This document shows positions 1 to 64,000 of a stretch of DNA of 64,000 nucleotides, piece after piece (position 1 is the first letter of the stretch; every line of letters begins with the position of its first letter). The position numbers and the translations under genes are program-made. The notes under the pieces are model-generated. The model saw only the letters and a list, made by a program, of their open reading frames with translations. It had not been told where the DNA came from and searched no databases. The DNA is from Flavobacteriales bacterium. Lineage in GTDB: Bacteria > Bacteroidota > Bacteroidia > Flavobacteriales_F > PHOS-HE28. The stretch is taken from assembly GCA_030584065.1 (NCBI GenBank), contig CP129489.1:2709497-2773496 (forward strand), read 5' to 3'.

Positions 1-429
1 CAGACCAACGCCACCGAGAAGCTCGTGGCCTTCGTGGTGCTCGCCTTCATCGGCCTCATCGGCGCCTTCAACGTGATCGCCTCGCTCACCATGATGATGA
101 TTGAGAAGAAAGAGGACATGCGCACGCTGATGAGCATGGGCGCCACGGCGCGCATGGTGCGCCGCATCTTCCTGCACGAAGGGCTGCTGATCGTGCTGGC
201 GGGCGCGGGCATCGGCCTGGCGCTGGGCGTGGGCATCGTGCTGGCGCAGCAACGCTTCGCCCTCGTGGAGATGGCCGAGGCCATCACTGACTCCTTCCCG
301 GTGAAGCTCGTGGGCACCGACCTGCTGCTGATCACCGCAACCGTGCTCGCCATCGGCCTGCTGGCCACCTGGGTGCCGCTGCGCGCGCTGAGCCGCAGGT
401 TCCTCTACGCCACGGCGGCGAGGGCGTAG
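1..429 (+). CDS. FtsX/LolC-type ABC transporter permease, C-terminal part (5' end outside window)
   Basis: The frame is open from the first base, so only the last 142 residues are seen. Three hydrophobic segments lie at about residues 9-30, 60-80 and 105-127. Between the first two is a cytoplasmic loop with EKKEDMRTLMSMGA, typical of the FtsX/MacB-like permease domain in which a re-entrant amphipathic stretch precedes the next helix. In this family the permease works with an ATPase of the LolD type, often in lipoprotein release or envelope stress. Which subfamily it is cannot be decided from the tail alone; LolC/LolE is my best guess. It runs convergently into dusB, and the two coding ends overlap by about 25 bp (405-429). 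Confidence 0.8.
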   Translation, partial: QTNATEKLVAFVVLAFIGLIGAFNVIASLTMMMIEKKEDMRTLMSMGATARMVRRIFLHEGLLIVLAGAGIGLALGVGIVLAQQRFALVEMAEAITDSFPVKLVGTDLLLITATVLAIGLLATWVPLRALSRRFLYATAARA

Positions 430-1397
430 GTCGCCTTCACCTCATCCAGGATCTGCTCGATAACAACCGGGTCCTTCTCCGTGCACAACCGCAAGCGCAC
501 CTCCTTCACGTTGGGCAGTCCTTTCAGGTAGTTGCCGTAGTGCCGGCGCATCTCCACCACGCCTTCCCACGCGCCCTTCCACGCGAGTGATGCGCGCAGG
601 TGCTGGCGCGCGGCCTCCACGCGATCGGTGATCGTGGGCGGGGCCTGGTGCGTGCCGGTGGCGATGTAGTGCTTGATCTCGTTGAAGATCCAAGGGTGCC
701 CGATGCTCGCGCGGCCGATCATCACGCCGTCCACGCCGTAACGGCCACGGTAATCCACCGCCTTCTCCGGCGAGTCAATGTCGCCGTTGCCGAAGATGGG
801 GATGCGCATGCGCGGGTTGTTCTTCACCGCTCCGATCAGGGTCCAATCCGCCGGGCCCTTGTACAGCTGCGCGCGCGTGCGGCCATGGATGCTCAGCGCG
901 GCGATGCCCACGTCCTGCAGGCGCTCGGCCACTTCGATGATGTTCTTGCTCTTCTCGTCCCAGCCCAGGCGCGTCTTCACCGTCACGGGCAGCTTTACGG
1001 CCTTCACCACCTTCTCGGTGAGGCGCACCATCTTGTCCACATCGAGCAGCAGGCAGGCGCCGGCACCCTTGCTCACCACCTTGTGCACGGGGCAGCCATA
1101 ATTGATGTCGATGAGGTCGGGCTTGGCCGCCTCGGCGATGCGCGCGGCCTCTTCCATCGCGTCCTCGCTGCCGCCGAAGAGCTGGATGCCGATGGGCCTC
1201 TCGGCTTCGAAGATGTCGAGCTTCTTGAGGCCCTTGGCGGCCTGGCGGATCAGCCCCTCGCTGCTGATGAACTCAGTGAACATCAGGTCGGCCCCATGCT
1301 GCTTGCACAGCGCGCGGAAGGGCGGGTCGCTCACGTCCTCCATGGGCGCGAGGAGCAGCGGGAACTCCGGCAGTGTGATGGGGCCGATGCGGACCAT
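405..1397 (-). CDS. dusB: tRNA-dihydrouridine synthase (DusB/NifR3 type)
   Basis: 330 residues, close to the usual Dus length. It is an FMN enzyme that reduces uridines in the tRNA D-loop, using NADPH. The TIM-barrel start APMEDVSDPPFRALC is at residues 17-31, the catalytic Cys is C102 in DINYGCP, and VKTRLGWD follows near residue 145. The frame stays open 18 residues further upstream, but that extension would run through a strong terminator hairpin, so the ATG at 1397 is preferred. A TACTTTTG promoter box lies 8 bp before that ATG. The gene follows the exb cluster on the same strand but appears separated from it by the terminator. Confidence 0.92.
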   Translation of the reverse strand: MVRIGPITLPEFPLLLAPMEDVSDPPFRALCKQHGADLMFTEFISSEGLIRQAAKGLKKLDIFEAERPIGIQLFGGSEDAMEEAARIAEAAKPDLIDINYGCPVHKVVSKGAGACLLLDVDKMVRLTEKVVKAVKLPVTVKTRLGWDEKSKNIIEVAERLQDVGIAALSIHGRTRAQLYKGPADWTLIGAVKNNPRMRIPIFGNGDIDSPEKAVDYRGRYGVDGVMIGRASIGHPWIFNEIKHYIATGTHQAPPTITDRVEAARQHLRASLAWKGAWEGVVEMRRHYGNYLKGLPNVKEVRLRLCTEKDPVVIEQILDEVKATYALAAVA

Positions 1398-1405
1398 GGG
1401 CGGCT

Positions 1406-1413
1406 CAAAAGTA
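1406..1413 (-). promoter_or_regulatory. Bacteroidota -7 promoter element of dusB (TACTTTTG)
   Basis: Exact match to TAnnTTTG. It begins in the T-rich tail of the terminator at 1414-1440 and ends 8 bp before the dusB ATG, so the transcript would have almost no leader. Confidence 0.55.
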
Positions 1414-1440
1414 CGGAAGCCCCGCAGGGCGGGGCTTCCG
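1414..1440 (-). terminator. Intrinsic terminator after the exb cluster
   Basis: A perfect 12-bp stem (CGGAAGCCCCGC / GCGGGGCTTCCG) with a 3-nt loop, followed on the minus strand by TACTTTTGA. It starts 23 bp after the ExbD stop codon and should end the exb transcript. Confidence 0.8.
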
Positions 1441-1463
1441 TGCATCGGCAATGCAGGGGGCGC

Positions 1464-1916
1464 TCAGCGTCCCTGCGATGTGCTGTAGTTGATCTTCAGC
1501 GCGTTGCTCTTGCGGAGCTCCTGCTTCACATCGGTAACGATCTTCATGTAGGTCTCCTTGTCCACCTTCAGGGAGCGCGTGATCTTCGGGCGCAGCACCT
1601 CGTCGCGGCGCTCGTTGCCAGCCTTCACCCAAGGGTCGATCTCGTCCAGCCTGGCATACTGGTCGTTGAGCTGCAGCAAGGGCTCTGTGCCGAGCTCCTT
1701 GCTCGTGGGCGGTCCGATGTAGAGGTAATCCACCAAGGCCTTGTCCTCGAGCTTTGTGGTCTCCGTGGCCTCGGGCAGCGTGATCTTCACCTTCAGGTCC
1801 ACTTCGCGCATCACGGTGGTGACCATGAAGAAGAAGAGGAGCATGAAGATGATGTCAGGCAGCGAGGCCGTGCTGATGGCCGGGGTGGCGCCCTTCTTTT
1901 CCTTGAAGCGTGACAT
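1464..1916 (-). CDS. exbD: ExbD/TolR-family biopolymer transporter (second copy)
   Basis: 150 residues with one N-terminal membrane helix (about residues 20-38), preceded by a short basic cytoplasmic segment containing SLPDIIFMLLFFF, where the Asp matches the proton-path Asp of ExbD/TolR. The rest is a periplasmic domain. The family couples the proton motive force, with ExbB, to TonB or a similar energiser. It is the last gene of the four-gene cluster and starts 4 bp after the longer ExbD gene. It is near the usual ExbD length of about 140-200 residues. Confidence 0.88.
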   Translation of the reverse strand: MSRFKEKKGATPAISTASLPDIIFMLLFFFMVTTVMREVDLKVKITLPEATETTKLEDKALVDYLYIGPPTSKELGTEPLLQLNDQYARLDEIDPWVKAGNERRDEVLRPKITRSLKVDKETYMKIVTDVKQELRKSNALKINYSTSQGR

Positions 1917-1920
1917 CGGA

Positions 1921-2655
1921 TCAGGCGGGTTTCTTGGTGACGTCCACCGGCTCGGCCTCGGAGATGCGCTGCGGATAGACCATGCGGATGGCCTTGATGA
2001 GCTCCTTGTCCTCGTCCTTCTTCTCGTCGAGTTCGGTGAACTTGCGTCCGAACTTCTCCTTGCAGAGCTCGTCGCGCAGCTCGCGGATGCCGGCTTCCAG
2101 CTCGTTCTGCACCTTCACGTACATGTCGTAGCTGGTCTTGGAGCCCGTCTGCAAGGAGATCACGGCTGAACCCGGCAGCTCATTGTACTCGCCCAGCAGG
2201 CGCACGGCACTGAGCTTGCCCTCGTACTTCTCCAGCAGGTCCCGGTAGGTCTGCTTGTCCTTCTCGTCGGTGGCGGCCGCGATGCCCGCCTTGTACTCGG
2301 CGATCCGCTGCTGGCACTCGGCAGCGGTGACGCGCGATTTCTCAGGCAGGTTCTCCAGGTTGGCGGGATTCACCATGAACTCCTTGGCCCCGGCGCGCAG
2401 GTCCTTGATGTCCATCAGCTCCCCTTCCACCAGCAGCATGTCCGCATCGTTGATCAGTACCACGTAGACATTGCGGTCCTTCACCTTGTCCGCCTCCTGC
2501 TGGTCCTCCACGATGGGGGGCAGCAGGCGCAGGATGCCAGCGTCGGTATCCATGGTGGTCGTCACCAGGAAGAAGATCAGCAGCAGGAAGGCGATGTCGG
2601 CCATGGAGCCGGCATTGATCTCGCCCGGGCCTTGCTTGGCGCGTTTCCTCAGCAT
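1921..2655 (-). CDS. exbD: ExbD/TolR-family biopolymer transporter, long form
   Basis: 244 residues, long for ExbD. The N-terminus has a basic start, then GSMADIAFLLLIFFLVTTT (about residues 16-34), the single transmembrane helix with its conserved Asp. The periplasmic part is enlarged by a charged, probably helical insertion (about residues 95-150) rich in Lys, Glu and Gln before the conserved region resumes. It lies 6 bp after the 4-TM gene and 4 bp before the shorter ExbD. Paired ExbD paralogues are common in Bacteroidota exb clusters, so the two may form a heteromer; that is inference. Confidence 0.88.
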   Translation of the reverse strand: MLRKRAKQGPGEINAGSMADIAFLLLIFFLVTTTMDTDAGILRLLPPIVEDQQEADKVKDRNVYVVLINDADMLLVEGELMDIKDLRAGAKEFMVNPANLENLPEKSRVTAAECQQRIAEYKAGIAAATDEKDKQTYRDLLEKYEGKLSAVRLLGEYNELPGSAVISLQTGSKTSYDMYVKVQNELEAGIRELRDELCKEKFGRKFTELDEKKDEDKELIKAIRMVYPQRISEAEPVDVTKKPA

Positions 2656-2661
2656 GGTGGC

Positions 2662-3054
2662 TTACTTGAAGAGGCGGGTGACCTCACCGTAGACGATGGC
2701 AATGATGGCTCCGAAGAGTGCGACGTACATGAGGATGAGGCCGGCACCGATCCACTTGGAGGCGCCCTCGGAGATGTTCCACTCCGGACGCACGCCGCCA
2801 TCGCTGATCAGGTAGGCCACCACCAGCACCACCACGAAAGCGCCCATGCCCATGAACGATTTCTTGTTCAGGCCCATCAGCGAGAACGCCAGTGTGGAGA
2901 CGGCCGCGATGCCGAAGGCGAAGTAGGTGACCCAGAGGCCGCCATCGATGCCGGTATCGCTGCCGCTGAAGATCATGAGGGTGAAGATCACCCCCAGCGC
3001 GATGAGCACCCATTGGGCAACGCGCCCCAGGAGCCCGGATCCCTTGTGGTTCAT
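2662..3054 (-). CDS. Small membrane protein of the exb cluster, function unknown
   Basis: 130 residues with four predicted membrane segments (about 10-28, 40-60, 68-86 and 100-122) and no catalytic motif that I recognise. It is encoded between ExbB and the first ExbD, with 6-bp spacings on both sides, so it is almost certainly co-transcribed and may be an accessory part of the energising complex. The motif GVRPEWNISEGASKWIGAG sits in the loop before the last helix. I cannot assign a named family with confidence. Confidence 0.8.
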   Translation of the reverse strand: MNHKGSGLLGRVAQWVLIALGVIFTLMIFSGSDTGIDGGLWVTYFAFGIAAVSTLAFSLMGLNKKSFMGMGAFVVVLVVAYLISDGGVRPEWNISEGASKWIGAGLILMYVALFGAIIAIVYGEVTRLFK

Positions 3055-3060
3055 GGCCGC

Positions 3061-3819
3061 TTAGTGCTTGCTGAGGTTGTTCTTCACCAGCAGGTCGACC
3101 AGGCCGATGGAAGCCTCCTCCATCTGGCCGGTGATGCTGTCGATCTTGCTCTGCAGGTAGTTGTAGAAGATCTGCAGGATGATGGCCACGATGAGGCCGA
3201 ACACGGTGGTGAGCAGTGCCACCTTGATACCGCCTGCCACGATTGCAGGGCTGATGTTGTTGGCGGCCGCGATCTGGTCGAAGGCGAAGATCATCCCGAT
3301 CACAGTGCCCAAGAACCCGAGCATGGGAGCCAGGGCGATGAAGAGGCTGATCCAGGGAAGGCCGCGCTCCAGGCGGCCCACCTCCACGCCACCGTAGGCC
3401 ACGATGCTCTTCTCGGCGATGTCAACGCCCTCATGCGCACGGTCAAGGCCCTGGTAGAAGATGCCGGCGATGGGGCCACGGGTATTGCGGCACACCTCCT
3501 TGGCACCATCGATGCCGCCGCTCTTGAGCGCATCCTCCACGCTGCCGAGCAGCTTGTTGGTGTTGGTGGAGGCCATGTTTAGGTAGATGATGCGCTCGAT
3601 GACGATGGCCAGGCCCAGGATCAGGCATACGAGCACCGGGGCCATCCAGATGGGATCGCCTTCGATGAAGCGCTGCTTGAGCATCTGGTGGGTACCGCTG
3701 TCATCGGCAACCGCCTCGGTGGAAGCGGCGGCAGGGGCATCCTGCGCCATGACCGGGGTGCTGAGGAGGCCGAAGCCCAAGAGGGCGATCAGGCAAAGGG
3801 ACAAGAACTTGCGTGCCAT
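3061..3819 (-). CDS. exbB: MotA/TolQ/ExbB-family proton channel
   Basis: 252 residues. An N-terminal hydrophobic segment ending in VMAQDAPA looks like a cleaved signal peptide, which is seen in the Bacteroidota form of ExbB. Then come a membrane helix near residues 58-80 and the conserved MotA_ExbB core with LGFLGTVIGMIFAFDQI and two further helices (about 150-215). ExbB forms the pentameric channel around the ExbD dimer. It is first in the cluster exbB - 4-TM - exbD - exbD. A CATCTTTG box lies about 55 bp upstream, overlapping the 3' end of tRNA-Ser; it departs from TAnnTTTG at one base and is only a weak promoter candidate. Confidence 0.92.
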   Translation of the reverse strand: MARKFLSLCLIALLGFGLLSTPVMAQDAPAAASTEAVADDSGTHQMLKQRFIEGDPIWMAPVLVCLILGLAIVIERIIYLNMASTNTNKLLGSVEDALKSGGIDGAKEVCRNTRGPIAGIFYQGLDRAHEGVDIAEKSIVAYGGVEVGRLERGLPWISLFIALAPMLGFLGTVIGMIFAFDQIAAANNISPAIVAGGIKVALLTTVFGLIVAIILQIFYNYLQSKIDSITGQMEEASIGLVDLLVKNNLSKH

Positions 3820-3881
3820 GTGAAGGGTTGCGGTTGTGGTTGTTGTCGGGGGTTGCGTTGCTAGTGGGAGCGGGTCAAAGA

Positions 3882-3971
3882 TGGCGGAGAGAGAGGGATT
3901 CGAACCCCCGTTACCCTTTCAGGTAAACGCACTTTCCAGGCGCGCGCCTTAAACCACTCGGCCATCTCTCC
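3882..3971 (-). tRNA. tRNA-Ser(GGA)
   Basis: On the minus strand a complete class II tRNA can be folded. The acceptor stem is GGAGAGA / TCTCTCC with discriminator G and an encoded CCA end. The anticodon loop CTGGAAA gives anticodon GGA, and there is a long variable arm and GGTTCGAATCC in the T-arm. It is 90 nt including CCA. Confidence 0.95.
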
Positions 3972-4099
3972 TTGTTCTTCAAGGGAAGGGCGGTTCCAAG
4001 CCCTTCCGAAGGGCCGCCAAGGTACAAAAAGGACCATCCGGACAAGGGCGGCACGGGAAGCGGCGCGTCACGGGCAGCGAGCGGGCGATGGCCGGCATG

Positions 4100-5128
4100 T
4101 TAAGCCAGCGTCAACTCCCCCGCAATCGGTGCCGCCATTCGCTGCGCGAAGGCCTCCGCTTCCTGATCCCGCCCCAGCAGGAACATGGTTTTGGCCAAGG
4201 TCGCCTCCACGGTCATGTCCCCGCAGGGAACGACCCCCAGCTCCACGAAGGCCTGGCTGGTGACGTAGCGGCCCTGCTCCACCCGGCCTCCGATGCACTG
4301 GGTGGCATTGAGCAGGTGCAAGCCCCGCTCCCGCGCCTCGCGCAGCGCGGCCAGGAAGGCCCTATCCGTGGGGCCGTTGCCGCTCCCGAAGGTGGTGAGC
4401 AGCGCGGCCCTGAGCCCGGGCAGGGCCAGCGCATGCCGCACCCACTCCGCCCGGATGCCCGGGAAGAGGCGGATCACCGCCACTTGATCAACGAGGCGCT
4501 CATGCACGGTGAGCCCGCCCGTCCGGTGCGGTAGGATGGCGCCCCGGTCATAGCGAAGGTGCACGCCAGCCTCGGCGAGCGCCGGCCAATTCGGCGAGCG
4601 GAAGGCCTCGAACCGCTCGGCATGCACCTTCACCGTGCGATTGCCGCGCAGCAGCCGGTACTCGAAGTACACGGCCACCTCGGGCACCACGGGCCAGCCC
4701 CGCTCGTCCTTGGCGGCAGCGATCTCGATGGCCGTGATCAGGTTCTCCTTCGCATCGGTGCGGATGGTGCCGATGGGCAGCTGCGAACCGGTGAGGATGA
4801 CCGGCTTCGCCAGGCCCTCGAGCAGGAAGCTGAGCGCACTCGCCGTATAGGCCATGGTATCGCTGCCGTGGAGCACCACGAAGCCGTCGTACCGGTCGTA
4901 GGCCTCGCCGATGATGCGCGCGATGCGCACCCAGTCCGCCGGCTGCATGTCGCTGCTGTCGATGGGCCGCTCGAACGCGACGCTCCCGAGGCGCACGGCG
5001 ATGCGCTCCAGTTCCGGCACCTGCTCTTCGAGGTGCTCCAGGTCCATCGGGCGCAGCGCCCCCGTGCGCGGGTCGGCCCACATGCCGATGGTGCCGCCGG
5101 TGTAGATCAGGAGGACGCTCGCGCTCAT
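4100..5128 (-). CDS. ansA: Type I (cytoplasmic) L-asparaginase
   Basis: 342 residues, the usual type I length. It hydrolyses asparagine to aspartate and ammonia. YTGGTIGM at residues 9-16 carries the nucleophilic Thr (T13). The second catalytic segment HGSDTMAYTAS (residues 87-97) has the Thr-Asp pair, and TDAKENL follows near residue 128. No signal peptide is present, which fits the cytoplasmic form. The ATG at 5128 was chosen because it gives the family N-terminus and overlaps the upstream TatD stop codon as ATGA, suggesting translational coupling. An extra 57 codons of open frame upstream do not look like protein. Confidence 0.93.
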   Translation of the reverse strand: MSASVLLIYTGGTIGMWADPRTGALRPMDLEHLEEQVPELERIAVRLGSVAFERPIDSSDMQPADWVRIARIIGEAYDRYDGFVVLHGSDTMAYTASALSFLLEGLAKPVILTGSQLPIGTIRTDAKENLITAIEIAAAKDERGWPVVPEVAVYFEYRLLRGNRTVKVHAERFEAFRSPNWPALAEAGVHLRYDRGAILPHRTGGLTVHERLVDQVAVIRLFPGIRAEWVRHALALPGLRAALLTTFGSGNGPTDRAFLAALREARERGLHLLNATQCIGGRVEQGRYVTSQAFVELGVVPCGDMTVEATLAKTMFLLGRDQEAEAFAQRMAAPIAGELTLA

Positions 5129-5895
5129 CGGCCGAAGAGTTGCCCGGCGTTGGCCGTGGTGATGCGCGCGACCTCCTCCACCGGCCGCCCGACGGCTTCG
5201 GCCAGCCTGGCGGCGATGTACGGGATGTAGCTGCTCTCGTTGCGCTTGCCGCGGAAGGGCACCGGTGCCAGGTAGGGCGCATCGGTCTCCAGCACGCAAT
5301 GGTCAGGGCCCACTTCGCGCATGGTCTCGAACAGGCCGCCCTTCGGATAGGTGATGACCCCGCCGATGCCGAGGTAGAAGCCCTTCAGAGCGATCACGCG
5401 CCGGGCCTCTTCGGGGGTGCCGGTGAAGCAGTGGAACACCCCACGGAGTCCCTCGGCGTTCTCCTCCTCCACGATGGCGATCACCTCCTGGAAGCTCTGG
5501 CGGCAATGGATCACAATGGGCAGGCCGAGCTCCTTCGCCCATCGCACCTGCTGGCGGAAGGCCTCCTGCTGCTGCACAAGGAAGGTCTTGTCCCAATACA
5601 GGTCGATGCCGATCTCGCCCACGGCGCAATAGCGCCCGGTGCGCAGCCGGCGCTCCACCTCCTCAAGGGCTGCCGCATTCTCCGCGCCCACGGAGCAGGG
5701 GTGCAGGCCCATCATGGGGAAGCAGCGCCCGGGATGCGCGGCGGCCAGGGCATCCATGGCCGCGATGCTCTCCAGGTCCACGTTCGGCAGATAGAGCCGG
5801 GCGACACCGGCTTCCAGCGCCCGCGTCAGCATGGCTTCACGGTCCGCAGCGAACTGGTCGTGGTAGAGATGGGCATGGGTGTCTACGAGCTCCAC
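5125..5895 (-). CDS. TatD-family metal-dependent hydrolase (DNase/quality control)
   Basis: 256 residues from a GTG start. It matches the TatD length of about 255-265 and begins VELVDTHAHL, where H7 and H9 are the first metal ligands. CRQSFQEV and HCFTGTPEEA carry further metal-binding residues, and the C-terminal metal Asp is in LETDAPYLAPVPFRGKRNE. TatD proteins are two-metal 3'-5' exonucleases or deoxyribonucleases. The frame continues upstream to a TTG, but the extra 19 residues have no family counterpart, so GTG is preferred. The stop overlaps the ansA start by 4 bp. Confidence 0.9.
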   Translation of the reverse strand: MELVDTHAHLYHDQFAADREAMLTRALEAGVARLYLPNVDLESIAAMDALAAAHPGRCFPMMGLHPCSVGAENAAALEEVERRLRTGRYCAVGEIGIDLYWDKTFLVQQQEAFRQQVRWAKELGLPIVIHCRQSFQEVIAIVEEENAEGLRGVFHCFTGTPEEARRVIALKGFYLGIGGVITYPKGGLFETMREVGPDHCVLETDAPYLAPVPFRGKRNESSYIPYIAARLAEAVGRPVEEVARITTANAGQLFGR

Positions 5896-6015
5896 GGGGC
5901 GCGTTGGGGTTGCGGGGTGATACGTGTGCCGGGGGCCAAGCGGCCGCTGCAAAGGTGGCGCCCTGCCGCCAACGCCCGACTTCTCCCCTTCCGCCGCCCA
6001 TCACCCGGCAACCAT

Positions 6016-6023
6016 CACCTTTG
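6016..6023 (+). promoter_or_regulatory. Probable promoter box of the GT9 gene (CACCTTTG)
   Basis: One mismatch (C for the first T) from TAnnTTTG, 5 bp before the GTG start. It is similar in position to the other boxes in this window but weaker. Confidence 0.35.
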
Positions 6024-6028
6024 CCGGC

Positions 6029-7006
6029 GTGAAGGTCCTCCTGCTGCGCTTCTCCTCCATCGGCGACATCGTGCTTACCAGCCCGGTTCTGCGCTGCGTG
6101 AAGGAGCAGCTGAAGGATGCCGAGGTCCACTTCGCCACCAAGGCCGCATTCGCGGACCTCGTGCGCTTCAATCCGCATGCGAGCAAGGTGCATGAGCTGG
6201 GCGACGACCTCGGCGCGCTCCTCACCAGGCTGAAGCAGGAGCGCTTCGATGCCGTCATCGACCTGCACCACAACCTGCGCACGGCGCGGATCAAGCGTGC
6301 GCTGGGCGTGCCGGCCCACAGCTTCCCGAAGCTAAACATGGAAAAGTGGCTGCTGGTGAACCTTCGCTGGGACCGCATGCCGCGCATCCACATCGTGGAC
6401 CGCTACCTGAGCACCGTGGCGCACCTGGGCGTGAAGAACGACGGGAAGGGGCTGGAGCTGTTCGTCCCTGCCGATCGCAAGGTGCCGCCCGACGCGCTTC
6501 CCGCGACGCACCGGACCGGCTACACCGCCCTTGCGATCGGCGCAGCCCACGCCACCAAGCGGCTGCCCCAGCACCGGCTCATCGAGCTTGCGCGCCTCAT
6601 CGAGGGGCCGATCGTGCTTATCGGCGGCAAGGAGGACCAGCAGGTGGCGCGTGCCATCGGCGATGCCGTGGGTGCGAGGGTCTACGATGCCACCGGCCTG
6701 TACGACATCCTCGGCAGCGCCTCGCTGATCGAACAGGCCCGCAGCGTGGTGGCGCACGACAGCGGTGCCATGCACATCGCGGCGGCCTTCCATCGGCCGG
6801 TGGCGAGCATCTGGGGCAGCACCGTGCCCCTGTTCGGCATGGGTCCGTACATCCCTCTGCATCCCGACCGGGCGCGCATCAGCGAGGTGGCGGGGCTGGC
6901 GTGCCGTCCCTGCAGCAAGATCGGCTTCGATCGCTGCCCGAAGGGCCACTTCCATTGCATGGAGCGGCAGGACCTCGCCCGCATCGCGCAACTCGCCAAG
7001 CCATGA
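6029..7006 (+). CDS. Glycosyltransferase family 9 (ADP-heptose:LPS heptosyltransferase-like)
   Basis: 325 residues from a GTG start that gives KVLLLRFSSIGDIVLTSPV, the classic GT9 N-terminus with its Gly-Asp motif. A C-terminal Rossmann domain contains VAHDSGAMHIAAAF and GSTVPLFGMGPY, matching the donor-binding region of the heptosyltransferases. Four Cys near the C-terminus (CRPC ... CPKGHFHC) are common in Bacteroidota GT9 proteins. It probably adds a sugar to lipopolysaccharide core at the cytoplasmic face; the true substrate is unknown. It is divergent from TatD, and its stop overlaps the next gene by ATGA. Confidence 0.88.
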   Translation: MKVLLLRFSSIGDIVLTSPVLRCVKEQLKDAEVHFATKAAFADLVRFNPHASKVHELGDDLGALLTRLKQERFDAVIDLHHNLRTARIKRALGVPAHSFPKLNMEKWLLVNLRWDRMPRIHIVDRYLSTVAHLGVKNDGKGLELFVPADRKVPPDALPATHRTGYTALAIGAAHATKRLPQHRLIELARLIEGPIVLIGGKEDQQVARAIGDAVGARVYDATGLYDILGSASLIEQARSVVAHDSGAMHIAAAFHRPVASIWGSTVPLFGMGPYIPLHPDRARISEVAGLACRPCSKIGFDRCPKGHFHCMERQDLARIAQLAKP

Positions 7007-7365
7007 GCTGGGACATATTCATTCAGGACCTGCCGGATGTGCCGACCATCGCCGACGTCCCGGCCGATTTCCGCCCGCGCCCCATCGGCACGCGCGATGC
7101 GCTGGTCGCCAAGGTGCGCGAGGCCATCCCATTCGCCGATGCGGTGGATCCGGACTGGCTCTTCGTGAAGGCCGAGGGCATCGACATCAGCATTCAGCTC
7201 CACATGGAGGACGCGGTTCAGGTGCGCTACATGGTGGCGCATGTGCACGGCGGCGAGCAGAGCGCGGCCTGCGTTGCGGCCTTGCTGCGGCAACTGGGCC
7301 TCCGCGGCCACGACACCGCCACCGGCGAGATCTTCGACACCAGCAGCCTCGACGACCGCCTCTGA
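7003..7365 (+). CDS. Unknown 120-residue protein coupled to GT9
   Basis: The start codon overlaps the GT9 stop (ATGA), so translation is probably coupled. The protein begins MSWDIFIQDLPDVPTIADVP, is soluble and acidic, has no signal peptide or membrane segment, and alternates short hydrophobic stretches as an alpha/beta fold would. I recognise no family. Continuous coding character and coupling to a real gene make it convincing as a gene; the function is open. Confidence 0.8.
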   Translation: MSWDIFIQDLPDVPTIADVPADFRPRPIGTRDALVAKVREAIPFADAVDPDWLFVKAEGIDISIQLHMEDAVQVRYMVAHVHGGEQSAACVAALLRQLGLRGHDTATGEIFDTSSLDDRL

Positions 7366-7400
7366 TCAGCGGCATGCGCCTGGCGCGCCGCCCCGCCCCC

Positions 7401-7985
7401 TCAGGACGCCGCTGGCGGGATGGGGGGCGGCACCATGTTCTCTACAGGCCTGGTGCTCTTCAGGTAGGTGAAGATGGCGTGGATGTCCTCGTCCTTCAGG
7501 TTCACCAGGTTCTGCCAAGGCATGGGCGGCAGCAGCGGGCGCGAACCCTCAAGGCCCTTGTAAAGGCCCTTGGTGATGGACCGCTTGAACTGCTCCTCGG
7601 TCCAGTTGCCGATGCCGGTCTCGTCGCTGGTGAGGTTGGCCGAGAACGAGGTGCCCCAAGGGCCGACGGCGGCGGTGAGGTCCATGCTGAATAGCGCCCA
7701 GCCCGCCACGTCCTTCGGCACCGGCGGCAGGGTGCTGCCGGCCGGGTGGCCGCTGAGCAGCCGATCGGGATCGAGCTCGGGACCGTTGGGGCCCATGCGC
7801 TTGGGCGAATGGCAATCGTGGCAGCCCATGGTCTCCACCAGGTACTTGCCGCGGTCGATGAGTTCGGCCTCGCTGGGGGCCTCAACGGCAGCGGCAACGG
7901 GTTCGGGTGCCGGGGGCGCTTGGTTGCACGCAGCGGCGAGCAGCAGGGCGGGCAATGCGGACCAGGGGAAAGGGTTGCGTAGCAT
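7401..7985 (-). CDS. c-type cytochrome lipoprotein
   Basis: 194 residues. The N-terminus has a hydrophobic stretch ending in LLAAACNQ, a lipobox whose Cys would be acylated, then a Pro/Ala-rich linker. A single haem site MGCHDCH follows at about residues 52-58. A later Met in the C-terminal half (for example LLPPMPWQNL, or in the region ending MVPPPIPP) may be the axial ligand. The region WTEEQFKRSITKG and the helix KDEDIHAIFTYLKS are typical of class I cytochrome c domains. It probably sits in the periplasm, tethered to a membrane, and carries electrons for an unidentified enzyme. It ends convergently with the GT9 operon, with 35 bp between the coding ends. Confidence 0.85.
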   Translation of the reverse strand: MLRNPFPWSALPALLLAAACNQAPPAPEPVAAAVEAPSEAELIDRGKYLVETMGCHDCHSPKRMGPNGPELDPDRLLSGHPAGSTLPPVPKDVAGWALFSMDLTAAVGPWGTSFSANLTSDETGIGNWTEEQFKRSITKGLYKGLEGSRPLLPPMPWQNLVNLKDEDIHAIFTYLKSTRPVENMVPPPIPPAAS

Positions 7986-8088
7986 GGGGGTTGTGGGTTT
8001 GGATGGGATATTGCTCTGCCGATCGCCCCCCGGAGAACGGCCTCCGGCTGATGCGATCGCGCCCTATGACGCACAACCCGCCTGCTTG

Positions 8089-8607
8089 TTACTCGAAGAG
8101 CGCCTTCAGCTCCGTGGCCTCCCCGGGCTTCATCTTGCCGCTGAGGATGAGCCTGAGCTGCCGACGGCGCAGCGCACCGTCGTAGCGCTTCTGCTCCTGC
8201 TCGTTGGTGGGCAGGGCCTCCGGCACGTTCACCGGCCTGCCGGCGCTATCCACCGCCACGAAGGTGTAGATCGCGCTGTTGCACATGATCTTCTCGCCGG
8301 TCACCTGGTCCTCAACGAACACATCGCTCCACACCTCCATGCTGCTCCCGAAAGCGCGGCTCACATGGCTGTGGATGGTGACGAAGTCGCCGAGCTTGAT
8401 GGGACGGTCGAAGCCCACGTGGTTCACCGCCACGGTGACCACCACCCGCTTGCAGTGCCGGTGGGCGCTGATGGCGCAGCTGATGTCGAGCCACTGCAGC
8501 AGCCGCCCGCCGAAGAGGTTGCCGAGCGTGTTGGTGTCGTTGGGGAGCACCACATGCGTGGTTTCCGAATAACTGTCGCTGACGGGGCGTGAGGCGCGGT
8601 TCATCAT
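8089..8607 (-). CDS. Acyl-CoA thioesterase, hotdog fold (YciA/BACH type)
   Basis: 172 residues from the first of two adjacent ATGs (8607 and 8604). The core VLPNDTNTLGNLFGGRLLQW holds the conserved Asn/Asp and Gly positions of the acyl-CoA hydrolase family, followed by AVNHVGFDRPIKLGD. These hexameric hotdog enzymes cleave acyl-CoA to free acid and CoA in the cytoplasm. The frame opens 8 codons further upstream, but the TACCTTCG box at 8616-8623 lies in that stretch, so the internal ATG is more likely. Confidence 0.88.
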   Translation of the reverse strand: MMNRASRPVSDSYSETTHVVLPNDTNTLGNLFGGRLLQWLDISCAISAHRHCKRVVVTVAVNHVGFDRPIKLGDFVTIHSHVSRAFGSSMEVWSDVFVEDQVTGEKIMCNSAIYTFVAVDSAGRPVNVPEALPTNEQEQKRYDGALRRRQLRLILSGKMKPGEATELKALFE

Positions 8608-8615
8608 GTGCGGCG

Positions 8616-8623
8616 CGAAGGTA
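8616..8623 (-). promoter_or_regulatory. Promoter box of the thioesterase gene (TACCTTCG)
   Basis: Matches TAnnTTYG and lies 8 bp before the ATG at 8607. Confidence 0.5.
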
Positions 8624-8654
8624 GTCCCCACCCTGCCCCATCACGGGCGCGGCC

Positions 8655-9299
8655 TCAGTCCAGGGCGTGGAAGAGCACCCGGCCATCATCCGTGCCGAGC
8701 AGCAGTTGGCCCTCCCGGATAAGCAACGGTGACCGATGGTGCTGGTCCTTGTTCTCGGGGAACTCCAGCTTCTGCAACGCCTTGCCGTCGGCGCCGACCA
8801 CCTCCACCGCACCATGCACTGTCGCTCGCATCACAAGGTCCCCGTACTTCGCTTCGGCCTGCTGGTAGAAGCGGTCGAAGGTGGAATTGCCCATGTCGAG
8901 GCCCATGGCCTTCACCGCGCGCGGATCGGGCACCCAGCGATGCTGTTGCAGCGAGGGCTCGGGCTTCCCGGTCTTCATGCTGTAGACCACCCGCTTGCCG
9001 CTGTGCCCGATGAGCACGGCGTATTCGCCGTTATCGTTGAAGGCGGTGTAATAGGCTGCGGTGCCGCCATCCTCGCTGTAGGGAAGTGCGAAGAGCTTCT
9101 TGCCAGTCTCCAGGTCGATGACCTCGGCACCCTTGCTCAGGCCCACCAGAATGCGGTCGCCCTTGGGAGCGATGGCCATGCTCACCACTTCGGCCTTCGC
9201 GGTGCGCAGTGTGCGGCTGGGGACTGGCGCCACCACTTGGGCGCAAGCGGCCGATACCGTGGCCGCCGCGGCGGCAGCAAGAAGGAGTCGATGCATCAT
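8655..9299 (-). CDS. Secreted short beta-propeller-like protein
   Basis: 214 residues with a signal peptide (about residues 1-20, ending SAACAQ). The rest shows WD40/PQQ-like blade signatures: SMAIAPKGDRILVGLSKGA, DLETGKKLFALP and GEYAVLIGHSGKRVVYSMKTGK. At about 190 mature residues it is too short for a closed seven-blade propeller; it has room for about four blades and may be a fragment or need a partner. It starts 3 bp after the preceding gene, so the two are probably an operon. No enzyme function can be inferred. Confidence 0.75.
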   Translation of the reverse strand: MMHRLLLAAAAAATVSAACAQVVAPVPSRTLRTAKAEVVSMAIAPKGDRILVGLSKGAEVIDLETGKKLFALPYSEDGGTAAYYTAFNDNGEYAVLIGHSGKRVVYSMKTGKPEPSLQQHRWVPDPRAVKAMGLDMGNSTFDRFYQQAEAKYGDLVMRATVHGAVEVVGADGKALQKLEFPENKDQHHRSPLLIREGQLLLGTDDGRVLFHALD

Positions 9300-9302
9300 G
9301 GG

Positions 9303-9707
9303 TCAATCGTGAGAGACCAGGTTGCGCTGGAGCCTGAGCCACTCCATGGCCGCCTGGCGGTCGGGGAACATCTGGATGGGCCGGCCCGGCTTGTGATGCC
9401 GCACGAACACGTTGGCGGCGAGCTGGTGGCCGAAGTCGCGCACGATGATCGCGTCGGCGGCTATGTAGCGCGATGACTCCATCGAACTGGCATAAGCCCG
9501 GGCCTCATTGCTCATGGCGGTGCCCACCCCTACGGAGACCATCAGCAACGCCTTGCGGCCCTTTCGCTCGGCCTCGATCGCCTCGAACATCCGCTGCACG
9601 TCCTCGGGGCCCACGAGGCGATTGTCCTTGAAGTGCGTGTGCACGATATCGTCATCGAGGAAGGTGACGGTGCAGGACTCCAGATCCGTGGCATGCAGGA
9701 TGGTCAT
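9303..9707 (-). CDS. STAS/SpoIIAA-like small protein (DUF7793-like)
   Basis: 134 residues, soluble, with no signal. The pattern TVTFLDDDIVHTHFKDNRLV ... GPEDVQRMFEAIEAERKGRKALLMVSVGVG ... MSNEARAYASS resembles the STAS-like Bacteroidota proteins that place strand-helix units around a central sheet. The name is from recollection of the family pattern and is tentative. An exact TAACTTTG box precedes it by about 17 bp. It is transcribed together with the propeller-like gene. Confidence 0.75.
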   Translation of the reverse strand: MTILHATDLESCTVTFLDDDIVHTHFKDNRLVGPEDVQRMFEAIEAERKGRKALLMVSVGVGTAMSNEARAYASSMESSRYIAADAIIVRDFGHQLAANVFVRHHKPGRPIQMFPDRQAAMEWLRLQRNLVSHD

Positions 9708-9724
9708 CGGCGGACTGCGGGGTT

Positions 9725-9732
9725 CAAAGTTA
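9725..9732 (-). promoter_or_regulatory. Promoter box (TAACTTTG) of the STAS-like gene
   Basis: Exact TAnnTTTG match, about 17 bp upstream of the ATG at 9707, just beyond the end of the SPOR gene. Confidence 0.55.
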
Positions 9733-9754
9733 CGGCTGGCCGCAAGGGATCGGC

Positions 9755-10810
9755 TCAGCGCACCAGCAGCCAGGCCGAACGGCCTTCGGTCCCGCGCACT
9801 CGGCCCAGTGCAGCCATGGCTTCGCCGCGTGTGGCGTAGCTGCCGTACGCCACCGGATGCAGCTGCCCGCGCTGCTTGAGGCGTCGCGCAGGGAAGCCCT
9901 TCGCCAGCAGTTCGGCCAGGAGCTTATCGGCATTCTCAGGCTGCGCGAAGCAGCCGCCCACGACATGGTAGCGGAGACCCGCTTCGGCAATCGGCGCGGC
10001 CTTCACAGCCACCGCCGTCGACTCCGCCGGTGCCTCCTTCGGCCGGCCCAGGTCGACCCGCAACCGGACATCGCGCTCCGCGTCGAGCACCACCTCGTGG
10101 ATACCGGAGCCGCTTGCGGGAAGCACGAGCGGCTCAGGGCGCTCCACCGGTATGAGGGCTGCGGTCCCCGGAGCACGGTAGGCGGCTGCCGGACCGGAGC
10201 GCCACGGAGCGATGCCGCTCCATTGCTGCTGGCCCAGCCCGCTGCTTCGATAGGCCCAGAACGCAGCCGTCCCGAAGAGGATTGCAGCCGCAGCGGCCGC
10301 AGCCCATAGCATCGCCGGCCGACGGCGCTCCTCCGGCTCCGCGGGCGCGGCCGGCGGCGGCAAGGGGCGGACCAGCGGCGCCGTCCTGGCCTGCTCCACG
10401 GGAACGGCGGCCAGCGGACGCAGGCCCAAGGCGTCCTTCAGGTAGTTCGTGCGCCGGTCGGGCTCGAACTGCAGGTTGTGCTCCGCATCGCGGAAGAAGA
10501 TACCGATCTGCGGCAGCTCCAATCGGCCTTGCCGCTCCAACGACTGCCGCCAACCGGCCACCTCTGCATCGATGCGCGTGGTCGCCGTATCGAATCCGAT
10601 ACCCTCGCGCTTCGCGAGGTGGTCCGCGAGGAGCCCGTCATTGCGCACCAGATGGCGGTTGAAACTCAGGTCCTTGCCAGGCGGATGGATGAGGCGTCGG
10701 GCCTCATCTAGCCGGGCCGGGCGGTAGTGCGTGAGGAAACCGCCCCATTGCGGCACGATCACGCAATCGTGGCAGAAGAGGAGGTCGTGCAGATCGCGCT
10801 CGATGCCCAT
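9755..10810 (-). CDS. HU-CCDC81 domain and SPOR domain protein
   Basis: 351 residues in three parts. Residues 1-135 match the paired bacterial HU-CCDC81 domains (CVIVPQWGGFLTHYRPARLD, then GKDLSFNRHLVRNDGLLA and FFRDAEHNLQFEPD). A single membrane helix lies at 165-187 after a Pro/Ala/Arg linker. Residues 277-351 are a SPOR domain (YHVVGGCFAQPENADKLLAE ... VAYGSYATRGEAMAAL). SPOR domains bind denuded septal peptidoglycan, so the protein probably joins a cytoplasmic, perhaps DNA- or filament-binding, module to the division site. The ATG at 10810 was chosen because a TAGATTTG box lies just upstream. Confidence 0.88.
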   Translation of the reverse strand: MGIERDLHDLLFCHDCVIVPQWGGFLTHYRPARLDEARRLIHPPGKDLSFNRHLVRNDGLLADHLAKREGIGFDTATTRIDAEVAGWRQSLERQGRLELPQIGIFFRDAEHNLQFEPDRRTNYLKDALGLRPLAAVPVEQARTAPLVRPLPPPAAPAEPEERRRPAMLWAAAAAAAILFGTAAFWAYRSSGLGQQQWSGIAPWRSGPAAAYRAPGTAALIPVERPEPLVLPASGSGIHEVVLDAERDVRLRVDLGRPKEAPAESTAVAVKAAPIAEAGLRYHVVGGCFAQPENADKLLAELLAKGFPARRLKQRGQLHPVAYGSYATRGEAMAALGRVRGTEGRSAWLLVR

Positions 10811-10821
10811 GATTCCGAGGC

Positions 10822-10829
10822 CAAATCTA
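10822..10829 (-). promoter_or_regulatory. Promoter box (TAGATTTG) overlapping the kdsB stop codon
   Basis: Exact TAnnTTTG match. Its first three bases are the TAG stop of kdsB (10827-10829), and it ends 11 bp before the ATG of the SPOR gene. Confidence 0.5.
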
Positions 10830-11576
10830 GGCAAGGGCCACCCGCCGGCGGGCCTCCTCCAGATCGGCGGGGGTATCCACGCAGAAGGAGGGGTGCACGG
10901 TGAGGCCGATGCGCACCTTGTACCCGTTCTCCACCCAGCGCAGCTGCTCCAGCGATTCGGCCAGCTCCAGCGGCGAGGGCGGCAGCTGCACCAAGCGTTC
11001 CAGCACTTCGGCTTTGTAGCCATAGAGCCCCACGTGCTTCAGGAAGCGGAAGCGGAGGTGGCGCGGGCCCGGACCCGGATTGCGCAGGAATGGGATTGCC
11101 GCGCGGCTGAAGTACAGGGCATCGCCGTTCACGTCGGTGGTGATGAGCACCTCCCCGGCATCGTCGAGGTCGCGGTCATCCGTCACCGCTTGTGCAAGCG
11201 TGGCGATGCCGCCCGGAGCGCTTCGCAGCGCCTCGCAAAGCTCATCGATCTGCTCAGGGGCGATGAAGGGCTCATCGCCCTGCACGTTCACCACGGCATC
11301 GTAGCGGTCGCGCCCCACGCGCAGAAGGGCCTCGTAACAGCGGTCCGTCCCGCTGGGATGCGCGGCCGAGGTCATCACCGCCTCAGCGCCGGCGGCGCGC
11401 ACATGCTCCAGCACGCGCTCGTCGTCGGTGGCCACCACAACCCGCTCCAGCGCGCGTGACCTCCTCGCCTGCTCCACCACGCGCATCACCATGCTCGTGC
11501 CTCCGATGTCCACAAGCGGCTTGCCCGGCAGGCGGGTGCTCGCATGGCGGGCGGGGATGATGCCGAGGAATCGCAT
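10827..11576 (-). CDS. kdsB: 3-deoxy-manno-octulosonate cytidylyltransferase
   Basis: 249 residues, the typical KdsB length. It activates Kdo with CTP to give CMP-Kdo for the lipopolysaccharide inner core. FLGIIPARHASTRLPGKPL (residues 3-21) is the nucleotide-binding start, VVATDDERV follows, SGTDRCYEAL is the substrate region, and VQGDEPFI carries the metal-binding Asp. It lies in the same area as the GT9 gene but is not in its operon. A TACCTTGC box lies about 9 bp upstream. Confidence 0.95.
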   Translation of the reverse strand: MRFLGIIPARHASTRLPGKPLVDIGGTSMVMRVVEQARRSRALERVVVATDDERVLEHVRAAGAEAVMTSAAHPSGTDRCYEALLRVGRDRYDAVVNVQGDEPFIAPEQIDELCEALRSAPGGIATLAQAVTDDRDLDDAGEVLITTDVNGDALYFSRAAIPFLRNPGPGPRHLRFRFLKHVGLYGYKAEVLERLVQLPPSPLELAESLEQLRWVENGYKVRIGLTVHPSFCVDTPADLEEARRRVALA

Positions 11577-11585
11577 GAAACGGCG

Positions 11586-11593
11586 GCAAGGTA
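11586..11593 (-). promoter_or_regulatory. Promoter box of kdsB (TACCTTGC)
   Basis: A TAnnTTGC variant, also found before PPK2 and the giant 31-repeat gene; 9 bp before the ATG. Confidence 0.4.
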
Positions 11594-11732
11594 CCGATCA
11601 GCGCTCGCCCTTGGGGGTGTATGCGTCAAGGCCCAGATTGCCCGCGCACTCCGGGATTCTGGCCATCGCTTCTGCACCTATGGGCGCCACTGACATCAAG
11701 CACCGCTATGCGCAACCCTCAAAAGCGCTGCG

Positions 11733-13448
11733 CTAGTGCTCATGCACGTGAACCTCCAAGGAACCGGCCAGCACGGCCTCCCCACTGGGCTCCCTGCACA
11801 GGATCATCAATCGGTCGGATGCCCGCCTCACCTCGGGGGTGAGGTACCACATGCGGATGCTGTCGCCCACCGCCCACCGCGTGGTCCGCGCATGGTAGGG
11901 GTAGCCGCCGTGCTCCATCGCCACCATCACTTCCACGGAATCGGCCACTACGGGGCCGGGCCGGAATCGCACCTCCACCCAGGCATGGTCGGTGGTGACG
12001 GCCTCTCCGTACACCGCTTGGAGCGCTCCGTTGGCGGCCCGCAGCACTGCGGAAGCCCTGTAGCCGGTGAGGTCGGGCCTGCGGGTGAAGTCTTCCTGCA
12101 CGCGGTCCACCAGCAGCAGTGCATCCATGCCCTGCAACGGCGCCGTGCGCATCCAGGCCGCCTTGTAGGCGGGCCAGGTCATGCGCGATGTGTGCAGGAT
12201 GCCGCGCTCGATCTGCCAAGTCTGGAACAGGTTGAGTGCGGTGAGGGCCAGCAGCAGCGGAAGCGCTGCGCGCGCGCGCCACGGCCGCTCCTTCAGCACG
12301 GTGAGCACGGCGCCCAACGGGATGGCCATGACCGCGTAGCCCTGCACCAGGGCCCGCTGCCCGAAGCTGTCGGCATACCACCAGCAGCTCCAGCTGCTCA
12401 CCACGTAGAGGTTCAGCGCGAAGAAGCCGGTGAGCGCCCACCTCCAGGCCGGCAGCGTGCGCCAGACCACCGCCAGCCCGAGGGTGGCCACCAGCATCAG
12501 CGGGGTGTACACGTACCAACCCTTGCGGAAGCTGAACAGCGCTTCACGCGTGAAGGGGCTCAGGAACTCGAAGCCCTCGCCGGGATTGTTGTAGCTCATG
12601 TAGAGCCAGCGACCGGTCATCCACTTCCAATAGGCCAACTGCGGAAGCGTCACGAGCGCTGCTACCGCAGCCAGGAGCAGCAGATGGCTGCGGCGCTGCC
12701 AGAGCCAGGCGCCGTGCGCACGCAGCCGGCCGGCTTCGCCGCAGCCCGCCATCAAGGGCACCACCGCCCACACCGCCTCGGAGGGGCGCGACACCACCAT
12801 CAGGCCGAGCAGGAAGCCGACCGCCGCCGCATCGCGCGCACGGCCTTGGGCACGCCACCGGATGGTGCGCCACAGCACGCCAGCGCCCAAGGCGAACAGG
12901 AAGATGTGGGGCATGCCCAGGCCCGCTGCAGCCTGATGGAACAAGTTGGTGCCGGTGACCAAGAGGGCGAGCGTGGCTGCGGTGACGGCCTCGGTGAAGA
13001 ACCAGCGCAGCACGCGGCGCAGCGTGAGCAGCCCGACAAGCAGATAGGTGAGCCCGGCGGCGATGAGGGCCGCCTGGTAGGGCCACGAGAAGCCATCGCG
13101 CGGGGCGCCCAGCGCAGCCGCCGCTGCATGCCCCGTGGCGAAAAAGGGCGACCACAGCAGGGCCAGCCCCATCGGATATCGGTTCACCCACCGCCCATCC
13201 GGCAGCTGCGTCAGCTGGTAGAGGGTGCCGGTGTTGTCGTAGGCCGCATCAGCCGCCTCCACCCAGCCGCGGTCACGGATGCCGGGGTCGCCGTGCAGCA
13301 GGGCGGCGGGCAGGTAGAGGTGGTAGCCGAAGGTATCCCAGCTGATGATGTTGCGCGGCGGATGCAGCGCCACGGCTGCGGCCACCAGCACCCACAGCGC
13401 GAACGCCACGGCCAGCGAGGGCGTGATGCGCCGCGCAGCGCGTTCCAT
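11733..13448 (-). CDS. Polytopic membrane protein, GT-C glycosyltransferase-like
   Basis: 571 residues. At least ten hydrophobic helices occupy about residues 10-430, and a soluble beta-rich domain of about 140 residues ends the protein. The first periplasmic loop, beginning WDTFGYHLYLPAALL, has the acidic and aromatic character of GT-C (PMT/ArnT-like) enzymes, which use lipid-linked sugars, but no clear signature identifies a substrate. The ATG at 13448 was chosen because it overlaps the stop of the TonB-dependent receptor (TGATG), so the two are probably co-translated; a longer open frame of 51 codons inside the receptor gene is not credible. The link to the receptor is unexplained. Confidence 0.78.
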   Translation of the reverse strand: MERAARRITPSLAVAFALWVLVAAAVALHPPRNIISWDTFGYHLYLPAALLHGDPGIRDRGWVEAADAAYDNTGTLYQLTQLPDGRWVNRYPMGLALLWSPFFATGHAAAAALGAPRDGFSWPYQAALIAAGLTYLLVGLLTLRRVLRWFFTEAVTAATLALLVTGTNLFHQAAAGLGMPHIFLFALGAGVLWRTIRWRAQGRARDAAAVGFLLGLMVVSRPSEAVWAVVPLMAGCGEAGRLRAHGAWLWQRRSHLLLLAAVAALVTLPQLAYWKWMTGRWLYMSYNNPGEGFEFLSPFTREALFSFRKGWYVYTPLMLVATLGLAVVWRTLPAWRWALTGFFALNLYVVSSWSCWWYADSFGQRALVQGYAVMAIPLGAVLTVLKERPWRARAALPLLLALTALNLFQTWQIERGILHTSRMTWPAYKAAWMRTAPLQGMDALLLVDRVQEDFTRRPDLTGYRASAVLRAANGALQAVYGEAVTTDHAWVEVRFRPGPVVADSVEVMVAMEHGGYPYHARTTRWAVGDSIRMWYLTPEVRRASDRLMILCREPSGEAVLAGSLEVHVHEH

Positions 13449-15877
13449 CACAGCGTGGCGCTCAGCTGCACCTGCACGCTCCGTGGCGCTTCGATGGAGA
13501 GCGGACGCAGGGAGTACACTTCGTTCGTGAGGTTGTTCATTATGAGTGCCACGCGCAGCTGTTTGGAGAGGTCCATGCCGAGGCGCGCATCCACGATCCA
13601 ATCACCGGTGCGGTGCGTCTCCATCCACTCGCGCACTCCTGTGGGCAGCGTGCCGTCATCGTCAAGGTCGATGAAGGCCTTGTCGATGTTCTGCACATGG
13701 CTGTTATAGCGCAGACTGAAGCCCGCGAAGACCTTGCGGTAGCTCAGCTGCATATCGGCGCGGAAGGTGTTCCGGATGCGGAACTTGAGGATGTCGCCGC
13801 TGGGATCGAAGCTCGTATTGCGGTAGGTGGCGGCCGGGATGATGATGATGGGCTCGGTGGCTCCGGGCGGAACAGGGCCGGGCACGGGCTGGGCATAGAC
13901 CTGGTCGGGCGTGGTGCTGATGGGCGTGGTGGCCGTGTAGCCGAGCATGGCCTGGATGCCCAACTTGCCGATGTCGCCCTTGCCGGTGAGCTCCAGCTCG
14001 TAGCCGGTGACGCGCGCTCCGCCGGTGTTCACGCTCTTGAAGCCCAACCCGTAGAAGTTGGCCAGCGGATTGAACAGGTCGAAGGCCTCCCATTGACCGA
14101 AGGTGAATTCCACATAATCCTGGAAATCCTGCTGGAACCACACGGCATCCAGGTAGCCCATGAAGCCGCCGAGCTTGAAGCCCTGCTTCACGCCCACCTC
14201 GGTGTTCCAGCTCTGCTCGGGCCGGATGTCGGCATTGGGGAAGATGCGCAGCTGCCCCACGCTGGTGCTGATGAAGCGCTCGCCGATGGTGGGGAAGCGG
14301 AAGCCCTGCCCGTAGCTGGCGCGCACGTAGGTGGCCTTGTGGGCGCGGAAGGTGGCCCCGGCGCGCACCACCGGTTGTCCGGCCTCGGCCTCGTTGACGA
14401 TGAACTGCTCGTACCGCACACCGGCCGAGAGCGAGAGGCGCTCACCGAAGAGCTTCTTGTCCACCTGGAGGTAGCCGGCCAGGTTGCGGGCCATGTTTCG
14501 GTCGCTGCCCTCGCCGTTGCCGCGGTACAGCTCGGCGGTGCTCACCACATCGCGCAGCAGTGCGCCGCCCGTGATGATGGTCTCGCCGAAGAGTTCCACC
14601 TTCTGCTGCACCTGGTACTCGGCATGCCAGGTCTCATTGCCATTGCTCTGGCCGTTGTCGTTGTCGAATAGCTGGCGGTGGTAGCGTGTCCGCAGGCTGT
14701 GCCGGGTTCCGGCGGCGGAGGTGTAGCCCACATAGGGGTCGAGGTAGTACTGGGTGCCCTGCGTCCGCGTGACGGTGCCGTTCTGCGGGCGGTAGAGGCC
14801 GCGGTCGGTATCGCCCCAGATGAAGACGCTGGTGCTTTTGCTGCGCATGGCGTTGGCATTGAGCCCGACGGTGAGCCCTTGAACGCGCCTGCTCCGCCAA
14901 CGGAGCCCCGCATTGAACCGGGCGCGATGGTCGTACCCGCCTGGGCCCAGGCGGTACGGATCGCGCGCTATGCTGTCCGCGGGCTGGGGCTCGGGGCCCA
15001 CGAAGCCTTGGTCGCCGAAGGCGTTGCCGCCGAGGACGAGGTCGAGCCGGCCGAACTGCTGGGAGTGGAAGAAGTTGGCGCCGCCGAAGAGCGGGCTGTT
15101 CGCATCCCACCACTTGGCCGGCGCATGGCCGGGCGCATCGTAGACGCCAGAGAAGGTGGTGATGCGCGTGCGCGGCTCGCTCCGCGGATAGGCGGTGCGC
15201 ACATTGATGACGCCGCTGAGGGCCGCACTGCCGTAGAGCACGGAGGATGCGCCCTTGATCACCTCCACCTGCTCCAGGTTCTCCAGCGGGAGGAAGGTCC
15301 AGTTGGGCCGGCCGATGTCGCCGCTCAGGATGGGGACATCGTCCACCAGCACCATCACACGGCTGCCTGCACCATAGCTGAAACCGCTGCCCGCGCGGAT
15401 CTGCGGCTCCTCATCCACGATCACCACGCCCGGCACCTGATCCAGGGCCTGGTCCATGCTGGTGATGTTCTTGTTGAGCACGATCTCCGGGCGCAGCACG
15501 CTCAGGCTCTGCGTCACCTCGCCCACACGCTGCTCGAAGCGCCCGGCCGAGACCACCACCATGTCGAGCTGAGCGCTGGCAACGGCCATCTTCACGTCCA
15601 GGATGCGCTGCTCTCCGGCCGCAAGCACGAGCGCTTCGGTGCGCGATACGTATCCCACATAGCTGTAGGTGATGCGCGCCTCGCCGGCAGGCAGCTCCAG
15701 GCGATAGGCGCCGTTGACATCGGTGGCGACGCCCCTGCCGCTGGCATAGGTGACATTGACCCCGATGAGGGCCTCGCCGGTGGCGGCGTCGGTGACTTTT
15801 CCGGTGAGCGCGGCCTCTTGGGCGCACGCGAGCGTTACGGCTGCGGCGCTGAGCGCAGCGGCGATGATTCGCATCAT
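13448..15877 (-). CDS. TonB-dependent outer-membrane receptor
   Basis: 809 residues. The signal peptide spans about residues 1-19 (ending LACAQ). A carboxypeptidase-regulatory-like domain follows (about 22-100, GKVTDAATGEALIGVNVTYA), then the plug (about 125-225) with MDQALDQVPGVVIVDE and VEVIKGASSVLYGSAALSG, then a beta-barrel to the C-terminus. The substrate cannot be read from sequence. It probably takes its energy through a TonB-ExbBD system such as the one encoded at 1464-3819. Two ATGs are adjacent (15877 and 15874). The next gene, a membrane protein, is translationally coupled. Confidence 0.93.
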   Translation of the reverse strand: MMRIIAAALSAAAVTLACAQEAALTGKVTDAATGEALIGVNVTYASGRGVATDVNGAYRLELPAGEARITYSYVGYVSRTEALVLAAGEQRILDVKMAVASAQLDMVVVSAGRFEQRVGEVTQSLSVLRPEIVLNKNITSMDQALDQVPGVVIVDEEPQIRAGSGFSYGAGSRVMVLVDDVPILSGDIGRPNWTFLPLENLEQVEVIKGASSVLYGSAALSGVINVRTAYPRSEPRTRITTFSGVYDAPGHAPAKWWDANSPLFGGANFFHSQQFGRLDLVLGGNAFGDQGFVGPEPQPADSIARDPYRLGPGGYDHRARFNAGLRWRSRRVQGLTVGLNANAMRSKSTSVFIWGDTDRGLYRPQNGTVTRTQGTQYYLDPYVGYTSAAGTRHSLRTRYHRQLFDNDNGQSNGNETWHAEYQVQQKVELFGETIITGGALLRDVVSTAELYRGNGEGSDRNMARNLAGYLQVDKKLFGERLSLSAGVRYEQFIVNEAEAGQPVVRAGATFRAHKATYVRASYGQGFRFPTIGERFISTSVGQLRIFPNADIRPEQSWNTEVGVKQGFKLGGFMGYLDAVWFQQDFQDYVEFTFGQWEAFDLFNPLANFYGLGFKSVNTGGARVTGYELELTGKGDIGKLGIQAMLGYTATTPISTTPDQVYAQPVPGPVPPGATEPIIIIPAATYRNTSFDPSGDILKFRIRNTFRADMQLSYRKVFAGFSLRYNSHVQNIDKAFIDLDDDGTLPTGVREWMETHRTGDWIVDARLGMDLSKQLRVALIMNNLTNEVYSLRPLSIEAPRSVQVQLSATL

Positions 15878-15929
15878 GCGGTGGCGATCTGGTGGCCGCA
15901 GTGGCTATGGTGAGGGCCGGCGGTTGTGG

Positions 15930-15937
15930 CGAATGTA
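15930..15937 (-). promoter_or_regulatory. Promoter box of the TonB-dependent receptor (TACATTCG)
   Basis: TAnnTTCG variant, 52 bp before the ATG, so this gene would have a normal leader. Confidence 0.45.
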
Positions 15938-16088
15938 GCCGAAGCCCGTCATGGCGCACCAGCATCGCACCGGCGCCGGACCAACCGCTGCTCCGGCCTG
16001 ATAAAAGGGCCTTTGGCTTAGGCGAAGCGGATGAGGTTGGGCCGCTGCTTGCTTCCTTCGCATCACCCGCGCACGGCAAGCCTGGCCC

Positions 16089-18711
<2,623 letters not shown>

Positions 18712-18734
18712 GGCATACGACCCTGGAAGAGGGG

Positions 18735-18765
18735 AAGGGGCCGTCTCGCAAGGGGCGGCCCTTTT
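18735..18765 (+). terminator. Intrinsic terminator after gdhA
   Basis: Stem AAGGGGCCG / CGGCCCTT (with a G-T wobble) around a loop of about 12 nt, followed by TTTT. It lies 24 bp after the gdhA stop. Confidence 0.7.
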
Positions 18766-18867
18766 GCCGTGGATGTCATTTCTGCGTGCATGCCCGATCG
18801 TTCACATCCGACCACCCTTCCCGATGAATCATGATACCTCCCCAACGACCGATCCGAGCTCCAACAC

Positions 18868-20355
18868 ATGAGACCCCTCCTACGCAACACGCTCCTTGCC
18901 ACGATCATCGCGCTTCTTGTCCAACCCATCGCTACACGTGCGCAGGATGGAACGGTGGACCCTTCCTTCACCGCAGGCACCAATGGCCCGGTATACTGCA
19001 TCGTGCGACAACACGATGGGAAGCTGCTCATCGGCGGCAGGTTCACCGAGGTGAACGGCACTGCACGGGGCGGGGTGGCACGCCTGCACGCTGATGGCAC
19101 CTTGGACGCAGGTTTCAGCACCGGCACCGGCCTCACCAGCACCACCATCGTCGATCCAACTGTATACACTCTGGCCAGTACCGCCGATGGCAAAGTGCTG
19201 ATCGGGGGCTATTTCACCGGTTATGATGGCACAGCCGTGGCCCACCTGGCCCGGCTGAACAACGACGGCACGCTCGACGACACCTTCCTCAGCGGCACCG
19301 GACCGAACAGTGAGGTGCGCGCGTTGGCCGTTGCGGCAGATGGGGACATCTGGATGGGCGGCGCTTTCTCTCAATACAACGGTAACGCAGCCAGCAACAT
19401 CATACGGTTGAATGCCGACGGTAGCGCAGACACCGACTTCCAACCCGTCGGCACCTTCGGGCCACAGCCCGGTACATTCGGCTCAGTCGTGAATGGTCTG
19501 GCGATCCGGCCCAGCGGCACCGTGCTCGCCGTTGGTTCCTTCGGCACCTTCAACAGCGAAGTCCACCGCAACATCATCCAGTTCCTCCCGGATGGTTCGG
19601 TGGACCCTGGCTTCACCACCGGGACCGGCGCGTACGGCGGCTACTACACCAGACTGGAAAAGGTGACGGTCGCATCGGATGGAGGCGCTTTCATCGTCGG
19701 CGACTTCACGTACTACAACGAGGTGTTCCGCTCGCGTATGGCCCGGCTGAACGCTGATGGCAGTCTGGACACCGCTTTCGATCCGGGCGTGGGGCCTTCG
19801 GAAGGTCCCGTCATCGCCGGGCCGATCCCCATTACCTGCGCAGCACTGCAACCCGATGGCAAACTGCTCATCGGAGGGTGGTTCCGCCGCATCAGCGATA
19901 CGGAGCGCAGGCAGCTGGCGCGGATACTACCTACGGGAGCGCTGGACACGACCTTCGACCCCGGCACGGGGCCTGATGCGGACGATTGGTTCGGCATCGA
20001 GGTACTCACCATCCTTCAATTGCCGGATGGCAACCTGATCGTGGGCGGCACCTTCACCACCTTCGACGGTGCTTCGCACGCGAACCTGGTGCGCATCCAC
20101 TCCAGTGTTGGAACCGGCATCAACGCACACACGAGGCCCGGGCTGCACCTGATGGCCGATGCCAGCACGTTGCGCCTGCGGCACGACGAAAAGCCAGCCA
20201 GCATGCATCTGTTCGATGCCACGGGCCGCACCGTGCGGGGGGGCTCCCACACCGTCGAACTGCCCATCACCGATCTTGCCACGGGCACCTATGTGCTGCG
20301 GGTGCATTGGGGCGGCGGCAGCCACCAGGCAACGCGGTGGGTCAAGGGGTGGTAG
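18868..20355 (+). CDS. Delta-60 repeat beta-propeller with T9SS type A sorting domain
   Basis: 495 residues. The signal peptide spans residues 1-25 (ending IATRAQ). Seven delta-60 type repeats of about 45-60 residues follow (for example [37 protein letters not shown]), each ending in the LNxDGxLDxxF pattern. Seven repeats would just close a seven-bladed propeller. The last 75 residues ([11 protein letters not shown]-like region, then TYVLRVHW) fit a Por_Secre_tail. The protein is probably exported by the T9SS to the cell surface or medium. Its function is unknown. There is no clear promoter box; the nearest candidate is a poor TACCTCCC at about 18836. Confidence 0.88.
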
Positions 20356-20388
20356 TCCGATCGCATGCTCCGCGAGCGGCCCTTGAAC

Positions 20389-20424
20389 GGGAAACCCCGT
20401 CAGGCATTCCTGACGGGGTTTCCC
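20389..20424. terminator. Bidirectional terminator between the delta-60 gene and the bacilliredoxin gene
   Basis: A perfect 16-bp stem (GGGAAACCCCGTCAGG / CCTGACGGGGTTTCCC) with loop CATT. It lies between convergent stop codons at 20355 and 20447 and can act on both strands. Confidence 0.85.
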
Positions 20425-20446
20425 GCTTTCTCAACGAAGACCTTTG

Positions 20447-20857
20447 TCAGCAGAACTCGTCGTAGGCCATCATCAAGTTGTCCGCGATCATTTCGGCACT
20501 GCGGCCCTCGATGTGGTGGCGCTCCAAGAAATGCACCAGCTTGCCATCCTTGAAGAGGGCCATGCTGGGGCTGCTGGGCGGATAAGGCAGGAAGTGCTTG
20601 CGCGCTTGGATCACAGCATCGGTATCCACGCCGGCGAATACGGTGACGAGCTTGTCCGGGCGCTTGCTTCCGCGGAGGCTGTGCTTCACCCCCGGGCGAG
20701 CGGCACCCGCGGCGCAGCCGCATACGCTATTGACCACGCAAAGCACGGTACCGGGCTGCGTCAAAGCCCTGTCTACCTGCTCGGGCGTCTTCAGCTCCTC
20801 GAATCCGGCGGAGACCAGGTCCATCGCCATGGGAGCAGTGAGTTCAGGAGGATACAT
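20447..20857 (-). CDS. BrxA/BrxB-family bacilliredoxin
   Basis: 136 residues, the usual length. The thioredoxin-like fold carries NSVCGCAAG (residues about 43-51), the Cys-Gly-Cys active site of the family (YphP/YqiW). Bacilliredoxins reduce mixed disulfides with bacillithiol; whether this organism makes bacillithiol is not shown here. MYPPEL was chosen as the start because the family begins this way. An exact TACCTTTG box is at 20909-20916. It is divergent from the M36 protease gene. Confidence 0.9.
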   Translation of the reverse strand: MYPPELTAPMAMDLVSAGFEELKTPEQVDRALTQPGTVLCVVNSVCGCAAGAARPGVKHSLRGSKRPDKLVTVFAGVDTDAVIQARKHFLPYPPSSPSMALFKDGKLVHFLERHHIEGRSAEMIADNLMMAYDEFC

Positions 20858-20908
20858 GGAATGTTGATTTTCTGTGTTCGTTGGCACCGGAGCCCTCCGC
20901 GTGCAGGG

Positions 20909-20916
20909 CAAAGGTA
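20909..20916 (-). promoter_or_regulatory. Promoter box of the bacilliredoxin gene (TACCTTTG)
   Basis: Exact TAnnTTTG match; 51 bp before the ATG. Confidence 0.55.
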
Positions 20917-20998
20917 CCGCCTTCGGCCGCCCATGCGGCTTTCGGACAGGATCCCTCTGACCGCAGGAATGCGGTTGCCCTGCAGGGTCCCATCTCGG

Positions 20999-21006
20999 TA
21001 CTTTCA
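20999..21006 (+). promoter_or_regulatory. Promoter box of the M36 protease gene (TACTTTCA)
   Basis: TAnnTTCA variant, 18 bp before the ATG; a TTG lies about 21 bp upstream, as expected for the -33 element. Confidence 0.45.
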
Positions 21007-21024
21007 CAGCCCTTTGCTGAAACC

Positions 21025-24000
21025 ATGATGATTCGGAACCTGCTGACAGCCGCTCTTCTCCTTTGTGCAACGGCAGTCCATGCTCAGCGGCTCCCTGCCG
21101 CGGCCCAGGCCGAACTGGAAGCCGCCGGCTTCCGTGCCGGCGATCTGGCCGGGCTGGTGCTGAAGGACAGCTACCGCAGCGCGCATAACGGTGCCACCCA
21201 TCACTACTTCCGGCAGCGCTGGCAGGGAATCGAGGTCTGGAACGGGGATATCGCCATTCACCAGCTCGCTGACGGAAGCCTCGCGCGCATCAACAACGGT
21301 GCGTTCACCGGCCTGGAGAAGCGCGTGAACGCCACGGCACCGCTCATCACCGCCGAAGCGACCCTGGGCAGCGTGCTGCGCAAGACACTCCCCTCAACCG
21401 GCATGCCCCAGCTCCTCTCCGTAGAGGACGAAGGCCGGCGATGGGTCTACGAAGGAAGCGGCCTCGGAGGGGAGAAGGCGGTGGTGCAGCTGGTGTACCA
21501 GCCCGTGAGGGAATCGCTCAGGCTGGCGTGGAATGTGAACCACTACACCCCCGATGGCAGCCATTGGTGGAACATCCGCATCGATGCGCTGAGCGGCGAG
21601 GAACTCGACCGCAATGACTGGGTGGCCCAATGCGGATGGGGCGAATGCGTCCATACCGATGCAGGTTCGCCCGAGGAGGATTCCGCCCCGGCCGCGCCCA
21701 ATGATTACAACGTGTACCCATGGCCTACGGAGAGCCCCAGCCACGGCCCGCGCGGCATCCGCAACGCGCCTTGGGGCGATGGCGGAGTCGCCTCGCCCTA
21801 CGGCTGGCACGACACGAATGGCGCCGCCGGTCCGGAATACACCGACACGCGCGGCAACAATTGCCGTGCGCAGGATGATGTTGACGCCAACAACTCCGGC
21901 GGCACCCGGCCCAGCGGCGGCGCCACGCTCGACTTCGACTTCCCCATCGACTTGACGCAGGCGCCGAGCACCTACCTGCCCGCTGCCATCACCAACCTCT
22001 TCTACTGGAACAACGTGTGCCACGACGTGTGGTACCAGTACGGATTCGACGAGGCCTCCGGCAACTTCCAGGAGAACAACTACGGGCGCGGCGGTGCCGG
22101 CAATGACTGGGTGAATGCCGACGCACAGGATGGCAGCGGAACCAACAACGCCAACTTCGGCACGCCGCCTGACGGCAGCAACCCGCGCATGCAGATGTTC
22201 CGGTGGACCAACACCAGCCCCCAGCGGGACAGCGACCTTGACAATGGGGTGATCGCCCATGAGTACGGCCATGGCATCAGCAACCGGCTAGTAGGCGGCC
22301 CCTCCAACACCAGCTGCCTGGCCAACAACGAGCAGATGGGCGAGGGCTGGAGCGACTACTTCGCCCTGGTGATGACGATGAAGCCGGGCGACACCGGTCC
22401 CATGGGCCGCGGCATCGGCACCTACCTCCTTGGCCAGCCCACCACCGGCGCCGGGATCCGGCCAGCGCGGTACAGCACGAGCTTCGCGGTGAACGACTAC
22501 ACCTACGCGAACACCAACAGCGGCATCAGCCAGCCACACGGCATCGGCTTCGTGTGGTGCACCATGCTGTGGGAGATGACCTGGGAGCTGATCAACGTCT
22601 ACGGCTTCGATCCGGACATCTACAACGGCACCGGCGGGAACAACATCGCCATGCAATTGGTGATCGACGGCCTGAAGCTGACGCCCTGCAACCCCGGCTT
22701 CGTGGATGGCCGCGATGCCATCCTGCTGGCCGACCAGATCAACAACGGCGGCGCCAACCAGGACTACATCTGGGCTGCCTTCGCCCGGCGTGGCCTGGGC
22801 GCCAGTGCCGATCAGGGTTCGACCACCAGCCGCACCGACCAAACGGAGGCCTTCGACACCCCGGTGCCCAACAATGTGGGCGTGTTCGCCATCGTCTCAC
22901 CGCCGGTGAACCTGTACACCTGCCCTGATGGGGTGGTGCCCGTGGTGGTGGAGATCCGCAATTCCGGGTCGCAACCGCAGAGCGGGTTCCCGGTGTCGTA
23001 TAGCGTGAACGGAGGCGCTCCGGTGACCGAGATCTTCACCGGCACGATCGGCGCCGGCGGCCTGGCTACCTTCAGCTTCAGTCAAGCCGCCACGCTCTCG
23101 GGCAGCGGGCCCTTCGACTTCGTGGTCGGTACCGCACTCGCAGGTGACCAGCTCACCTCCAACGACCAACAAATGCGATCCGTGACCCCGACGGCGGCCA
23201 CGGTCGTGCCGGCGACCTACACCCAGGATGTGGAAGGCGGTAGCACCACCCCGGCGGGCTGGGCCCTGCAGAATCCGGACAATGGCATCACCTGGAGCAC
23301 CACCCAGCTCACCAACGGAGCACTGTGTGCCAGCAGCCGGGCGTGGTCCATCGACTACTACTCGTACGCCGGCTCCGGCCAGGAAGACCGCTTGGTCTCA
23401 CCGGTCGTGGACCTCAGCGCCTCTGCAGGCACGCGCTTGAAATACCATCATGCCTATGTGATCTACGGCCCGGGGTATGAGGACGGCATGCGGGTGGAAG
23501 TGAGCGGCAACTGCGGTGCGACCTGGACCACCGTGTTCGAGCAGAGCGGTTCGGTGCTGGCCACGGCATCCGCCTCCACCTCCTCGTGGACCCCAACGAA
23601 CTGCTCGCAATGGCGCCTGAACGACATCGACCTGAGCGCCTTTGATGGTGGCTCGGTCATGGTGCGGTTCACGGGCATCAATGGCTACGGCAACAACCTC
23701 TATCTGGACAACGTGGTGGTGGAAAGTAACGGCGTGCGCGTGGCGCTGGACCTGATGCTTCAAGGACCATACGACACCGGCACCGACCGGATGCGCGATG
23801 GCCTGCGCACCGGAGGGCTGCTTCCGCTCACCGAGCCGTTCACCGCGCTGGGCATGCGCACAGCAGGCCCTGTCACTGGCGAGACCACCGACACCGGCGT
23901 TCTGGCCGTTACCGGTGACAATGCCATCGTGGACTGGGTGCTGCTTGAACTGCGTGATGCCACGGCCGCGGAGTCCATCGTGGCCACCCGGGCCGCGCTC

Positions 24001-24474
24001 GTGCAACGCGACGGCGACGTGGTGGACAAGGATGGGGTTTCACCCGTGACCTTCACGGCCACCACAGGCAATTACCATGTGGCCGTGCGCCACCGGAACC
24101 ACCTGGGTTGCATGACGGCAGCGCCCGTGGCCCTGAGCGGCACGGCGACGAACATCGACCTGACCAGTGCCGCAACAGCGACCTATGGCACGGATGCGCG
24201 TCGGGCCGAAGGGACGCGCATGCTCCTGTGGGCCGGGAACGTGCTGCGCGATGCCACCCTGCGCTACACCGGTGAGGACAATGACCGCGACCCCATCCTG
24301 CAGAGCATCGGCGGCAGCGTGCCCACGAACACCTCGGCAGCCGGCTACCATCAGGAGGATGTGAACATGGATGGCGTGGTGCGGTACACGGGCGAGGATA
24401 ACGACCGTGACCCCATCCTGCTGAACATCGGTGGCAGCATCCCTACCAACACGCGGCCGCAGCAGCTTCCGTGA
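21025..24474 (+). CDS. Secreted M36 (fungalysin) metalloprotease with C-terminal tandem module
   Basis: 1149 residues. Signal peptide at about 1-19 (ending VHAQ), then an FTP-type propeptide (about 20-200), then the fungalysin catalytic domain. Zinc ligands are H412 and H416 in IAHEYGHGISNRLV and E440 in GEGWSDYF, with E413 as catalytic base. Beyond residue 600 are a CARDB-like beta-domain (VVVEIRNSGSQPQSGFPVSY), a carbohydrate-binding or MAM-like sandwich (about 720-900) and a further beta-domain. The last 80 residues hold two copies of RYTGEDNDRDPIL followed by IGGSxPTNT. Secretion is probably by the T9SS, but no standard type A or B tail is visible. The start at 21025 is chosen by the signal peptide. 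Confidence 0.9.
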   Translation: MMIRNLLTAALLLCATAVHAQRLPAAAQAELEAAGFRAGDLAGLVLKDSYRSAHNGATHHYFRQRWQGIEVWNGDIAIHQLADGSLARINNGAFTGLEKRVNATAPLITAEATLGSVLRKTLPSTGMPQLLSVEDEGRRWVYEGSGLGGEKAVVQLVYQPVRESLRLAWNVNHYTPDGSHWWNIRIDALSGEELDRNDWVAQCGWGECVHTDAGSPEEDSAPAAPNDYNVYPWPTESPSHGPRGIRNAPWGDGGVASPYGWHDTNGAAGPEYTDTRGNNCRAQDDVDANNSGGTRPSGGATLDFDFPIDLTQAPSTYLPAAITNLFYWNNVCHDVWYQYGFDEASGNFQENNYGRGGAGNDWVNADAQDGSGTNNANFGTPPDGSNPRMQMFRWTNTSPQRDSDLDNGVIAHEYGHGISNRLVGGPSNTSCLANNEQMGEGWSDYFALVMTMKPGDTGPMGRGIGTYLLGQPTTGAGIRPARYSTSFAVNDYTYANTNSGISQPHGIGFVWCTMLWEMTWELINVYGFDPDIYNGTGGNNIAMQLVIDGLKLTPCNPGFVDGRDAILLADQINNGGANQDYIWAAFARRGLGASADQGSTTSRTDQTEAFDTPVPNNVGVFAIVSPPVNLYTCPDGVVPVVVEIRNSGSQPQSGFPVSYSVNGGAPVTEIFTGTIGAGGLATFSFSQAATLSGSGPFDFVVGTALAGDQLTSNDQQMRSVTPTAATVVPATYTQDVEGGSTTPAGWALQNPDNGITWSTTQLTNGALCASSRAWSIDYYSYAGSGQEDRLVSPVVDLSASAGTRLKYHHAYVIYGPGYEDGMRVEVSGNCGATWTTVFEQSGSVLATASASTSSWTPTNCSQWRLNDIDLSAFDGGSVMVRFTGINGYGNNLYLDNVVVESNGVRVALDLMLQGPYDTGTDRMRDGLRTGGLLPLTEPFTALGMRTAGPVTGETTDTGVLAVTGDNAIVDWVLLELRDATAAESIVATRAALVQRDGDVVDKDGVSPVTFTATTGNYHVAVRHRNHLGCMTAAPVALSGTATNIDLTSAATATYGTDARRAEGTRMLLWAGNVLRDATLRYTGEDNDRDPILQSIGGSVPTNTSAAGYHQEDVNMDGVVRYTGEDNDRDPILLNIGGSIPTNTRPQQLP
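24226..24471 (+). repeat. Tandem C-terminal module of the M36 protein
   Basis: Two copies of about 40 residues: LRYTGEDNDRDPIL-QSIGGSVPTNT and VRYTGEDNDRDPIL-LNIGGSIPTNT, the second preceded by DVNMDGV, which looks like a dockerin or EF-hand type calcium loop. The pattern recurs at the ends of secreted Bacteroidota proteins as far as I recall. Confidence 0.75.
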
Positions 24475-24478
24475 CCCG

Positions 24479-24862
24479 ATGGCAGGGCGCTCCGCCGAGG
24501 GCTGGTATGATGCATTGCCGGAGGAGTGGCAGCCGCGTGCGCTGCGCGTCCGGGAGCTCTTGCTGGAGGCCTCGCCGCGCATGCATGAGCGACTTCGGTA
24601 TGGCGTGCCCTTCTTCGACCATCGCAGCTGGCTGGCCTACCTCCGTCTGCAGAAAGGCCGGCTGGTCCTCGCCTTCCTGCAGGGCCAGGAATTGCTGGAC
24701 CCCGAAGGGCTGCTGGCCCGGACGCCCCACAAGCTCATCCGCCAGCACTTCCTGCCCTACCCCTCCCATTCGCTGGACGAGCCCGCGCTGCGGCGCCTCA
24801 TCGCGGAAGCGGTAGCGGTGAACGAAGAGCAGGGGCGGCGCAAGGGCCGGCGGCGGTCATAG
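24479..24862 (+). CDS. DUF1801-like (YdhG-type) protein
   Basis: 127 residues, 4 bp after the M36 stop. EEWQPRALRVRELLLEASPR and MHERLRYGVPFFDHRSWLAY match the DUF1801 pattern, in which a conserved Tyr-Gly and Phe line a pocket. The role of the family is not settled. The ATG at 24479 is chosen because an upstream extension of 16 residues lies inside the M36 gene. Its last 6 bp overlap the tadA stop on the opposite strand. Confidence 0.85.
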   Translation: MAGRSAEGWYDALPEEWQPRALRVRELLLEASPRMHERLRYGVPFFDHRSWLAYLRLQKGRLVLAFLQGQELLDPEGLLARTPHKLIRQHFLPYPSHSLDEPALRRLIAEAVAVNEEQGRRKGRRRS

Positions 24863-25306
24863 CGCCCGCTTGCGCCTGAAGAAGGCCTTCATCAGGTCGG
24901 CGCACTCGGGCTCCAGCACGCCGCCCACCACTTTGGTCTTCGGGTGCAGCAGCTTGCCCCCGACGCGCCGGTAGCCGCTCTTCTCATCGAAGGCGCCGAA
25001 CACGATGCGCCCCACCTGGGCCCACTGCAGCGCCCCGGCGCACATGGGGCAGGGCTCCACCGTCACGAACAGGGTGCATTCCTTCAGGTACTTCCCGCCG
25101 AGATGCTCGGCCGCCGCGGTGATGGCCTGCATCTCGGCATGCGCGGTAACATCATTCAGCCGCTCGGTGAGGTTGTGCGCCCGTGCGATCACCTGATCGC
25201 GGCACACCACCACGGCACCGATGGGCACCTCATCCGCCTTGAACGCCTGCTCCGCTTCGCGCAGCGCCTGGCGCATGAAGTGCTCATCGCCCGTGGCCAG
25301 GATCAT
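24857..25306 (-). CDS. tadA: tRNA-specific adenosine deaminase
   Basis: 149 residues. The zinc-dependent deaminase core has H56 and catalytic E58 in THAEMQ and C86 and C89 in VEPCPMC, and LHPKTKVVGGVLE follows as in TadA. It converts the wobble adenosine of tRNA-Arg(ACG) to inosine. The start ATG overlaps the stop of the upstream copper protein gene (ATGA). Confidence 0.94.
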   Translation of the reverse strand: MILATGDEHFMRQALREAEQAFKADEVPIGAVVVCRDQVIARAHNLTERLNDVTAHAEMQAITAAAEHLGGKYLKECTLFVTVEPCPMCAGALQWAQVGRIVFGAFDEKSGYRRVGGKLLHPKTKVVGGVLEPECADLMKAFFRRKRAL

Positions 25307-26865
25307 TCCAGCAGCAGCTTGATGCGCCTGGCGGCGCTGCGTCCGTCAGTGGCTTCCAGCAGGTAAGCGCCCCGTGCAAGTGCGGTGACATCCAGCTCCA
25401 TTCGCTCACCGGTGATGCGCTTGCGCAGCAGCTCGCGTCCGGAACCATCAAGGAGACGCAGCAGGCCATGTTCGAACGGCAGGTCCACGCGCACACGCCC
25501 TGCCGCCGGATTGGGCCCCACACCGAGCTGCGGCCAGTGGCGATCATCCGGAAGGCCCGTAAGGCCATCCACCATGCAATCGAGGTGATGCGGCGCGTGC
25601 GGGTCATCGTCGACCACGATGGCCTCGTCTGATGGAACGCCGGGGGTCCACGCGAAGAAGAAGAGCATCATCTCATCGGTGGTGGCCTCGCCGGCCGTCA
25701 CCAGCTGGGGCGGATCGCTCGGGTTGGCCGGATTCGCCGTGGTATTGTCGTATGTACCCTCGCTGTGGATCACCGTGCCTGCGGGCAGGTGGATGGGGTT
25801 GCGGAAGGCGTAGAGGTCCTGCCACCGGAAATCCCACTGCGGGATATCGATCAGCGGCACCACCTGGCCTCCGGGCTTCACCGCCCAGCTCTTCAGGCTG
25901 CGACAGATCAGGTGGCCATGCGGACCGATGGCGGTGATGGTGGCACTGATGGGCACGGTGTACTCCTGGTGGAAGGTGCGCACTTGGTTGGCGGGGATGA
26001 CCAACGGCCCGTCCGTCATGTTGCCATGATGCAGGATGGCATCGATGGAGAGCTCGCGCATGGCCGGCGAAGTGCCGAGCCGGATGCTCACCCGTGTGCT
26101 GTCCACCTGCACATCGCTCGTGGCCGGGTAGTGCACTTGGATCACGATGTCGGCTCCGGCATGGAGCCTGATGCCCATGCCCGGCGGCGTGAAGAACGGT
26201 TCGGACCCCGGCACCCACATGCCGATGAGCTTCGCGCTGGGCACACCGATGCCGCCGAAGCTGGTGTATCCGGGCGCGGGATCCTGGGCGTCGAGCTGCT
26301 GGGCCTGGCCGGTGTTGTCCTGGAAGACGAGCACATGATGCACCATGGCCCGGTTGCCGGGCACCACCTCCAGCCCGGTAATCCAGCTGTCCGATGGGTT
26401 CTCTATGGGCAGGACGAAGCAGCGATAGAGGTCGGCCGTGGAGGCGGGAATGGCGAAATCCTCCATCACGGCCGTGATGTCCGGATCCGGGATGACGGCC
26501 TCCTCCGTGAAGACCGGTGCCTGCGGCGCGTTCTGAGGATTGCCTTGAGGTGCCCCGCCATCGACCCATGCCGCAATGAGGTCGATTTCCTGCTGGGTGA
26601 GCAGCCGCTCGTGGGCCAGGGACCGGTACTCGGGATCGGCCGGCCAGGGCGGCATATAGCGAGCCTGCGTCGCTGCGCGAATCTCGTTTCGCCACCAATA
26701 GGCGTCCGCATAGCCCGTCAGGCTGAAGTGGCCCGGGCCACCGTCATGGTGGCACCCGGCGCAATGCGAATAAACGATGCAGGCAACATCATCGCTCCAA
26801 GTCGGCGCCTGTCCCATGAGCGATGTAGACAGCACCGAGAGGAGCGGAAAGGCAAGGGTGCGCAT
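25303..26865 (-). CDS. Secreted haem and copper type II monooxygenase-like protein with T9SS tail
   Basis: 520 residues. A signal peptide covers residues 1-19 (ending LMGQAP). A haem site C35-A-G-C38-H39 in YSHCAGCHHDGG heads a small cytochrome c-like domain. Then comes a copper type II ascorbate-dependent monooxygenase-like fold with MVHHVLVFQ (about residue 190), HPHGHL-type His residues (GPHGHLICRS) and VIQVHYP. The last 70 residues (GVGPNPAAGRVRVDLPFEH to RGAYLLEA) match a type A sorting domain. It probably oxidises a substrate at the cell surface; the substrate is unknown. It lies 22 bp after recJ and is coupled to tadA. Confidence 0.86.
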   Translation of the reverse strand: MRTLAFPLLSVLSTSLMGQAPTWSDDVACIVYSHCAGCHHDGGPGHFSLTGYADAYWWRNEIRAATQARYMPPWPADPEYRSLAHERLLTQQEIDLIAAWVDGGAPQGNPQNAPQAPVFTEEAVIPDPDITAVMEDFAIPASTADLYRCFVLPIENPSDSWITGLEVVPGNRAMVHHVLVFQDNTGQAQQLDAQDPAPGYTSFGGIGVPSAKLIGMWVPGSEPFFTPPGMGIRLHAGADIVIQVHYPATSDVQVDSTRVSIRLGTSPAMRELSIDAILHHGNMTDGPLVIPANQVRTFHQEYTVPISATITAIGPHGHLICRSLKSWAVKPGGQVVPLIDIPQWDFRWQDLYAFRNPIHLPAGTVIHSEGTYDNTTANPANPSDPPQLVTAGEATTDEMMLFFFAWTPGVPSDEAIVVDDDPHAPHHLDCMVDGLTGLPDDRHWPQLGVGPNPAAGRVRVDLPFEHGLLRLLDGSGRELLRKRITGERMELDVTALARGAYLLEATDGRSAARRIKLLLE

Positions 26866-26887
26866 GCGATGGGGTTGCTGGAACGGA

Positions 26888-28654
26888 TCACGAGCCTGAA
26901 GCAGCCAAGGCCTCCTCCCCCACCAGCACGCCCTCCACGCCCTGCTTGATGTCCTTGATGTTGAGCTGGATGGTGGTGCGGCCCTGCCATTCGTTCTCCT
27001 CAATGGCGTAGAGCACGCTGAAAGGCGCCCCGCCTTTCACCACCGGCAACCACTCCGCCTGCTTGAAGGCGATGGCATCGTAGCTCCGGCCGGGCGACTC
27101 CGGGTGCATCAGGCGGAGCTTCAGGTGGTGCTCGCCCACGATCCGCGCCTGTCCCGAATCCACCACCCCGCGCGCCAGGAAGACGGGGCGCATGTTGCCC
27201 GGCCCGAAGGGGGCCATGTGCTTGAGGATCCGCAGCAGCGGCTCATCGATGGCATCAAGCCGGAGCTCCAGATCCACCTCCTCCTCGGGCACGCGCTGCT
27301 CAGGCCTGATGCTCATGCGCACCGCTTCCTCGAACCGCGCGCGGAACGCCTCCAGGTTCTCCATGGGCAGCGTCAGGCCCGCTGCATACATGTGCCCGCC
27401 GAACTGCTCCAGCAGGTGGCTGCATGCGCTGATGGCCTCGTACACGTCGAAGCCTTTCACGCTGCGGGCGCTCCCCACCGCCTTGCCGCCGCTCTCGGTG
27501 AGCACGACGGTGGGGCGGTAATGGCGCTCCACCAGGCGCGAGGCCACGATGCCCACCACGCCCTTGTGCCAGGCGCGGTTGAAGACCACGGTGCTCCACG
27601 AGGAGCGCAGGTAGTCGTCGCCATCGATGTGCGCCAGCGCTTCCTGGGTCATGGCCCGATCGAGTTCCTGTCGCTGGCTGTTGTTGCCATCCACGAGCAG
27701 GGCAATGGCATCGGCTTGGCGCTGGTCGTGGGCCAGCAGCAGCTCCACCGCCTGCCGCCCGTGCTCAATGCGGCCAGCGGCATTGATGCGCGGCCCGATG
27801 GAGAAGACAAGGTCGCCCACGCAGAGGCGCTTCTTCACGTTCGCCATGCCCATCATGGCGCGCACGCCGGGCCGTGGGCTGTCGTTGAGGTGCTTGAGCC
27901 CGAAGTGGCAGAGGATCCGGTTCTCTCCGGTCACCGGCACGATGTCGCAAGCGGTGCTGATCGCCACCAGGTCGAGGCTCGGCTCGAGGTCCTCGAAAGG
28001 GATGCCATTGTGCCGCGCGAAGGCCTGCATCAGCTTGAAGCCGATGCCGCAGCCGCTCAGTTCCTTGAAGGGGTAGGGGCAATCCGGCCGCTTGGGGTCG
28101 AGCACCGCCACTGCATCGGGAAGCGCTTCGCCGGGCAGGTGGTGGTCGCAGATGATGAAATCGATGCCGCGCTCGCGGGCATAGGCCACCTTGTCGACCG
28201 ACTTGATGCCGCAGTCGAGCGCGATGATGAGCCCCACGCGCTCATCGGCAGCCCGGTCGATGCCCGTGAACGATACACCGTAGCCCTCGCTGTAGCGATC
28301 GGGGATGTAGAAGGTGATGTTGCCCGTGAACCGGCAGAGGAAGCTGTAGACCAGGGCCACGGCCGTGGTGCCATCCACATCGTAGTCGCCATAGACCATG
28401 ATGCGCTCATTGTCGCCCAAGGCCTGCTCGATGCGTTCCACGGCGGCCTGCATCCCTGCCATGAGGAAAGGGTCGTGCAGGTCATTGAGCGAGGGGCGGA
28501 AGAATGCGGCCGCCATGCGTGGATCCCGTATCCCACGCTGGGCCAGGATGACCGCTCCGGCCTGCGGGCAGCGCTCATAGGTCAGGGCCCGCACCACCGC
28601 CGGATCGGGTTCCGCTTTCAGGCGCCAGCGCTTCACAGGGTTCACTGAAGGCAT
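26888..28654 (-). CDS. recJ: Single-stranded-DNA-specific exonuclease RecJ
   Basis: 588 residues, close to the usual 560-580. The DHH core has VYGDYDVDGTTAVALVYS (about residues 87-104), IALDCGIKS and ICDHHLPGE, and the DHHA1 domain has SIGPRINAAGRIEHG. A C-terminal OB-like domain follows. RecJ degrades single-stranded DNA 5' to 3' in recombination and mismatch repair. MPSVNPVKRW was chosen as the start, since an upstream run of 34 codons is outside the family pattern and a TACATTCG box lies 3 bp before this ATG. Confidence 0.95.
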   Translation of the reverse strand: MPSVNPVKRWRLKAEPDPAVVRALTYERCPQAGAVILAQRGIRDPRMAAAFFRPSLNDLHDPFLMAGMQAAVERIEQALGDNERIMVYGDYDVDGTTAVALVYSFLCRFTGNITFYIPDRYSEGYGVSFTGIDRAADERVGLIIALDCGIKSVDKVAYARERGIDFIICDHHLPGEALPDAVAVLDPKRPDCPYPFKELSGCGIGFKLMQAFARHNGIPFEDLEPSLDLVAISTACDIVPVTGENRILCHFGLKHLNDSPRPGVRAMMGMANVKKRLCVGDLVFSIGPRINAAGRIEHGRQAVELLLAHDQRQADAIALLVDGNNSQRQELDRAMTQEALAHIDGDDYLRSSWSTVVFNRAWHKGVVGIVASRLVERHYRPTVVLTESGGKAVGSARSVKGFDVYEAISACSHLLEQFGGHMYAAGLTLPMENLEAFRARFEEAVRMSIRPEQRVPEEEVDLELRLDAIDEPLLRILKHMAPFGPGNMRPVFLARGVVDSGQARIVGEHHLKLRLMHPESPGRSYDAIAFKQAEWLPVVKGGAPFSVLYAIEENEWQGRTTIQLNIKDIKQGVEGVLVGEEALAASGS

Positions 28655-28657
28655 GGC

Positions 28658-28665
28658 CGAATGTA
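28658..28665 (-). promoter_or_regulatory. Promoter box of recJ (TACATTCG)
   Basis: TAnnTTCG variant separated from the recJ ATG by only 3 bp (GCC), so the RNA would be leaderless or nearly so. Confidence 0.5.
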
Positions 28666-28733
28666 AGGCCGGCAGCGGCTCCCACGAGCCCCTTGCGCAC
28701 CTCGCCGGGCGGAATCGCGACCGACCGGACCGT

Positions 28734-28791
28734 GCGGAAGCTGCGAGGCCCCGCACCTCTCGGTGGGGGCCCCGTAGCCTAAGGCTTCCGC
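28734..28791 (-). terminator. Compound stem-loop after the small gene at 28820-28996
   Basis: An outer stem GCGGAAGC / GCTTCCGC encloses an inner stem GGCCCC(G)CACC / GGTG-GGGGCC with loop TCTC. It lies between a small gene and recJ on the minus strand. A T-run is absent, so termination is possible but not certain; a structured RNA element is an alternative. Confidence 0.4.
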
Positions 28792-28819
28792 CTTCAGCAG
28801 CAGGCGTTGGACGCGCTCG

Positions 28820-28996
28820 CTAACGGTATCCGTTGATGTATGCGTTGGCGATGATCTCGCTCTCGCGGATCAGGCCCTGCACGATCTCCCGGATGACGTC
28901 ATTGAGCTGTTGGTCCGAGTAGCGGTTCAGGTCATTGTACACATGCGTCTTCCGCTTGCTGCTCTTGATGAAGGCGATCTTGTCCTTCTTCGTCAT
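28820..28996 (-). CDS. Small basic protein, unknown (58 residues)
   Basis: MTKKDKIAFIKSSKRKTHVY at the start, then a predicted helix NDLNRYSDQQLNDVIREIVQ continuing to SEIIANAYINGYR. Lys-rich, soluble, no signal peptide or membrane segment. Its composition (many Asn, Ile, Lys and Tyr) differs from the Ala/Arg-rich noise frames of this high-GC region, which supports a real gene. No family recognised. Confidence 0.6.
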   Translation of the reverse strand: MTKKDKIAFIKSSKRKTHVYNDLNRYSDQQLNDVIREIVQGLIRESEIIANAYINGYR

Positions 28997-29140
28997 GGGC
29001 CCTTGTACGGGGGTGCCCGGAAAAAGATCCAAGCGCTGACCCGGAGAGGCCCCGAATGCAGCGGCGGCACCCTACCGGATGCCGCCGTTTCCTTGCCGGA
29101 CCATGCGGGCGCAGTGCGGCCCCATGGCATGCATTGCATG

Positions 29141-29281
29141 CTAGGCCAAACCCGGCGTACGGTGCGCGCGCAGACCGTGGATGAGGCGGAGAGCACGCAT
29201 GTAGCGGTCCATGTCACCGGCGAGCATCATGCGCCGGGCGGCGGCCTTGAGCTTCTGATAGCGGTTCATCGTGGGTTCCAT
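29141..29281 (-). CDS. Very small basic protein, unknown (46 residues)
   Basis: MEPTMNRYQKLKAAARRMML then AGDMDRYMRALRLIHGLRAHR; amphipathic and helical, rich in Arg, Met and Ala. The start could also be the internal ATG at 29269 (42 residues). It is preceded by a locally AT-rich stretch (about 29280-29330), unlike the surrounding sequence and a likely promoter region. No family recognised; it may be a small regulatory or ribosome-associated protein, which is a guess. Confidence 0.5.
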   Translation of the reverse strand: MEPTMNRYQKLKAAARRMMLAGDMDRYMRALRLIHGLRAHRTPGLA

Positions 29282-29402
29282 GGCGGGATGTATTGAGGTT
29301 CTATATGCATAACAGCCAAGCGGCGTGCCAAAGTGTGTCCGCCACAGCATCACCGGGGCGCCGCTCCTGCGGCCGAGGACGCGGGCGCGGCGCAGGGCCG
29401 CC

Positions 29403-29410
29403 TATTTTCG
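29403..29410 (+). promoter_or_regulatory. Promoter box of udk (TATTTTCG)
   Basis: TAnnTTCG variant with 4 bp (CCCC) to the ATG; a leaderless transcript is expected. Confidence 0.5.
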
Positions 29411-29414
29411 CCCC

Positions 29415-30062
29415 ATGCGGCAGGCCTATCTGGTGGGGGTGGCCGGGGGCAGCGGATCGGGCAAGACGAGCCTGGTGCGCGCCCTCCGAGAAGCCCTCCC
29501 CGCCCACCTGACGTGCACCATCTCGCAGGACGATTATTACCACCCCAAGGAACAGCAGGCCATCGACCCCAACGGCCGGGTCAACTTCGACCTGCCCAGC
29601 GCCGTGGACCTGGATGCGCTGGAGCGCGACCTCAGGACCCTGCTCGCAGGCGGGGCCATCCTGCGCAAGGAATACACCTTCAACCAGGAAGGCAAAGAGG
29701 CCGGCCTGATCGAGCTGCGGCCCGCACCCATCATCCTGGTGGAGGGGCTTTTCGTGCTGCACCATCAGCCGGTGCGCGACCTCTTCGACCTGCGGGTCTT
29801 CATCGATGCGAGCGAGGCCAGCCAACTGGATCGGCGCCTGCGGCGCGACGCCCGCGAGCGCGGCTACGGGGCGGATGACGTGCTGTACCAATGGGAGCAC
29901 CATGTGCTTCCGGCCTACCGCAGCTACCTGCTGCCCTACCGCCACCTCTGCGACCTGCATGTGGTGAACGAACTCGGCTTCGAGCGTGCGGTGCGCGTGC
30001 TGCGCGACCACCTCTTCAATGCCGCTGAGAAGCTGGTGGGGGCCGGCGTTCAGGCCCCATAG
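29415..30062 (+). CDS. udk: Uridine kinase
   Basis: 215 residues, the usual length. P-loop AGGSGSGKTS (residues 10-19), then QDDYYHPKEQQ with the catalytic Asp, and EGLFVLHHQPVRDLFDLRVF. It phosphorylates uridine and cytidine in pyrimidine salvage. Its 3' end overlaps nadD on the opposite strand by 13 bp. Confidence 0.92.
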   Translation: MRQAYLVGVAGGSGSGKTSLVRALREALPAHLTCTISQDDYYHPKEQQAIDPNGRVNFDLPSAVDLDALERDLRTLLAGGAILRKEYTFNQEGKEAGLIELRPAPIILVEGLFVLHHQPVRDLFDLRVFIDASEASQLDRRLRRDARERGYGADDVLYQWEHHVLPAYRSYLLPYRHLCDLHVVNELGFERAVRVLRDHLFNAAEKLVGAGVQAP

Positions 30063-30640
30063 AGCCGGTGCAGCCGGGCATAGTCCGCCACCTGGGGGTC
30101 CATCCTATCCGCCACCGTGCGGCCCGCGGCAAGGTCCTGCCGTAACCGGGTGGCGGAGACATCCAGCAGCGGAGCATCGTCGGCCACGCAGACCTGCTTG
30201 GAATAGCGCTGCAACATGGGGTTGAGTCGGGCCAAATGGCCCGGCCGCGGGTAGACGAGCAACCGGTGATGCGCCAGGATGCCCTCGGGATCCTTCCAGC
30301 GGTGGAAGGCGGCCAGGTTATCCCCGCCGATGATGAGGCTGAAGTGCGCATGGGGCCAGCGGGCGCGCAGGGACCGCAGCGTGTCCACCGTATAGTTAGG
30401 CGCGGGCATGCCCAGCTCGGCATCGCTGGCCTCGAGGCCGGGCTTTGCCGCAACAGCCAGCCGGACCATGGCCAGGCGGTGGATGTCCGGGCTGATCGCA
30501 TGGTCGTGCTTGAAGGGATTCCGCGGGGTGACGATGAGCCAGACGGCATCCAAGCCCTGCGTGCGGAGCATGTGGTCGGCCACGGCCACATGTCCGTTAT
30601 GCGGTGGATCGAACGTGCCGAACAGGCAGCCGATGTTCAT
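30050..30640 (-). CDS. nadD: Nicotinate-nucleotide adenylyltransferase
   Basis: 196 residues, the usual length. GTFDPPHNGHVAVADHML (residues 8-25) holds the nucleotidyltransferase HxGH motif, and VSATRLRQ near residue 155 is the variant of the ISSTxIR motif. It makes deamido-NAD from nicotinate mononucleotide and ATP. The ATG overlaps the gmk stop by 4 bp; the order yicC-gmk-nadD is the typical Bacteroidota arrangement. Confidence 0.95.
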   Translation of the reverse strand: MNIGCLFGTFDPPHNGHVAVADHMLRTQGLDAVWLIVTPRNPFKHDHAISPDIHRLAMVRLAVAAKPGLEASDAELGMPAPNYTVDTLRSLRARWPHAHFSLIIGGDNLAAFHRWKDPEGILAHHRLLVYPRPGHLARLNPMLQRYSKQVCVADDAPLLDVSATRLRQDLAAGRTVADRMDPQVADYARLHRLYGA

Positions 30641-31221
30641 GGGGCCAGGAATCGGCGCACGATCGCCTCGGCCTCGGCACAGGCGGTGGCCAGTTCGTCG
30701 TTCACGATCACGGAGTCGAAGCGGTCCGCATAGGAGAGCTCGTGGACCGCCTTTTCCACCCGCATGCGCAGCGTTTCCCCGTTCTCGGTGCCGCGCACCC
30801 TCAGGCGCTCCTCGAGCACCTCCACGGAGGGGGGGCGGACGAAGACGGCCAGGGCCCGCTCTTGGTAGATCTCCTTCAGGTCAAGGCCGCCGATCACGTC
30901 GATGTCGAACAGGGCATGGTGGCCAGAGGCCCAGATGCGCTCCAGCTCCGACCTGAGCGTGCCATAGAACCGGCCCGGATAGACCTCCTCCCACTCCACG
31001 AACTCCCCGGCCCGCACCCGGCCCTTGAACTCATCCACGGACATGAACAGGTAGTCCCGGCCATCCACCTCATGGTGCCGAGGGGGACGCGTGGTCGCGC
31101 TCACGCTGAACGCCAGGTGCAGGTCGAGGCCCAGCAGGTGGCGCACGATGGTGGTCTTGCCCGCCCCGCTGGGTGCCGAGAAGATGACCAGGCGGCCGCG
31201 CGGAATGCCATTGCCTTCCAT
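30637..31221 (-). CDS. gmk: Guanylate kinase
   Basis: 194 residues. P-loop FSAPSGAGKTTIV (about residues 14-26), TTRPPRHHEVDGRDY and EFVEWEEVYPGRFYG are GMP-binding elements. It converts GMP to GDP. The ATG at 31221 forms TGATG with the yicC stop; a GTG one codon earlier is possible. Translation is probably coupled on both sides. Confidence 0.95.
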   Translation of the reverse strand: MEGNGIPRGRLVIFSAPSGAGKTTIVRHLLGLDLHLAFSVSATTRPPRHHEVDGRDYLFMSVDEFKGRVRAGEFVEWEEVYPGRFYGTLRSELERIWASGHHALFDIDVIGGLDLKEIYQERALAVFVRPPSVEVLEERLRVRGTENGETLRMRVEKAVHELSYADRFDSVIVNDELATACAEAEAIVRRFLAP

Positions 31222-32102
31222 CACAGCACGTTGAGCAGCTGCTCCTTCACCTTCTCCAGCTCATCCTTCATGCGCACCACCAGCCGCTGGATGACCGCGT
31301 CGTTCGCCTTCGACCCGATGGTGTTTATCTCGCGCCCCATCTCCTGTGCGATGAATCCGAGCTTGCGGCCCTGCTGCTCATCGGCCTGTATGGTCTCGCG
31401 GAAATAGGCGCAGTGCGCGCGCAGGCGCACCTTCTCCTCCGTGATATCGAGCTTCTCCAGGTAGTAGATGAGCTCCTGCTCGTAGCGGTCCTGATCGATA
31501 TCCGCCTGGAGCTCGGCGAGCTTGGCACGGAGCCGGTCGCGCACGCGGTCGGCCCGGCCTTGATCCAGCGCCTCCACTTCGGATAGGAGAGCCTCGATGG
31601 CAGCCAGGCGCTCCACCAGTTCAGCGGCGAGGCGTGCACCCTCCTCGCACCGGAAGCGGTCGAAGCCATCCAGGGCTGCCCTTAGAAGTCCCTTGAGCCC
31701 CTCCCACTCCTCCTCATCCAGGCGCTCCGCGCTGGTGCTGGCCACGTCGGGCAGCCTGAGCACCTGGGCCATGATGTCCACCGGTGAGTCCGGTGCGATC
31801 TCCTGCACGATTCCCCTGATCTCCTCGTAATAGGCCTTGATGAGCGGCCGGTCGAAACTCGTGCGCTTGGCCGCATGCACGGCCTCCATGGCGATGAAGG
31901 CCTCGGCCTTCCCGCGCACCACGCGCTCGCTTAGTGCTTGACGCAGCTCCTGCTCGCGTTCCTTGTAGGCCCCTGGAAGCTTCAGGAGCAGGTCGAGCTG
32001 CTTGCTGTTCAGGGAGCGGAGCTCCACGGTGACCTTCCTGTCCTTGACGACGCCCTCGGCGCGGCCGAAGCCGGTCATGGAGCGCACAATGCCCTTTGCC
32101 AT
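31221..32102 (-). CDS. YicC-family endoribonuclease-like protein
   Basis: 293 residues, the usual length. MTGFGRAEG (from residue 9) and ELRSLNSKQLDLLLKLP match the N-terminal YicC domain, and the C-terminal DUF1732 region has GRKLGFIAQEMGREINTIGSKANDA. YicC proteins are reported to be RNA endonucleases. First gene of the yicC-gmk-nadD operon. A TACCTTTG box lies 6 bp upstream, so a leaderless or short-leader transcript is likely. Confidence 0.92.
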   Translation of the reverse strand: MAKGIVRSMTGFGRAEGVVKDRKVTVELRSLNSKQLDLLLKLPGAYKEREQELRQALSERVVRGKAEAFIAMEAVHAAKRTSFDRPLIKAYYEEIRGIVQEIAPDSPVDIMAQVLRLPDVASTSAERLDEEEWEGLKGLLRAALDGFDRFRCEEGARLAAELVERLAAIEALLSEVEALDQGRADRVRDRLRAKLAELQADIDQDRYEQELIYYLEKLDITEEKVRLRAHCAYFRETIQADEQQGRKLGFIAQEMGREINTIGSKANDAVIQRLVVRMKDELEKVKEQLLNVL

Positions 32103-32108
32103 GGCCGG

Positions 32109-32116
32109 CAAAGGTA
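32109..32116 (-). promoter_or_regulatory. Promoter box of yicC-gmk-nadD (TACCTTTG)
   Basis: Exact TAnnTTTG match, 6 bp before the ATG. Confidence 0.55.
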
Positions 32117-32123
32117 TCCGGCC

Positions 32124-33047
32124 CTAGCGCTCGCGATCCGCCGCGTTCACCAGATGCACGCCCGCCATGATGAGCGCAGCGCACAGCGCCTGATGCCAGC
32201 CCAAGGCTGCCTCGTAACCGCCCGTCAGCCCGAAGCGGTCCGGTCCGATGCGCATGAAGAGCCAGGTGATGAAGGCGGCCAGCAGCGGCTGCAGGTAGAT
32301 GTAGATGCCCACAACGCTGGGGCTCACCACGCCCAGCGCCCAGGTATTCAGCAGATAGGCCACGAATGTCACCATCACCACCACGAAAGCCATGGCGATC
32401 AGCGCAGGGGCCGTGAGCGCCGGCCAGTCCACCGCATGCAGGTCGGACCAACCGAACGGCAGCACCAGGAATGCGCCGATGAGGAAGCACCAGGCCATCA
32501 CGGTAACGGCTGAATAGCGGCGCATGAGCGGCTTCACCATCACCAGATAGAGGCCGTAGCTGGCGGCATTGATGAGGATGAAGGCATCGCCGAGCGCCGT
32601 GGAACCGGCCATTGCGCCGGCTGGCCTGAGCAGGATCAGCGCCAGCGCGCCGATGGCGCCGAGCACCACGCCCAGCACCTTTCGGCGCGAGATGCGCTCG
32701 CCGATGAGGACACCGGACAGGATGAGCACCAGGATGGGCGTGGCCACCATGATGATGCTGGCATTGATCGGGGAGGTGCGCATGAGCCCGTGGAAGAACA
32801 TGAGCTGGTTGAGCGCCACGCCGAAGACGGCGCAGAGGAGCATACGGGACCAATCGGCCCACGCCACGCGCTGGGGACGGAGCGCGCGCAGCAGCCAGAA
32901 CAGGACCGATGCGCCCAGCACGCGGAGCAGGATGAAGCCCCCCGGTGCGATCACGCCCGGCATGAGGCCCTTGGCCACCACGTAGTTGAGCCCGTAGATG
33001 GCGTTGACCGTGAAGAGGCCGAGGTGGGCCCGTGCGCGTTCATCCAT
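32124..33047 (-). CDS. EamA-family (DMT superfamily) transporter
   Basis: 307 residues with ten predicted membrane helices in two EamA repeats (about 5-135 and 150-290). The first repeat has NAIYGLNYVVAKGLMPG, the second INAASYGLYLVMVKPLMRR and VGIYIYLQPLLAAFITW. The family exports or takes up metabolites, but the substrate cannot be inferred. The ATG at 33047 was chosen from the family start MDERAR and an upstream CACATTCG box (33059-33066). It is divergent from the flippase-like gene. Confidence 0.9.
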   Translation of the reverse strand: MDERARAHLGLFTVNAIYGLNYVVAKGLMPGVIAPGGFILLRVLGASVLFWLLRALRPQRVAWADWSRMLLCAVFGVALNQLMFFHGLMRTSPINASIIMVATPILVLILSGVLIGERISRRKVLGVVLGAIGALALILLRPAGAMAGSTALGDAFILINAASYGLYLVMVKPLMRRYSAVTVMAWCFLIGAFLVLPFGWSDLHAVDWPALTAPALIAMAFVVVMVTFVAYLLNTWALGVVSPSVVGIYIYLQPLLAAFITWLFMRIGPDRFGLTGGYEAALGWHQALCAALIMAGVHLVNAADRER

Positions 33048-33058
33048 GGCTGGGAGCG

Positions 33059-33066
33059 CGAATGTG
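33059..33066 (-). promoter_or_regulatory. Weak promoter box of the EamA gene (CACATTCG)
   Basis: One mismatch from TAnnTTCG, 11 bp before the ATG, divergent from the box at 33075. Confidence 0.3.
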
Positions 33067-33074
33067 CGGACGGA

Positions 33075-33082
33075 TACCTTTA
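33075..33082 (+). promoter_or_regulatory. Promoter box of the flippase-like gene (TACCTTTA)
   Basis: TAnnTTTA variant, 8 bp before the ATG. Confidence 0.4.
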
Positions 33083-33090
33083 GCCCGACG

Positions 33091-34308
33091 ATGGCCGCAC
33101 CGATGGGTAAGCAGGGGATGCACCAGCAGGAGCAGGAATTCCGGAGCAAGTTCCGGCTGGGGCGGGTGATGATCCCGGTGGTGATCGGGCTGTTGGCCTC
33201 GGCCTGGCTGCTCTGGCGCGACTTGGGCAAGGTACGGTACGAGCATGTCGGACCCGGCAAGGGCGACCATGCCTGGACGGATGCGAACGGCAATCGCATC
33301 GCCGACCTCGCCGAAGCGGCCGAGTTCACGCCAACGGCTCCGGGGCAGGGCGCCTACAAGCGGATGACAGCGCGGGAGACGCTGCGCACGGTGGACTGGA
33401 CCTGGCACAGCACCTGTTGGATCCTGCTGGCCGTGGTGGCCACCGCCTTCCGCGACCTGGGCTACATCTACCGCCTCCGCGTGCTGAGCGACGGCCATCT
33501 CACCTGGCGGCAGAGCTTCAATGTCACCTTCCTCTGGGAATTTGCCTCGGCCCTCACGCCATCCGTGGTGGGCGGCTCCGGCATCGCCATGTTCATCATC
33601 GGCCGGGAAGGGATTGCGCTGGGCCGCGCCACGGCCATCGTCCTTGTCACCGCACTCATGGACGAGCTCTTCTACGTGGTGATGGTCCCCATCGTCTTCA
33701 TCGCCGTGGGCATGCACCACCTATTCCCGGGCGAGCTCGACAACGCCTTCTGGGGCCTGCCGATCCGCACCATCTTCTGGCTCGGCTATGCCTTCATCGT
33801 CCTTCTCGTCACCATCATCTTCTACAGCGTCTTCTTCCGCCCGCGGGCCTTCAAATTCATCCTGCTCCACCTGTTCCGTATCCCCTTCCTGCGGCGCTGG
33901 CGGCCTTATCTGATACGCGTGGGGGACGACATCGCCATCACCAGTACCGAGCTCAAGGGCAAGCCGAAGCGCTTCTGGGCGAAGGCCTTCGCCGCCACCT
34001 GCTTCTCCTGGGCCAACCGCTTCCTGGTGATCAACCTGGTCGTGGCCGCATTCTTCACCGTGGAAGACCACCTGCTGCTCTATGCCCGGCAGCTGATCAT
34101 GTGGGTGATCCTGCTCATCAGTCCGACACCGGGCGGCAGCGGCATCGCCGAGATCGCATTCGCCGGGTTCTTCCGCGACCTGCTGCCAGCAGTGGGCTAC
34201 ATCGGGGCCATCGCCATCCTCTGGCGGCTGCTCAGCTACTACCTGTACCTGGTGATGGGCACCCTGGTGCTGCCGCGCTGGTTCCGATCCACACAGCCGA
34301 AGAACTAG
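33091..34308 (+). CDS. Flippase-like (LPG synthase TM/UPF0104) membrane protein with EF-hand-like insertion
   Basis: 405 residues. TM1 is at about 28-44, then an unusual polar insertion (about 45-98), then seven or more helices that fit the lysylphosphatidylglycerol synthase TM/UPF0104 family; the stretch FASALTPSVVGGSGIAMFII and the late ISPTPGGSGIAEIAFAGFF are typical of it. In the insertion D64-A-N-G-N-R-I-A-D-L-A-E75 matches an EF-hand loop (Asp, Asn, Asn, Asp and Glu at positions 1, 3, 5, 9 and 12). This family lacks the soluble synthase domain of MprF, so it is probably a lipid or lipid-linked intermediate transporter. Function is unproven. Confidence 0.82.
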   Translation: MAAPMGKQGMHQQEQEFRSKFRLGRVMIPVVIGLLASAWLLWRDLGKVRYEHVGPGKGDHAWTDANGNRIADLAEAAEFTPTAPGQGAYKRMTARETLRTVDWTWHSTCWILLAVVATAFRDLGYIYRLRVLSDGHLTWRQSFNVTFLWEFASALTPSVVGGSGIAMFIIGREGIALGRATAIVLVTALMDELFYVVMVPIVFIAVGMHHLFPGELDNAFWGLPIRTIFWLGYAFIVLLVTIIFYSVFFRPRAFKFILLHLFRIPFLRRWRPYLIRVGDDIAITSTELKGKPKRFWAKAFAATCFSWANRFLVINLVVAAFFTVEDHLLLYARQLIMWVILLISPTPGGSGIAEIAFAGFFRDLLPAVGYIGAIAILWRLLSYYLYLVMGTLVLPRWFRSTQPKN

Positions 34309-34315
34309 CGGCCGC

Positions 34316-34323
34316 TACCTTCG
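34316..34323 (+). promoter_or_regulatory. Promoter box of the trans-sulfuration gene (TACCTTCG)
   Basis: TAnnTTCG variant, 20 bp before the ATG at 34344. Confidence 0.5.
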
Positions 34324-34343
34324 CCGCCCCTTATCATCGATCC

Positions 34344-35483
34344 ATGAAGTTCGGCACCAAGGCCATCCACGCCGGCGTGGAACCCGACCCCTCCACCGGG
34401 GCCATCATGACGCCCATCTTCCAGACCAGCACCTACGTGCAGGCTGCGCCGGGGGACCACAAGGGCTACGAGTACAGCCGTACCCACAACCCTACCCGCA
34501 CCGCGCTGCAGAGCGCGCTGGCCGCGCTCGAGAACGCCACGCACGGCCTCTGCTTCAGCAGCGGCATGGCCAGCATCGATGCCATCGTCAAATTGCTGAA
34601 GCCCGGCGATGAGGTGGTGAGCACCAACGACCTCTACGGCGGCACCTACCGGCTCTTCACGAAGATCTTCGAGGGCTTCGGGGTGAAGTTCAGGTTCGTG
34701 GACATGGGCGACCTGAAGAACGTGGAGGCCGCCATGAGCCCGGCCACGCGGCTCATCTGGGCCGAGACGCCCACGAACCCGCTGTTGCGCATCATCGACA
34801 TCGCGGGCCTGAGCGCCATCGCCAGGAAGCACGGCTGCCTGCTGGGCGTGGACAACACCTTCGCCAGCCCCTACCTGCAGACGCCGCTCGACCTCGGCGC
34901 CGACATCGTGATGCACAGCGTGACCAAGTACCTGGGGGGCCACAGCGATGTGGTGATGGGCGCGCTCATCGTTAAGGATGCGCAGCTCGCCGAGCGCCTG
35001 GCCTTCATTCAGAACAGCAGCGGGGCCACCCCCGGTCCCATGGACTGCTTCCTGGTGCTCCGCGGCCTGAAGACGCTTCACCTGCGCATGCAGCGCCATT
35101 GCGAGAACGGCAAGGCCGTGGCCGAATGGCTGGTGAAGCACCCCAAGGTGGACAGGGTCTACTGGCCCGGCTTCGGCACGCACGCCAACCACGATGTGGC
35201 CAAGCGCCAGATGCGCGGCTTCGGCGGCATGATCAGCTTCACACTGAAGGGCGACGACATGGCCGATGCGACCAAGGTGCTGAGCAGCACCCGCCTGTTC
35301 TCGCTGGCCGAGAGCCTTGGGGGCGTGGAGTCGCTGCTGGGCCACCCTGCCAGCATGACGCACGCCAGCATCCCGCGCGAGGAGCGCCTCAGGAACGGCC
35401 TCGCCGACACGCTGATCCGCCTGAGCGTGGGCCTGGAGGACGCTGAGGACCTGATCGCCGACCTGGATCAGGCGCTTCGCTGA
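34344..35483 (+). CDS. Trans-sulfuration PLP enzyme (cystathionine gamma-synthase/lyase type)
   Basis: 379 residues, the usual length. KGYEYSRTHNPTRTALQSAL (about residues 39-58) and CFSSGMASIDAIV are conserved; the PLP Lys is in VMHSVTKYLGGHSDVVMG (about residues 195-212) and PLP contacts occur in GVDNTFASPYLQ. Cys/Met PLP family of fold type I. It could be a gamma-synthase, beta- or gamma-lyase or methionine gamma-lyase; sequence inspection does not decide. It lies 35 bp after the flippase-like gene with its own promoter box. Confidence 0.9.
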   Translation: MKFGTKAIHAGVEPDPSTGAIMTPIFQTSTYVQAAPGDHKGYEYSRTHNPTRTALQSALAALENATHGLCFSSGMASIDAIVKLLKPGDEVVSTNDLYGGTYRLFTKIFEGFGVKFRFVDMGDLKNVEAAMSPATRLIWAETPTNPLLRIIDIAGLSAIARKHGCLLGVDNTFASPYLQTPLDLGADIVMHSVTKYLGGHSDVVMGALIVKDAQLAERLAFIQNSSGATPGPMDCFLVLRGLKTLHLRMQRHCENGKAVAEWLVKHPKVDRVYWPGFGTHANHDVAKRQMRGFGGMISFTLKGDDMADATKVLSSTRLFSLAESLGGVESLLGHPASMTHASIPREERLRNGLADTLIRLSVGLEDAEDLIADLDQALR

Positions 35484-35512
35484 CCGGTTGCCGCCCCCGG
35501 TCGCGCCCGTGG

Positions 35513-35520
35513 TAGCTTGC
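35513..35520 (+). promoter_or_regulatory. Promoter box of the PPK2 gene (TAGCTTGC)
   Basis: TAnnTTGC variant with 4 bp to the ATG. Confidence 0.35.
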
Positions 35521-35524
35521 TCCC

Positions 35525-36415
35525 ATGAAGAGCCTGCTGCATGATGCGCGCTTCGCCGTGGAGCGCCCCGGTGCCTTTCGTCTGAAGGACCATGTTACGG
35601 ACCTTCCCACGGACGAGGACAAGAAGGAGCTGAAGGCCCGCCTGGAGAAGGACAAAGAGCGCATCGCGGACCTTCAGGAGCTGCTGTACGCTTCAGGGAG
35701 CCATGCCGTGCTCCTCATCTTCCAGGCGATGGATGCCGCCGGCAAGGACAGCTGCATCCGCCACGTGATGAGCGGAGTGAATCCGCAAGGCGTGCGCGTA
35801 TGGAGCTTCAAGGCGCCGAGCTCGCTCGAGCGCAGCCACGATTTCCTCTGGCGGCACTACCAAGCCGTTCCCGAGCGCGGACACATCGGCATCCACAACC
35901 GGTCGCACTACGAGGAAGTGCTCGTCACCCGCGTCCACCCGGAGTTCATCCTCGGGCAGCGCATACCCGGCATCCGCACTGCGAAGGACATCGGGGAGGC
36001 ATTCTGGGAAGACCGGTACGCAGCCATCCGGTCGTGGGAAAAGCAACTGGCGGACAGCGGAACGGCGGTGATGAAGTTCTACCTCCACATGAGCAGGCGC
36101 GTGCAGAAGGAGCGCTTCCTGGAGCGCATCGAGGACCCCGCCAAGAAATGGAAGTTCAACGCCGGTGATGTCAAGGAGCGCGCACACTGGGAGACCTACA
36201 TGAACGCCTACGAGCAGGCCATCGGCGCCACCGCAGCGCCGCATGCGCCATGGTACATCGTCCCCGCCGATGAGCAATGGGAGAGCCGTGCCATGGTCGG
36301 CCGGCTCATCCGGGAGCGGCTCGAGTCGCTGCGCCTCCAGCATCCGGTGCTCGACCGGGTCGCCGAGGAGCAACTGGCCACCGCGCGCGCGGCGCTCATG
36401 GCCGAGCGGCACTGA
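35525..36415 (+). CDS. PPK2-family polyphosphate kinase
   Basis: 296 residues, one PPK2 domain. Walker A-like FQAMDAAGKDSCIRHVMSGV (residues 65-84), GVRVWSFKAPS, and GHIGIHNRSHYEEVLVTRVH with Walker B-like residues. The family transfers phosphate between polyphosphate and nucleotides (ADP, GDP or AMP); class assignment needs alignment. A short charged N-terminus (about residues 20-55) precedes the domain. A strong hairpin follows. It suggests polyphosphate turnover but no particular lifestyle. Confidence 0.92.
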   Translation: MKSLLHDARFAVERPGAFRLKDHVTDLPTDEDKKELKARLEKDKERIADLQELLYASGSHAVLLIFQAMDAAGKDSCIRHVMSGVNPQGVRVWSFKAPSSLERSHDFLWRHYQAVPERGHIGIHNRSHYEEVLVTRVHPEFILGQRIPGIRTAKDIGEAFWEDRYAAIRSWEKQLADSGTAVMKFYLHMSRRVQKERFLERIEDPAKKWKFNAGDVKERAHWETYMNAYEQAIGATAAPHAPWYIVPADEQWESRAMVGRLIRERLESLRLQHPVLDRVAEEQLATARAALMAERH

Positions 36416-36422
36416 TGCCCAA

Positions 36423-36466
36423 GCGCGTCTGGAGGCGCCAGCGGATGCGGACGCCTCCAGGCGCGC
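36423..36466. terminator. Bidirectional hairpin terminator between the PPK2 gene and the DUF4345-like gene
   Basis: A 15-bp stem (GCGCGTCTGGAGGCG / CGCCTCCAGGCGCGC, one G-T wobble) with a loop of about 14 nt, between convergent stops at 36415 and 36470. Confidence 0.65.
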
Positions 36467-36469
36467 GGC

Positions 36470-36895
36470 CTAGGTCAGTGAATAGGCAGCGCGCTGCGCC
36501 TGGCGGCCCATGAGCGCGTAGACCGTGAACGACGCGGCACACAGCACCGCTTCGATCACCAGCCACTGACTGCCGAAGTCGCCGAGCGCGCCTTCCATGC
36601 GGATGGTGATGAGCCGCGAGAGCGCGTACATCCCCCAGAGCACGCCGAGGAAGCCCATGGCCTCGCGCCGATGCCGGCGCGCCAGCGTCAGCAGCACTAC
36701 CAGGAGCGTGGCGCCCACCCCGCCGTATACGCCGCGGATGGAGCTGTAAGCATCGGTGGTGCCCAGATCGACCTGCACCAGGTCCATCACGGCCTGCGGG
36801 TCCATGAAGGCCATTGCGCTCACCGCACCCACGCCGAGCGCGGAGATGCCGACCAGCGACCAGGCCGCTGCATCAAGGATTCGATTCGTTCTCAT
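36470..36895 (-). CDS. DUF4345-like small membrane protein
   Basis: 141 residues with four membrane helices (about 13-32, 58-78, 82-100 and 110-130). The family pattern SSIRGVYGGVGATLLVVL sits before the second helix, and a short loop after it holds RRHRREAMGF. DUF4345 is a Bacteroidota and Proteobacteria membrane family of unknown role; the assignment is by recollected pattern. MRTNRILD was chosen as the start, and a TACGTTTG box lies 21 bp upstream. Confidence 0.75.
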   Translation of the reverse strand: MRTNRILDAAAWSLVGISALGVGAVSAMAFMDPQAVMDLVQVDLGTTDAYSSIRGVYGGVGATLLVVLLTLARRHRREAMGFLGVLWGMYALSRLITIRMEGALGDFGSQWLVIEAVLCAASFTVYALMGRQAQRAAYSLT

Positions 36896-36916
36896 CGTTG
36901 TTCGTTTTGATGGGCG

Positions 36917-36924
36917 CAAACGTA
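36917..36924 (-). promoter_or_regulatory. Promoter box of the DUF4345-like gene (TACGTTTG)
   Basis: Exact TAnnTTTG match, 21 bp before the ATG. Confidence 0.55.
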
Positions 36925-37027
36925 TCGGGGTGCCCTGCGGGGGGCGCTTGATGTGCATCAAGAACCGGCGGGGCCATCCGCTGCATCGGCCCTCCGATGG
37001 CGGGATGCACGGCCGGGTGCAGCGGCC

Positions 37028-37035
37028 TATTTTCG
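37028..37035 (+). promoter_or_regulatory. Promoter box of aspS (TATTTTCG)
   Basis: TAnnTTCG variant identical to the udk box, 18 bp before the ATG. Confidence 0.5.
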
Positions 37036-37053
37036 CGACCCGTTCCCCGCTCC

Positions 37054-38805
37054 ATGTACCGTACCCACACCTGCGGCGAGCTCCGCCTCTCTGACGCCGG
37101 AACCACCGTGACCCTGGCCGGATGGGTCCAGCGCGCCCGCGACCTGGGCGGCATGACCTTCGTGGACCTGCGCGACCGCTTCGGCATCACCCAGCTCGGC
37201 TTCAACATGGAGCGCGACAAAGGGCTGTGTGAGCAGGCCCGCCAGCTGGGCCGCGAGTTCGTGGTGCAGGCCACCGGCACTGTGCGCGAGCGCGAGAGCA
37301 AGAATGCCAACATCCCCACCGGCGAGATCGAGCTCATCGTCACCGAACTGAAGGTGCTCAACGCCGCCAAAACGCCGCCCTTCACCATCGAGGAGGAAAC
37401 CGACGGCGGCGATGAGCTGCGGATGAAGTACCGCTACCTCGACCTGCGCCGCGCCAGCGTGCGCCGCAACTTCGAACTACGCCACCGCATGGCCATCGAG
37501 GTGCGCAACTACCTCAGCGCACAGCACTTCCTGGAGGTGGAGACCCCCGTGCTGATCAAGAGCACGCCCGAAGGAGCCCGCGATTTCGTGGTGCCCAGCC
37601 GCATGCACCAAGGCGAGTTCTACGCGCTGCCGCAGAGCCCGCAGACCTTCAAGCAGCTGCTGATGGTGGCCGGCTTTGACCGCTACTTCCAGATCGTGAA
37701 GTGCTTCCGCGACGAGGACCTGCGCCAGGACCGGCAGCCTGAGTTCACGCAGATCGACTGCGAGATGGCCTTCGTGGAACAGGAAGACATCCTGAACACC
37801 TTCGAGGGCATGGCCAAGCACCTGTTCAAGGCCATCCACGGGGTCGAGTTCAACGCGCCCTTCCCTCGCATGAGCTTCGATGAGGCGATGCGGAGCTACG
37901 GCTGCGACAAGCCCGACCTGCGCTTCGGGATGAAGTTCCACGAGCTGAACGACCTCGTGCAGGGCAAGGGCTTCAAGGTGTTCGACGAGGCCGAGCTGGT
38001 GGTGGGCATCAACGCCGAGGGCTGCGCGGGCTGGAGCCGCAAACAGACCGACGCGCTCATCGACTTCGTGAAGCGCCCGCAGGTCGGCGCCACGGGCATC
38101 GTATTCGTGAAGTGGACCGAAGAGGGCCTGAAGAGCACGGTGGACAAGTTCTACACGCCCGAGCACCTGCAGCGCTGGGCGGAGTGCTTCGGCATGCAAC
38201 AGGGCGATCTGCTGTGCATCATGGCCGGCAAGTTGGACAAGACCCGCAAGCAACTGAACGAGCTGCGCCTGCACCTCGGCGACCTGCTGAAGCTCCGCGA
38301 CCCCAAGGTCTTCAAGCCGCTGTGGGTGGTCGATTTCCCCTTGCTGGAGCAGGACGAAGAGACGGGCCGCTGGCACGCCATGCACCACCCCTTCACGGCG
38401 CCGAAGCCCGAGGACGCGCAGAAGCTCTTCGACCAGCAGGACCTCGGCAGCGTGCGCGCCAACGCCTACGACCTGGTGATCAACGGCACCGAGATCGGCG
38501 GTGGCAGCATCCGCATCCACGACCGCGCCATGCAGGAGGCCATGTTCCGCGTGCTGGGCTTCATCGATGAGGACGCCCGCTACAAGTTCGGCTTCCTGAT
38601 GGACGCCTTCGAGTACGGCGCTCCTCCGCACGGCGGCGCGGCCTTCGGCTTCGACCGCTGGGTGAGCCTCTTCGGCCACCGCACGGACATCCGGGAGTTC
38701 ATCGCCTTTCCGAAGAACAATGCGGGCAGGGATGTGATGATCGACGCGCCGAGCCGGATCGATGACGAGCAGCTCACGGAGCTGGGCATCCACCTGAAAG
38801 CCTGA
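37054..38805 (+). CDS. aspS: Aspartyl-tRNA synthetase
   Basis: 583 residues, typical of the bacterial enzyme. The OB-fold anticodon domain comes first ([32 protein letters not shown]). The class II core has [18 protein letters not shown], the GAD insertion spans about residues 285-430 and [19 protein letters not shown] is motif 3. It charges tRNA-Asp. It heads a run with a deaminase, a small membrane protein and an MtfA-like peptidase, spaced by 12, 1 and 45 bp. Confidence 0.96.
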
Positions 38806-38817
38806 ACTTCGGTCACC

Positions 38818-39294
38818 ATGACAGGGACCGACGAGCATTTCCTGCGTGAGGCCATCGCCCTGGCCCGAGCCGGCATGGACCGCAACGACGGCGGTCCCTT
38901 CGGCTGCGTGATCGTGAAGGACGGCGTCATCATCGGCCGGGGCAACAATCGGGTGACCAGCAGCAACGACCCCACGGCGCACGCCGAGGTGTTGGCCATC
39001 CGCGAAGCATGCCGGGCGCTTGGCTCCTTCCAGCTCGAAGGCTGCACGCTCTACACCAGCTGCGAGCCCTGCCCCATGTGCCTGGGCGCCATCTATTGGG
39101 CCCGGCCGGACCGCGTGGTGTACGCAGGCACCCGTGCGGATGCCGCCGATGCGGGCTTCGATGACCAGCTGATCTACGACGAGCTGCCGCTGCCGCCCGG
39201 AGATCGGCGCCTGCCGATGCTGACGATGCTGCGCGAGGAGGCGCTTCCGGTCTTTGAAGCGTGGAAGGCGAAGCCGGACAAGACCGCTTATTGA
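38818..39294 (+). CDS. Nucleoside/guanine deaminase of the cytidine deaminase family
   Basis: 158 residues. Zinc site: THAEVLAIREA (H and catalytic E, about residues 45-50), then CEPCPMCLGAIYWAR (about residues 81-95). C-terminal DDQLIYDELPL resembles guanine deaminase of the COG0590 family rather than TadA. It would release ammonia from guanine; the substrate is tentative. It begins 12 bp after aspS. Confidence 0.85.
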   Translation: MTGTDEHFLREAIALARAGMDRNDGGPFGCVIVKDGVIIGRGNNRVTSSNDPTAHAEVLAIREACRALGSFQLEGCTLYTSCEPCPMCLGAIYWARPDRVVYAGTRADAADAGFDDQLIYDELPLPPGDRRLPMLTMLREEALPVFEAWKAKPDKTAY

Positions 39295-39295
39295 G

Positions 39296-39721
39296 ATGCT
39301 CCCGGAACAGGAAGTCCGTTCGCTGCGCATCCTGCACATGGCCCTGATCACGGGATGCGCGCTCTTCCTTGCGGTCGCCTCGCAGTTCGCTGCGCGCGCA
39401 CCCGGCATGGAAGGGCTGGCGACCGCCTTCCTCGCGGTCGGTGTGGTGTCCATGGGCCTGATCGTCCTTTCCTTCCTCCTCTTCAGGCGGCGCATGCGAA
39501 TGGGCATCGACCCCTCCCTCCCCGAGGGCTCCTCCGCGCTCCGCACAGCCCTGATCCTCCATTGGGCACTGATTGAAGCCCCCTGCATGCTGAACACCGT
39601 GCTCTACCTGCTCACGGACTCCTTTGCCCACGCCGTGCTCGCCGCCTCCGGACTCTTCGTCCTAGTTGGACGGGCACCGACCGAAACCCGCTTCCTGCGC
39701 TGGACGATGCCGACCGGCTGA
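39296..39721 (+). CDS. Small membrane protein, unknown
   Basis: 141 residues with four membrane helices (about 9-28, 38-58, 80-100 and 105-124). It starts 1 bp after the deaminase stop and ends 45 bp before the MtfA-like gene, so it is probably co-transcribed. The pattern RALRTALILHWALIEAPC-like (here SALRTALILHWALIEAPC) in the third helix region is the only distinctive feature. No family recognised. Confidence 0.7.
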   Translation: MLPEQEVRSLRILHMALITGCALFLAVASQFAARAPGMEGLATAFLAVGVVSMGLIVLSFLLFRRRMRMGIDPSLPEGSSALRTALILHWALIEAPCMLNTVLYLLTDSFAHAVLAASGLFVLVGRAPTETRFLRWTMPTG

Positions 39722-39766
39722 TCCATGGCGACCCTGCGGAAGCGCCCTCGATCCTGACAAGGCAAG

Positions 39767-40528
39767 GTGGAACTACTCCTGATCATCCTGCTCATTGCCG
39801 TGGCATATGCGCTGCTGCGCGATGAAAAGAAGGGCAGCCGTGCGCTGCGCACCGTGCTTTCCCCGGGCCACAGGGCCATCCTGGCCAGGTACGCCATTCA
39901 GTACCAGCGCCTCGACGCAGCCGGCAGGGAGCGCATGGAGCGCATCACCGCCTCCTTCCTCCAGGAGAAGGACTGGATCGGCGCGGGGATCAAGGTGGAG
40001 GAGGAGATGAAGGTGATGATCAGCGCATGCGCCGCGCAGCTGCTCATGGGCTACCCGGACCTGGTGCTCGCGCACTTCGAGCGGATCGTGGTCTACCCTG
40101 ACACCTACCGCTCACCCAAGACCGGGCGCATGCACCAGGGCGAGGTGCGCCCGCGGCCGGGCATCATCATCATCAGCTGGGAGGACTTCGTCCACGGCTA
40201 TGCGCACAGCCGCGATGCGCACAACGTAGGCCTCCACGAGTTGGCCCATGCCCTCTGGTTCGAGAATGCCATCGAGAACGACGAGCACCGGTTCCTCGAC
40301 GGTGCGGCACTGGTCCATTGGCAACGCCAGGCTTCGGAGCATGTGGCGCGGATCAAGCGAGGCGAGCCCCACTACTTCCGCGACTACGCCGGCACCAACC
40401 AAGCGGAGTTCTTCGCCGTGGCGGTGGAGTACTTTTTCGAGCAGCCGAAGGACTTCCGCACTGCCGAGCCCGGGCTGTACGCCACCCTCTCGCAGCTGCT
40501 GAAGCAGGACCCGGCGTCGGTGGGCTAG
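39767..40528 (+). CDS. MtfA-like zinc-dependent peptidase (M90)
   Basis: 253 residues from a GTG start. An N-terminal hydrophobic stretch (ELLLIILLIAVAYALL) could anchor it in the membrane, unlike E. coli MtfA. The zinc site is HELAHALWFENA (about residues 156-167), and the third ligand is probably in EFFAVAVEYFF (about residues 211-221). M90 peptidases bind Mlc in enterics; no such partner is expected here. Last gene of the aspS run; a GC-rich hairpin follows. Confidence 0.85.
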   Translation: MELLLIILLIAVAYALLRDEKKGSRALRTVLSPGHRAILARYAIQYQRLDAAGRERMERITASFLQEKDWIGAGIKVEEEMKVMISACAAQLLMGYPDLVLAHFERIVVYPDTYRSPKTGRMHQGEVRPRPGIIIISWEDFVHGYAHSRDAHNVGLHELAHALWFENAIENDEHRFLDGAALVHWQRQASEHVARIKRGEPHYFRDYAGTNQAEFFAVAVEYFFEQPKDFRTAEPGLYATLSQLLKQDPASVG

Positions 40529-40548
40529 CCTGCCCGGCCGGGCAAGGC
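40528..40548 (+). terminator. Weak candidate terminator after the MtfA-like gene
   Basis: A self-complementary TGCCCGG / CCGGGCA stem extended by GCC / GGC with one bulged A, followed by CCCCCTTTCC. The T-run is short, so confidence is limited. Confidence 0.4.
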
Positions 40549-40672
40549 CCCCTTTCCTGATGGCCCGACTCCGCACCGGATGAGGGGCCAGGGCTTCCTG
40601 CATCGCGCGCATTCCCCGCCCGCGGGCCCGTGCGGGACAGGCTTCCCGCACCGGTCGGCCCTGCGGAAATGA

Positions 40673-40698
40673 CGAAGCCCCGCTCGCGCGGGGCTTCG
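40673..40698 (-). terminator. Terminator downstream of tRNA-Gln
   Basis: Perfect 11-bp stem CGAAGCCCCGC / GCGGGGCTTCG with loop TCGC, then TCATTTCC on the minus strand. It starts 12 bp after the tRNA end. Confidence 0.65.
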
Positions 40699-40709
40699 TA
40701 CTCTCGGAG

Positions 40710-40782
40710 TTGGCCGACCAGGGCTCGAACCTGGACTCTTCTGAACCAAAATCAGACGTGTTGCCAGTTACACCATCGGCCA
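40710..40782 (-). tRNA. tRNA-Gln(TTG)
   Basis: A complete cloverleaf on the minus strand: acceptor TGGCCGA / TCGGCCA with discriminator A, anticodon loop TTTTGGT with anticodon TTG, and T-arm CCAGGTTCGAGCCCTGG. The CCA end is not encoded (CTC follows), unlike tRNA-Ser at 3882-3971. Confidence 0.94.
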
Positions 40783-40913
40783 TCGCTGGTGCCGCTGCCC
40801 ACCTTGCGGCGGGCTTTGGCCGGTTGCGAGGGGGATGCCCCGCCCCCGGCCAAAAGCGCGGCGAAATTAACAAGATCCAACACACCATGGCCAGGCCCCC
40901 GGAATCACTTTGA

Positions 40914-40921
40914 TACTTTCG
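40914..40921 (+). promoter_or_regulatory. Promoter box of the GT117 gene (TACTTTCG)
   Basis: TAnnTTCG variant, 23 bp before the ATG at 40945. Confidence 0.5.
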
Positions 40922-40944
40922 CCACTTTCCGAGACGCCCGCTCC

Positions 40945-43900
40945 ATGGACTACAAGAAGCTGAACATCATCACCGGCTGGGTGGTGTTCCTGGTCGCCGC
41001 CTGGACCTACATCTCCACCATCGAGCCCACGGCCAGCTTCTGGGATTGCGGGGAGTTCATCGCCACGGCGTACAAGCTGGAGGTGGGCCATCCGCCCGGC
41101 GCCCCGTTGTTCATGATCCTGGGCCGGGTGGCCAGCGCCTTCGTGAGCCCGGAGAACGTGCCGGTGGCCATGAACATCCTGAGCGCCCTGGCCAGCGCCT
41201 TCACCATCCTCTTCCTCTTCTGGAGCATCACCCACATGGCCCACAAGCTGGCCACGCGCGACGGCCGGGCGCTCACCAGCGGAGCAGTGGCGGCCATCCT
41301 GGGCAGCGGCATCGTGGGGGCGCTGGCCTACACCTGGAGCGACAGCTTCTGGTTCAGTGCCGTGGAGGGCGAGGTATACGCCCTTTCCAGCTTCTTCACC
41401 GCCATCGTGTTCTGGGCCATCCTCAAGTGGGAGAGCGTGGCCGATGAGGCCCACAACATCCGCTGGCTCATCCTCATCGCCTACCTCATGGGGCTGAGCA
41501 TCGGCGTGCACCTGCTCAACCTGCTCTGCATCCCGGCAATCGCTTTCGTCTACTACTTCAAGCGCTACCCGGTCAGCACCAAGGGCGTGGCCGTCACCTT
41601 CGTGGTCTCCGCTGTCATCCTGGGGGCCATCCAGGCCGTCATCATCCCGGGCATCGTGCAGGTGGCCGGCAAGTTCGAGCTGCTCTTCGTCAACGACTTC
41701 GGGCTGCCGTTCAACTCCGGCGTGCTGTTCTACGCCCTGCTGATCATCACGCTGCTGGTGATGGGCATCCGCTGGACCCAGCAGCGCGGGCTCGTGCTCT
41801 GGAACACGGTGATCCTGGGCGTGAGCGTGATCCTGGTGGGCTACAGCACCTATGCCATGATCGTGGTGCGCAGCGTGGCCAACCCGCCCATCGACGAGAA
41901 CAACCCGGAGAACGTCTTCAACCTGCTGAGCTACCTGAACCGCGAACAATACGGCGACCGGCCCCTGCTGATCGGCCAGTTCTGGGACAGCCCCTATGCC
42001 AATGAGCGCAAGGACGGCACGCCGGTGCACACCGCCACCTATCTCGTGCAGAAGGGCGGCCGCACGGTGCAGCGGTTCTACGACCGTTGGAGCGCCAACC
42101 ACTTCGCGGAGCTCAATCCAGGCCACGAGGTGAAGCACGAGTACATCGTGACGGACCCGCGGAAGGGGACGGAGATCGTCTACGACCCGCAGTTCACCAT
42201 GCTCTTCCCGCGCATGTACAGCAGCCAGGCCAGCCATGTGCAGGCCTACAAGAGCTGGAGCGAGTTCAAGGGCGTGCCCATGCGCGGCACCGACCGGCAG
42301 GGCAAGCCCACGCGCATCTACAAGCCCACGCAGGCGGAGAACTTCCGCTTCTTCATGGCCTACCAGCTCGATTGGATGTACTGGCGCTACTTCATGTGGA
42401 ACTTCGCCGGGCGCCAGAACGATGTGCAGGGCAGCGGCAACATCATGGACGGCAACTGGCTCACGGGCATCAAGGCCATCGATGCCGAGCGCCTCGGCAA
42501 CCAGGACACCCTGCCCAGCAGCATGACCCGCAACAAGGGCTTCAACCGCTACTACCTGCTGCCGCTCATCCTTGGCCTCATCGGCTTCGTATACCAGCTG
42601 CTTCGGCACGGGCGAGACTGGAGCGTGGTGATGCTGCTCTTCTTCTTCACGGGCGTGGCCATCGTCATCTACCTCAACCAGACGCCCTACCAGCCACGCG
42701 AGCGCGACTACGCCTACGTCGGCTCGTTCTATGCCTTCGCCATCTGGATCGGCCTGGGGGTCTTCGCCCTCTATGAGGCGGCGCGTTCCATCTCCGTGCG
42801 CGACCTCGGGGTCGTCGCCGCCAGTGCGCTCGGCCTCGGGGCCTTGAAGTACCTGGTGGAGGGCCTCGCGTCCGATGGGCATGCGGTGTCATACATCCTC
42901 TTCTTCATGGCCCTTGTAGGCGTCGGCGCGGTTGCATGCTTCGTCCTGCTCGGGAAGGCGCTGCGCGCGGACCTTGCCCACGGTGTGCTGGCCACGCTGG
43001 TGGGGCTGGCCGTGCCGGCCGTGATGGTGGCCGACGGCTGGGACGACCATGACCGCAGCAACCGGACCCCTGCGCGCGACCTGGCGAGCGACTACCTGGA
43101 AAGCTGCGCGCCTAATGCCATCCTCTTCACCAATGGCGATAACGACACCTTCCCGCTGTGGTACGCCCAGGAGGTGGAGGGTATCCGCACCGACGTGCGC
43201 GTGGTGAACCTCAGCCTGCTCAACACCGACTGGTACATCGACCAGATGCGGCGGAAGGCCTACGAGAGCGACCCCGTCCCGTTCACGATACCGCCGGACA
43301 AGTACAGGCAAGGGACGCGCGATGCCGTCTACCTGGTGCCGCGCGATGAGAAGAGCCCGAACGTGATGGACCTGCGCAAGGCCATCGCCTATGCCATCGA
43401 CGACCGGAACCTGCAGCGCTCCGGCAACGACCGCTTCGCCTACATCCCCGCCGATGCCTTCTCCATACCGGTGAACCGCGCGCAGGTGCTGGCCAACGAC
43501 GTGGTTCCGCCCAAGGACACCGCACGGATCGAGGATGCCATCACCTGGCGCGTGGGCCGGTCGGCCGTGATGAAGAACCACTTCCTCGTGCTCGACCTCC
43601 TCGCGAACAACGACTGGTCGCGGCCCATCTACTTCGCGGTCACCACGGGGCCCGACAGCTACATCGGCTTGCAGGACCACTTCCAGCTGGAGGGCCTCAC
43701 GTACCGCGTGGTGCCCGTGTACACGCCGAGCGACCCGCGGACCGGCAGCCTCGGCTCCGTGGCGACCGACCGCATGTTCGAAACGGTGACCACCAAGTTC
43801 CGCTGGGGGAACATGGAAACCGAGGAGGACATCTACCTGGACGAGAACATCCTGCGGATGACCACCAACCTGCGGCTTCAGCTCAGTGCGCTCGCCGAGG

Positions 43901-44307
43901 CCCTCATCGCCGAAGGGCGCAAAGAGGAGGCCCGCACCATCCTGGACCTGAGCCTCGAGAAGATGCCCGACCGCAACGTGCCCTTCGACCGTGTGCTCCT
44001 GCCCACTGTGGAAGCCTATTACGCCATCGGTGACAGCGCCAAAGGCAATGCGCTCGCCGAACGGCTCTTCACAATCATGGAGGAGAACCTCGCCTGGTAC
44101 ACGAGCCTGGAGCCCCGCTTTGCGGCCCCGCTGGCCAAGGAGACGGAGATCACGCATGCGGTCATGGGCCGCCTGGCCTCCGTGGCGAGCGCAGCGGACA
44201 GCGCTTTCGGCGGAGGGCTGGAAGCCCGCTTCCAGGCAGCCGACCAGCTCTATCGCATGAGCAAGGCCAACGGCCGCCAACCGCGCATGAGCCGGGCCCG
44301 CTTCTGA
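40945..44307 (+). CDS. GT117 (DUF2723) polytopic membrane protein
   Basis: 1120 residues. About a dozen helices are spread over residues 8-330 and 540-690. The signature TASFWDCGEFIATAYKLEVG (about residues 29-48) and VGHPPGAPLFMILGR mark DUF2723. A soluble region of about 200 residues lies between the two hydrophobic blocks, and the C-terminal 400 residues are soluble. The family is placed with GT-C glycosyltransferases, possibly protein O-glycosylation with a lipid-linked sugar, but biochemistry is limited. The ATG at 40945 follows a promoter box; a longer open frame upstream runs through tRNA-Gln and is not used. It lies directly upstream of a polysaccharide deacetylase. Confidence 0.88.
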   Translation: MDYKKLNIITGWVVFLVAAWTYISTIEPTASFWDCGEFIATAYKLEVGHPPGAPLFMILGRVASAFVSPENVPVAMNILSALASAFTILFLFWSITHMAHKLATRDGRALTSGAVAAILGSGIVGALAYTWSDSFWFSAVEGEVYALSSFFTAIVFWAILKWESVADEAHNIRWLILIAYLMGLSIGVHLLNLLCIPAIAFVYYFKRYPVSTKGVAVTFVVSAVILGAIQAVIIPGIVQVAGKFELLFVNDFGLPFNSGVLFYALLIITLLVMGIRWTQQRGLVLWNTVILGVSVILVGYSTYAMIVVRSVANPPIDENNPENVFNLLSYLNREQYGDRPLLIGQFWDSPYANERKDGTPVHTATYLVQKGGRTVQRFYDRWSANHFAELNPGHEVKHEYIVTDPRKGTEIVYDPQFTMLFPRMYSSQASHVQAYKSWSEFKGVPMRGTDRQGKPTRIYKPTQAENFRFFMAYQLDWMYWRYFMWNFAGRQNDVQGSGNIMDGNWLTGIKAIDAERLGNQDTLPSSMTRNKGFNRYYLLPLILGLIGFVYQLLRHGRDWSVVMLLFFFTGVAIVIYLNQTPYQPRERDYAYVGSFYAFAIWIGLGVFALYEAARSISVRDLGVVAASALGLGALKYLVEGLASDGHAVSYILFFMALVGVGAVACFVLLGKALRADLAHGVLATLVGLAVPAVMVADGWDDHDRSNRTPARDLASDYLESCAPNAILFTNGDNDTFPLWYAQEVEGIRTDVRVVNLSLLNTDWYIDQMRRKAYESDPVPFTIPPDKYRQGTRDAVYLVPRDEKSPNVMDLRKAIAYAIDDRNLQRSGNDRFAYIPADAFSIPVNRAQVLANDVVPPKDTARIEDAITWRVGRSAVMKNHFLVLDLLANNDWSRPIYFAVTTGPDSYIGLQDHFQLEGLTYRVVPVYTPSDPRTGSLGSVATDRMFETVTTKFRWGNMETEEDIYLDENILRMTTNLRLQLSALAEALIAEGRKEEARTILDLSLEKMPDRNVPFDRVLLPTVEAYYAIGDSAKGNALAERLFTIMEENLAWYTSLEPRFAAPLAKETEITHAVMGRLASVASAADSAFGGGLEARFQAADQLYRMSKANGRQPRMSRARF

Positions 44308-44321
44308 TCGCGCAGCGGGCC

Positions 44322-44960
44322 ATGGTGCCGGCACGCGTTCCGCCTCCGCTGCGCTGGCTCCTGCCCGGGGCCATGTGGCGGATGCGCACCGAGGAGCGCG
44401 TGCTCTTCCTCACCTTCGATGACGGCCCCCTGCCGGGCCTCACACCCTGGGTTCTGGACACGTTGCGCGCGCATCGTGCCAAGGCCACCTTCTTCATGCT
44501 GGGGCGGAACGCCTCTGCGCATCCGGGCATCGTGCAGCAAGTCCGGGATGAGGGGCACGGCATCGGCAATCACACCTGGAGCCACCCCGATGGATGGCGC
44601 ACAACCACGGATGCTTACCTCGCCGATGTGGAGCGTGCCCGTGCCTGCACCGGGTCCAGCCTGTTCCGGCCTCCATACGGACGGATCGGTGCGCGTCAGT
44701 TCAAGGCGCTCCGTTCGCGCTACCAAGTGGTGATGTGGGATGTGCTCAGCGCCGACTACGACTCCCGGCTCAGCCCCGGGCGCTGCCTGCACCGGGTGAC
44801 CGCTGCCGCGCGCCCGGGATCGATCATCGTCTTCCACGACAGCCTGAAGGCCGAGCGCCTGCTCCGCGCCACCCTGCCGGCCGCGCTCGACCGGCTGTCC
44901 GGCATGGGCTACCGCTTCCTGCGCCTGCCGGAACCCGGCCCTACGGCGCTACCGAAGTGA
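44322..44960 (+). CDS. Polysaccharide deacetylase (NodB-homology, CE4)
   Basis: 212 residues. LFLTFDDGPLPGLTPW (about residues 28-43) has the catalytic base Asp and metal Asp, HTWSHPDGWR the zinc-binding His pair, RPPYGRIG the third motif, and SIIVFHDS the catalytic His. CE4 enzymes remove N-acetyl groups from peptidoglycan, chitin or biofilm glycans. There is no signal peptide, so the site of action is unclear. It begins 14 bp after the GT117 gene, so they may share a transcript, and overlaps the PorE-like gene by 20 bp on the other strand. Confidence 0.9.
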   Translation: MVPARVPPPLRWLLPGAMWRMRTEERVLFLTFDDGPLPGLTPWVLDTLRAHRAKATFFMLGRNASAHPGIVQQVRDEGHGIGNHTWSHPDGWRTTTDAYLADVERARACTGSSLFRPPYGRIGARQFKALRSRYQVVMWDVLSADYDSRLSPGRCLHRVTAAARPGSIIVFHDSLKAERLLRATLPAALDRLSGMGYRFLRLPEPGPTALPK

Positions 44961-47145
44961 CCGTGTATTCCACGCGCCGGTTCACGGCATGCTCCTCCTC
45001 CGTGCATTGCACGCCGGGGGCGCAGTGGTTCAGCAGCCGCGAGGCGCCGAAGCCGCGCGCCTTCACGCGGTCCTTGGCGATGCCCTTGCCGGTGAGGTAG
45101 GCGGCAATGGCGTCCGCCCGCACCTGGCTCAGGGCCTGCTCCTCCTGCAGGTCGCCGCGCGCATCGGCGTGGACGCCCACCTCGATCGCCACACCCGGAT
45201 TCACGCCCAAGCGTTCCGCCAGCGCATCGAGCTCGCCCTTGGCCGCGGGATCGAGCTGCGCGCTGCGATCACGCCACCGGATGTGCCGGAAGGCGATGGG
45301 CTGGCCGACGACGACCTCCTCCAGCTCAAGGTCACGGGCCTGGCCAAGGTCGATGATACCGTGCCGCATGCCGATGGTGGAGATCGGAATGCTGAGGCTG
45401 AAGTAGCCGGTCTTCTCGATGAGCACCTCGAAGTCCTCGTTGGTCTGCAGGCGCATGGACACGTCCCCGCCCTCGCCGGTGGTGCGGCAATCGGAGCTGA
45501 AGCTGCTTAGGTTCACTGCGCACACCTTGGCTCCGGCCACGAACCCGGGCCGCCCCTTGATGCGCACCGCGCCGCGGAGCCACACCCCGGCATCGCTCAC
45601 CAGGTGGATGTCGCGCGATGCGATGAGCTCCCGTTCGATGCGCTCGGTGCTCAGGTGCTGCTCCCCTTCGAAACGGCCCTTCATGCGCGCGGTGATGCGG
45701 TAGGTGCGTCCCTGCCGCACGCTGAAGGTGTACTCCCCCTTCGCATCGGTGGTGGTCGTCGCCACCAGGCCGCCATCCAGCTCGTAGAGGCTCACCTCGG
45801 CATCGCTCACGGGCATCTCCAGCTCATCGTCGATCACCCGCCCGGTGCACAGGTAGCGCTCCTCCAGCGGAGCGAGCATCTCAAAGGCGTAGATGTCGTC
45901 GTCACCGGCGCCGCCCGGGCGATTGCTGGTGAAGAAGCCGCGCTTGCCGGCCGCATCGATGATGAAGGCGAAATCATCTCGGGGCCCATTCACGGGAGCG
46001 CCCAGATTGAGTGCGCCGACGAAACCGCCATCGGTGCCTGCGGTTGCGCGCAGGATGTCCAGTCCGCCGAGCCCCGGGTGGCCGTTGCTGGCGAAATACA
46101 GGCTGCCGTCGGCGGCCACGAAGGGGAAGACCTCGTTGAACGGCGTGTTTATGGCGGGGCCCAGGTTGCGGGGCTCGCTCCATTGCCCGTCGACCAGGTC
46201 GCAGGCATAGAGGTCGGTGCCGCCCTGCCCGCCGGGCATGTCGCTTGCGAAATAGAGCCGCTTCCCGTCGGGCGAGAGCGCGGGGTGCCCGATGGACACC
46301 TCGCTGTTGTTGTAGAGGAACTGCTCCTCCGCCCCGTACCCCGTGCCCGTTCGGCGTGCCTGGAAGATGGCCAGCCTACTGATGCCCCGCTGGCTGCGGC
46401 GCGTGCGGCCTTTGAAGTAGTTGTTGCGCGTGAACCAGATGACATCGCCGCCGGTGCTGGCCGTGGCGGGCCCCTCATGGTAGCGCGTGTTCACCGTTCC
46501 GGCCAGGGGCGCCACATTCGCCAGGTCGCCGGTCGGGGTCACATCGGCGGTGAAGAGGTCAAGGAAGGGCTGCGCGTTCCATGCCGCACGGCGCTCGATG
46601 ATGCCAGTGCCCTGGCGCGATGAGCTGAAGACCACCCGGCCCTCCCCCAGCCATGCGGCGGCGAGGTCGGGGCCCGCGGTGTTGATGGCCGCGCGCCTCA
46701 CATTGAAGCGGTCCTGATCCATCATGAGCTTCCGGGCGAAGAGCGCGATGTTGCTCCGCAGCTCACTCCCTTCGGGCCGCACAAGCGCCAGGTAGCGGTC
46801 CATCCATTGCTCGGCCTCCTCGTAGCGTCCATTGGCCTTCAAGGCCTCCGCGTACCGGTACAGGTCGATGGGCTCACGGTTTAGGAACTTCACCACCACG
46901 GCGTACCAGCGCTCCGCCTCCACCATGTCGCCCAGCCGCATGCTGCAATCCGCCAAGCGCTTGGTGACATGCTCGTTGACGGCACCGAGCTCAGCGGCCG
47001 TGCGGTAGAGCTCGGCGGCACGGGCATAGGCCATCTGCTGGTAGTGGCGGTCGGCCTCGCGGATGAAGGGATCCGCATTGCCCTGCCCGCGCACGGCGGC
47101 GGTGATCAGCAACAGCAGGAGCAGGGAGGCGATGCGGGCAACCAT
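44941..47145 (-). CDS. PorE-like OmpA-family protein (TPR, PD40 propeller, CRD, OmpA-C)
   Basis: 734 residues. Signal peptide about 1-20 (ending VRGQG). TPR-like helices follow at about 25-135 (ADRHYQQMAYARAAELYRTA). A PD40/WD40-like propeller (about 150-420) has GHPALSPDGKRLYFASDMPG and GSLYFASNGHPGLGGLDILR. A carboxypeptidase-regulatory-like domain (about 425-520) comes next, and an OmpA C-terminal domain (about 620-734) has VGVHADARGDLQEEQALSQV and NRRVEYTV, the peptidoglycan-binding Asp and Arg region. This order matches PorE of Porphyromonas gingivalis, a peptidoglycan anchor linked to PorP in the T9SS. It starts 2 bp after the SprF-like gene. Confidence 0.9.
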   Translation of the reverse strand: MVARIASLLLLLLITAAVRGQGNADPFIREADRHYQQMAYARAAELYRTAAELGAVNEHVTKRLADCSMRLGDMVEAERWYAVVVKFLNREPIDLYRYAEALKANGRYEEAEQWMDRYLALVRPEGSELRSNIALFARKLMMDQDRFNVRRAAINTAGPDLAAAWLGEGRVVFSSSRQGTGIIERRAAWNAQPFLDLFTADVTPTGDLANVAPLAGTVNTRYHEGPATASTGGDVIWFTRNNYFKGRTRRSQRGISRLAIFQARRTGTGYGAEEQFLYNNSEVSIGHPALSPDGKRLYFASDMPGGQGGTDLYACDLVDGQWSEPRNLGPAINTPFNEVFPFVAADGSLYFASNGHPGLGGLDILRATAGTDGGFVGALNLGAPVNGPRDDFAFIIDAAGKRGFFTSNRPGGAGDDDIYAFEMLAPLEERYLCTGRVIDDELEMPVSDAEVSLYELDGGLVATTTTDAKGEYTFSVRQGRTYRITARMKGRFEGEQHLSTERIERELIASRDIHLVSDAGVWLRGAVRIKGRPGFVAGAKVCAVNLSSFSSDCRTTGEGGDVSMRLQTNEDFEVLIEKTGYFSLSIPISTIGMRHGIIDLGQARDLELEEVVVGQPIAFRHIRWRDRSAQLDPAAKGELDALAERLGVNPGVAIEVGVHADARGDLQEEQALSQVRADAIAAYLTGKGIAKDRVKARGFGASRLLNHCAPGVQCTEEEHAVNRRVEYTVTSVAP

Positions 47146-47147
47146 GG

Positions 47148-48068
47148 CTAGAAGTAGCGCGGCGATACCGTCCGCCCGGTGAAGAAGCGCAGGTCGTAGT
47201 TCAGCATCACCTCGTGCGTGCCGCCGTTGTACGCCCCGATGCTGGTGGTGGTGAGGTCGAAGGCATAGCCGATCCGGAACTGATCATTGACCTGGTACTG
47301 CCCGAGGAGGCCGAAGCTGTTGCCCACGCGGTACATGCCTCCGAGCCAGATGCGGTCGCGGAAGAGGAAGTTCGCGTTGAGGTCGATGGAGAGCGGCGCG
47401 CCATTCACCATGCGCACCATCACCGAAGGCCGGAAACGGGTGCTGCGATCGATATCGATCACATAGCCGCCGACAAGGAAGTAGTGCCGGCGCTCCGCCG
47501 CCGTGACGATGCCCGCGGCCTGCACCGCATCGATGTCGTTCTCGAGGAGCTTGGGCGCGCTGAGTCCAGCATAGAAGCGCGGCCCGTGCCAGTAGAGACC
47601 GAAGCCGAAATTGGGCAGGGCCTTGCCCGCGATGCTGACATTCGCCTGGTCGGGGTCCACGGAACTGAGCGATGCCAGATCGGCCTGGTACAGGTTGGCG
47701 CCCCCCTTGAGCCCGAAGGCCAGGCGCGACGACTTGCCGGTGCGGATGCGGTAGGCGAAATCGACATAGCCGCCCGTCTGCCGCGTCGGGCCCACCTTGT
47801 CGTTCAGCAGGGAAAGCCCCATGGCCATGCTGCGGGCCGGCAGGGGTGTATGCGCCAGCACCGTCTGGGTGGCGGGCGCTCCGGTGAAGCCGACCCATTG
47901 ATGGCGGCTCAGCGCCATGACGGTGAAGATGTCGGCGCTGCCCGCATAGCCCGGGTTCACCGCCAGCGTATTGAACATGTACTGGCTGTACAGCGGATCC
48001 TGCTGCGCGCGTGCCTGGAGCAGGGCGGCCGTGGCGAAGCCAAGGAGGAGCGTGCGCGCGGCGTTCAT
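47148..48068 (-). CDS. PorP/SprF-family outer-membrane protein (partner of the 31-repeat giant)
   Basis: 306 residues, the usual length. A signal peptide (about 1-21, ending LQARAQQ) is followed by DPLYSQYMFNTLAVNPGYAGS, the conserved start of PorP/SprF, and a beta-barrel ending in NYDLRFFTGRTVSPRYF. SprF-like proteins help deliver type B CTD substrates such as SprB to the surface. The ATG overlaps the stop of the giant gene (ATGA), so expression is coupled, and the PorE-like gene follows after 2 bp. Confidence 0.92.
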   Translation of the reverse strand: MNAARTLLLGFATAALLQARAQQDPLYSQYMFNTLAVNPGYAGSADIFTVMALSRHQWVGFTGAPATQTVLAHTPLPARSMAMGLSLLNDKVGPTRQTGGYVDFAYRIRTGKSSRLAFGLKGGANLYQADLASLSSVDPDQANVSIAGKALPNFGFGLYWHGPRFYAGLSAPKLLENDIDAVQAAGIVTAAERRHYFLVGGYVIDIDRSTRFRPSVMVRMVNGAPLSIDLNANFLFRDRIWLGGMYRVGNSFGLLGQYQVNDQFRIGYAFDLTTTSIGAYNGGTHEVMLNYDLRFFTGRTVSPRYF

Positions 48069-51000
48069 CGGTTGAGGTAGATGAATCCGGTGATGGCCTC
48101 CCTGCCGGCGCCCAGTTCCAGCACGTAGAAATACGTGCCGGCCGGAGCGGTTCCGTAGGACGAGGTGCCGTCCCACACCACGTTGCGGTTGTCGTAGCCG
48201 CTCGCCTCGTACATCTTCCCGCCCCATCGGTTGAAGATCACGAGCGTGTTGGCGGGGTAGCCTTCGATCCCGGGGATGAGCAGCCGCTCGTTCACCCCAT
48301 CGCCGTTGGGCGAGAAGCTTTCCGGCACGAAGACCGGCTCGGTGAATGCGCACGGACTGCCGCCAGCAACGCGCACCGCATTACAGCCATACTGGTCGCG
48401 CACGAAGGCCTCGAAATCCTCGCTGGTGAACAAGGGCTCGCTGGTGAACGTGTAGGGGGCCTCCGTGGTGATAGCGCCCGGCAGGCCGCTGACCACGTAG
48501 GTCGCCGGATCGCCGGAGGCGATCACGAAGCTCACCGTGTAGGTCCGGTCGCGCTCGATGCACGTCCGCACAGGCTCCGACACCTCCACGCCGACCACCA
48601 CGTTCACCTTCACCAGGGCCGTTGCGTCACTGCAGCCCGGCACGGAGACGGTGTAGCGGTAGTAGTACTCGCCTGCCGGGATGGCGGTGGTGTTGAGGAA
48701 CCCGCCCGTGAGGCCGCCGGTGCCGTTGAGGTCCTCCCAGGAGCCGCCCGCCTGCGGAGCACCCTGCAGCCCTGCGAAGAGATCCAGCGCCTCCACGGTG
48801 TCGCAAGCCAGCAGTTCGCCGTTGCTGCCGGGATCCGGCGGAGCATTCACGGTGATGGTCACCACCGCCGTGGCATCGGCGCACGGTGCGGTGCCCGCAA
48901 CGGTATAGGTGTAGCTGCCCGGGGCATCCGTGCCGGGAATGAAGCTGCCGCTGTGAGCCTGTCCGCCGGGGTTCGTCCAGCTGCCACCGCTGTCGGGGCC
49001 GCCATCCAGCTGACCGAAGAGGTCAATCGCATCGGAGGTGGAGCAAAGGGTGAGGCTCGTGCCCGTGCCCGCCACCGGGAACGGAGCCGCCGTCACGAGC
49101 ACAACTGCGGAAACGGTTCCGCAGCCGGCGTCCTCGATCGTGTACACGAAGGGCGATGCGCCGCCGATTGGCAACAGGCCGACGTTCAACACCCCGCCTG
49201 CCCCGAGGGCGCCGGTACCGGTTGGGTCGGTCCAAGTGCCTCCGGGAAGGGGCGACCCACCCAGCGCATTGAACAGGTCGTAGGCTCCCAAATTGCCGCA
49301 AAGCACCAGCGTGCTATCCGTTCCAGCGCTGCTGCCCACGCCCACCTGAACCGTCACGTTGGCGGAGGAGCTCTGGCAGGGCGCAAGGCCGGTGACCGTG
49401 TAGGTGAACCCCCAGCTGCCGTTGCCGGCTGCGGATGGGTTGAACAGGCTGCCCGCGAGCGCGCCGGATCCATTGTTGTCCGTCCATGTGCCGCCGCCCT
49501 GCGCACTGGGGCCGAGTGCAGCGAAGAGGTCCACCTCCGTCTGCGTCTGGCAGGCCTGTATCGTCGCGCTCTGACCGGCGTTGGTTGCCGGGTTCACGGC
49601 GATGGTGACCTCGGCGCTGTCGTTCGGGCAGGGCGCAGTTCCCGTCAGCCGGTAGCGGTACACGCCGGGGGAATGGACGGCCGGATTGAACTGATTGCCG
49701 TGTGGGGTGCCGCCAGCGGTGACATTGATCCAGGAGCCGCCGGTCTGGGGCACGCATCCGAGCAGTGTAAGGAGCGGAACGGACGATCCATTGGAGCACA
49801 ATGTTGCAGAGGCATCGCAGCCGGCGTCCGGGGCCTGCGGCTCGGTCACCGTCACGTTCGCGAAATCGTCGGCGCACGGTGGTATACCAAGGACACGATA
49901 GCGATAAGTGCCTGGCGCATCCACGGCGGGGTTATAGGTGCCCGAGTGCGGGGTGGGCGTGCCGCCGCCCTGCGGCGTGAAGGTCCACGTGCCACCGGAC
50001 TGGGCGCTGGCCCCCAAGAGCGTGAAGAGCACCACGGGCGAATCGATGGAGCAGATGGCGATACCCGTGTCATTGCCCGCGTTCGGCGGCTGAGTCACCG
50101 CAGCCGTCACGGTCGCGGTATCCGCGGGGCATACGCCGCTCCCGCTCACCACGTAGTAGTAGGCACCGCTGCCGAAGGAGGGTAGGAATACGCCGTTGAC
50201 CACAGGCTGCCAATTCTGATTGAACCACGTGCCGCCAGCGTCCGGATCGCCGGAGAGCGCTGTGCCCAGGTTGATCGGCGGTGAATTCGCACAGACGGAG
50301 AGGGGGCCGCCGTTGCCGGCGAAGGGGCCGCTGATCACCTCCACTGTCACGCGGGCGGTATCCCCATCGCATTGCGGCAGCGAGGGCAGCACGTAATCGA
50401 AGCGCCATGTGGTGCCCGCTGGAACCGCCGCGGTGTTGAATAGACCAGCCGCATTGAAGCCCGGGGCATTGTCCTGGTTCTGCCAGGCCCCTCCGGGCTG
50501 GGGCGCTCCGCCCAAGGCATCGAACAGGTCGAGCAGGTCGCCGCGGCAGGCCTGCAGCGCGATGTCATCCCCGGCATCGAGCGCGCCCACGATGATCAGA
50601 CTTACCGATGCGCTCGTTGCGGGGCAAGGCCCATCGGCCGCATGCAGGTAGGTGAAGCCGCAGCCCTGCCCATCCACCAGCGCGCTTGCGTCATAGACCC
50701 CATTGGTGAGGGTGCCCAGGCCGCAACCGTTGATCCATGCGCCACCGGGCGTCACCGTGCCGCCAAGGCCGCTCACCAGCGCGATGGCGGACGCCCCTTC
50801 GCACGCAGTAATGGAACCATCCGTGCCGGCAAGGGCTTGCTGCGTGATCGTGATGGAGACGGAAGCGCTGGCATCCGGGCAGGGAGCGATTCCGGCCACA
50901 GTGTAGGTGTAGATGCCCTGAGGGTCGCTCTCCGGGTTGATGAAGGGCGGAACCTCCGTATTGCCGAAGGTCCAAGTGCCGTTCGCATCAGGCGTGCCCG

Positions 51001-54000
51001 CTAGCAGGCCGATCAAGGAGGTGAGCCCCTGGCTGCTGCAAAGCGCGCCGATGGTGGCGATGCCCGGTTCGGGCGCCGCGCTCTCGAACACCGTCACCGT
51101 GGCGCTATCGCTGGCGCAGGGCCCTTGGCCGACCACTTTGTACTTGTATGGGCCGGGGTCGGAGGTGCCGGGGATGTAGGTGCCGCTCACCACGCCACCC
51201 GATGGGTCGTACCATGCGCCGCCGGGATCCGGTGTACCGAGGAGAAGGTCGAAGAGCTGGAACTGGGGCGCATTGCTGCACACTTGAACCTGTCCGTTCC
51301 CGCCCGCATCCACGGCATCGAACAGCAGCACGGTCACATAGGCCGAGTCGGGGCCGCAGCCGGCATTCCCCGCCAGTCGGTACTTGTACGAACCGCTGCC
51401 ATCGGTCATCGGATTGAAGATGCCCGTGTGCGGCGCGCCCTGCGGGTTGAACCACAACCCTCCCGGCTCCGCCCCGCAGCCGAGGCTGGCGAAGAGGATG
51501 AAGGGCTGCGCATCGCTGCAGACCTGCACCAGTCCATCGCATCCCGCATTCGGCTCATCGAAGAGCTGCACGCTCACGATGGCTGAATCGGCGGCGCAGG
51601 GGCCGTTCGCGGCATGTCGGTACACATAGCTCCCCGCAGCGGCGATACTGGGCTGGATGGTGCCCGAGTGCGGCGTGACACTGTTGTAGAACCAGCTGCC
51701 GCCCGCCTGCGCCGTAGGCCCCAGCAAGGGGAAGAGGGGTGCGGCGCCCGCCGTTCGGCAGAGCGACAGGCTGCTGTTCGCGCCGGCCTCCAGCCGCTGC
51801 GTCACATTCACGGTGAGGTCGGCGGTCGCACTCGGGCAGGCTCCGTTGCCCGGCACGGTGTAGCGATAGGTGCCAGGTGCCGTGGCCCCCGGCGTGAAGA
51901 CCCCGTTCATGCCGGCGGTGGAAGGCAAGGGGCCCGACCAGGATCCGTTGGCCGCTGGCGCGCATCCCAAGAGGTCCGCCATGCCGAAGGCGGCATCGTT
52001 GCTGCATTTGAAGATTGATGCGCTGCAGCCCGCGTTCGAGGGATCGCTCACCTGTACGCTCACCGTGGCGCTAGCGCTGCCGCAGCCCGGCACGGTGACC
52101 GTGTAGGTGTAGACGCCTGCGGCGGAAACCCCCGGCACGAAGAGGCCGCTGAAGGGCGGATTGCCGGGTGCCGGGCCCACCCAGGTGCCGAAGGGGCTCG
52201 GCGCGCAGCCCAGGTAGTTGATCAACGGTACACCGGGGCTGCCGGGCAGTGCGCAGAAGGAGGCATTGCCGGGACAGCCCGCATTGGGCGAGGGCGTCTC
52301 GAACACGCTCACGATGGACGTGTCATTGGCGCAAGGCGGGTTTCCGGGCACGATGTAGCGGTAGTCGCCCTGCAGGCTCGTGCCGGGCGTGTAGGCCCCC
52401 GAGAGGTGCGGCGCCAGGTTGGGGTCGAGCCAGAAGCCCCCGAAATCCGGGTTGCACGTCAGCAGCGGGAAGAGCTGGAACTGGGGCGCCGTGCTGCAAG
52501 CTGTGAATCCGCTGTTGCAGCCGGCGTTGGCCCGGTTGGTCACGCTCACTGTGAGGAAGGAGGAAACGGGCTGGCATGGCGCCTGTCCCGTGACCCGGTA
52601 CTCATACACCCCTTGCGCATCGAGCCCCGGCACGAACGTGGGGCCGTGCGGCACGCTGTTGAAGAACCACTGCCCACCCGCATCGGGCGTGCCGTTCAGC
52701 GAGGCCGTCATATTGAAGGGCGCATCGCTGCTGCATTTCTGCACCGAGTTGGGAAGCCCGGCATCGGGCCCTTCCACCTCCGTCACCGTCACCGCAGCCC
52801 ATACCGTGCTGCACGGCGCACCCTGGTTGAAGACATAGTAGAAGATGCCTGCGTTGTCGGTGGCGGGCGTGTAGGACCCGCTGAAGCTGGGTCCGGCAGG
52901 TGTATTCCTGCGCCACTGACCGCCCGGCTGCGGGCTGCAACCCAGGTAGGCGATCAGGCTCTGGGGCTGGCCCAGCGTACTGCAGAAGGTCACGGCTCCA
53001 TCGCAGCCTGGGTTCGCCGCAGCGGTCACGTTCACGGTCACCGTGGCGGAATCCGCCGCGCAGCTGAGCGCCCCGGTGAGTCGGTACCGGAATGCGTAGG
53101 TGCCCGGCGCGGACACCTGCGTGGCGTTGAAGGACTGCCCGGTGAGCGCGCCCGTGCCGCTGAGGTCGATCCATAGCCCACCGGGCTGAGGGGTGCCGCC
53201 CAGCCCGCTGAAGAGGTTCACCGCGCTGTTGCTGCTGCAAGCCGGAAGCGTGCCGCTGGTGCCCGCATCGAGCAGCGCGACGATCACCACCGTGGCATTC
53301 GACTCATCGGCAGCGCAGCCGCCGATTCCCGGAACCTCATACCGGAACGTGTACGTGCCAGGCGGCAGGGCTGCGGTGTTGAAGAAGCTGCCGGCGAGCT
53401 GCCCCGTGGGCGTGCCCTGTTCCGTCCATGTGCCGGTGAGGTCGAATGGTGCAGTGATCACGCTGAAGAGATCGACGCTCGGGGTTCCTTGGCAAATGGT
53501 GATGCTGCCGTCACCTCCTGCGTTCGGTGCCTGGTTGACCACCACGGTCACCGTGGCGCTGGAATCCGCGCAGGGGGCGGTGCCCGCCACGGTATACACA
53601 TAATCACCCGGGAGATCGGTGCCGGGCGTGAAGACGCCGGAGGGGATGCTCGATGGCCCGCTCCAGGTCCCTCCCGTCTGCGGCGTGCCGCCCAACTGGC
53701 CGAAGAGGTTTACCGGCGGCGCATTCGAGCAGCGCGTAACGGTCGCATCGGTGCCCGCATTGGGGCGCTGCGTCACGCTCACGGTCACCACCGCGGTGGC
53801 ATTGAGGCAGGGGGTCAGGCCCTGAACGGTGTAAGTGTAGCCGCCCGCCGCGCTCTGGCCCGGTGTGAAGATGCCGCTGTGCGGGGTGCCGTTGGGGCGC
53901 GTCCACTGCCCGCCTGCATCGGGCGTGCCGCCCAGCACGCCGATCAGGGGAAATGCGGCATCCGTGCTGCACACCACGGTGGAGGCGTTGGTGCCCGCAT

Positions 54001-56614
54001 TCGGCGCCTGGTTCACCACCACGGTCACCGTGGCGGAATCATTCGCGCACGGTGCCGTGCCCGGCACCACGTAGGTGTAAGTGCCGGCCGGCGTGATGCC
54101 GGGGGTGAAGGTGCCGCTCACCGGCTGGTTCGTTGCGTTGAGCCAGAAACCGGTGCCATTGGGGTTGCCACCCAGCGCCGTGAGCATATCGAAAGGCCCA
54201 TTGGTGCTGCACACGGTGATGGTGCCGTTCGTGCCGGCATTCGGCGCGATCACGCGGTTCACCTGTACCACGGCGCTGAGCGGGCCGCAAGGCGTCGTGC
54301 CCGCCACGGTATAGGTGTAATTCCCGCCGGCTTGGGTGCCGGGGAGGTAGGTGCCGCTATGGGGCGCACCTCCCGGGGCGGTCCACGTTCCTCCCGGCTG
54401 CGGGCTTCCGCCCAGCAAGGCGAAGAGATTCACCGGGGCATCACTGCTGCAGACGGTGATGCTGCCATTGGTGCCGGGGTTCGGCGGAGCCACCACGCCA
54501 ACAGTGACCGTGGCGATGGCGGGGGCGCAGGGCGCCAGACCGGTCACGGTGTAGGTGTAGACGCCGGCGGGACTGGTGCCCGGGGTGAAGATGCCGGTGC
54601 TTGCCCCGCCGCCTGGCGCAGTCCAAGTGCCGGTCGTCCAAGGCGAACCGCCGAGCTCATCAATCAGGTCGAAATCGGCCGCGTTCGCGCACACGGTGCG
54701 GCTGCCATCGGTGCCGGCCTGCGGTGCGGGGTTCACCGTCACGTTCACGGTGGCGCTGGCGTTGGCGCACGGGGCGAGGCCGAGCACCGTGTAGGTGTAG
54801 GCGCCGGCGGGGTCGCTGGCGGGATTGAAGGTGCCGCTATGCGCACCCAGCGGCCCGGTCCAGGTACCGCCCGCCTGGGGCGATCCCCCGAGCAAGCCGA
54901 AGAGGCTGAAGGACGCATCGTTGGAGCAGACCGTGGTGCCTGCCCCAGTTCCGGCGTTTGGTGCCGTGTTCACGGCCACCGTCACCGTGGCGCTGCTGGG
55001 GGCGCAGGGCGGCAGGCCGGTTACCGTGTAGGTGTAGGCCCCGGTCGCACTTGTGCCCGGAATGAAAATGCCGGAATGCACGGCATTGCTGGGGTCGCGC
55101 CAAGTGCCCCCCACATTCGGGGTACCCCCCAAGGCGCTGAAAAGGTTGAAGCTGCCATCGGTGGTGCAGAGCGTGATGCTCCCGTTGGTCCCGGCACTCG
55201 GGCGCTGGCGCACGGTGATGGTGAGGGTGGCGCTGGCATTGGCGCAAGGGCCGGTACCGGCCACCGTGTAGGTATAGGCGCCGGCGGGGTCCACAGCGGG
55301 ATTGAACTGATCGCCATGGGCGCCAAGCGGCCCCAACCAGGTTCCGCCCGCATCGGGCGACCCGAGCAGCTGACCGACCATGGAGAAGGGTGCATCATCG
55401 CTGCAGACCGTGATGCTGCGCGAGATGCCGGCATTGGGCGCCGGGGTCTGCAGCACGGTAACGGTGGAGATGGCGGCCGGGCAGGGCGGCAGACCGGGCA
55501 CCGTGTAGGTGTACACACCGGGCGTGCTGGTGCCGGGCGTGTAGGTGCCGCTGACAGGAGCGCCGCCGGGGCCGGTCCATGCGCCGGTGAGCTGCGGGCT
55601 GCCGCCGAGGATGCCGATGAGCGCGAAGGGGGCGCCGTTGCTGCACACGCTGGTGGAGCCGCTGGTACCTGCATTGGCCGGGGGATTCACCGTCACGATC
55701 ACCGTGGCAGAGGCGTTCGCGCAGGGCGGTGCGCCCATCACGGTGTAGGTGTAGGTGCCCGCAGGGTCCACTGCGGGATTGAAGGTGCCGCTGTGCGGTC
55801 CGTTGGGACCTGACCACGTGCCGCCGGCATCGGGGGTGCCGCCGAGGAAGTTGATGAGGGCAGCAGAGGCCCCGGTGGCGCAGAAGGTGGCAGTGCCGTT
55901 GGTGCCCGCGCTAGGTGCCAGAACCCGGGTCACCGTGACGGCAGCGCTGGCATCCGGACAGGGAGGCGCGCCTGCATGGGTATAGGTATAGGTACCCCCG
56001 GGGTCGATGGCCGGATTGAGTGTTCCGCTGTGGGAAGCGCCCCCTGGTGCGGTCCAGGACCCACCGGGGTCGGGCAGGGCTCCCAACAGGCTGAAGAGGT
56101 CCAGCGTCGGGCCGCTGGAGCAGACTGTAGCGCTGCCTGCCGTGCCTGGCCAAGGGGTGGTCACGATCCGCGCCTGCCAGCCGGCGGCCGTTCCGCTGCC
56201 ATCGCTCTGGAAACGGAAGGTCAGGCAACCGGTGGCGTCCGTGGCGGTAAAGGTCTGCCCGGCGAGCGAGGTGATGCTGGTGCCAGTGGCCAGCAGCGTG
56301 CCGCCGGTGGTTGCTCCGTCAAACACCTCCAAACGGTCGCCAGGCGGCGGTCCGCCGGCCAGGTCCCACGTGATGAACCGTACCGCTGTGAATGGGCCTG
56401 CGCCCGGGCCGCCCGTGGGGCAGATGGTGATCGTGACATCGAGGTTGCTAGCGTAGTTGCCGCCCGCACCGCCCGAGTCATAGAAACTCGCCGAGCACGA
56501 CTCGAACTGCTGGTCCTGGTCGGCGATGCAATCCTGGGCCTGGGCCGTCCGGGGCACCAACGCAAGCGCCGCCAGCAGGAGGGCTGAAAAGGCCAGGGTC
56601 AATCTCGGCTGCAT
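48065..56614 (-). CDS. Giant secreted adhesin: CUB-like domain, 31 Cys-repeats, T9SS type B domain
   Basis: 2849 residues from the ATG at 56614 (MQPRLTLAF), chosen for its signal peptide (about 1-27, ending TAQAQD). Residues 28-156 are CUB-like (CSASFYDSGGAGGNYASN, DRLEVFDG). Residues 157-2678 hold 31 repeats of 79-85 residues. Consensus: GT(N/D)G then CS, LxLLGGxPxxGGxW, SGxFxPG, GxYTYTVxGxxPC, SAxVTV. Each has two conserved Cys. Some units carry an extra pair. The last 171 residues include CHU_C/type B features: ESFSPNGDGVNERL, VIFNRWGGKMYE, WDGTSSYGTAPAGTYFYVL. It is probably a long surface fibre for adhesion or gliding; ligand unknown. Frame is intact throughout. Confidence 0.88.
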   Translation of the reverse strand: MQPRLTLAFSALLLAALALVPRTAQAQDCIADQDQQFESCSASFYDSGGAGGNYASNLDVTITICPTGGPGAGPFTAVRFITWDLAGGPPPGDRLEVFDGATTGGTLLATGTSITSLAGQTFTATDATGCLTFRFQSDGSGTAAGWQARIVTTPWPGTAGSATVCSSGPTLDLFSLLGALPDPGGSWTAPGGASHSGTLNPAIDPGGTYTYTHAGAPPCPDASAAVTVTRVLAPSAGTNGTATFCATGASAALINFLGGTPDAGGTWSGPNGPHSGTFNPAVDPAGTYTYTVMGAPPCANASATVIVTVNPPANAGTSGSTSVCSNGAPFALIGILGGSPQLTGAWTGPGGAPVSGTYTPGTSTPGVYTYTVPGLPPCPAAISTVTVLQTPAPNAGISRSITVCSDDAPFSMVGQLLGSPDAGGTWLGPLGAHGDQFNPAVDPAGAYTYTVAGTGPCANASATLTITVRQRPSAGTNGSITLCTTDGSFNLFSALGGTPNVGGTWRDPSNAVHSGIFIPGTSATGAYTYTVTGLPPCAPSSATVTVAVNTAPNAGTGAGTTVCSNDASFSLFGLLGGSPQAGGTWTGPLGAHSGTFNPASDPAGAYTYTVLGLAPCANASATVNVTVNPAPQAGTDGSRTVCANAADFDLIDELGGSPWTTGTWTAPGGGASTGIFTPGTSPAGVYTYTVTGLAPCAPAIATVTVGVVAPPNPGTNGSITVCSSDAPVNLFALLGGSPQPGGTWTAPGGAPHSGTYLPGTQAGGNYTYTVAGTTPCGPLSAVVQVNRVIAPNAGTNGTITVCSTNGPFDMLTALGGNPNGTGFWLNATNQPVSGTFTPGITPAGTYTYVVPGTAPCANDSATVTVVVNQAPNAGTNASTVVCSTDAAFPLIGVLGGTPDAGGQWTRPNGTPHSGIFTPGQSAAGGYTYTVQGLTPCLNATAVVTVSVTQRPNAGTDATVTRCSNAPPVNLFGQLGGTPQTGGTWSGPSSIPSGVFTPGTDLPGDYVYTVAGTAPCADSSATVTVVVNQAPNAGGDGSITICQGTPSVDLFSVITAPFDLTGTWTEQGTPTGQLAGSFFNTAALPPGTYTFRYEVPGIGGCAADESNATVVIVALLDAGTSGTLPACSSNSAVNLFSGLGGTPQPGGLWIDLSGTGALTGQSFNATQVSAPGTYAFRYRLTGALSCAADSATVTVNVTAAANPGCDGAVTFCSTLGQPQSLIAYLGCSPQPGGQWRRNTPAGPSFSGSYTPATDNAGIFYYVFNQGAPCSTVWAAVTVTEVEGPDAGLPNSVQKCSSDAPFNMTASLNGTPDAGGQWFFNSVPHGPTFVPGLDAQGVYEYRVTGQAPCQPVSSFLTVSVTNRANAGCNSGFTACSTAPQFQLFPLLTCNPDFGGFWLDPNLAPHLSGAYTPGTSLQGDYRYIVPGNPPCANDTSIVSVFETPSPNAGCPGNASFCALPGSPGVPLINYLGCAPSPFGTWVGPAPGNPPFSGLFVPGVSAAGVYTYTVTVPGCGSASATVSVQVSDPSNAGCSASIFKCSNDAAFGMADLLGCAPAANGSWSGPLPSTAGMNGVFTPGATAPGTYRYTVPGNGACPSATADLTVNVTQRLEAGANSSLSLCRTAGAAPLFPLLGPTAQAGGSWFYNSVTPHSGTIQPSIAAAGSYVYRHAANGPCAADSAIVSVQLFDEPNAGCDGLVQVCSDAQPFILFASLGCGAEPGGLWFNPQGAPHTGIFNPMTDGSGSYKYRLAGNAGCGPDSAYVTVLLFDAVDAGGNGQVQVCSNAPQFQLFDLLLGTPDPGGAWYDPSGGVVSGTYIPGTSDPGPYKYKVVGQGPCASDSATVTVFESAAPEPGIATIGALCSSQGLTSLIGLLAGTPDANGTWTFGNTEVPPFINPESDPQGIYTYTVAGIAPCPDASASVSITITQQALAGTDGSITACEGASAIALVSGLGGTVTPGGAWINGCGLGTLTNGVYDASALVDGQGCGFTYLHAADGPCPATSASVSLIIVGALDAGDDIALQACRGDLLDLFDALGGAPQPGGAWQNQDNAPGFNAAGLFNTAAVPAGTTWRFDYVLPSLPQCDGDTARVTVEVISGPFAGNGGPLSVCANSPPINLGTALSGDPDAGGTWFNQNWQPVVNGVFLPSFGSGAYYYVVSGSGVCPADTATVTAAVTQPPNAGNDTGIAICSIDSPVVLFTLLGASAQSGGTWTFTPQGGGTPTPHSGTYNPAVDAPGTYRYRVLGIPPCADDFANVTVTEPQAPDAGCDASATLCSNGSSVPLLTLLGCVPQTGGSWINVTAGGTPHGNQFNPAVHSPGVYRYRLTGTAPCPNDSAEVTIAVNPATNAGQSATIQACQTQTEVDLFAALGPSAQGGGTWTDNNGSGALAGSLFNPSAAGNGSWGFTYTVTGLAPCQSSSANVTVQVGVGSSAGTDSTLVLCGNLGAYDLFNALGGSPLPGGTWTDPTGTGALGAGGVLNVGLLPIGGASPFVYTIEDAGCGTVSAVVLVTAAPFPVAGTGTSLTLCSTSDAIDLFGQLDGGPDSGGSWTNPGGQAHSGSFIPGTDAPGSYTYTVAGTAPCADATAVVTITVNAPPDPGSNGELLACDTVEALDLFAGLQGAPQAGGSWEDLNGTGGLTGGFLNTTAIPAGEYYYRYTVSVPGCSDATALVKVNVVVGVEVSEPVRTCIERDRTYTVSFVIASGDPATYVVSGLPGAITTEAPYTFTSEPLFTSEDFEAFVRDQYGCNAVRVAGGSPCAFTEPVFVPESFSPNGDGVNERLLIPGIEGYPANTLVIFNRWGGKMYEASGYDNRNVVWDGTSSYGTAPAGTYFYVLELGAGREAITGFIYLNR
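48581..56146 (-). repeat. Array of 31 protein repeats (79-85 residues each)
   Basis: Counted by hand from the conserved unit start (Gly followed by the CS and W-G motifs) to the end of unit 31. Units are 79-85 residues and clearly homologous but diverged, so this is old duplication rather than recent expansion. Units 14, 16, 17, 18, 20 and 27 begin GC and also have a Cys in the LG(C) position. Confidence 0.9.
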
Positions 56615-56652
56615 CACTCCCACGCGCAACGGGCCACGCCCGAAAAGGGGCG

Positions 56653-56660
56653 GCAAGGTA
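56653..56660 (-). promoter_or_regulatory. Promoter box of the giant 31-repeat gene (TACCTTGC)
   Basis: TAnnTTGC variant, 38 bp before the ATG at 56614. It makes the giant gene a transcription unit of its own. Confidence 0.4.
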
Positions 56661-56689
56661 CTGAGATCGCCCCGGGGCAGGGCAAGGGA

Positions 56690-56724
56690 AATGCCCACGG
56701 CCGTAGGCATTATCGACGATAATG
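56690..56724. promoter_or_regulatory. Two overlapping dyad symmetries upstream of the giant gene
   Basis: A hairpin AATGCC / GGCATT (56690-56711, inner ACGGCCGT palindrome) overlaps the 17-bp dyad CATTATCGACGATAATG (56708-56724) by four bases. The two stems are mutually exclusive. They sit between sprF1 and the promoter at 56653-56660 and could form an operator or attenuator-like element. Confidence 0.35.
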
Positions 56725-56787
56725 GTGATGCGGTCGACGAAATCCGAGGGTGCCGGCACGCCGGGAGGCCTCACGGACCGCAGCCCG

Positions 56788-57708
56788 CTACGGTGCAGGC
56801 TGCGCGCCAGCCGCCGGGCGGCCCAGCGTGATGGCCAGGGTCACCTCGTGCGTGCCCGTGCTGTAATTGCGCAGGTTGCTGGTGATCACATCGTAGGAAT
56901 AGCCGAACTGGAACTGCTGCTTGTGCCAGTACCCGATGGTGGCGCTCCACGCGTCGTTGGTGCGGTAGCCGGCGCCGAGCCAAACCGTGTTCCGGTAGCG
57001 CATGAGCAGGTTCACGTCCACCTTCATCGGCACCGGCGCAACGTACTTGACCATGAAGGACGGCTCCAGCCTGAAGTCCTCGCCCAAGGGCAGCCGATAG
57101 CCGCCCATCGCATAGTAGTGGCGCTCCATGCGGCTCAGCGTTCCCGTGTTCTCGTGCAGGAATACCACCTCGTTGTTCAGCAGCTGCGGCGCGGCGGCGC
57201 CCACCCACCAGTTGGGATGGTAGAGCAGGAAGGAGAAGGTGGCATCCGGCTTCAGTTCACCGCGCAGTTGGTCGTCCATGATGGGGTCGCCGGGGTCGCG
57301 GAACTGGATCTTGGATCCATCGATGAGGAATTGGAGCAGCCCGCCGGAGAGGGCCATGCCCAAACGGATGTCCTCCGTGAGCCGCAGGTGGTAGGCCCAG
57401 GAAAGCTGCACGCCGGTGCGCCGCGTGGGGCCCACGATGTCGGTGAAGAGGTAGCCGCCGAGGCCCATTTTGGCGCCCAGCGGCGAGGAGGCGCTGAGGG
57501 TGAAGGTGCGCGGCGCATCCTGCACCCCCACCCATTGGTAGCGGTGCCCGGTGCGCAGCTCGAAGAAAGGCCGGCTGCCAGCGACGGCCTGGTTGAAGAT
57601 GTAATCGTTGAGCACGTACTGCGTGAGCTGCGGCAGCTGTTGGCCATGGCCCTGCAGCACGGCCATGCCCACCGCTGCGGAAAGGAGGAAGTGGCGAAGG
57701 GTCTTCAT
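56788..57708 (-). CDS. PorP/SprF-family outer-membrane protein (partner of the SprB-repeat giant)
   Basis: 306 residues. Signal peptide about 1-22 (ending LQGHGQQ), then LPQLTQYVLNDYIFNQAVAG, the family start, then RTGHRYQWVGVQDAPRTF and a C-terminal barrel. Same family as the gene at 47148-48068 but clearly diverged from it. It starts 4 bp after the stop of the SprB-repeat gene, so the pair is probably co-transcribed. In Flavobacterium johnsoniae SprF is needed for SprB surface delivery; the role here follows by analogy. Confidence 0.92.
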   Translation of the reverse strand: MKTLRHFLLSAAVGMAVLQGHGQQLPQLTQYVLNDYIFNQAVAGSRPFFELRTGHRYQWVGVQDAPRTFTLSASSPLGAKMGLGGYLFTDIVGPTRRTGVQLSWAYHLRLTEDIRLGMALSGGLLQFLIDGSKIQFRDPGDPIMDDQLRGELKPDATFSFLLYHPNWWVGAAAPQLLNNEVVFLHENTGTLSRMERHYYAMGGYRLPLGEDFRLEPSFMVKYVAPVPMKVDVNLLMRYRNTVWLGAGYRTNDAWSATIGYWHKQQFQFGYSYDVITSNLRNYSTGTHEVTLAITLGRPAAGAQPAP

Positions 57709-57712
57709 GGCA

Positions 57713-60700
57713 TCAGCGGATCACGGTGAGCGGACCAGTGAAGGCGTCGGGGAAGCGCGGATCGTTGAGCTTCACCACGTAGTAGTAGGTGCCCACGGGC
57801 ACGAAGCCGCCGTTGTAGCGCCCATCCCAAGGCGTCCTGTAGCCCACGCTGCGGAAGAGCAGCTCACCCCAGCGGTTGTACACCTCCACCTCGCTCTCCG
57901 GGAAGAGGTCGATGAAGTCGATCACCCAGGCATCGTTCCAGCCGTCGCCGTTGGGCGTGAATCCGTTGGGGATGACCACCTCGGGCACTACGGTCACCAG
58001 CACCGAGTCGAGCGCCACGCAGCCATTCGGGGCGGTGACAAGCACGGTGAACCAGGTGGTCGACGGCGGGTCGGCCACGGGGTCGGGCACCGTGGCGCTG
58101 CTAAGCAGCGAATCGGGCGACCAGAGGAACACCGCTCCTTGCGGGCCGGTGGGCGAACCGCCCAAGGTGGCCGTGCCGCTGAGGAAGATGGTCTGGTCCG
58201 GGCCGGCGTCGGCGATGGGCAGGTCGAGAACGGTCACGGTCACCGCATCGCTGTCCGTGCATGGGCCGTCGGCCACGATCAGCGTGAAGGTGTAGGAGCC
58301 GTTGGCCAGGCCCGGGAGGGCGAGCACCGGATCGGTGCCGATGACGTCGCCCTGGTCATCGAGCCACTGATAGGTGAGGGCACCTGTGCTCTGCGATCCG
58401 TCCAGCGTGATGGCCACGCCGAAGCACTCGGTGAGGTCCGCCCCGGCATCCGCCACCACCGTGCTGAGCGCGGCCACCGTGACCTGCTGCGTGATGGTGC
58501 ATCCGTTCGCATCCGTGACGGTGATCGAATAGTCACCCGGTGCGAGGCCGCTGATGTCCTCGTCGGTTGACGCGAAGCCGCCGGGACCCGACCATGCGGT
58601 TTCGTAGGCGGGTGTGCCGCCGCCAATGGTCACGGCGACGGCGCCATCAGCGGCATCGGCGCAGCTGGCGTCGGTGACCTGGTCCACGTTGAGCGACAGC
58701 GGCGACGGCTCGTTGATGGCATAGGTGAAGGTGAATGAACAGCCCACATCGTCACCGATGATCACCTGCCAGGTGCCCGGGCACAGGCCGGTGGCGGAAT
58801 CGTTGCCCTGGCCGTTCGGCGGCACCGGGCTCCAGTTGTAGGTGAAGTTGCCGATGCCGCCCGTCGGGCTGAGCACGATGCTGCCATCGCAGGCCGCATT
58901 GCACTGCACGTCGGTCACCGCGGCGTTGTCCGCGATGTCGGTGTAGGGCAGCACGGTGAACGTGTAGGTGGTGTCGCAGCCCAGCGCATCGGTGATGGTG
59001 ACGCTGTTGTCACCGGCGCAGAGGCCCGTCACCTGTTCGGTGCCTTGTCCGGTGCCGGGCTCCGGCGACCAGGAGATGGTGAATGGCCCGGTGCCGCCGC
59101 TCGGCGCAATGGCGGCTGTTCCATCGCAGGGACCGAAACAGGTCTCGTTGGTCCAAGTGAGGTTGGCCTCGATCGCATCGCCCTGCGTGATGGTGAAGGG
59201 GGCGTTGATGGTGCAGCCATTGGCATCGGTCACCTCCAGGCTGTAGTCGCCCGCACACAGCGCACCGAGGTCCGGCACATCCTGCGCAACGATGCTCCCG
59301 GCCCCGTCGCGCCAGATGAGCGTGTAGGGCGCAGCGCCGCCGCTCACCACCGAGGTAGCGGTCCCTGTGCAATCGCCGAAGCAGATGTTGTCCGTGGTGG
59401 CCACCTGGACCTCGAGCAGCGGCGGATCCGTGATGGCGAAAGTGGCGGAGGTCGTGCATCCGTTGCCGTCGGTGACGGTCACCGTCCAGTCGCCCGCGCA
59501 GAGGCCGGTGATCGCCGGCAGCGTGGGGTCGCCCCCCGGCTCCGGCGACCAGCTGTAGGCATAGGGCTGAGTGCCGCCGCTGGCGTCTGCCGTGATGGCA
59601 CCATCGCACGCGCCGTTGCAGGTGATGGGCACAATGGTGCCCGCCACGGCCAATGGTTGAGGCTCGGTGATGAGCACGTCCTGCGTGATGCTGCAGCCCG
59701 CCTGGTCCGTGATGGTGATGCTGTAGGCGCCGGCGCACAGGTCCGTCACCTGCGGCATGTCCTCACCGCCGGGGGCCCAGAGGAACACGTAGGGGGCCTG
59801 CCCGCCCGTGGGGCCTACCGTGGCCGATCCGTCGCAAAGGCCCGCGCAGGAGACGGCCGTGGTGCCGAGGTTGGGCACGATCGGGTCGGGCTCGGTAACG
59901 AAGGCCGTATCGATGGTGATGCAGCCCAGGCCATTCGTGACCTGCACCAGGTAGAGGCCTGCGCAGAGCCCGGTGGCGGTGCTGCCCGTCTGCCCGAGGT
60001 CGGTGCCCGATGCATCGAACCAGGCGATGGAGCACAGCGGCTCCGCACAGGTGAAGTCAACGCTCGCCGTACCGTCGCAATCACCGGGGCAGCTGGTGAT
60101 CCCATCGGCAAGGGTGAGCTGCTCCCCGTCGGTATCGCTGATGGCCACGAGCACCGTATCCGCGCAGAGGTTGGCATCCGCGACGATGGCCTGATAGAAG
60201 CCCGCGCAGAGTCCGCTGATGCTGTCCCCCGTGCCGATGATGGCTCCGCCGCTCAGCCAGGTGGTGAAGTAGGACGCTGTGCCGCCGACCGGCGCAGCGG
60301 CCGCCGTGCCGTTGCAGACCCCGCACGCGCTCTCGGTGACGGTGATGACCGCCTGCACGGGTGCGGGCTCGACGAGCACGAAATCCTCTGCGAGGATGCA
60401 ACCGCCGGCATCGGTCACGGTCAGCGTCCAGGTGCCGGGGCAGAGTCCGCTGATGGCATTGGTGCCCTGGCCGGCCGGGGGCTCAGGTGACCAAGCGTAG
60501 GCGTATGGGGCTACGCCACCGGTGACGGCCGCCGTGATGGCCCCGTTGCAGTCGCCCGCGCACTGCACCTCCTGCACCGTGGCCGTCACCGCCAGGGGCT
60601 GCGGCTCGGTGATGAGCACCTGCACGGTGGTGTCGCACTGCGAAGCGTCGCTGATGAGCACGGTGTAGACGCCGGTGCACAGGCCCGTCAGCTGCGGGGT

Positions 60701-63700
60701 GTCCTCACCGCCGGGGCTCCAGAGGAAGGTATAGGGGGCCACGCCTCCCGTGGGGCCAACGGTGGCCGTGCCGTCGCACGCCCCGGCGCAGGTCACTGGC
60801 GAACTGCTCAGGTTGGGAATGATGGCCTGCGAGGGCGTGACCTCGGCCGTGGCGAAGCTGACACATCCATTGCCATTGGTCAGCTCAGCCGTGTAAGCGC
60901 CGACGCAGAGGCCCGTGAGCGCGCCCTGATTCGTGGCGAGCACGTTGCCCGTGGCATCGTACCACACCAGGTTGCACGGCGGTGCGCTGCAGGTGAAGGA
61001 CACGCTCACCTCGCCATCGCACGTGTTCCCGCAGGTGGTCTGCCCGTTCACCGGCGTGAGCGGGTCGGCATTGCCGTCGCTCACCTGCACCAGCTGCGTG
61101 CTGCTGCAACCGTTGATGTCGGAGACCGCCAGCGTGTAGAGGCCGCCACACAGGCCCGTCGCACTCTCGCCCGTGGCCACCACCGTGCCACCCAGCGACC
61201 ATTCGGCGGTGTAGGGCGGCGTGCCGCCGGTGATGGCGGCCGTCGCCTGTCCGTCGCAGTTGGGGCAGGTGCTCGGCACGGTGCTCACGGCCACCTGCAG
61301 CGGTTGCGGCTCCGTGATGGTATAGGTCTCGGTGTAGGAGCATCCGTTGGCATCGGTGATGACCACCGTCCAATCGCCCGGGCAGAGCCCGAACGCCGCA
61401 GGCAATCCGCCCTGGCCGCCCGGCGGCTGCGGAGACCACGCGATGCCGTAGGGTGCGGTGCCGCCGGTGATGTTCAGGGTGATGCTGCCATCGCATTGGC
61501 CTGCGCAGGAGGCGCCGATCACCACCGACCCTACTGCAAGCAGCGCGGGCTCCGTGATCAGCACCTGCGCCGTGGTGTCGCATCCGCCGCCATCGCTGAT
61601 GAGCACGGTGTAGACGCCGGGGCAGAGCTGCGTGGCTTGCGGCGTGCCCTGTCCGCCGCCCGGCTCAGGCGACCATGTGAAGGTATAGGGCGGCGTGCCG
61701 CCGCTCACGCCCACCGTGGCAGTGCCATCGCATGCGCCGGCGCAGGAGACCGGTTCGCTGCTCACCAGCAGGTCCGTTGGGGAGGGCGCCGCCACCGTGG
61801 CGGTGTCAATGCTCACGCAGCCGGACGCATTGGTCACCTGCACCAGGTAATCGCCGGGGCAAAGCCCGGAGAGCGCGGTGCCGTTCGCATTCAGGTCGTT
61901 GCCCTGCCCATCGAACCAGGCGATGACGCACGGTGCATCGGCGCAGACAAGGTCCACGCTCACGCTGCCGTCACAGGCATTGGGGCAGCTGGTGGCACCA
62001 TCCACGGCGGTGATGTCCTCGCCTGCGGCATCGGTGACGGCCACGGCCTGCTGGACCGAGCATCCGCTGGCATCCGTCAGCACCGCCGTGTACACGCCGG
62101 CGCAGAGGTCGCTCACACTGAGGCCGGCGCCGATGAGCGAGCCGGCCGCGCTGTACCATTCCACGGTGAGGGGCGCCGTGCCGCCGGAGACGGTGGCGGC
62201 GGCGGTGCCGATGCAGACCTGGCATTCGCTCGGCGTAACGGCTACGCTGAGCGCGAGCGCATCAGGCTCCGTGAGGGTGAACGCGAGCGTGGTGCTGCAC
62301 CCGGTCGCATCCGTCACCACCGCCTCCCAGGTGCCGGCGCAGAGCCCCGTGGCTGACGCTTGCCCCGGGCCGTTCGGTGGCGTGGGGGTCCATGCATAGG
62401 TGTAGGGCGCTACGCCGCCCGTCACGTTGAGCGCAATGGCCCCGTCGCACTCACCGTTGCACGAGATGTCCGAGACGGCCGCATTGCCCGCGATGGGCGC
62501 CGGACCGGTGATGAGCACCTGCGCATCGATGCTGCAGCCATTGGCGTCGGTGATCGTCACGGTGTACACCCCTTCGCAGAGGCCGCTCACCTGGGGCGTA
62601 TCCTGGCCCCCCGGCGACCAGAGGAAGGAGTAGGGGCCGGCTCCGCCCGTGGGACCCACGGTGGCCGTGCCATCGCAGAAGCCCGCGCAGCTCACCGGCG
62701 TGCTGCTGCTGTTGGGGGCGATGGGCGTGAAGGGATCCACCGTGAAGGTGAAGGTGCTGTCGCAGCCGCTGGCATCGGTGAGGGTGACCGTGTACGGCGT
62801 GCCGGCGCAGAGCCCGGTGGCCGTGGTCGTTCCTTGCCCGCCGCCGGGCTCAGGCGACCAGAGGATGGTGATGGCGCCCGTTCCGCCCGTGGGGGTCACG
62901 GTGGCCGATCCGGTGCAGGGTGCCGTGCAATCCTCCGGGCTCACCGCAAGGCCCGCATCGAATGGCGGCGGTGCGCCGATGAAGAATGGCGTGGCGCCCA
63001 CGCAGCCCACGGCATCGAACACCTGCACCTCCCAGAGCCCGATGCAGAGGCCGCTCACGGCCGTGGTGCCCTGGCCTGTGGGCGGCTCCGGGACCCACAC
63101 GATGGTGTACGGGGGGATGCCGCCTGCCGGCGTCACCGATGCCGTTCCGCTGCACGTGTTGGGGCAGGTGGCATCGGTCCAGACGAGGTTGTTCGTCACC
63201 GGCACCTTGGGCAGCACCTCGAACACCGCGGTGGTGTCGCAGCCGCTGGCATCGGTGATGGTGACGCTCCAGGTCCCCGGGCACAGGCCGCTGCCTGCAT
63301 TGGTGCCATCGCCCACCGGCGGTGGGGGGTCCCACGTGAAGGTGTAGGGGGCCACGCCGCCCGTGGGGCTCACCGTCACGGTGCCATCGCAGGGGCCATT
63401 GCAGGTCTCATCGGTGCTCACCCCGTTGGGCAGGATGGGGTCCGGCTCATCCACCGTGAACAGCAGCACCGTGTCGCATTGCGCCGCATCGGTGATCTGC
63501 AGCGTCCAGACCCCGGCGCACAGCCCGCCCGCGTTGGGCGTGCCCTGGCCGGTGCCCGGCTCCGGCGACCATGTGTAGGTGTAGGGCGGAAGCCCGCCCG
63601 CCGTCGTCACGGCGATGGCGCCATCGCAGCTGTTGCCGCAGCTGGCATCCGTCACCGTGCCCTGGGCGTCGATTCCCGATGGTGTGCTGATGGTGAAGGG

Positions 63701-64000
63701 CGTGGCCAAGACGCATCCGTTCGCATCCGTCACCGTAAGCGCATAGGCGCCGGGGCAGAGGCCCGTCGCATCCGGCGTGCCCTGGCCGCTCCCGGGCTCC
63801 GGCTGCCAATCGTATTGGTACGGCGCAGCGCCGCCCGTCACGGTTGCTGTGGCCGTGCCGTCGCAGAGTCCGCCGCAGCTGGCCGGCGTTGTCGTCAGGT
63901 CCACCACGATGGGCGGCGGCTCTATGATGGTGAAGGTGATGAGCGTGTCGCAGCCCGCCGCATCCGAGACCAGCACCGTATAGTTGCCGGGACAGAGGTC
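57713..64000 (-). CDS. Giant SprB-repeat adhesin with T9SS type B domain (5' end outside window)
   Basis: At least 2095 residues are visible, and the frame is open at the window edge. It contains 23 complete SprB-type repeats of 76-81 residues (pattern C-x3-CDGTxTVxxTGGxxPYxxxW ... GLCxGxYxVxxTDAxGC) and one partial. About 150 residues of PKD-like and linker sequence follow, then the last 87 residues with NGFTPNGDGWNDAWVI, VYNRWGELLFRSV and WDGRYNGGFVPVGTYYYVV, a type B sorting domain. SprB is the main gliding adhesin of Flavobacterium; a homologous role in adhesion is likely but unproven. Confidence 0.88.
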   Translation of the reverse strand, partial: DLCPGNYTVLVSDAAGCDTLITFTIIEPPPIVVDLTTTPASCGGLCDGTATATVTGGAAPYQYDWQPEPGSGQGTPDATGLCPGAYALTVTDANGCVLATPFTISTPSGIDAQGTVTDASCGNSCDGAIAVTTAGGLPPYTYTWSPEPGTGQGTPNAGGLCAGVWTLQITDAAQCDTVLLFTVDEPDPILPNGVSTDETCNGPCDGTVTVSPTGGVAPYTFTWDPPPPVGDGTNAGSGLCPGTWSVTITDASGCDTTAVFEVLPKVPVTNNLVWTDATCPNTCSGTASVTPAGGIPPYTIVWVPEPPTGQGTTAVSGLCIGLWEVQVFDAVGCVGATPFFIGAPPPFDAGLAVSPEDCTAPCTGSATVTPTGGTGAITILWSPEPGGGQGTTTATGLCAGTPYTVTLTDASGCDSTFTFTVDPFTPIAPNSSSTPVSCAGFCDGTATVGPTGGAGPYSFLWSPGGQDTPQVSGLCEGVYTVTITDANGCSIDAQVLITGPAPIAGNAAVSDISCNGECDGAIALNVTGGVAPYTYAWTPTPPNGPGQASATGLCAGTWEAVVTDATGCSTTLAFTLTEPDALALSVAVTPSECQVCIGTAAATVSGGTAPLTVEWYSAAGSLIGAGLSVSDLCAGVYTAVLTDASGCSVQQAVAVTDAAGEDITAVDGATSCPNACDGSVSVDLVCADAPCVIAWFDGQGNDLNANGTALSGLCPGDYLVQVTNASGCVSIDTATVAAPSPTDLLVSSEPVSCAGACDGTATVGVSGGTPPYTFTWSPEPGGGQGTPQATQLCPGVYTVLISDGGGCDTTAQVLITEPALLAVGSVVIGASCAGQCDGSITLNITGGTAPYGIAWSPQPPGGQGGLPAAFGLCPGDWTVVITDANGCSYTETYTITEPQPLQVAVSTVPSTCPNCDGQATAAITGGTPPYTAEWSLGGTVVATGESATGLCGGLYTLAVSDINGCSSTQLVQVSDGNADPLTPVNGQTTCGNTCDGEVSVSFTCSAPPCNLVWYDATGNVLATNQGALTGLCVGAYTAELTNGNGCVSFATAEVTPSQAIIPNLSSSPVTCAGACDGTATVGPTGGVAPYTFLWSPGGEDTPQLTGLCTGVYTVLISDASQCDTTVQVLITEPQPLAVTATVQEVQCAGDCNGAITAAVTGGVAPYAYAWSPEPPAGQGTNAISGLCPGTWTLTVTDAGGCILAEDFVLVEPAPVQAVITVTESACGVCNGTAAAAPVGGTASYFTTWLSGGAIIGTGDSISGLCAGFYQAIVADANLCADTVLVAISDTDGEQLTLADGITSCPGDCDGTASVDFTCAEPLCSIAWFDASGTDLGQTGSTATGLCAGLYLVQVTNGLGCITIDTAFVTEPDPIVPNLGTTAVSCAGLCDGSATVGPTGGQAPYVFLWAPGGEDMPQVTDLCAGAYSITITDQAGCSITQDVLITEPQPLAVAGTIVPITCNGACDGAITADASGGTQPYAYSWSPEPGGDPTLPAITGLCAGDWTVTVTDGNGCTTSATFAITDPPLLEVQVATTDNICFGDCTGTATSVVSGGAAPYTLIWRDGAGSIVAQDVPDLGALCAGDYSLEVTDANGCTINAPFTITQGDAIEANLTWTNETCFGPCDGTAAIAPSGGTGPFTISWSPEPGTGQGTEQVTGLCAGDNSVTITDALGCDTTYTFTVLPYTDIADNAAVTDVQCNAACDGSIVLSPTGGIGNFTYNWSPVPPNGQGNDSATGLCPGTWQVIIGDDVGCSFTFTYAINEPSPLSLNVDQVTDASCADAADGAVAVTIGGGTPAYETAWSGPGGFASTDEDISGLAPGDYSITVTDANGCTITQQVTVAALSTVVADAGADLTECFGVAITLDGSQSTGALTYQWLDDQGDVIGTDPVLALPGLANGSYTFTLIVADGPCTDSDAVTVTVLDLPIADAGPDQTIFLSGTATLGGSPTGPQGAVFLWSPDSLLSSATVPDPVADPPSTTWFTVLVTAPNGCVALDSVLVTVVPEVVIPNGFTPNGDGWNDAWVIDFIDLFPESEVEVYNRWGELLFRSVGYRTPWDGRYNGGFVPVGTYYYVVKLNDPRFPDAFTGPLTVIR
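58427..63880 (-). repeat. Array of 23 complete SprB-type protein repeats
   Basis: Counted from the conserved C-x3-CDG start to the end of the last unit. Units 7-20 follow a higher-order order A-B-C-D, A-B-C-D, A-B-C-D, A-B. The last unit (24) lacks the CDG cysteine. Confidence 0.88.
59387..62692 (-). repeat. Four-unit higher-order repeat inside the SprB-type array
   Basis: Copy 1 at 61748-62692 (units 7-10), copy 2 at 60794-61747 (units 11-14), copy 3 at 59852-60793 (units 15-18), half copy at 59387-59851 (units 19-20). About 945 bp per copy. A has GTATVG and mostly SPGGxDTP, B has CDGxI, C is a short unit with C-x2-C spacing, D has SVDFTCAxPxC with an extra Cys pair. Confidence 0.8.

What the first reader, a model, noticed from the sequence alone, without database searches (positions are those of the whole stretch)
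49577..53008. Co-varying extra cysteine pair in six of 31 repeats of the giant adhesin
Every repeat has two conserved Cys (the CS near the start and the PC near the end). In units 14, 16, 17, 18, 20 and 27 the second residue of the unit is also Cys (GC instead of GT, GN and so on), and exactly these six, and no others, have Cys in the middle LG(C) or LT(C) position (for example YLGCSP, LTCNP, LGCAP). Perfect co-occurrence in 6 of 6 and absence in 25 of 25 points to a second disulfide in a subset of domains. The six are clustered in the middle of the protein, so mechanical stiffness may vary along the fibre.
Basis: seen in the sequence. Interest (0 to 1): 0.7.

Follow-up and report, generated by a model that had tools for sequence, protein, structure and literature searches.

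The report
Switchable second disulfide in adhesin repeats
A giant surface protein of a Flavobacteriales bacterium is a chain of 31 similar beads, and some beads carry an extra pair of cysteines that across 45 genomes is always present or absent as a pair, which shows that the two very likely form an optional second chemical staple.

Summary
All 31 repeats of the 2,881-residue protein (window 48065-56710, minus strand) carry two invariant cysteines (profile columns 11 and 66). Units 14, 16, 17, 18, 20 and 27, and no others, also carry C4 and C25. Among 1,436 distinct repeats, nearly all from the same genus, 54 have both, 1,382 neither, and none has only one. The array is orthologous unit by unit; the pair needs at least 21 gains or losses on the tree of 32 orthologs, always both residues. 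Columns 4 and 24 are coupled even in repeats without extra cysteines (rank 4 of 2,926). In five of six AlphaFold domains (pLDDT 97), three lacking C4/C25, residues 4 and 24 are marked as bridge or strand. A second intradomain disulfide is the best reading. The stiffness idea is untested: the bond would not shorten maximal extension, and the clustering coincides with the faster-evolving half of the array. This is a very clean case of a known phenomenon.

The parts
48065..56710 (-). giant repeat protein, 2881 aa: N-terminal region with signal-like segment, 31 Ig-like units, type B T9SS C-terminal domain
48584..56143 (-). array of 31 Ig-like repeat units, each with core Cys at columns 11 and 66
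   Evidence: segmentation and alignment; profile search finds 31 units
52766..53014 (-). unit 14, extra pair C1236 (codon 53003-53005) and C1258 (52937-52939)
52286..52528 (-). unit 16, extra pair C1398 (52517-52519) and C1419 (52454-52456)
52037..52285 (-). unit 17, extra pair C1479 (52274-52276) and C1502 (52205-52207)
51791..52036 (-). unit 18, extra pair C1562 (52025-52027) and C1583 (51962-51964); modelled
51311..51550 (-). unit 20, extra pair C1724 (51539-51541) and C1745 (51476-51478); modelled
49583..49828 (-). unit 27, extra pair C2298 (49817-49819) and C2319 (49754-49756)
50579..50833 (-). unit 23, a different extra pair C1996 (50723-50725) and C2017 (50660-50662); modelled
48068..48328 (-). 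CHU_C / TIGR04131 type B T9SS sorting domain (residues about 2795-2881)
   Evidence: above curated cut-offs
47148..48353 (-). PorP/SprF-family outer-membrane protein, probable cognate carrier and anchor; its C-tail has no Cys
   Evidence: PF11751, 282 bits

Best explanation
Each repeat is a two-sheet Ig-like domain held by an invariant pair of cysteines (columns 11 and 66, inferred to be the core disulfide). In a subset, a second intradomain disulfide joins residue 4, at the start of the first strand, to residue 25, in the segment it pairs with. The bond is optional for the fold, because the same backbone contact exists without it. Evolution switches it on and off only as a pair, because a lone extra thiol at either place is apparently short-lived or selected against. 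Shown here: co-occurrence, joint switching, proximity by coupling and by predicted fold. Inferred: that the disulfide forms, that it stabilises the domain and pins the N-terminal strand during or after type 9 export to the cell surface, where the protein is probably anchored by the adjacent PorP/SprF-like protein.
For: C4 and C25 co-occur 6/6 in the window, 51/51 in 1,101 units and 54/54 in 1,436 distinct units. Units are orthologous by array position (874 of 930 best hits), and eight positions carry the pair with at least 2, 2, 2, 2, 1, 4, 5 and 3 changes = 21. Closest switch: position 20, L132 versus L137, 78% identical, with C/C against S/G (codons TGC+TGT versus AGC+GGC). Cys-positive units within one protein are no more alike (37%) than other pairs (39%), so this is not unit copying. 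In units with exactly two Cys, columns 4 and 24 are the fourth strongest of 2,926 couplings (z 5.7); with all units, 4-25 ranks second (z 17.9). AlphaFold, pLDDT 97.6 and 97.0: residues 4 and 24 are marked as bridge or strand in u18, u20, u22, u23 and u24. Lone third Cys exist elsewhere (15 of 1,398 distinct units), so lone Cys are observable, yet never at 4 or 25. A type B sorting domain and an adjacent PorP/SprF gene are present.
Against: Unit 19 shows no 4/24 bridge. No DsbB or VKOR homolog was found in the genome, only two DSBA-family proteins, so the oxidant is unidentified. No protein chemistry exists for this organism.
Confidence: 0.88

Rival explanations
1. The pair spread by copying whole repeat units (duplication or gene conversion), so the co-occurrence reflects shared descent of one Cys-bearing unit type and not a constraint.
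For: Repeat arrays often homogenise; paralogous arrays in the same genome contain runs of equally scoring units that suggest near-identical tandem copies.
Against: In this protein the array is orthologous position by position (874/930); Cys-positive units within a protein are not more alike than others (37% versus 39%); at least 21 switches are needed on the tree; close orthologs at one array position differ in state.
Confidence: 0.03
2. The four Cys of a positive unit bind one metal ion or iron-sulfur cluster instead of forming two disulfides.
For: Four Cys per positive unit.
Against: C4 and C11 lie on one extended segment seven residues apart (strand 6-11), too far apart to share a metal site with C25 and C66 (inference); the protein carries an export signal domain; the other extra pairs in the family occur at many unrelated places.
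Confidence: 0.03
3. C4 and C25 make disulfides between neighbouring domains or between fibres.
For: C4 lies near the domain boundary; some units have an unpaired third Cys conserved in a clade (column 48), which could do this.
Against: The pairing is within the same unit in all 54 distinct cases, including units with no Cys-positive neighbour (position 25 alone in many genomes); columns 4 and 24 couple within the unit in Cys-negative domains.
Confidence: 0.05
4. The extra disulfides are placed to stiffen particular stretches of the fibre (position-specific mechanical tuning). This would be in addition to the best explanation, not instead of it.
For: Across the genus the pair occurs only at positions 14-20, 25 and 27; position 18 gains a second pair by three different routes (4/25, 16/47, 28/60); 7 of 8 gains of other pairs also fall in positions 14-28 (p 0.03).
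Against: Positions 14-31 are less conserved than 3-13, which alone gives more chances; on the inferred connectivity the shortest covalent path through a domain (1-11, 66-81) is unchanged by a 4-25 bond, so maximal extension is unchanged; no force data.
Confidence: 0.25

Closest known systems
Titin I-band Ig domains with variable cysteines (Giganti et al. 2018, PMC5766482)
   Same: Long tandem Ig array in which a subset of domains carries extra Cys that can form disulfides within the domain and affect mechanics.
   Different: In titin 24 of 101 I-band domains have a single Cys of the triad and redox-driven isomerisation is proposed; here C4/C25 is strictly all or none and adds to an invariant core pair in an exported bacterial protein.
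Mobiluncus mulieris giant adhesin, 51 Ig-like domains with ester, isopeptide, disulfide and thioester cross-links (PMC10619420)
   Same: Giant bacterial Ig-array adhesin with covalent intradomain staples, one a disulfide joining strands.
   Different: Other domain families, with ester and isopeptide bonds as well as disulfides; no evolutionary on/off switching reported in the passages read.
SprB-SprF gliding adhesin module of Flavobacterium johnsoniae (PMC12635249)
   Same: Type B T9SS adhesin with a dedicated PorP/SprF-family carrier that anchors it.
   Different: No SprB repeats in this protein (they are in the neighbouring one), and the local PorP/SprF protein lacks the Cys-X-Cys tail that joins SprF to GldK.
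Grappling hook protein A (GhpA) of Aureispira (PDB 9flp and related)
   Same: Top Foldseek hits of the three-unit model; a large surface protein of a Bacteroidota bacterium (affiliation from general knowledge).
   Different: No detectable sequence match; TM-scores modest and VIA Z about 7, no better than eukaryotic Ig tandems.
Correlated cysteine mutations in disulfide-connectivity prediction (PMC3548674)
   Same: General principle that bonded Cys pairs change together (title and abstract start seen).
   Different: Here the signal is perfect over 1,436 repeats and at least 21 switches at fixed array positions.

Membership tests
Type B T9SS substrate (CHU_C, TIGR04131) | C-terminal type B sorting domain above curated cut-off | tested here: met
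   PF13585 77.7 bits (cut-off 27), TIGR04131 46.3 bits (cut-off 35):
Type B T9SS substrate (CHU_C, TIGR04131) | Cognate PorP/SprF-like carrier gene nearby | tested here: met
   PF11751, 282 bits, next gene on the same strand:
Type B T9SS substrate (CHU_C, TIGR04131) | Actual surface export and anchoring | not testable with these tools
   needs experiment
SprB-type gliding adhesin | SprB repeats (PF13573) | tested here: not met
   absent from this protein, present in the neighbour at 57713-64000
SprB-type gliding adhesin | Carrier with Cys-X-Cys C-tail bonded to GldK | tested here: not met
   no Cys in the C-tail of the 47148-48353 product; motif definition from PMC12635249
Ig-like beta-sandwich domains | Predicted fold matches solved Ig tandems | tested here: met
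   Foldseek probability 1.00 to GhpA, NCAM and titin tandems; VIA Z up to 9.6 over 217 residues
Named Pfam or NCBIfam repeat family | Curated model matching single repeat units | tested here: inconclusive
   only PF22352 K319L-like_PKD passes for the whole protein, with no single stretch passing on its own; no NCBIfam model matches the repeats
Covarying disulfide pair | Both Cys gained and lost together | tested here: met
   54/54 distinct units, 21 or more switches
Covarying disulfide pair | Residues within bonding distance | tested here: inconclusive
   coupling 4-24 and bridge marks support adjacency; distance itself could not be read
Covarying disulfide pair | Bond chemically present | not testable with these tools
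   needs mass spectrometry or a structure

The most novel reading that the evidence does not exclude
The frozen array of about 31 orthologous Ig-like domains is a position-coded fibre in which particular positions (14-20, 23-25, 27-28) are repeatedly reinforced by a second disulfide, made by different residue pairs in different species, so that local mechanical or proteolytic stability is under selection position by position.
Probability: 0.22. Interest if true: 0.68.

Novelty: new variant of a known kind. Interest (0 to 1): 0.5.

Why it matters
It is a natural experiment on how disulfides are gained and lost. The fold is the same and the array position is the same, close orthologs exist with and without the bond, and no half-states are seen at C4/C25, while lone Cys are seen elsewhere in the same family. 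It gives matched domain pairs for asking what a second disulfide buys an exported fibre domain (folding, protease resistance, force). It also gives a clean data set for timing the disulfide-gain intermediate.

Tried and rejected
Whole-alignment search of genome contigs with the repeat profile failed because no stretch was conserved enough; the C-terminal domain alignment was used instead. The order-level search added nothing, because it covered the same 45 genomes of one genus. No class-level repeat carried C4 or C25 (93 matches, some partial). The solved-structure sequence search gave no relative (best E 0.015). Unit copying, a metal site and chance were considered and rejected. A purely positional reading was weakened by the rate difference between the array halves. 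DsbB and VKOR searches were negative; absence of these two models is not proof that the genome lacks an oxidation pathway.

Full report
What is there. The longest minus-strand frame of the region (48065-56710) encodes 2,881 residues. It has an N-terminal region with a signal-like hydrophobic stretch, 31 repeats of 77-85 residues, and a C-terminal type B sorting domain of the type 9 secretion system (PF13585 and TIGR04131, both above curated cut-offs). Downstream on the same strand lie a PorP/SprF-family gene (47148-48353) and an OmpA/PD40/TPR protein (44941-47145). Upstream is a second type B protein with SprB repeats (57713-64000, running off the window). This is the arrangement expected for a surface protein with its own carrier. 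The paper on SprB and SprF describes type B substrates as staying bound to a dedicated carrier (PMC12635249). The local carrier has no Cys in its tail, so the SprF-GldK disulfide link described there is not expected here.

The observation. Every unit has Cys at profile columns 11 and 66. Units 14, 16, 17, 18, 20 and 27 also have Cys at columns 4 and 25; the other 25 have neither. Within one protein this has a chance of 1.4e-6 if units are independent. One thing was missed: unit 23 has a different extra pair.

Relatives. The same profile finds repeats in all 45 genomes held for this genus and more weakly in other genera of the class. The genome-contig loci are nearly all Flavobacteriales or Bacteroidetes metagenome assemblies; several isolate names point to sludge and related reactors. 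From the fetched loci, 1,101 units and then 1,436 distinct units were aligned to the profile. C4 and C25 were both present in 54, both absent in 1,382, and never single. Among distinct units with both core Cys, 1,304 have two Cys, 79 have four and 15 have three. So a lone extra Cys can be found in this family, just never at these two columns. The 93 matches from other genera have neither.

Independent events. A unit-level alignment of 32 orthologous proteins shows that the array is fixed: positions correspond one to one, and 874 of 930 units have their best foreign match at the same position. The pair occurs at positions 14, 16, 17, 18, 19, 20, 25 and 27 and nowhere else. On a tree built without the Cys columns, parsimony needs at least 21 changes, and in each both residues change. 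The closest case is position 20 of L132 and L137: 78% identical, Cys/Cys against Ser/Gly, codons TGC and TGT against AGC and GGC. Copying of units is not the reason, since Cys-positive units within a protein are 37% identical to each other and other pairs 39%.

Geometry. A three-unit model (u18-u20; mean pLDDT 97.6, 99 aligned sequences) has lone strand-or-bridge residues at position 4 and position 24 of u18 and u20. Direct-coupling analysis was run on 1,378 units with exactly two Cys, so no extra Cys could contribute. It places columns 4 and 24 fourth among 2,926 pairs (z 5.7), with columns 5, 7 and 6 the next partners of column 24; with all units, 4-25 is second (z 17.9). Residue 25 follows 24 directly. 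Together these place C4 and C25 side by side. Coordinates were not released, so the distance itself is unmeasured.

Mechanism. Most likely the two Cys form a second disulfide joining the start of the first strand to the segment it pairs with, on top of the core bond inferred between columns 11 and 66. The fold does not need it, since the contact is there without Cys. A lone thiol is presumably harmful in an exported, disulfide-bonded protein (mispairing with the core Cys), so the intermediate is brief. Formation of the bond is inferred. The genome has two DSBA-family proteins but no match to the DsbB or VKOR models, so the oxidant is not known.

Stiffness. With bonds 4-25 and 11-66, the shortest covalent path through a domain is residues 1-11 and 66-81 whether or not 4-25 is bonded, so maximal extension should not change; what may change is resistance to peeling of the first strand (inference from the connectivity). 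The clustering is real across the genus, but positions 3-13 are also better conserved (58.3%) than 14-28 (48.7%), so faster evolution is a sufficient reason for more gains there. In favour of a positional demand, position 18 obtains a second pair by three routes (4/25, 16/47, 28/60), and positions 23 and 24 by two each. This is suggestive only.

Comparison. Tandem Ig domains with variable disulfides are known from titin, where 24 of 101 I-band domains carry a single Cys of the triad (PMC5766482). Giant bacterial Ig adhesins with several covalent cross-links are known from Mobiluncus (PMC10619420). A survey of disulfide conservation found that for poorly conserved disulfides both Cys positions align to topologically conserved residues in only 3% of cases (PMC2628669); the present case appears to be of that rare sort. 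The fold is Ig-like, with GhpA of Aureispira as the top Foldseek hit, though the second aligner ranks eukaryotic Ig tandems as high or higher and no sequence relation to a solved structure was found. The repeat itself is not described by a Pfam or NCBIfam model that matches single units.

Verdict. It is a clean and useful example of a known kind of coevolution.

Noticed in passing
window 50579-50833 (unit 23): A different extra Cys pair (C1996, C2017), present at the same array position in four orthologous proteins (L075, L076, L096, L102); L132 and L134 have yet another pair (columns 15/49) at that position.
   Followed up: partly
L086 unit 24, L118/L137/L141 unit 23, L152 unit 22: A lone third Cys at column 48, conserved in five genomes at array position 24 with no spare Cys in neighbouring units: a candidate for an intermolecular disulfide.
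   Followed up: partly
units 1 and 2 of L087, L090, L091 (also L078, L084): Unit 1 lost core Cys 11 and gained Cys 42 while unit 2 gained Cys 62; possible rearranged or interdomain bonding.
   Followed up: no
window 48584-56143 and orthologs: The array is frozen at about 30-31 one-to-one orthologous units across the genus, whereas paralogs in the same genome (L061, L062) have runs of equally scoring units that suggest recent tandem copies.
   Followed up: partly
window 44941-64000: Row of minus-strand T9SS genes: SprB-repeat type B protein, giant Ig-like protein, PorP/SprF, OmpA/PD40/TPR; the PorP/SprF tail lacks the Cys-X-Cys motif of SprF.
   Followed up: partly
whole genome G000: No match to the DsbB or VKOR Pfam models despite more than a hundred Cys-paired domains in exported proteins; two DSBA-family proteins only. 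The disulfide oxidant is unidentified.
   Followed up: no
window 56143-56710: The N-terminal region looks CUB-like by eye, but no Pfam family matches.
   Followed up: no
L147: The record is labelled Chryseobacterium gleum but carries the genus-type C-terminal domain (63% identity) and repeats, including one C4/C25 unit: likely a misnamed or mis-binned contig.
   Followed up: no
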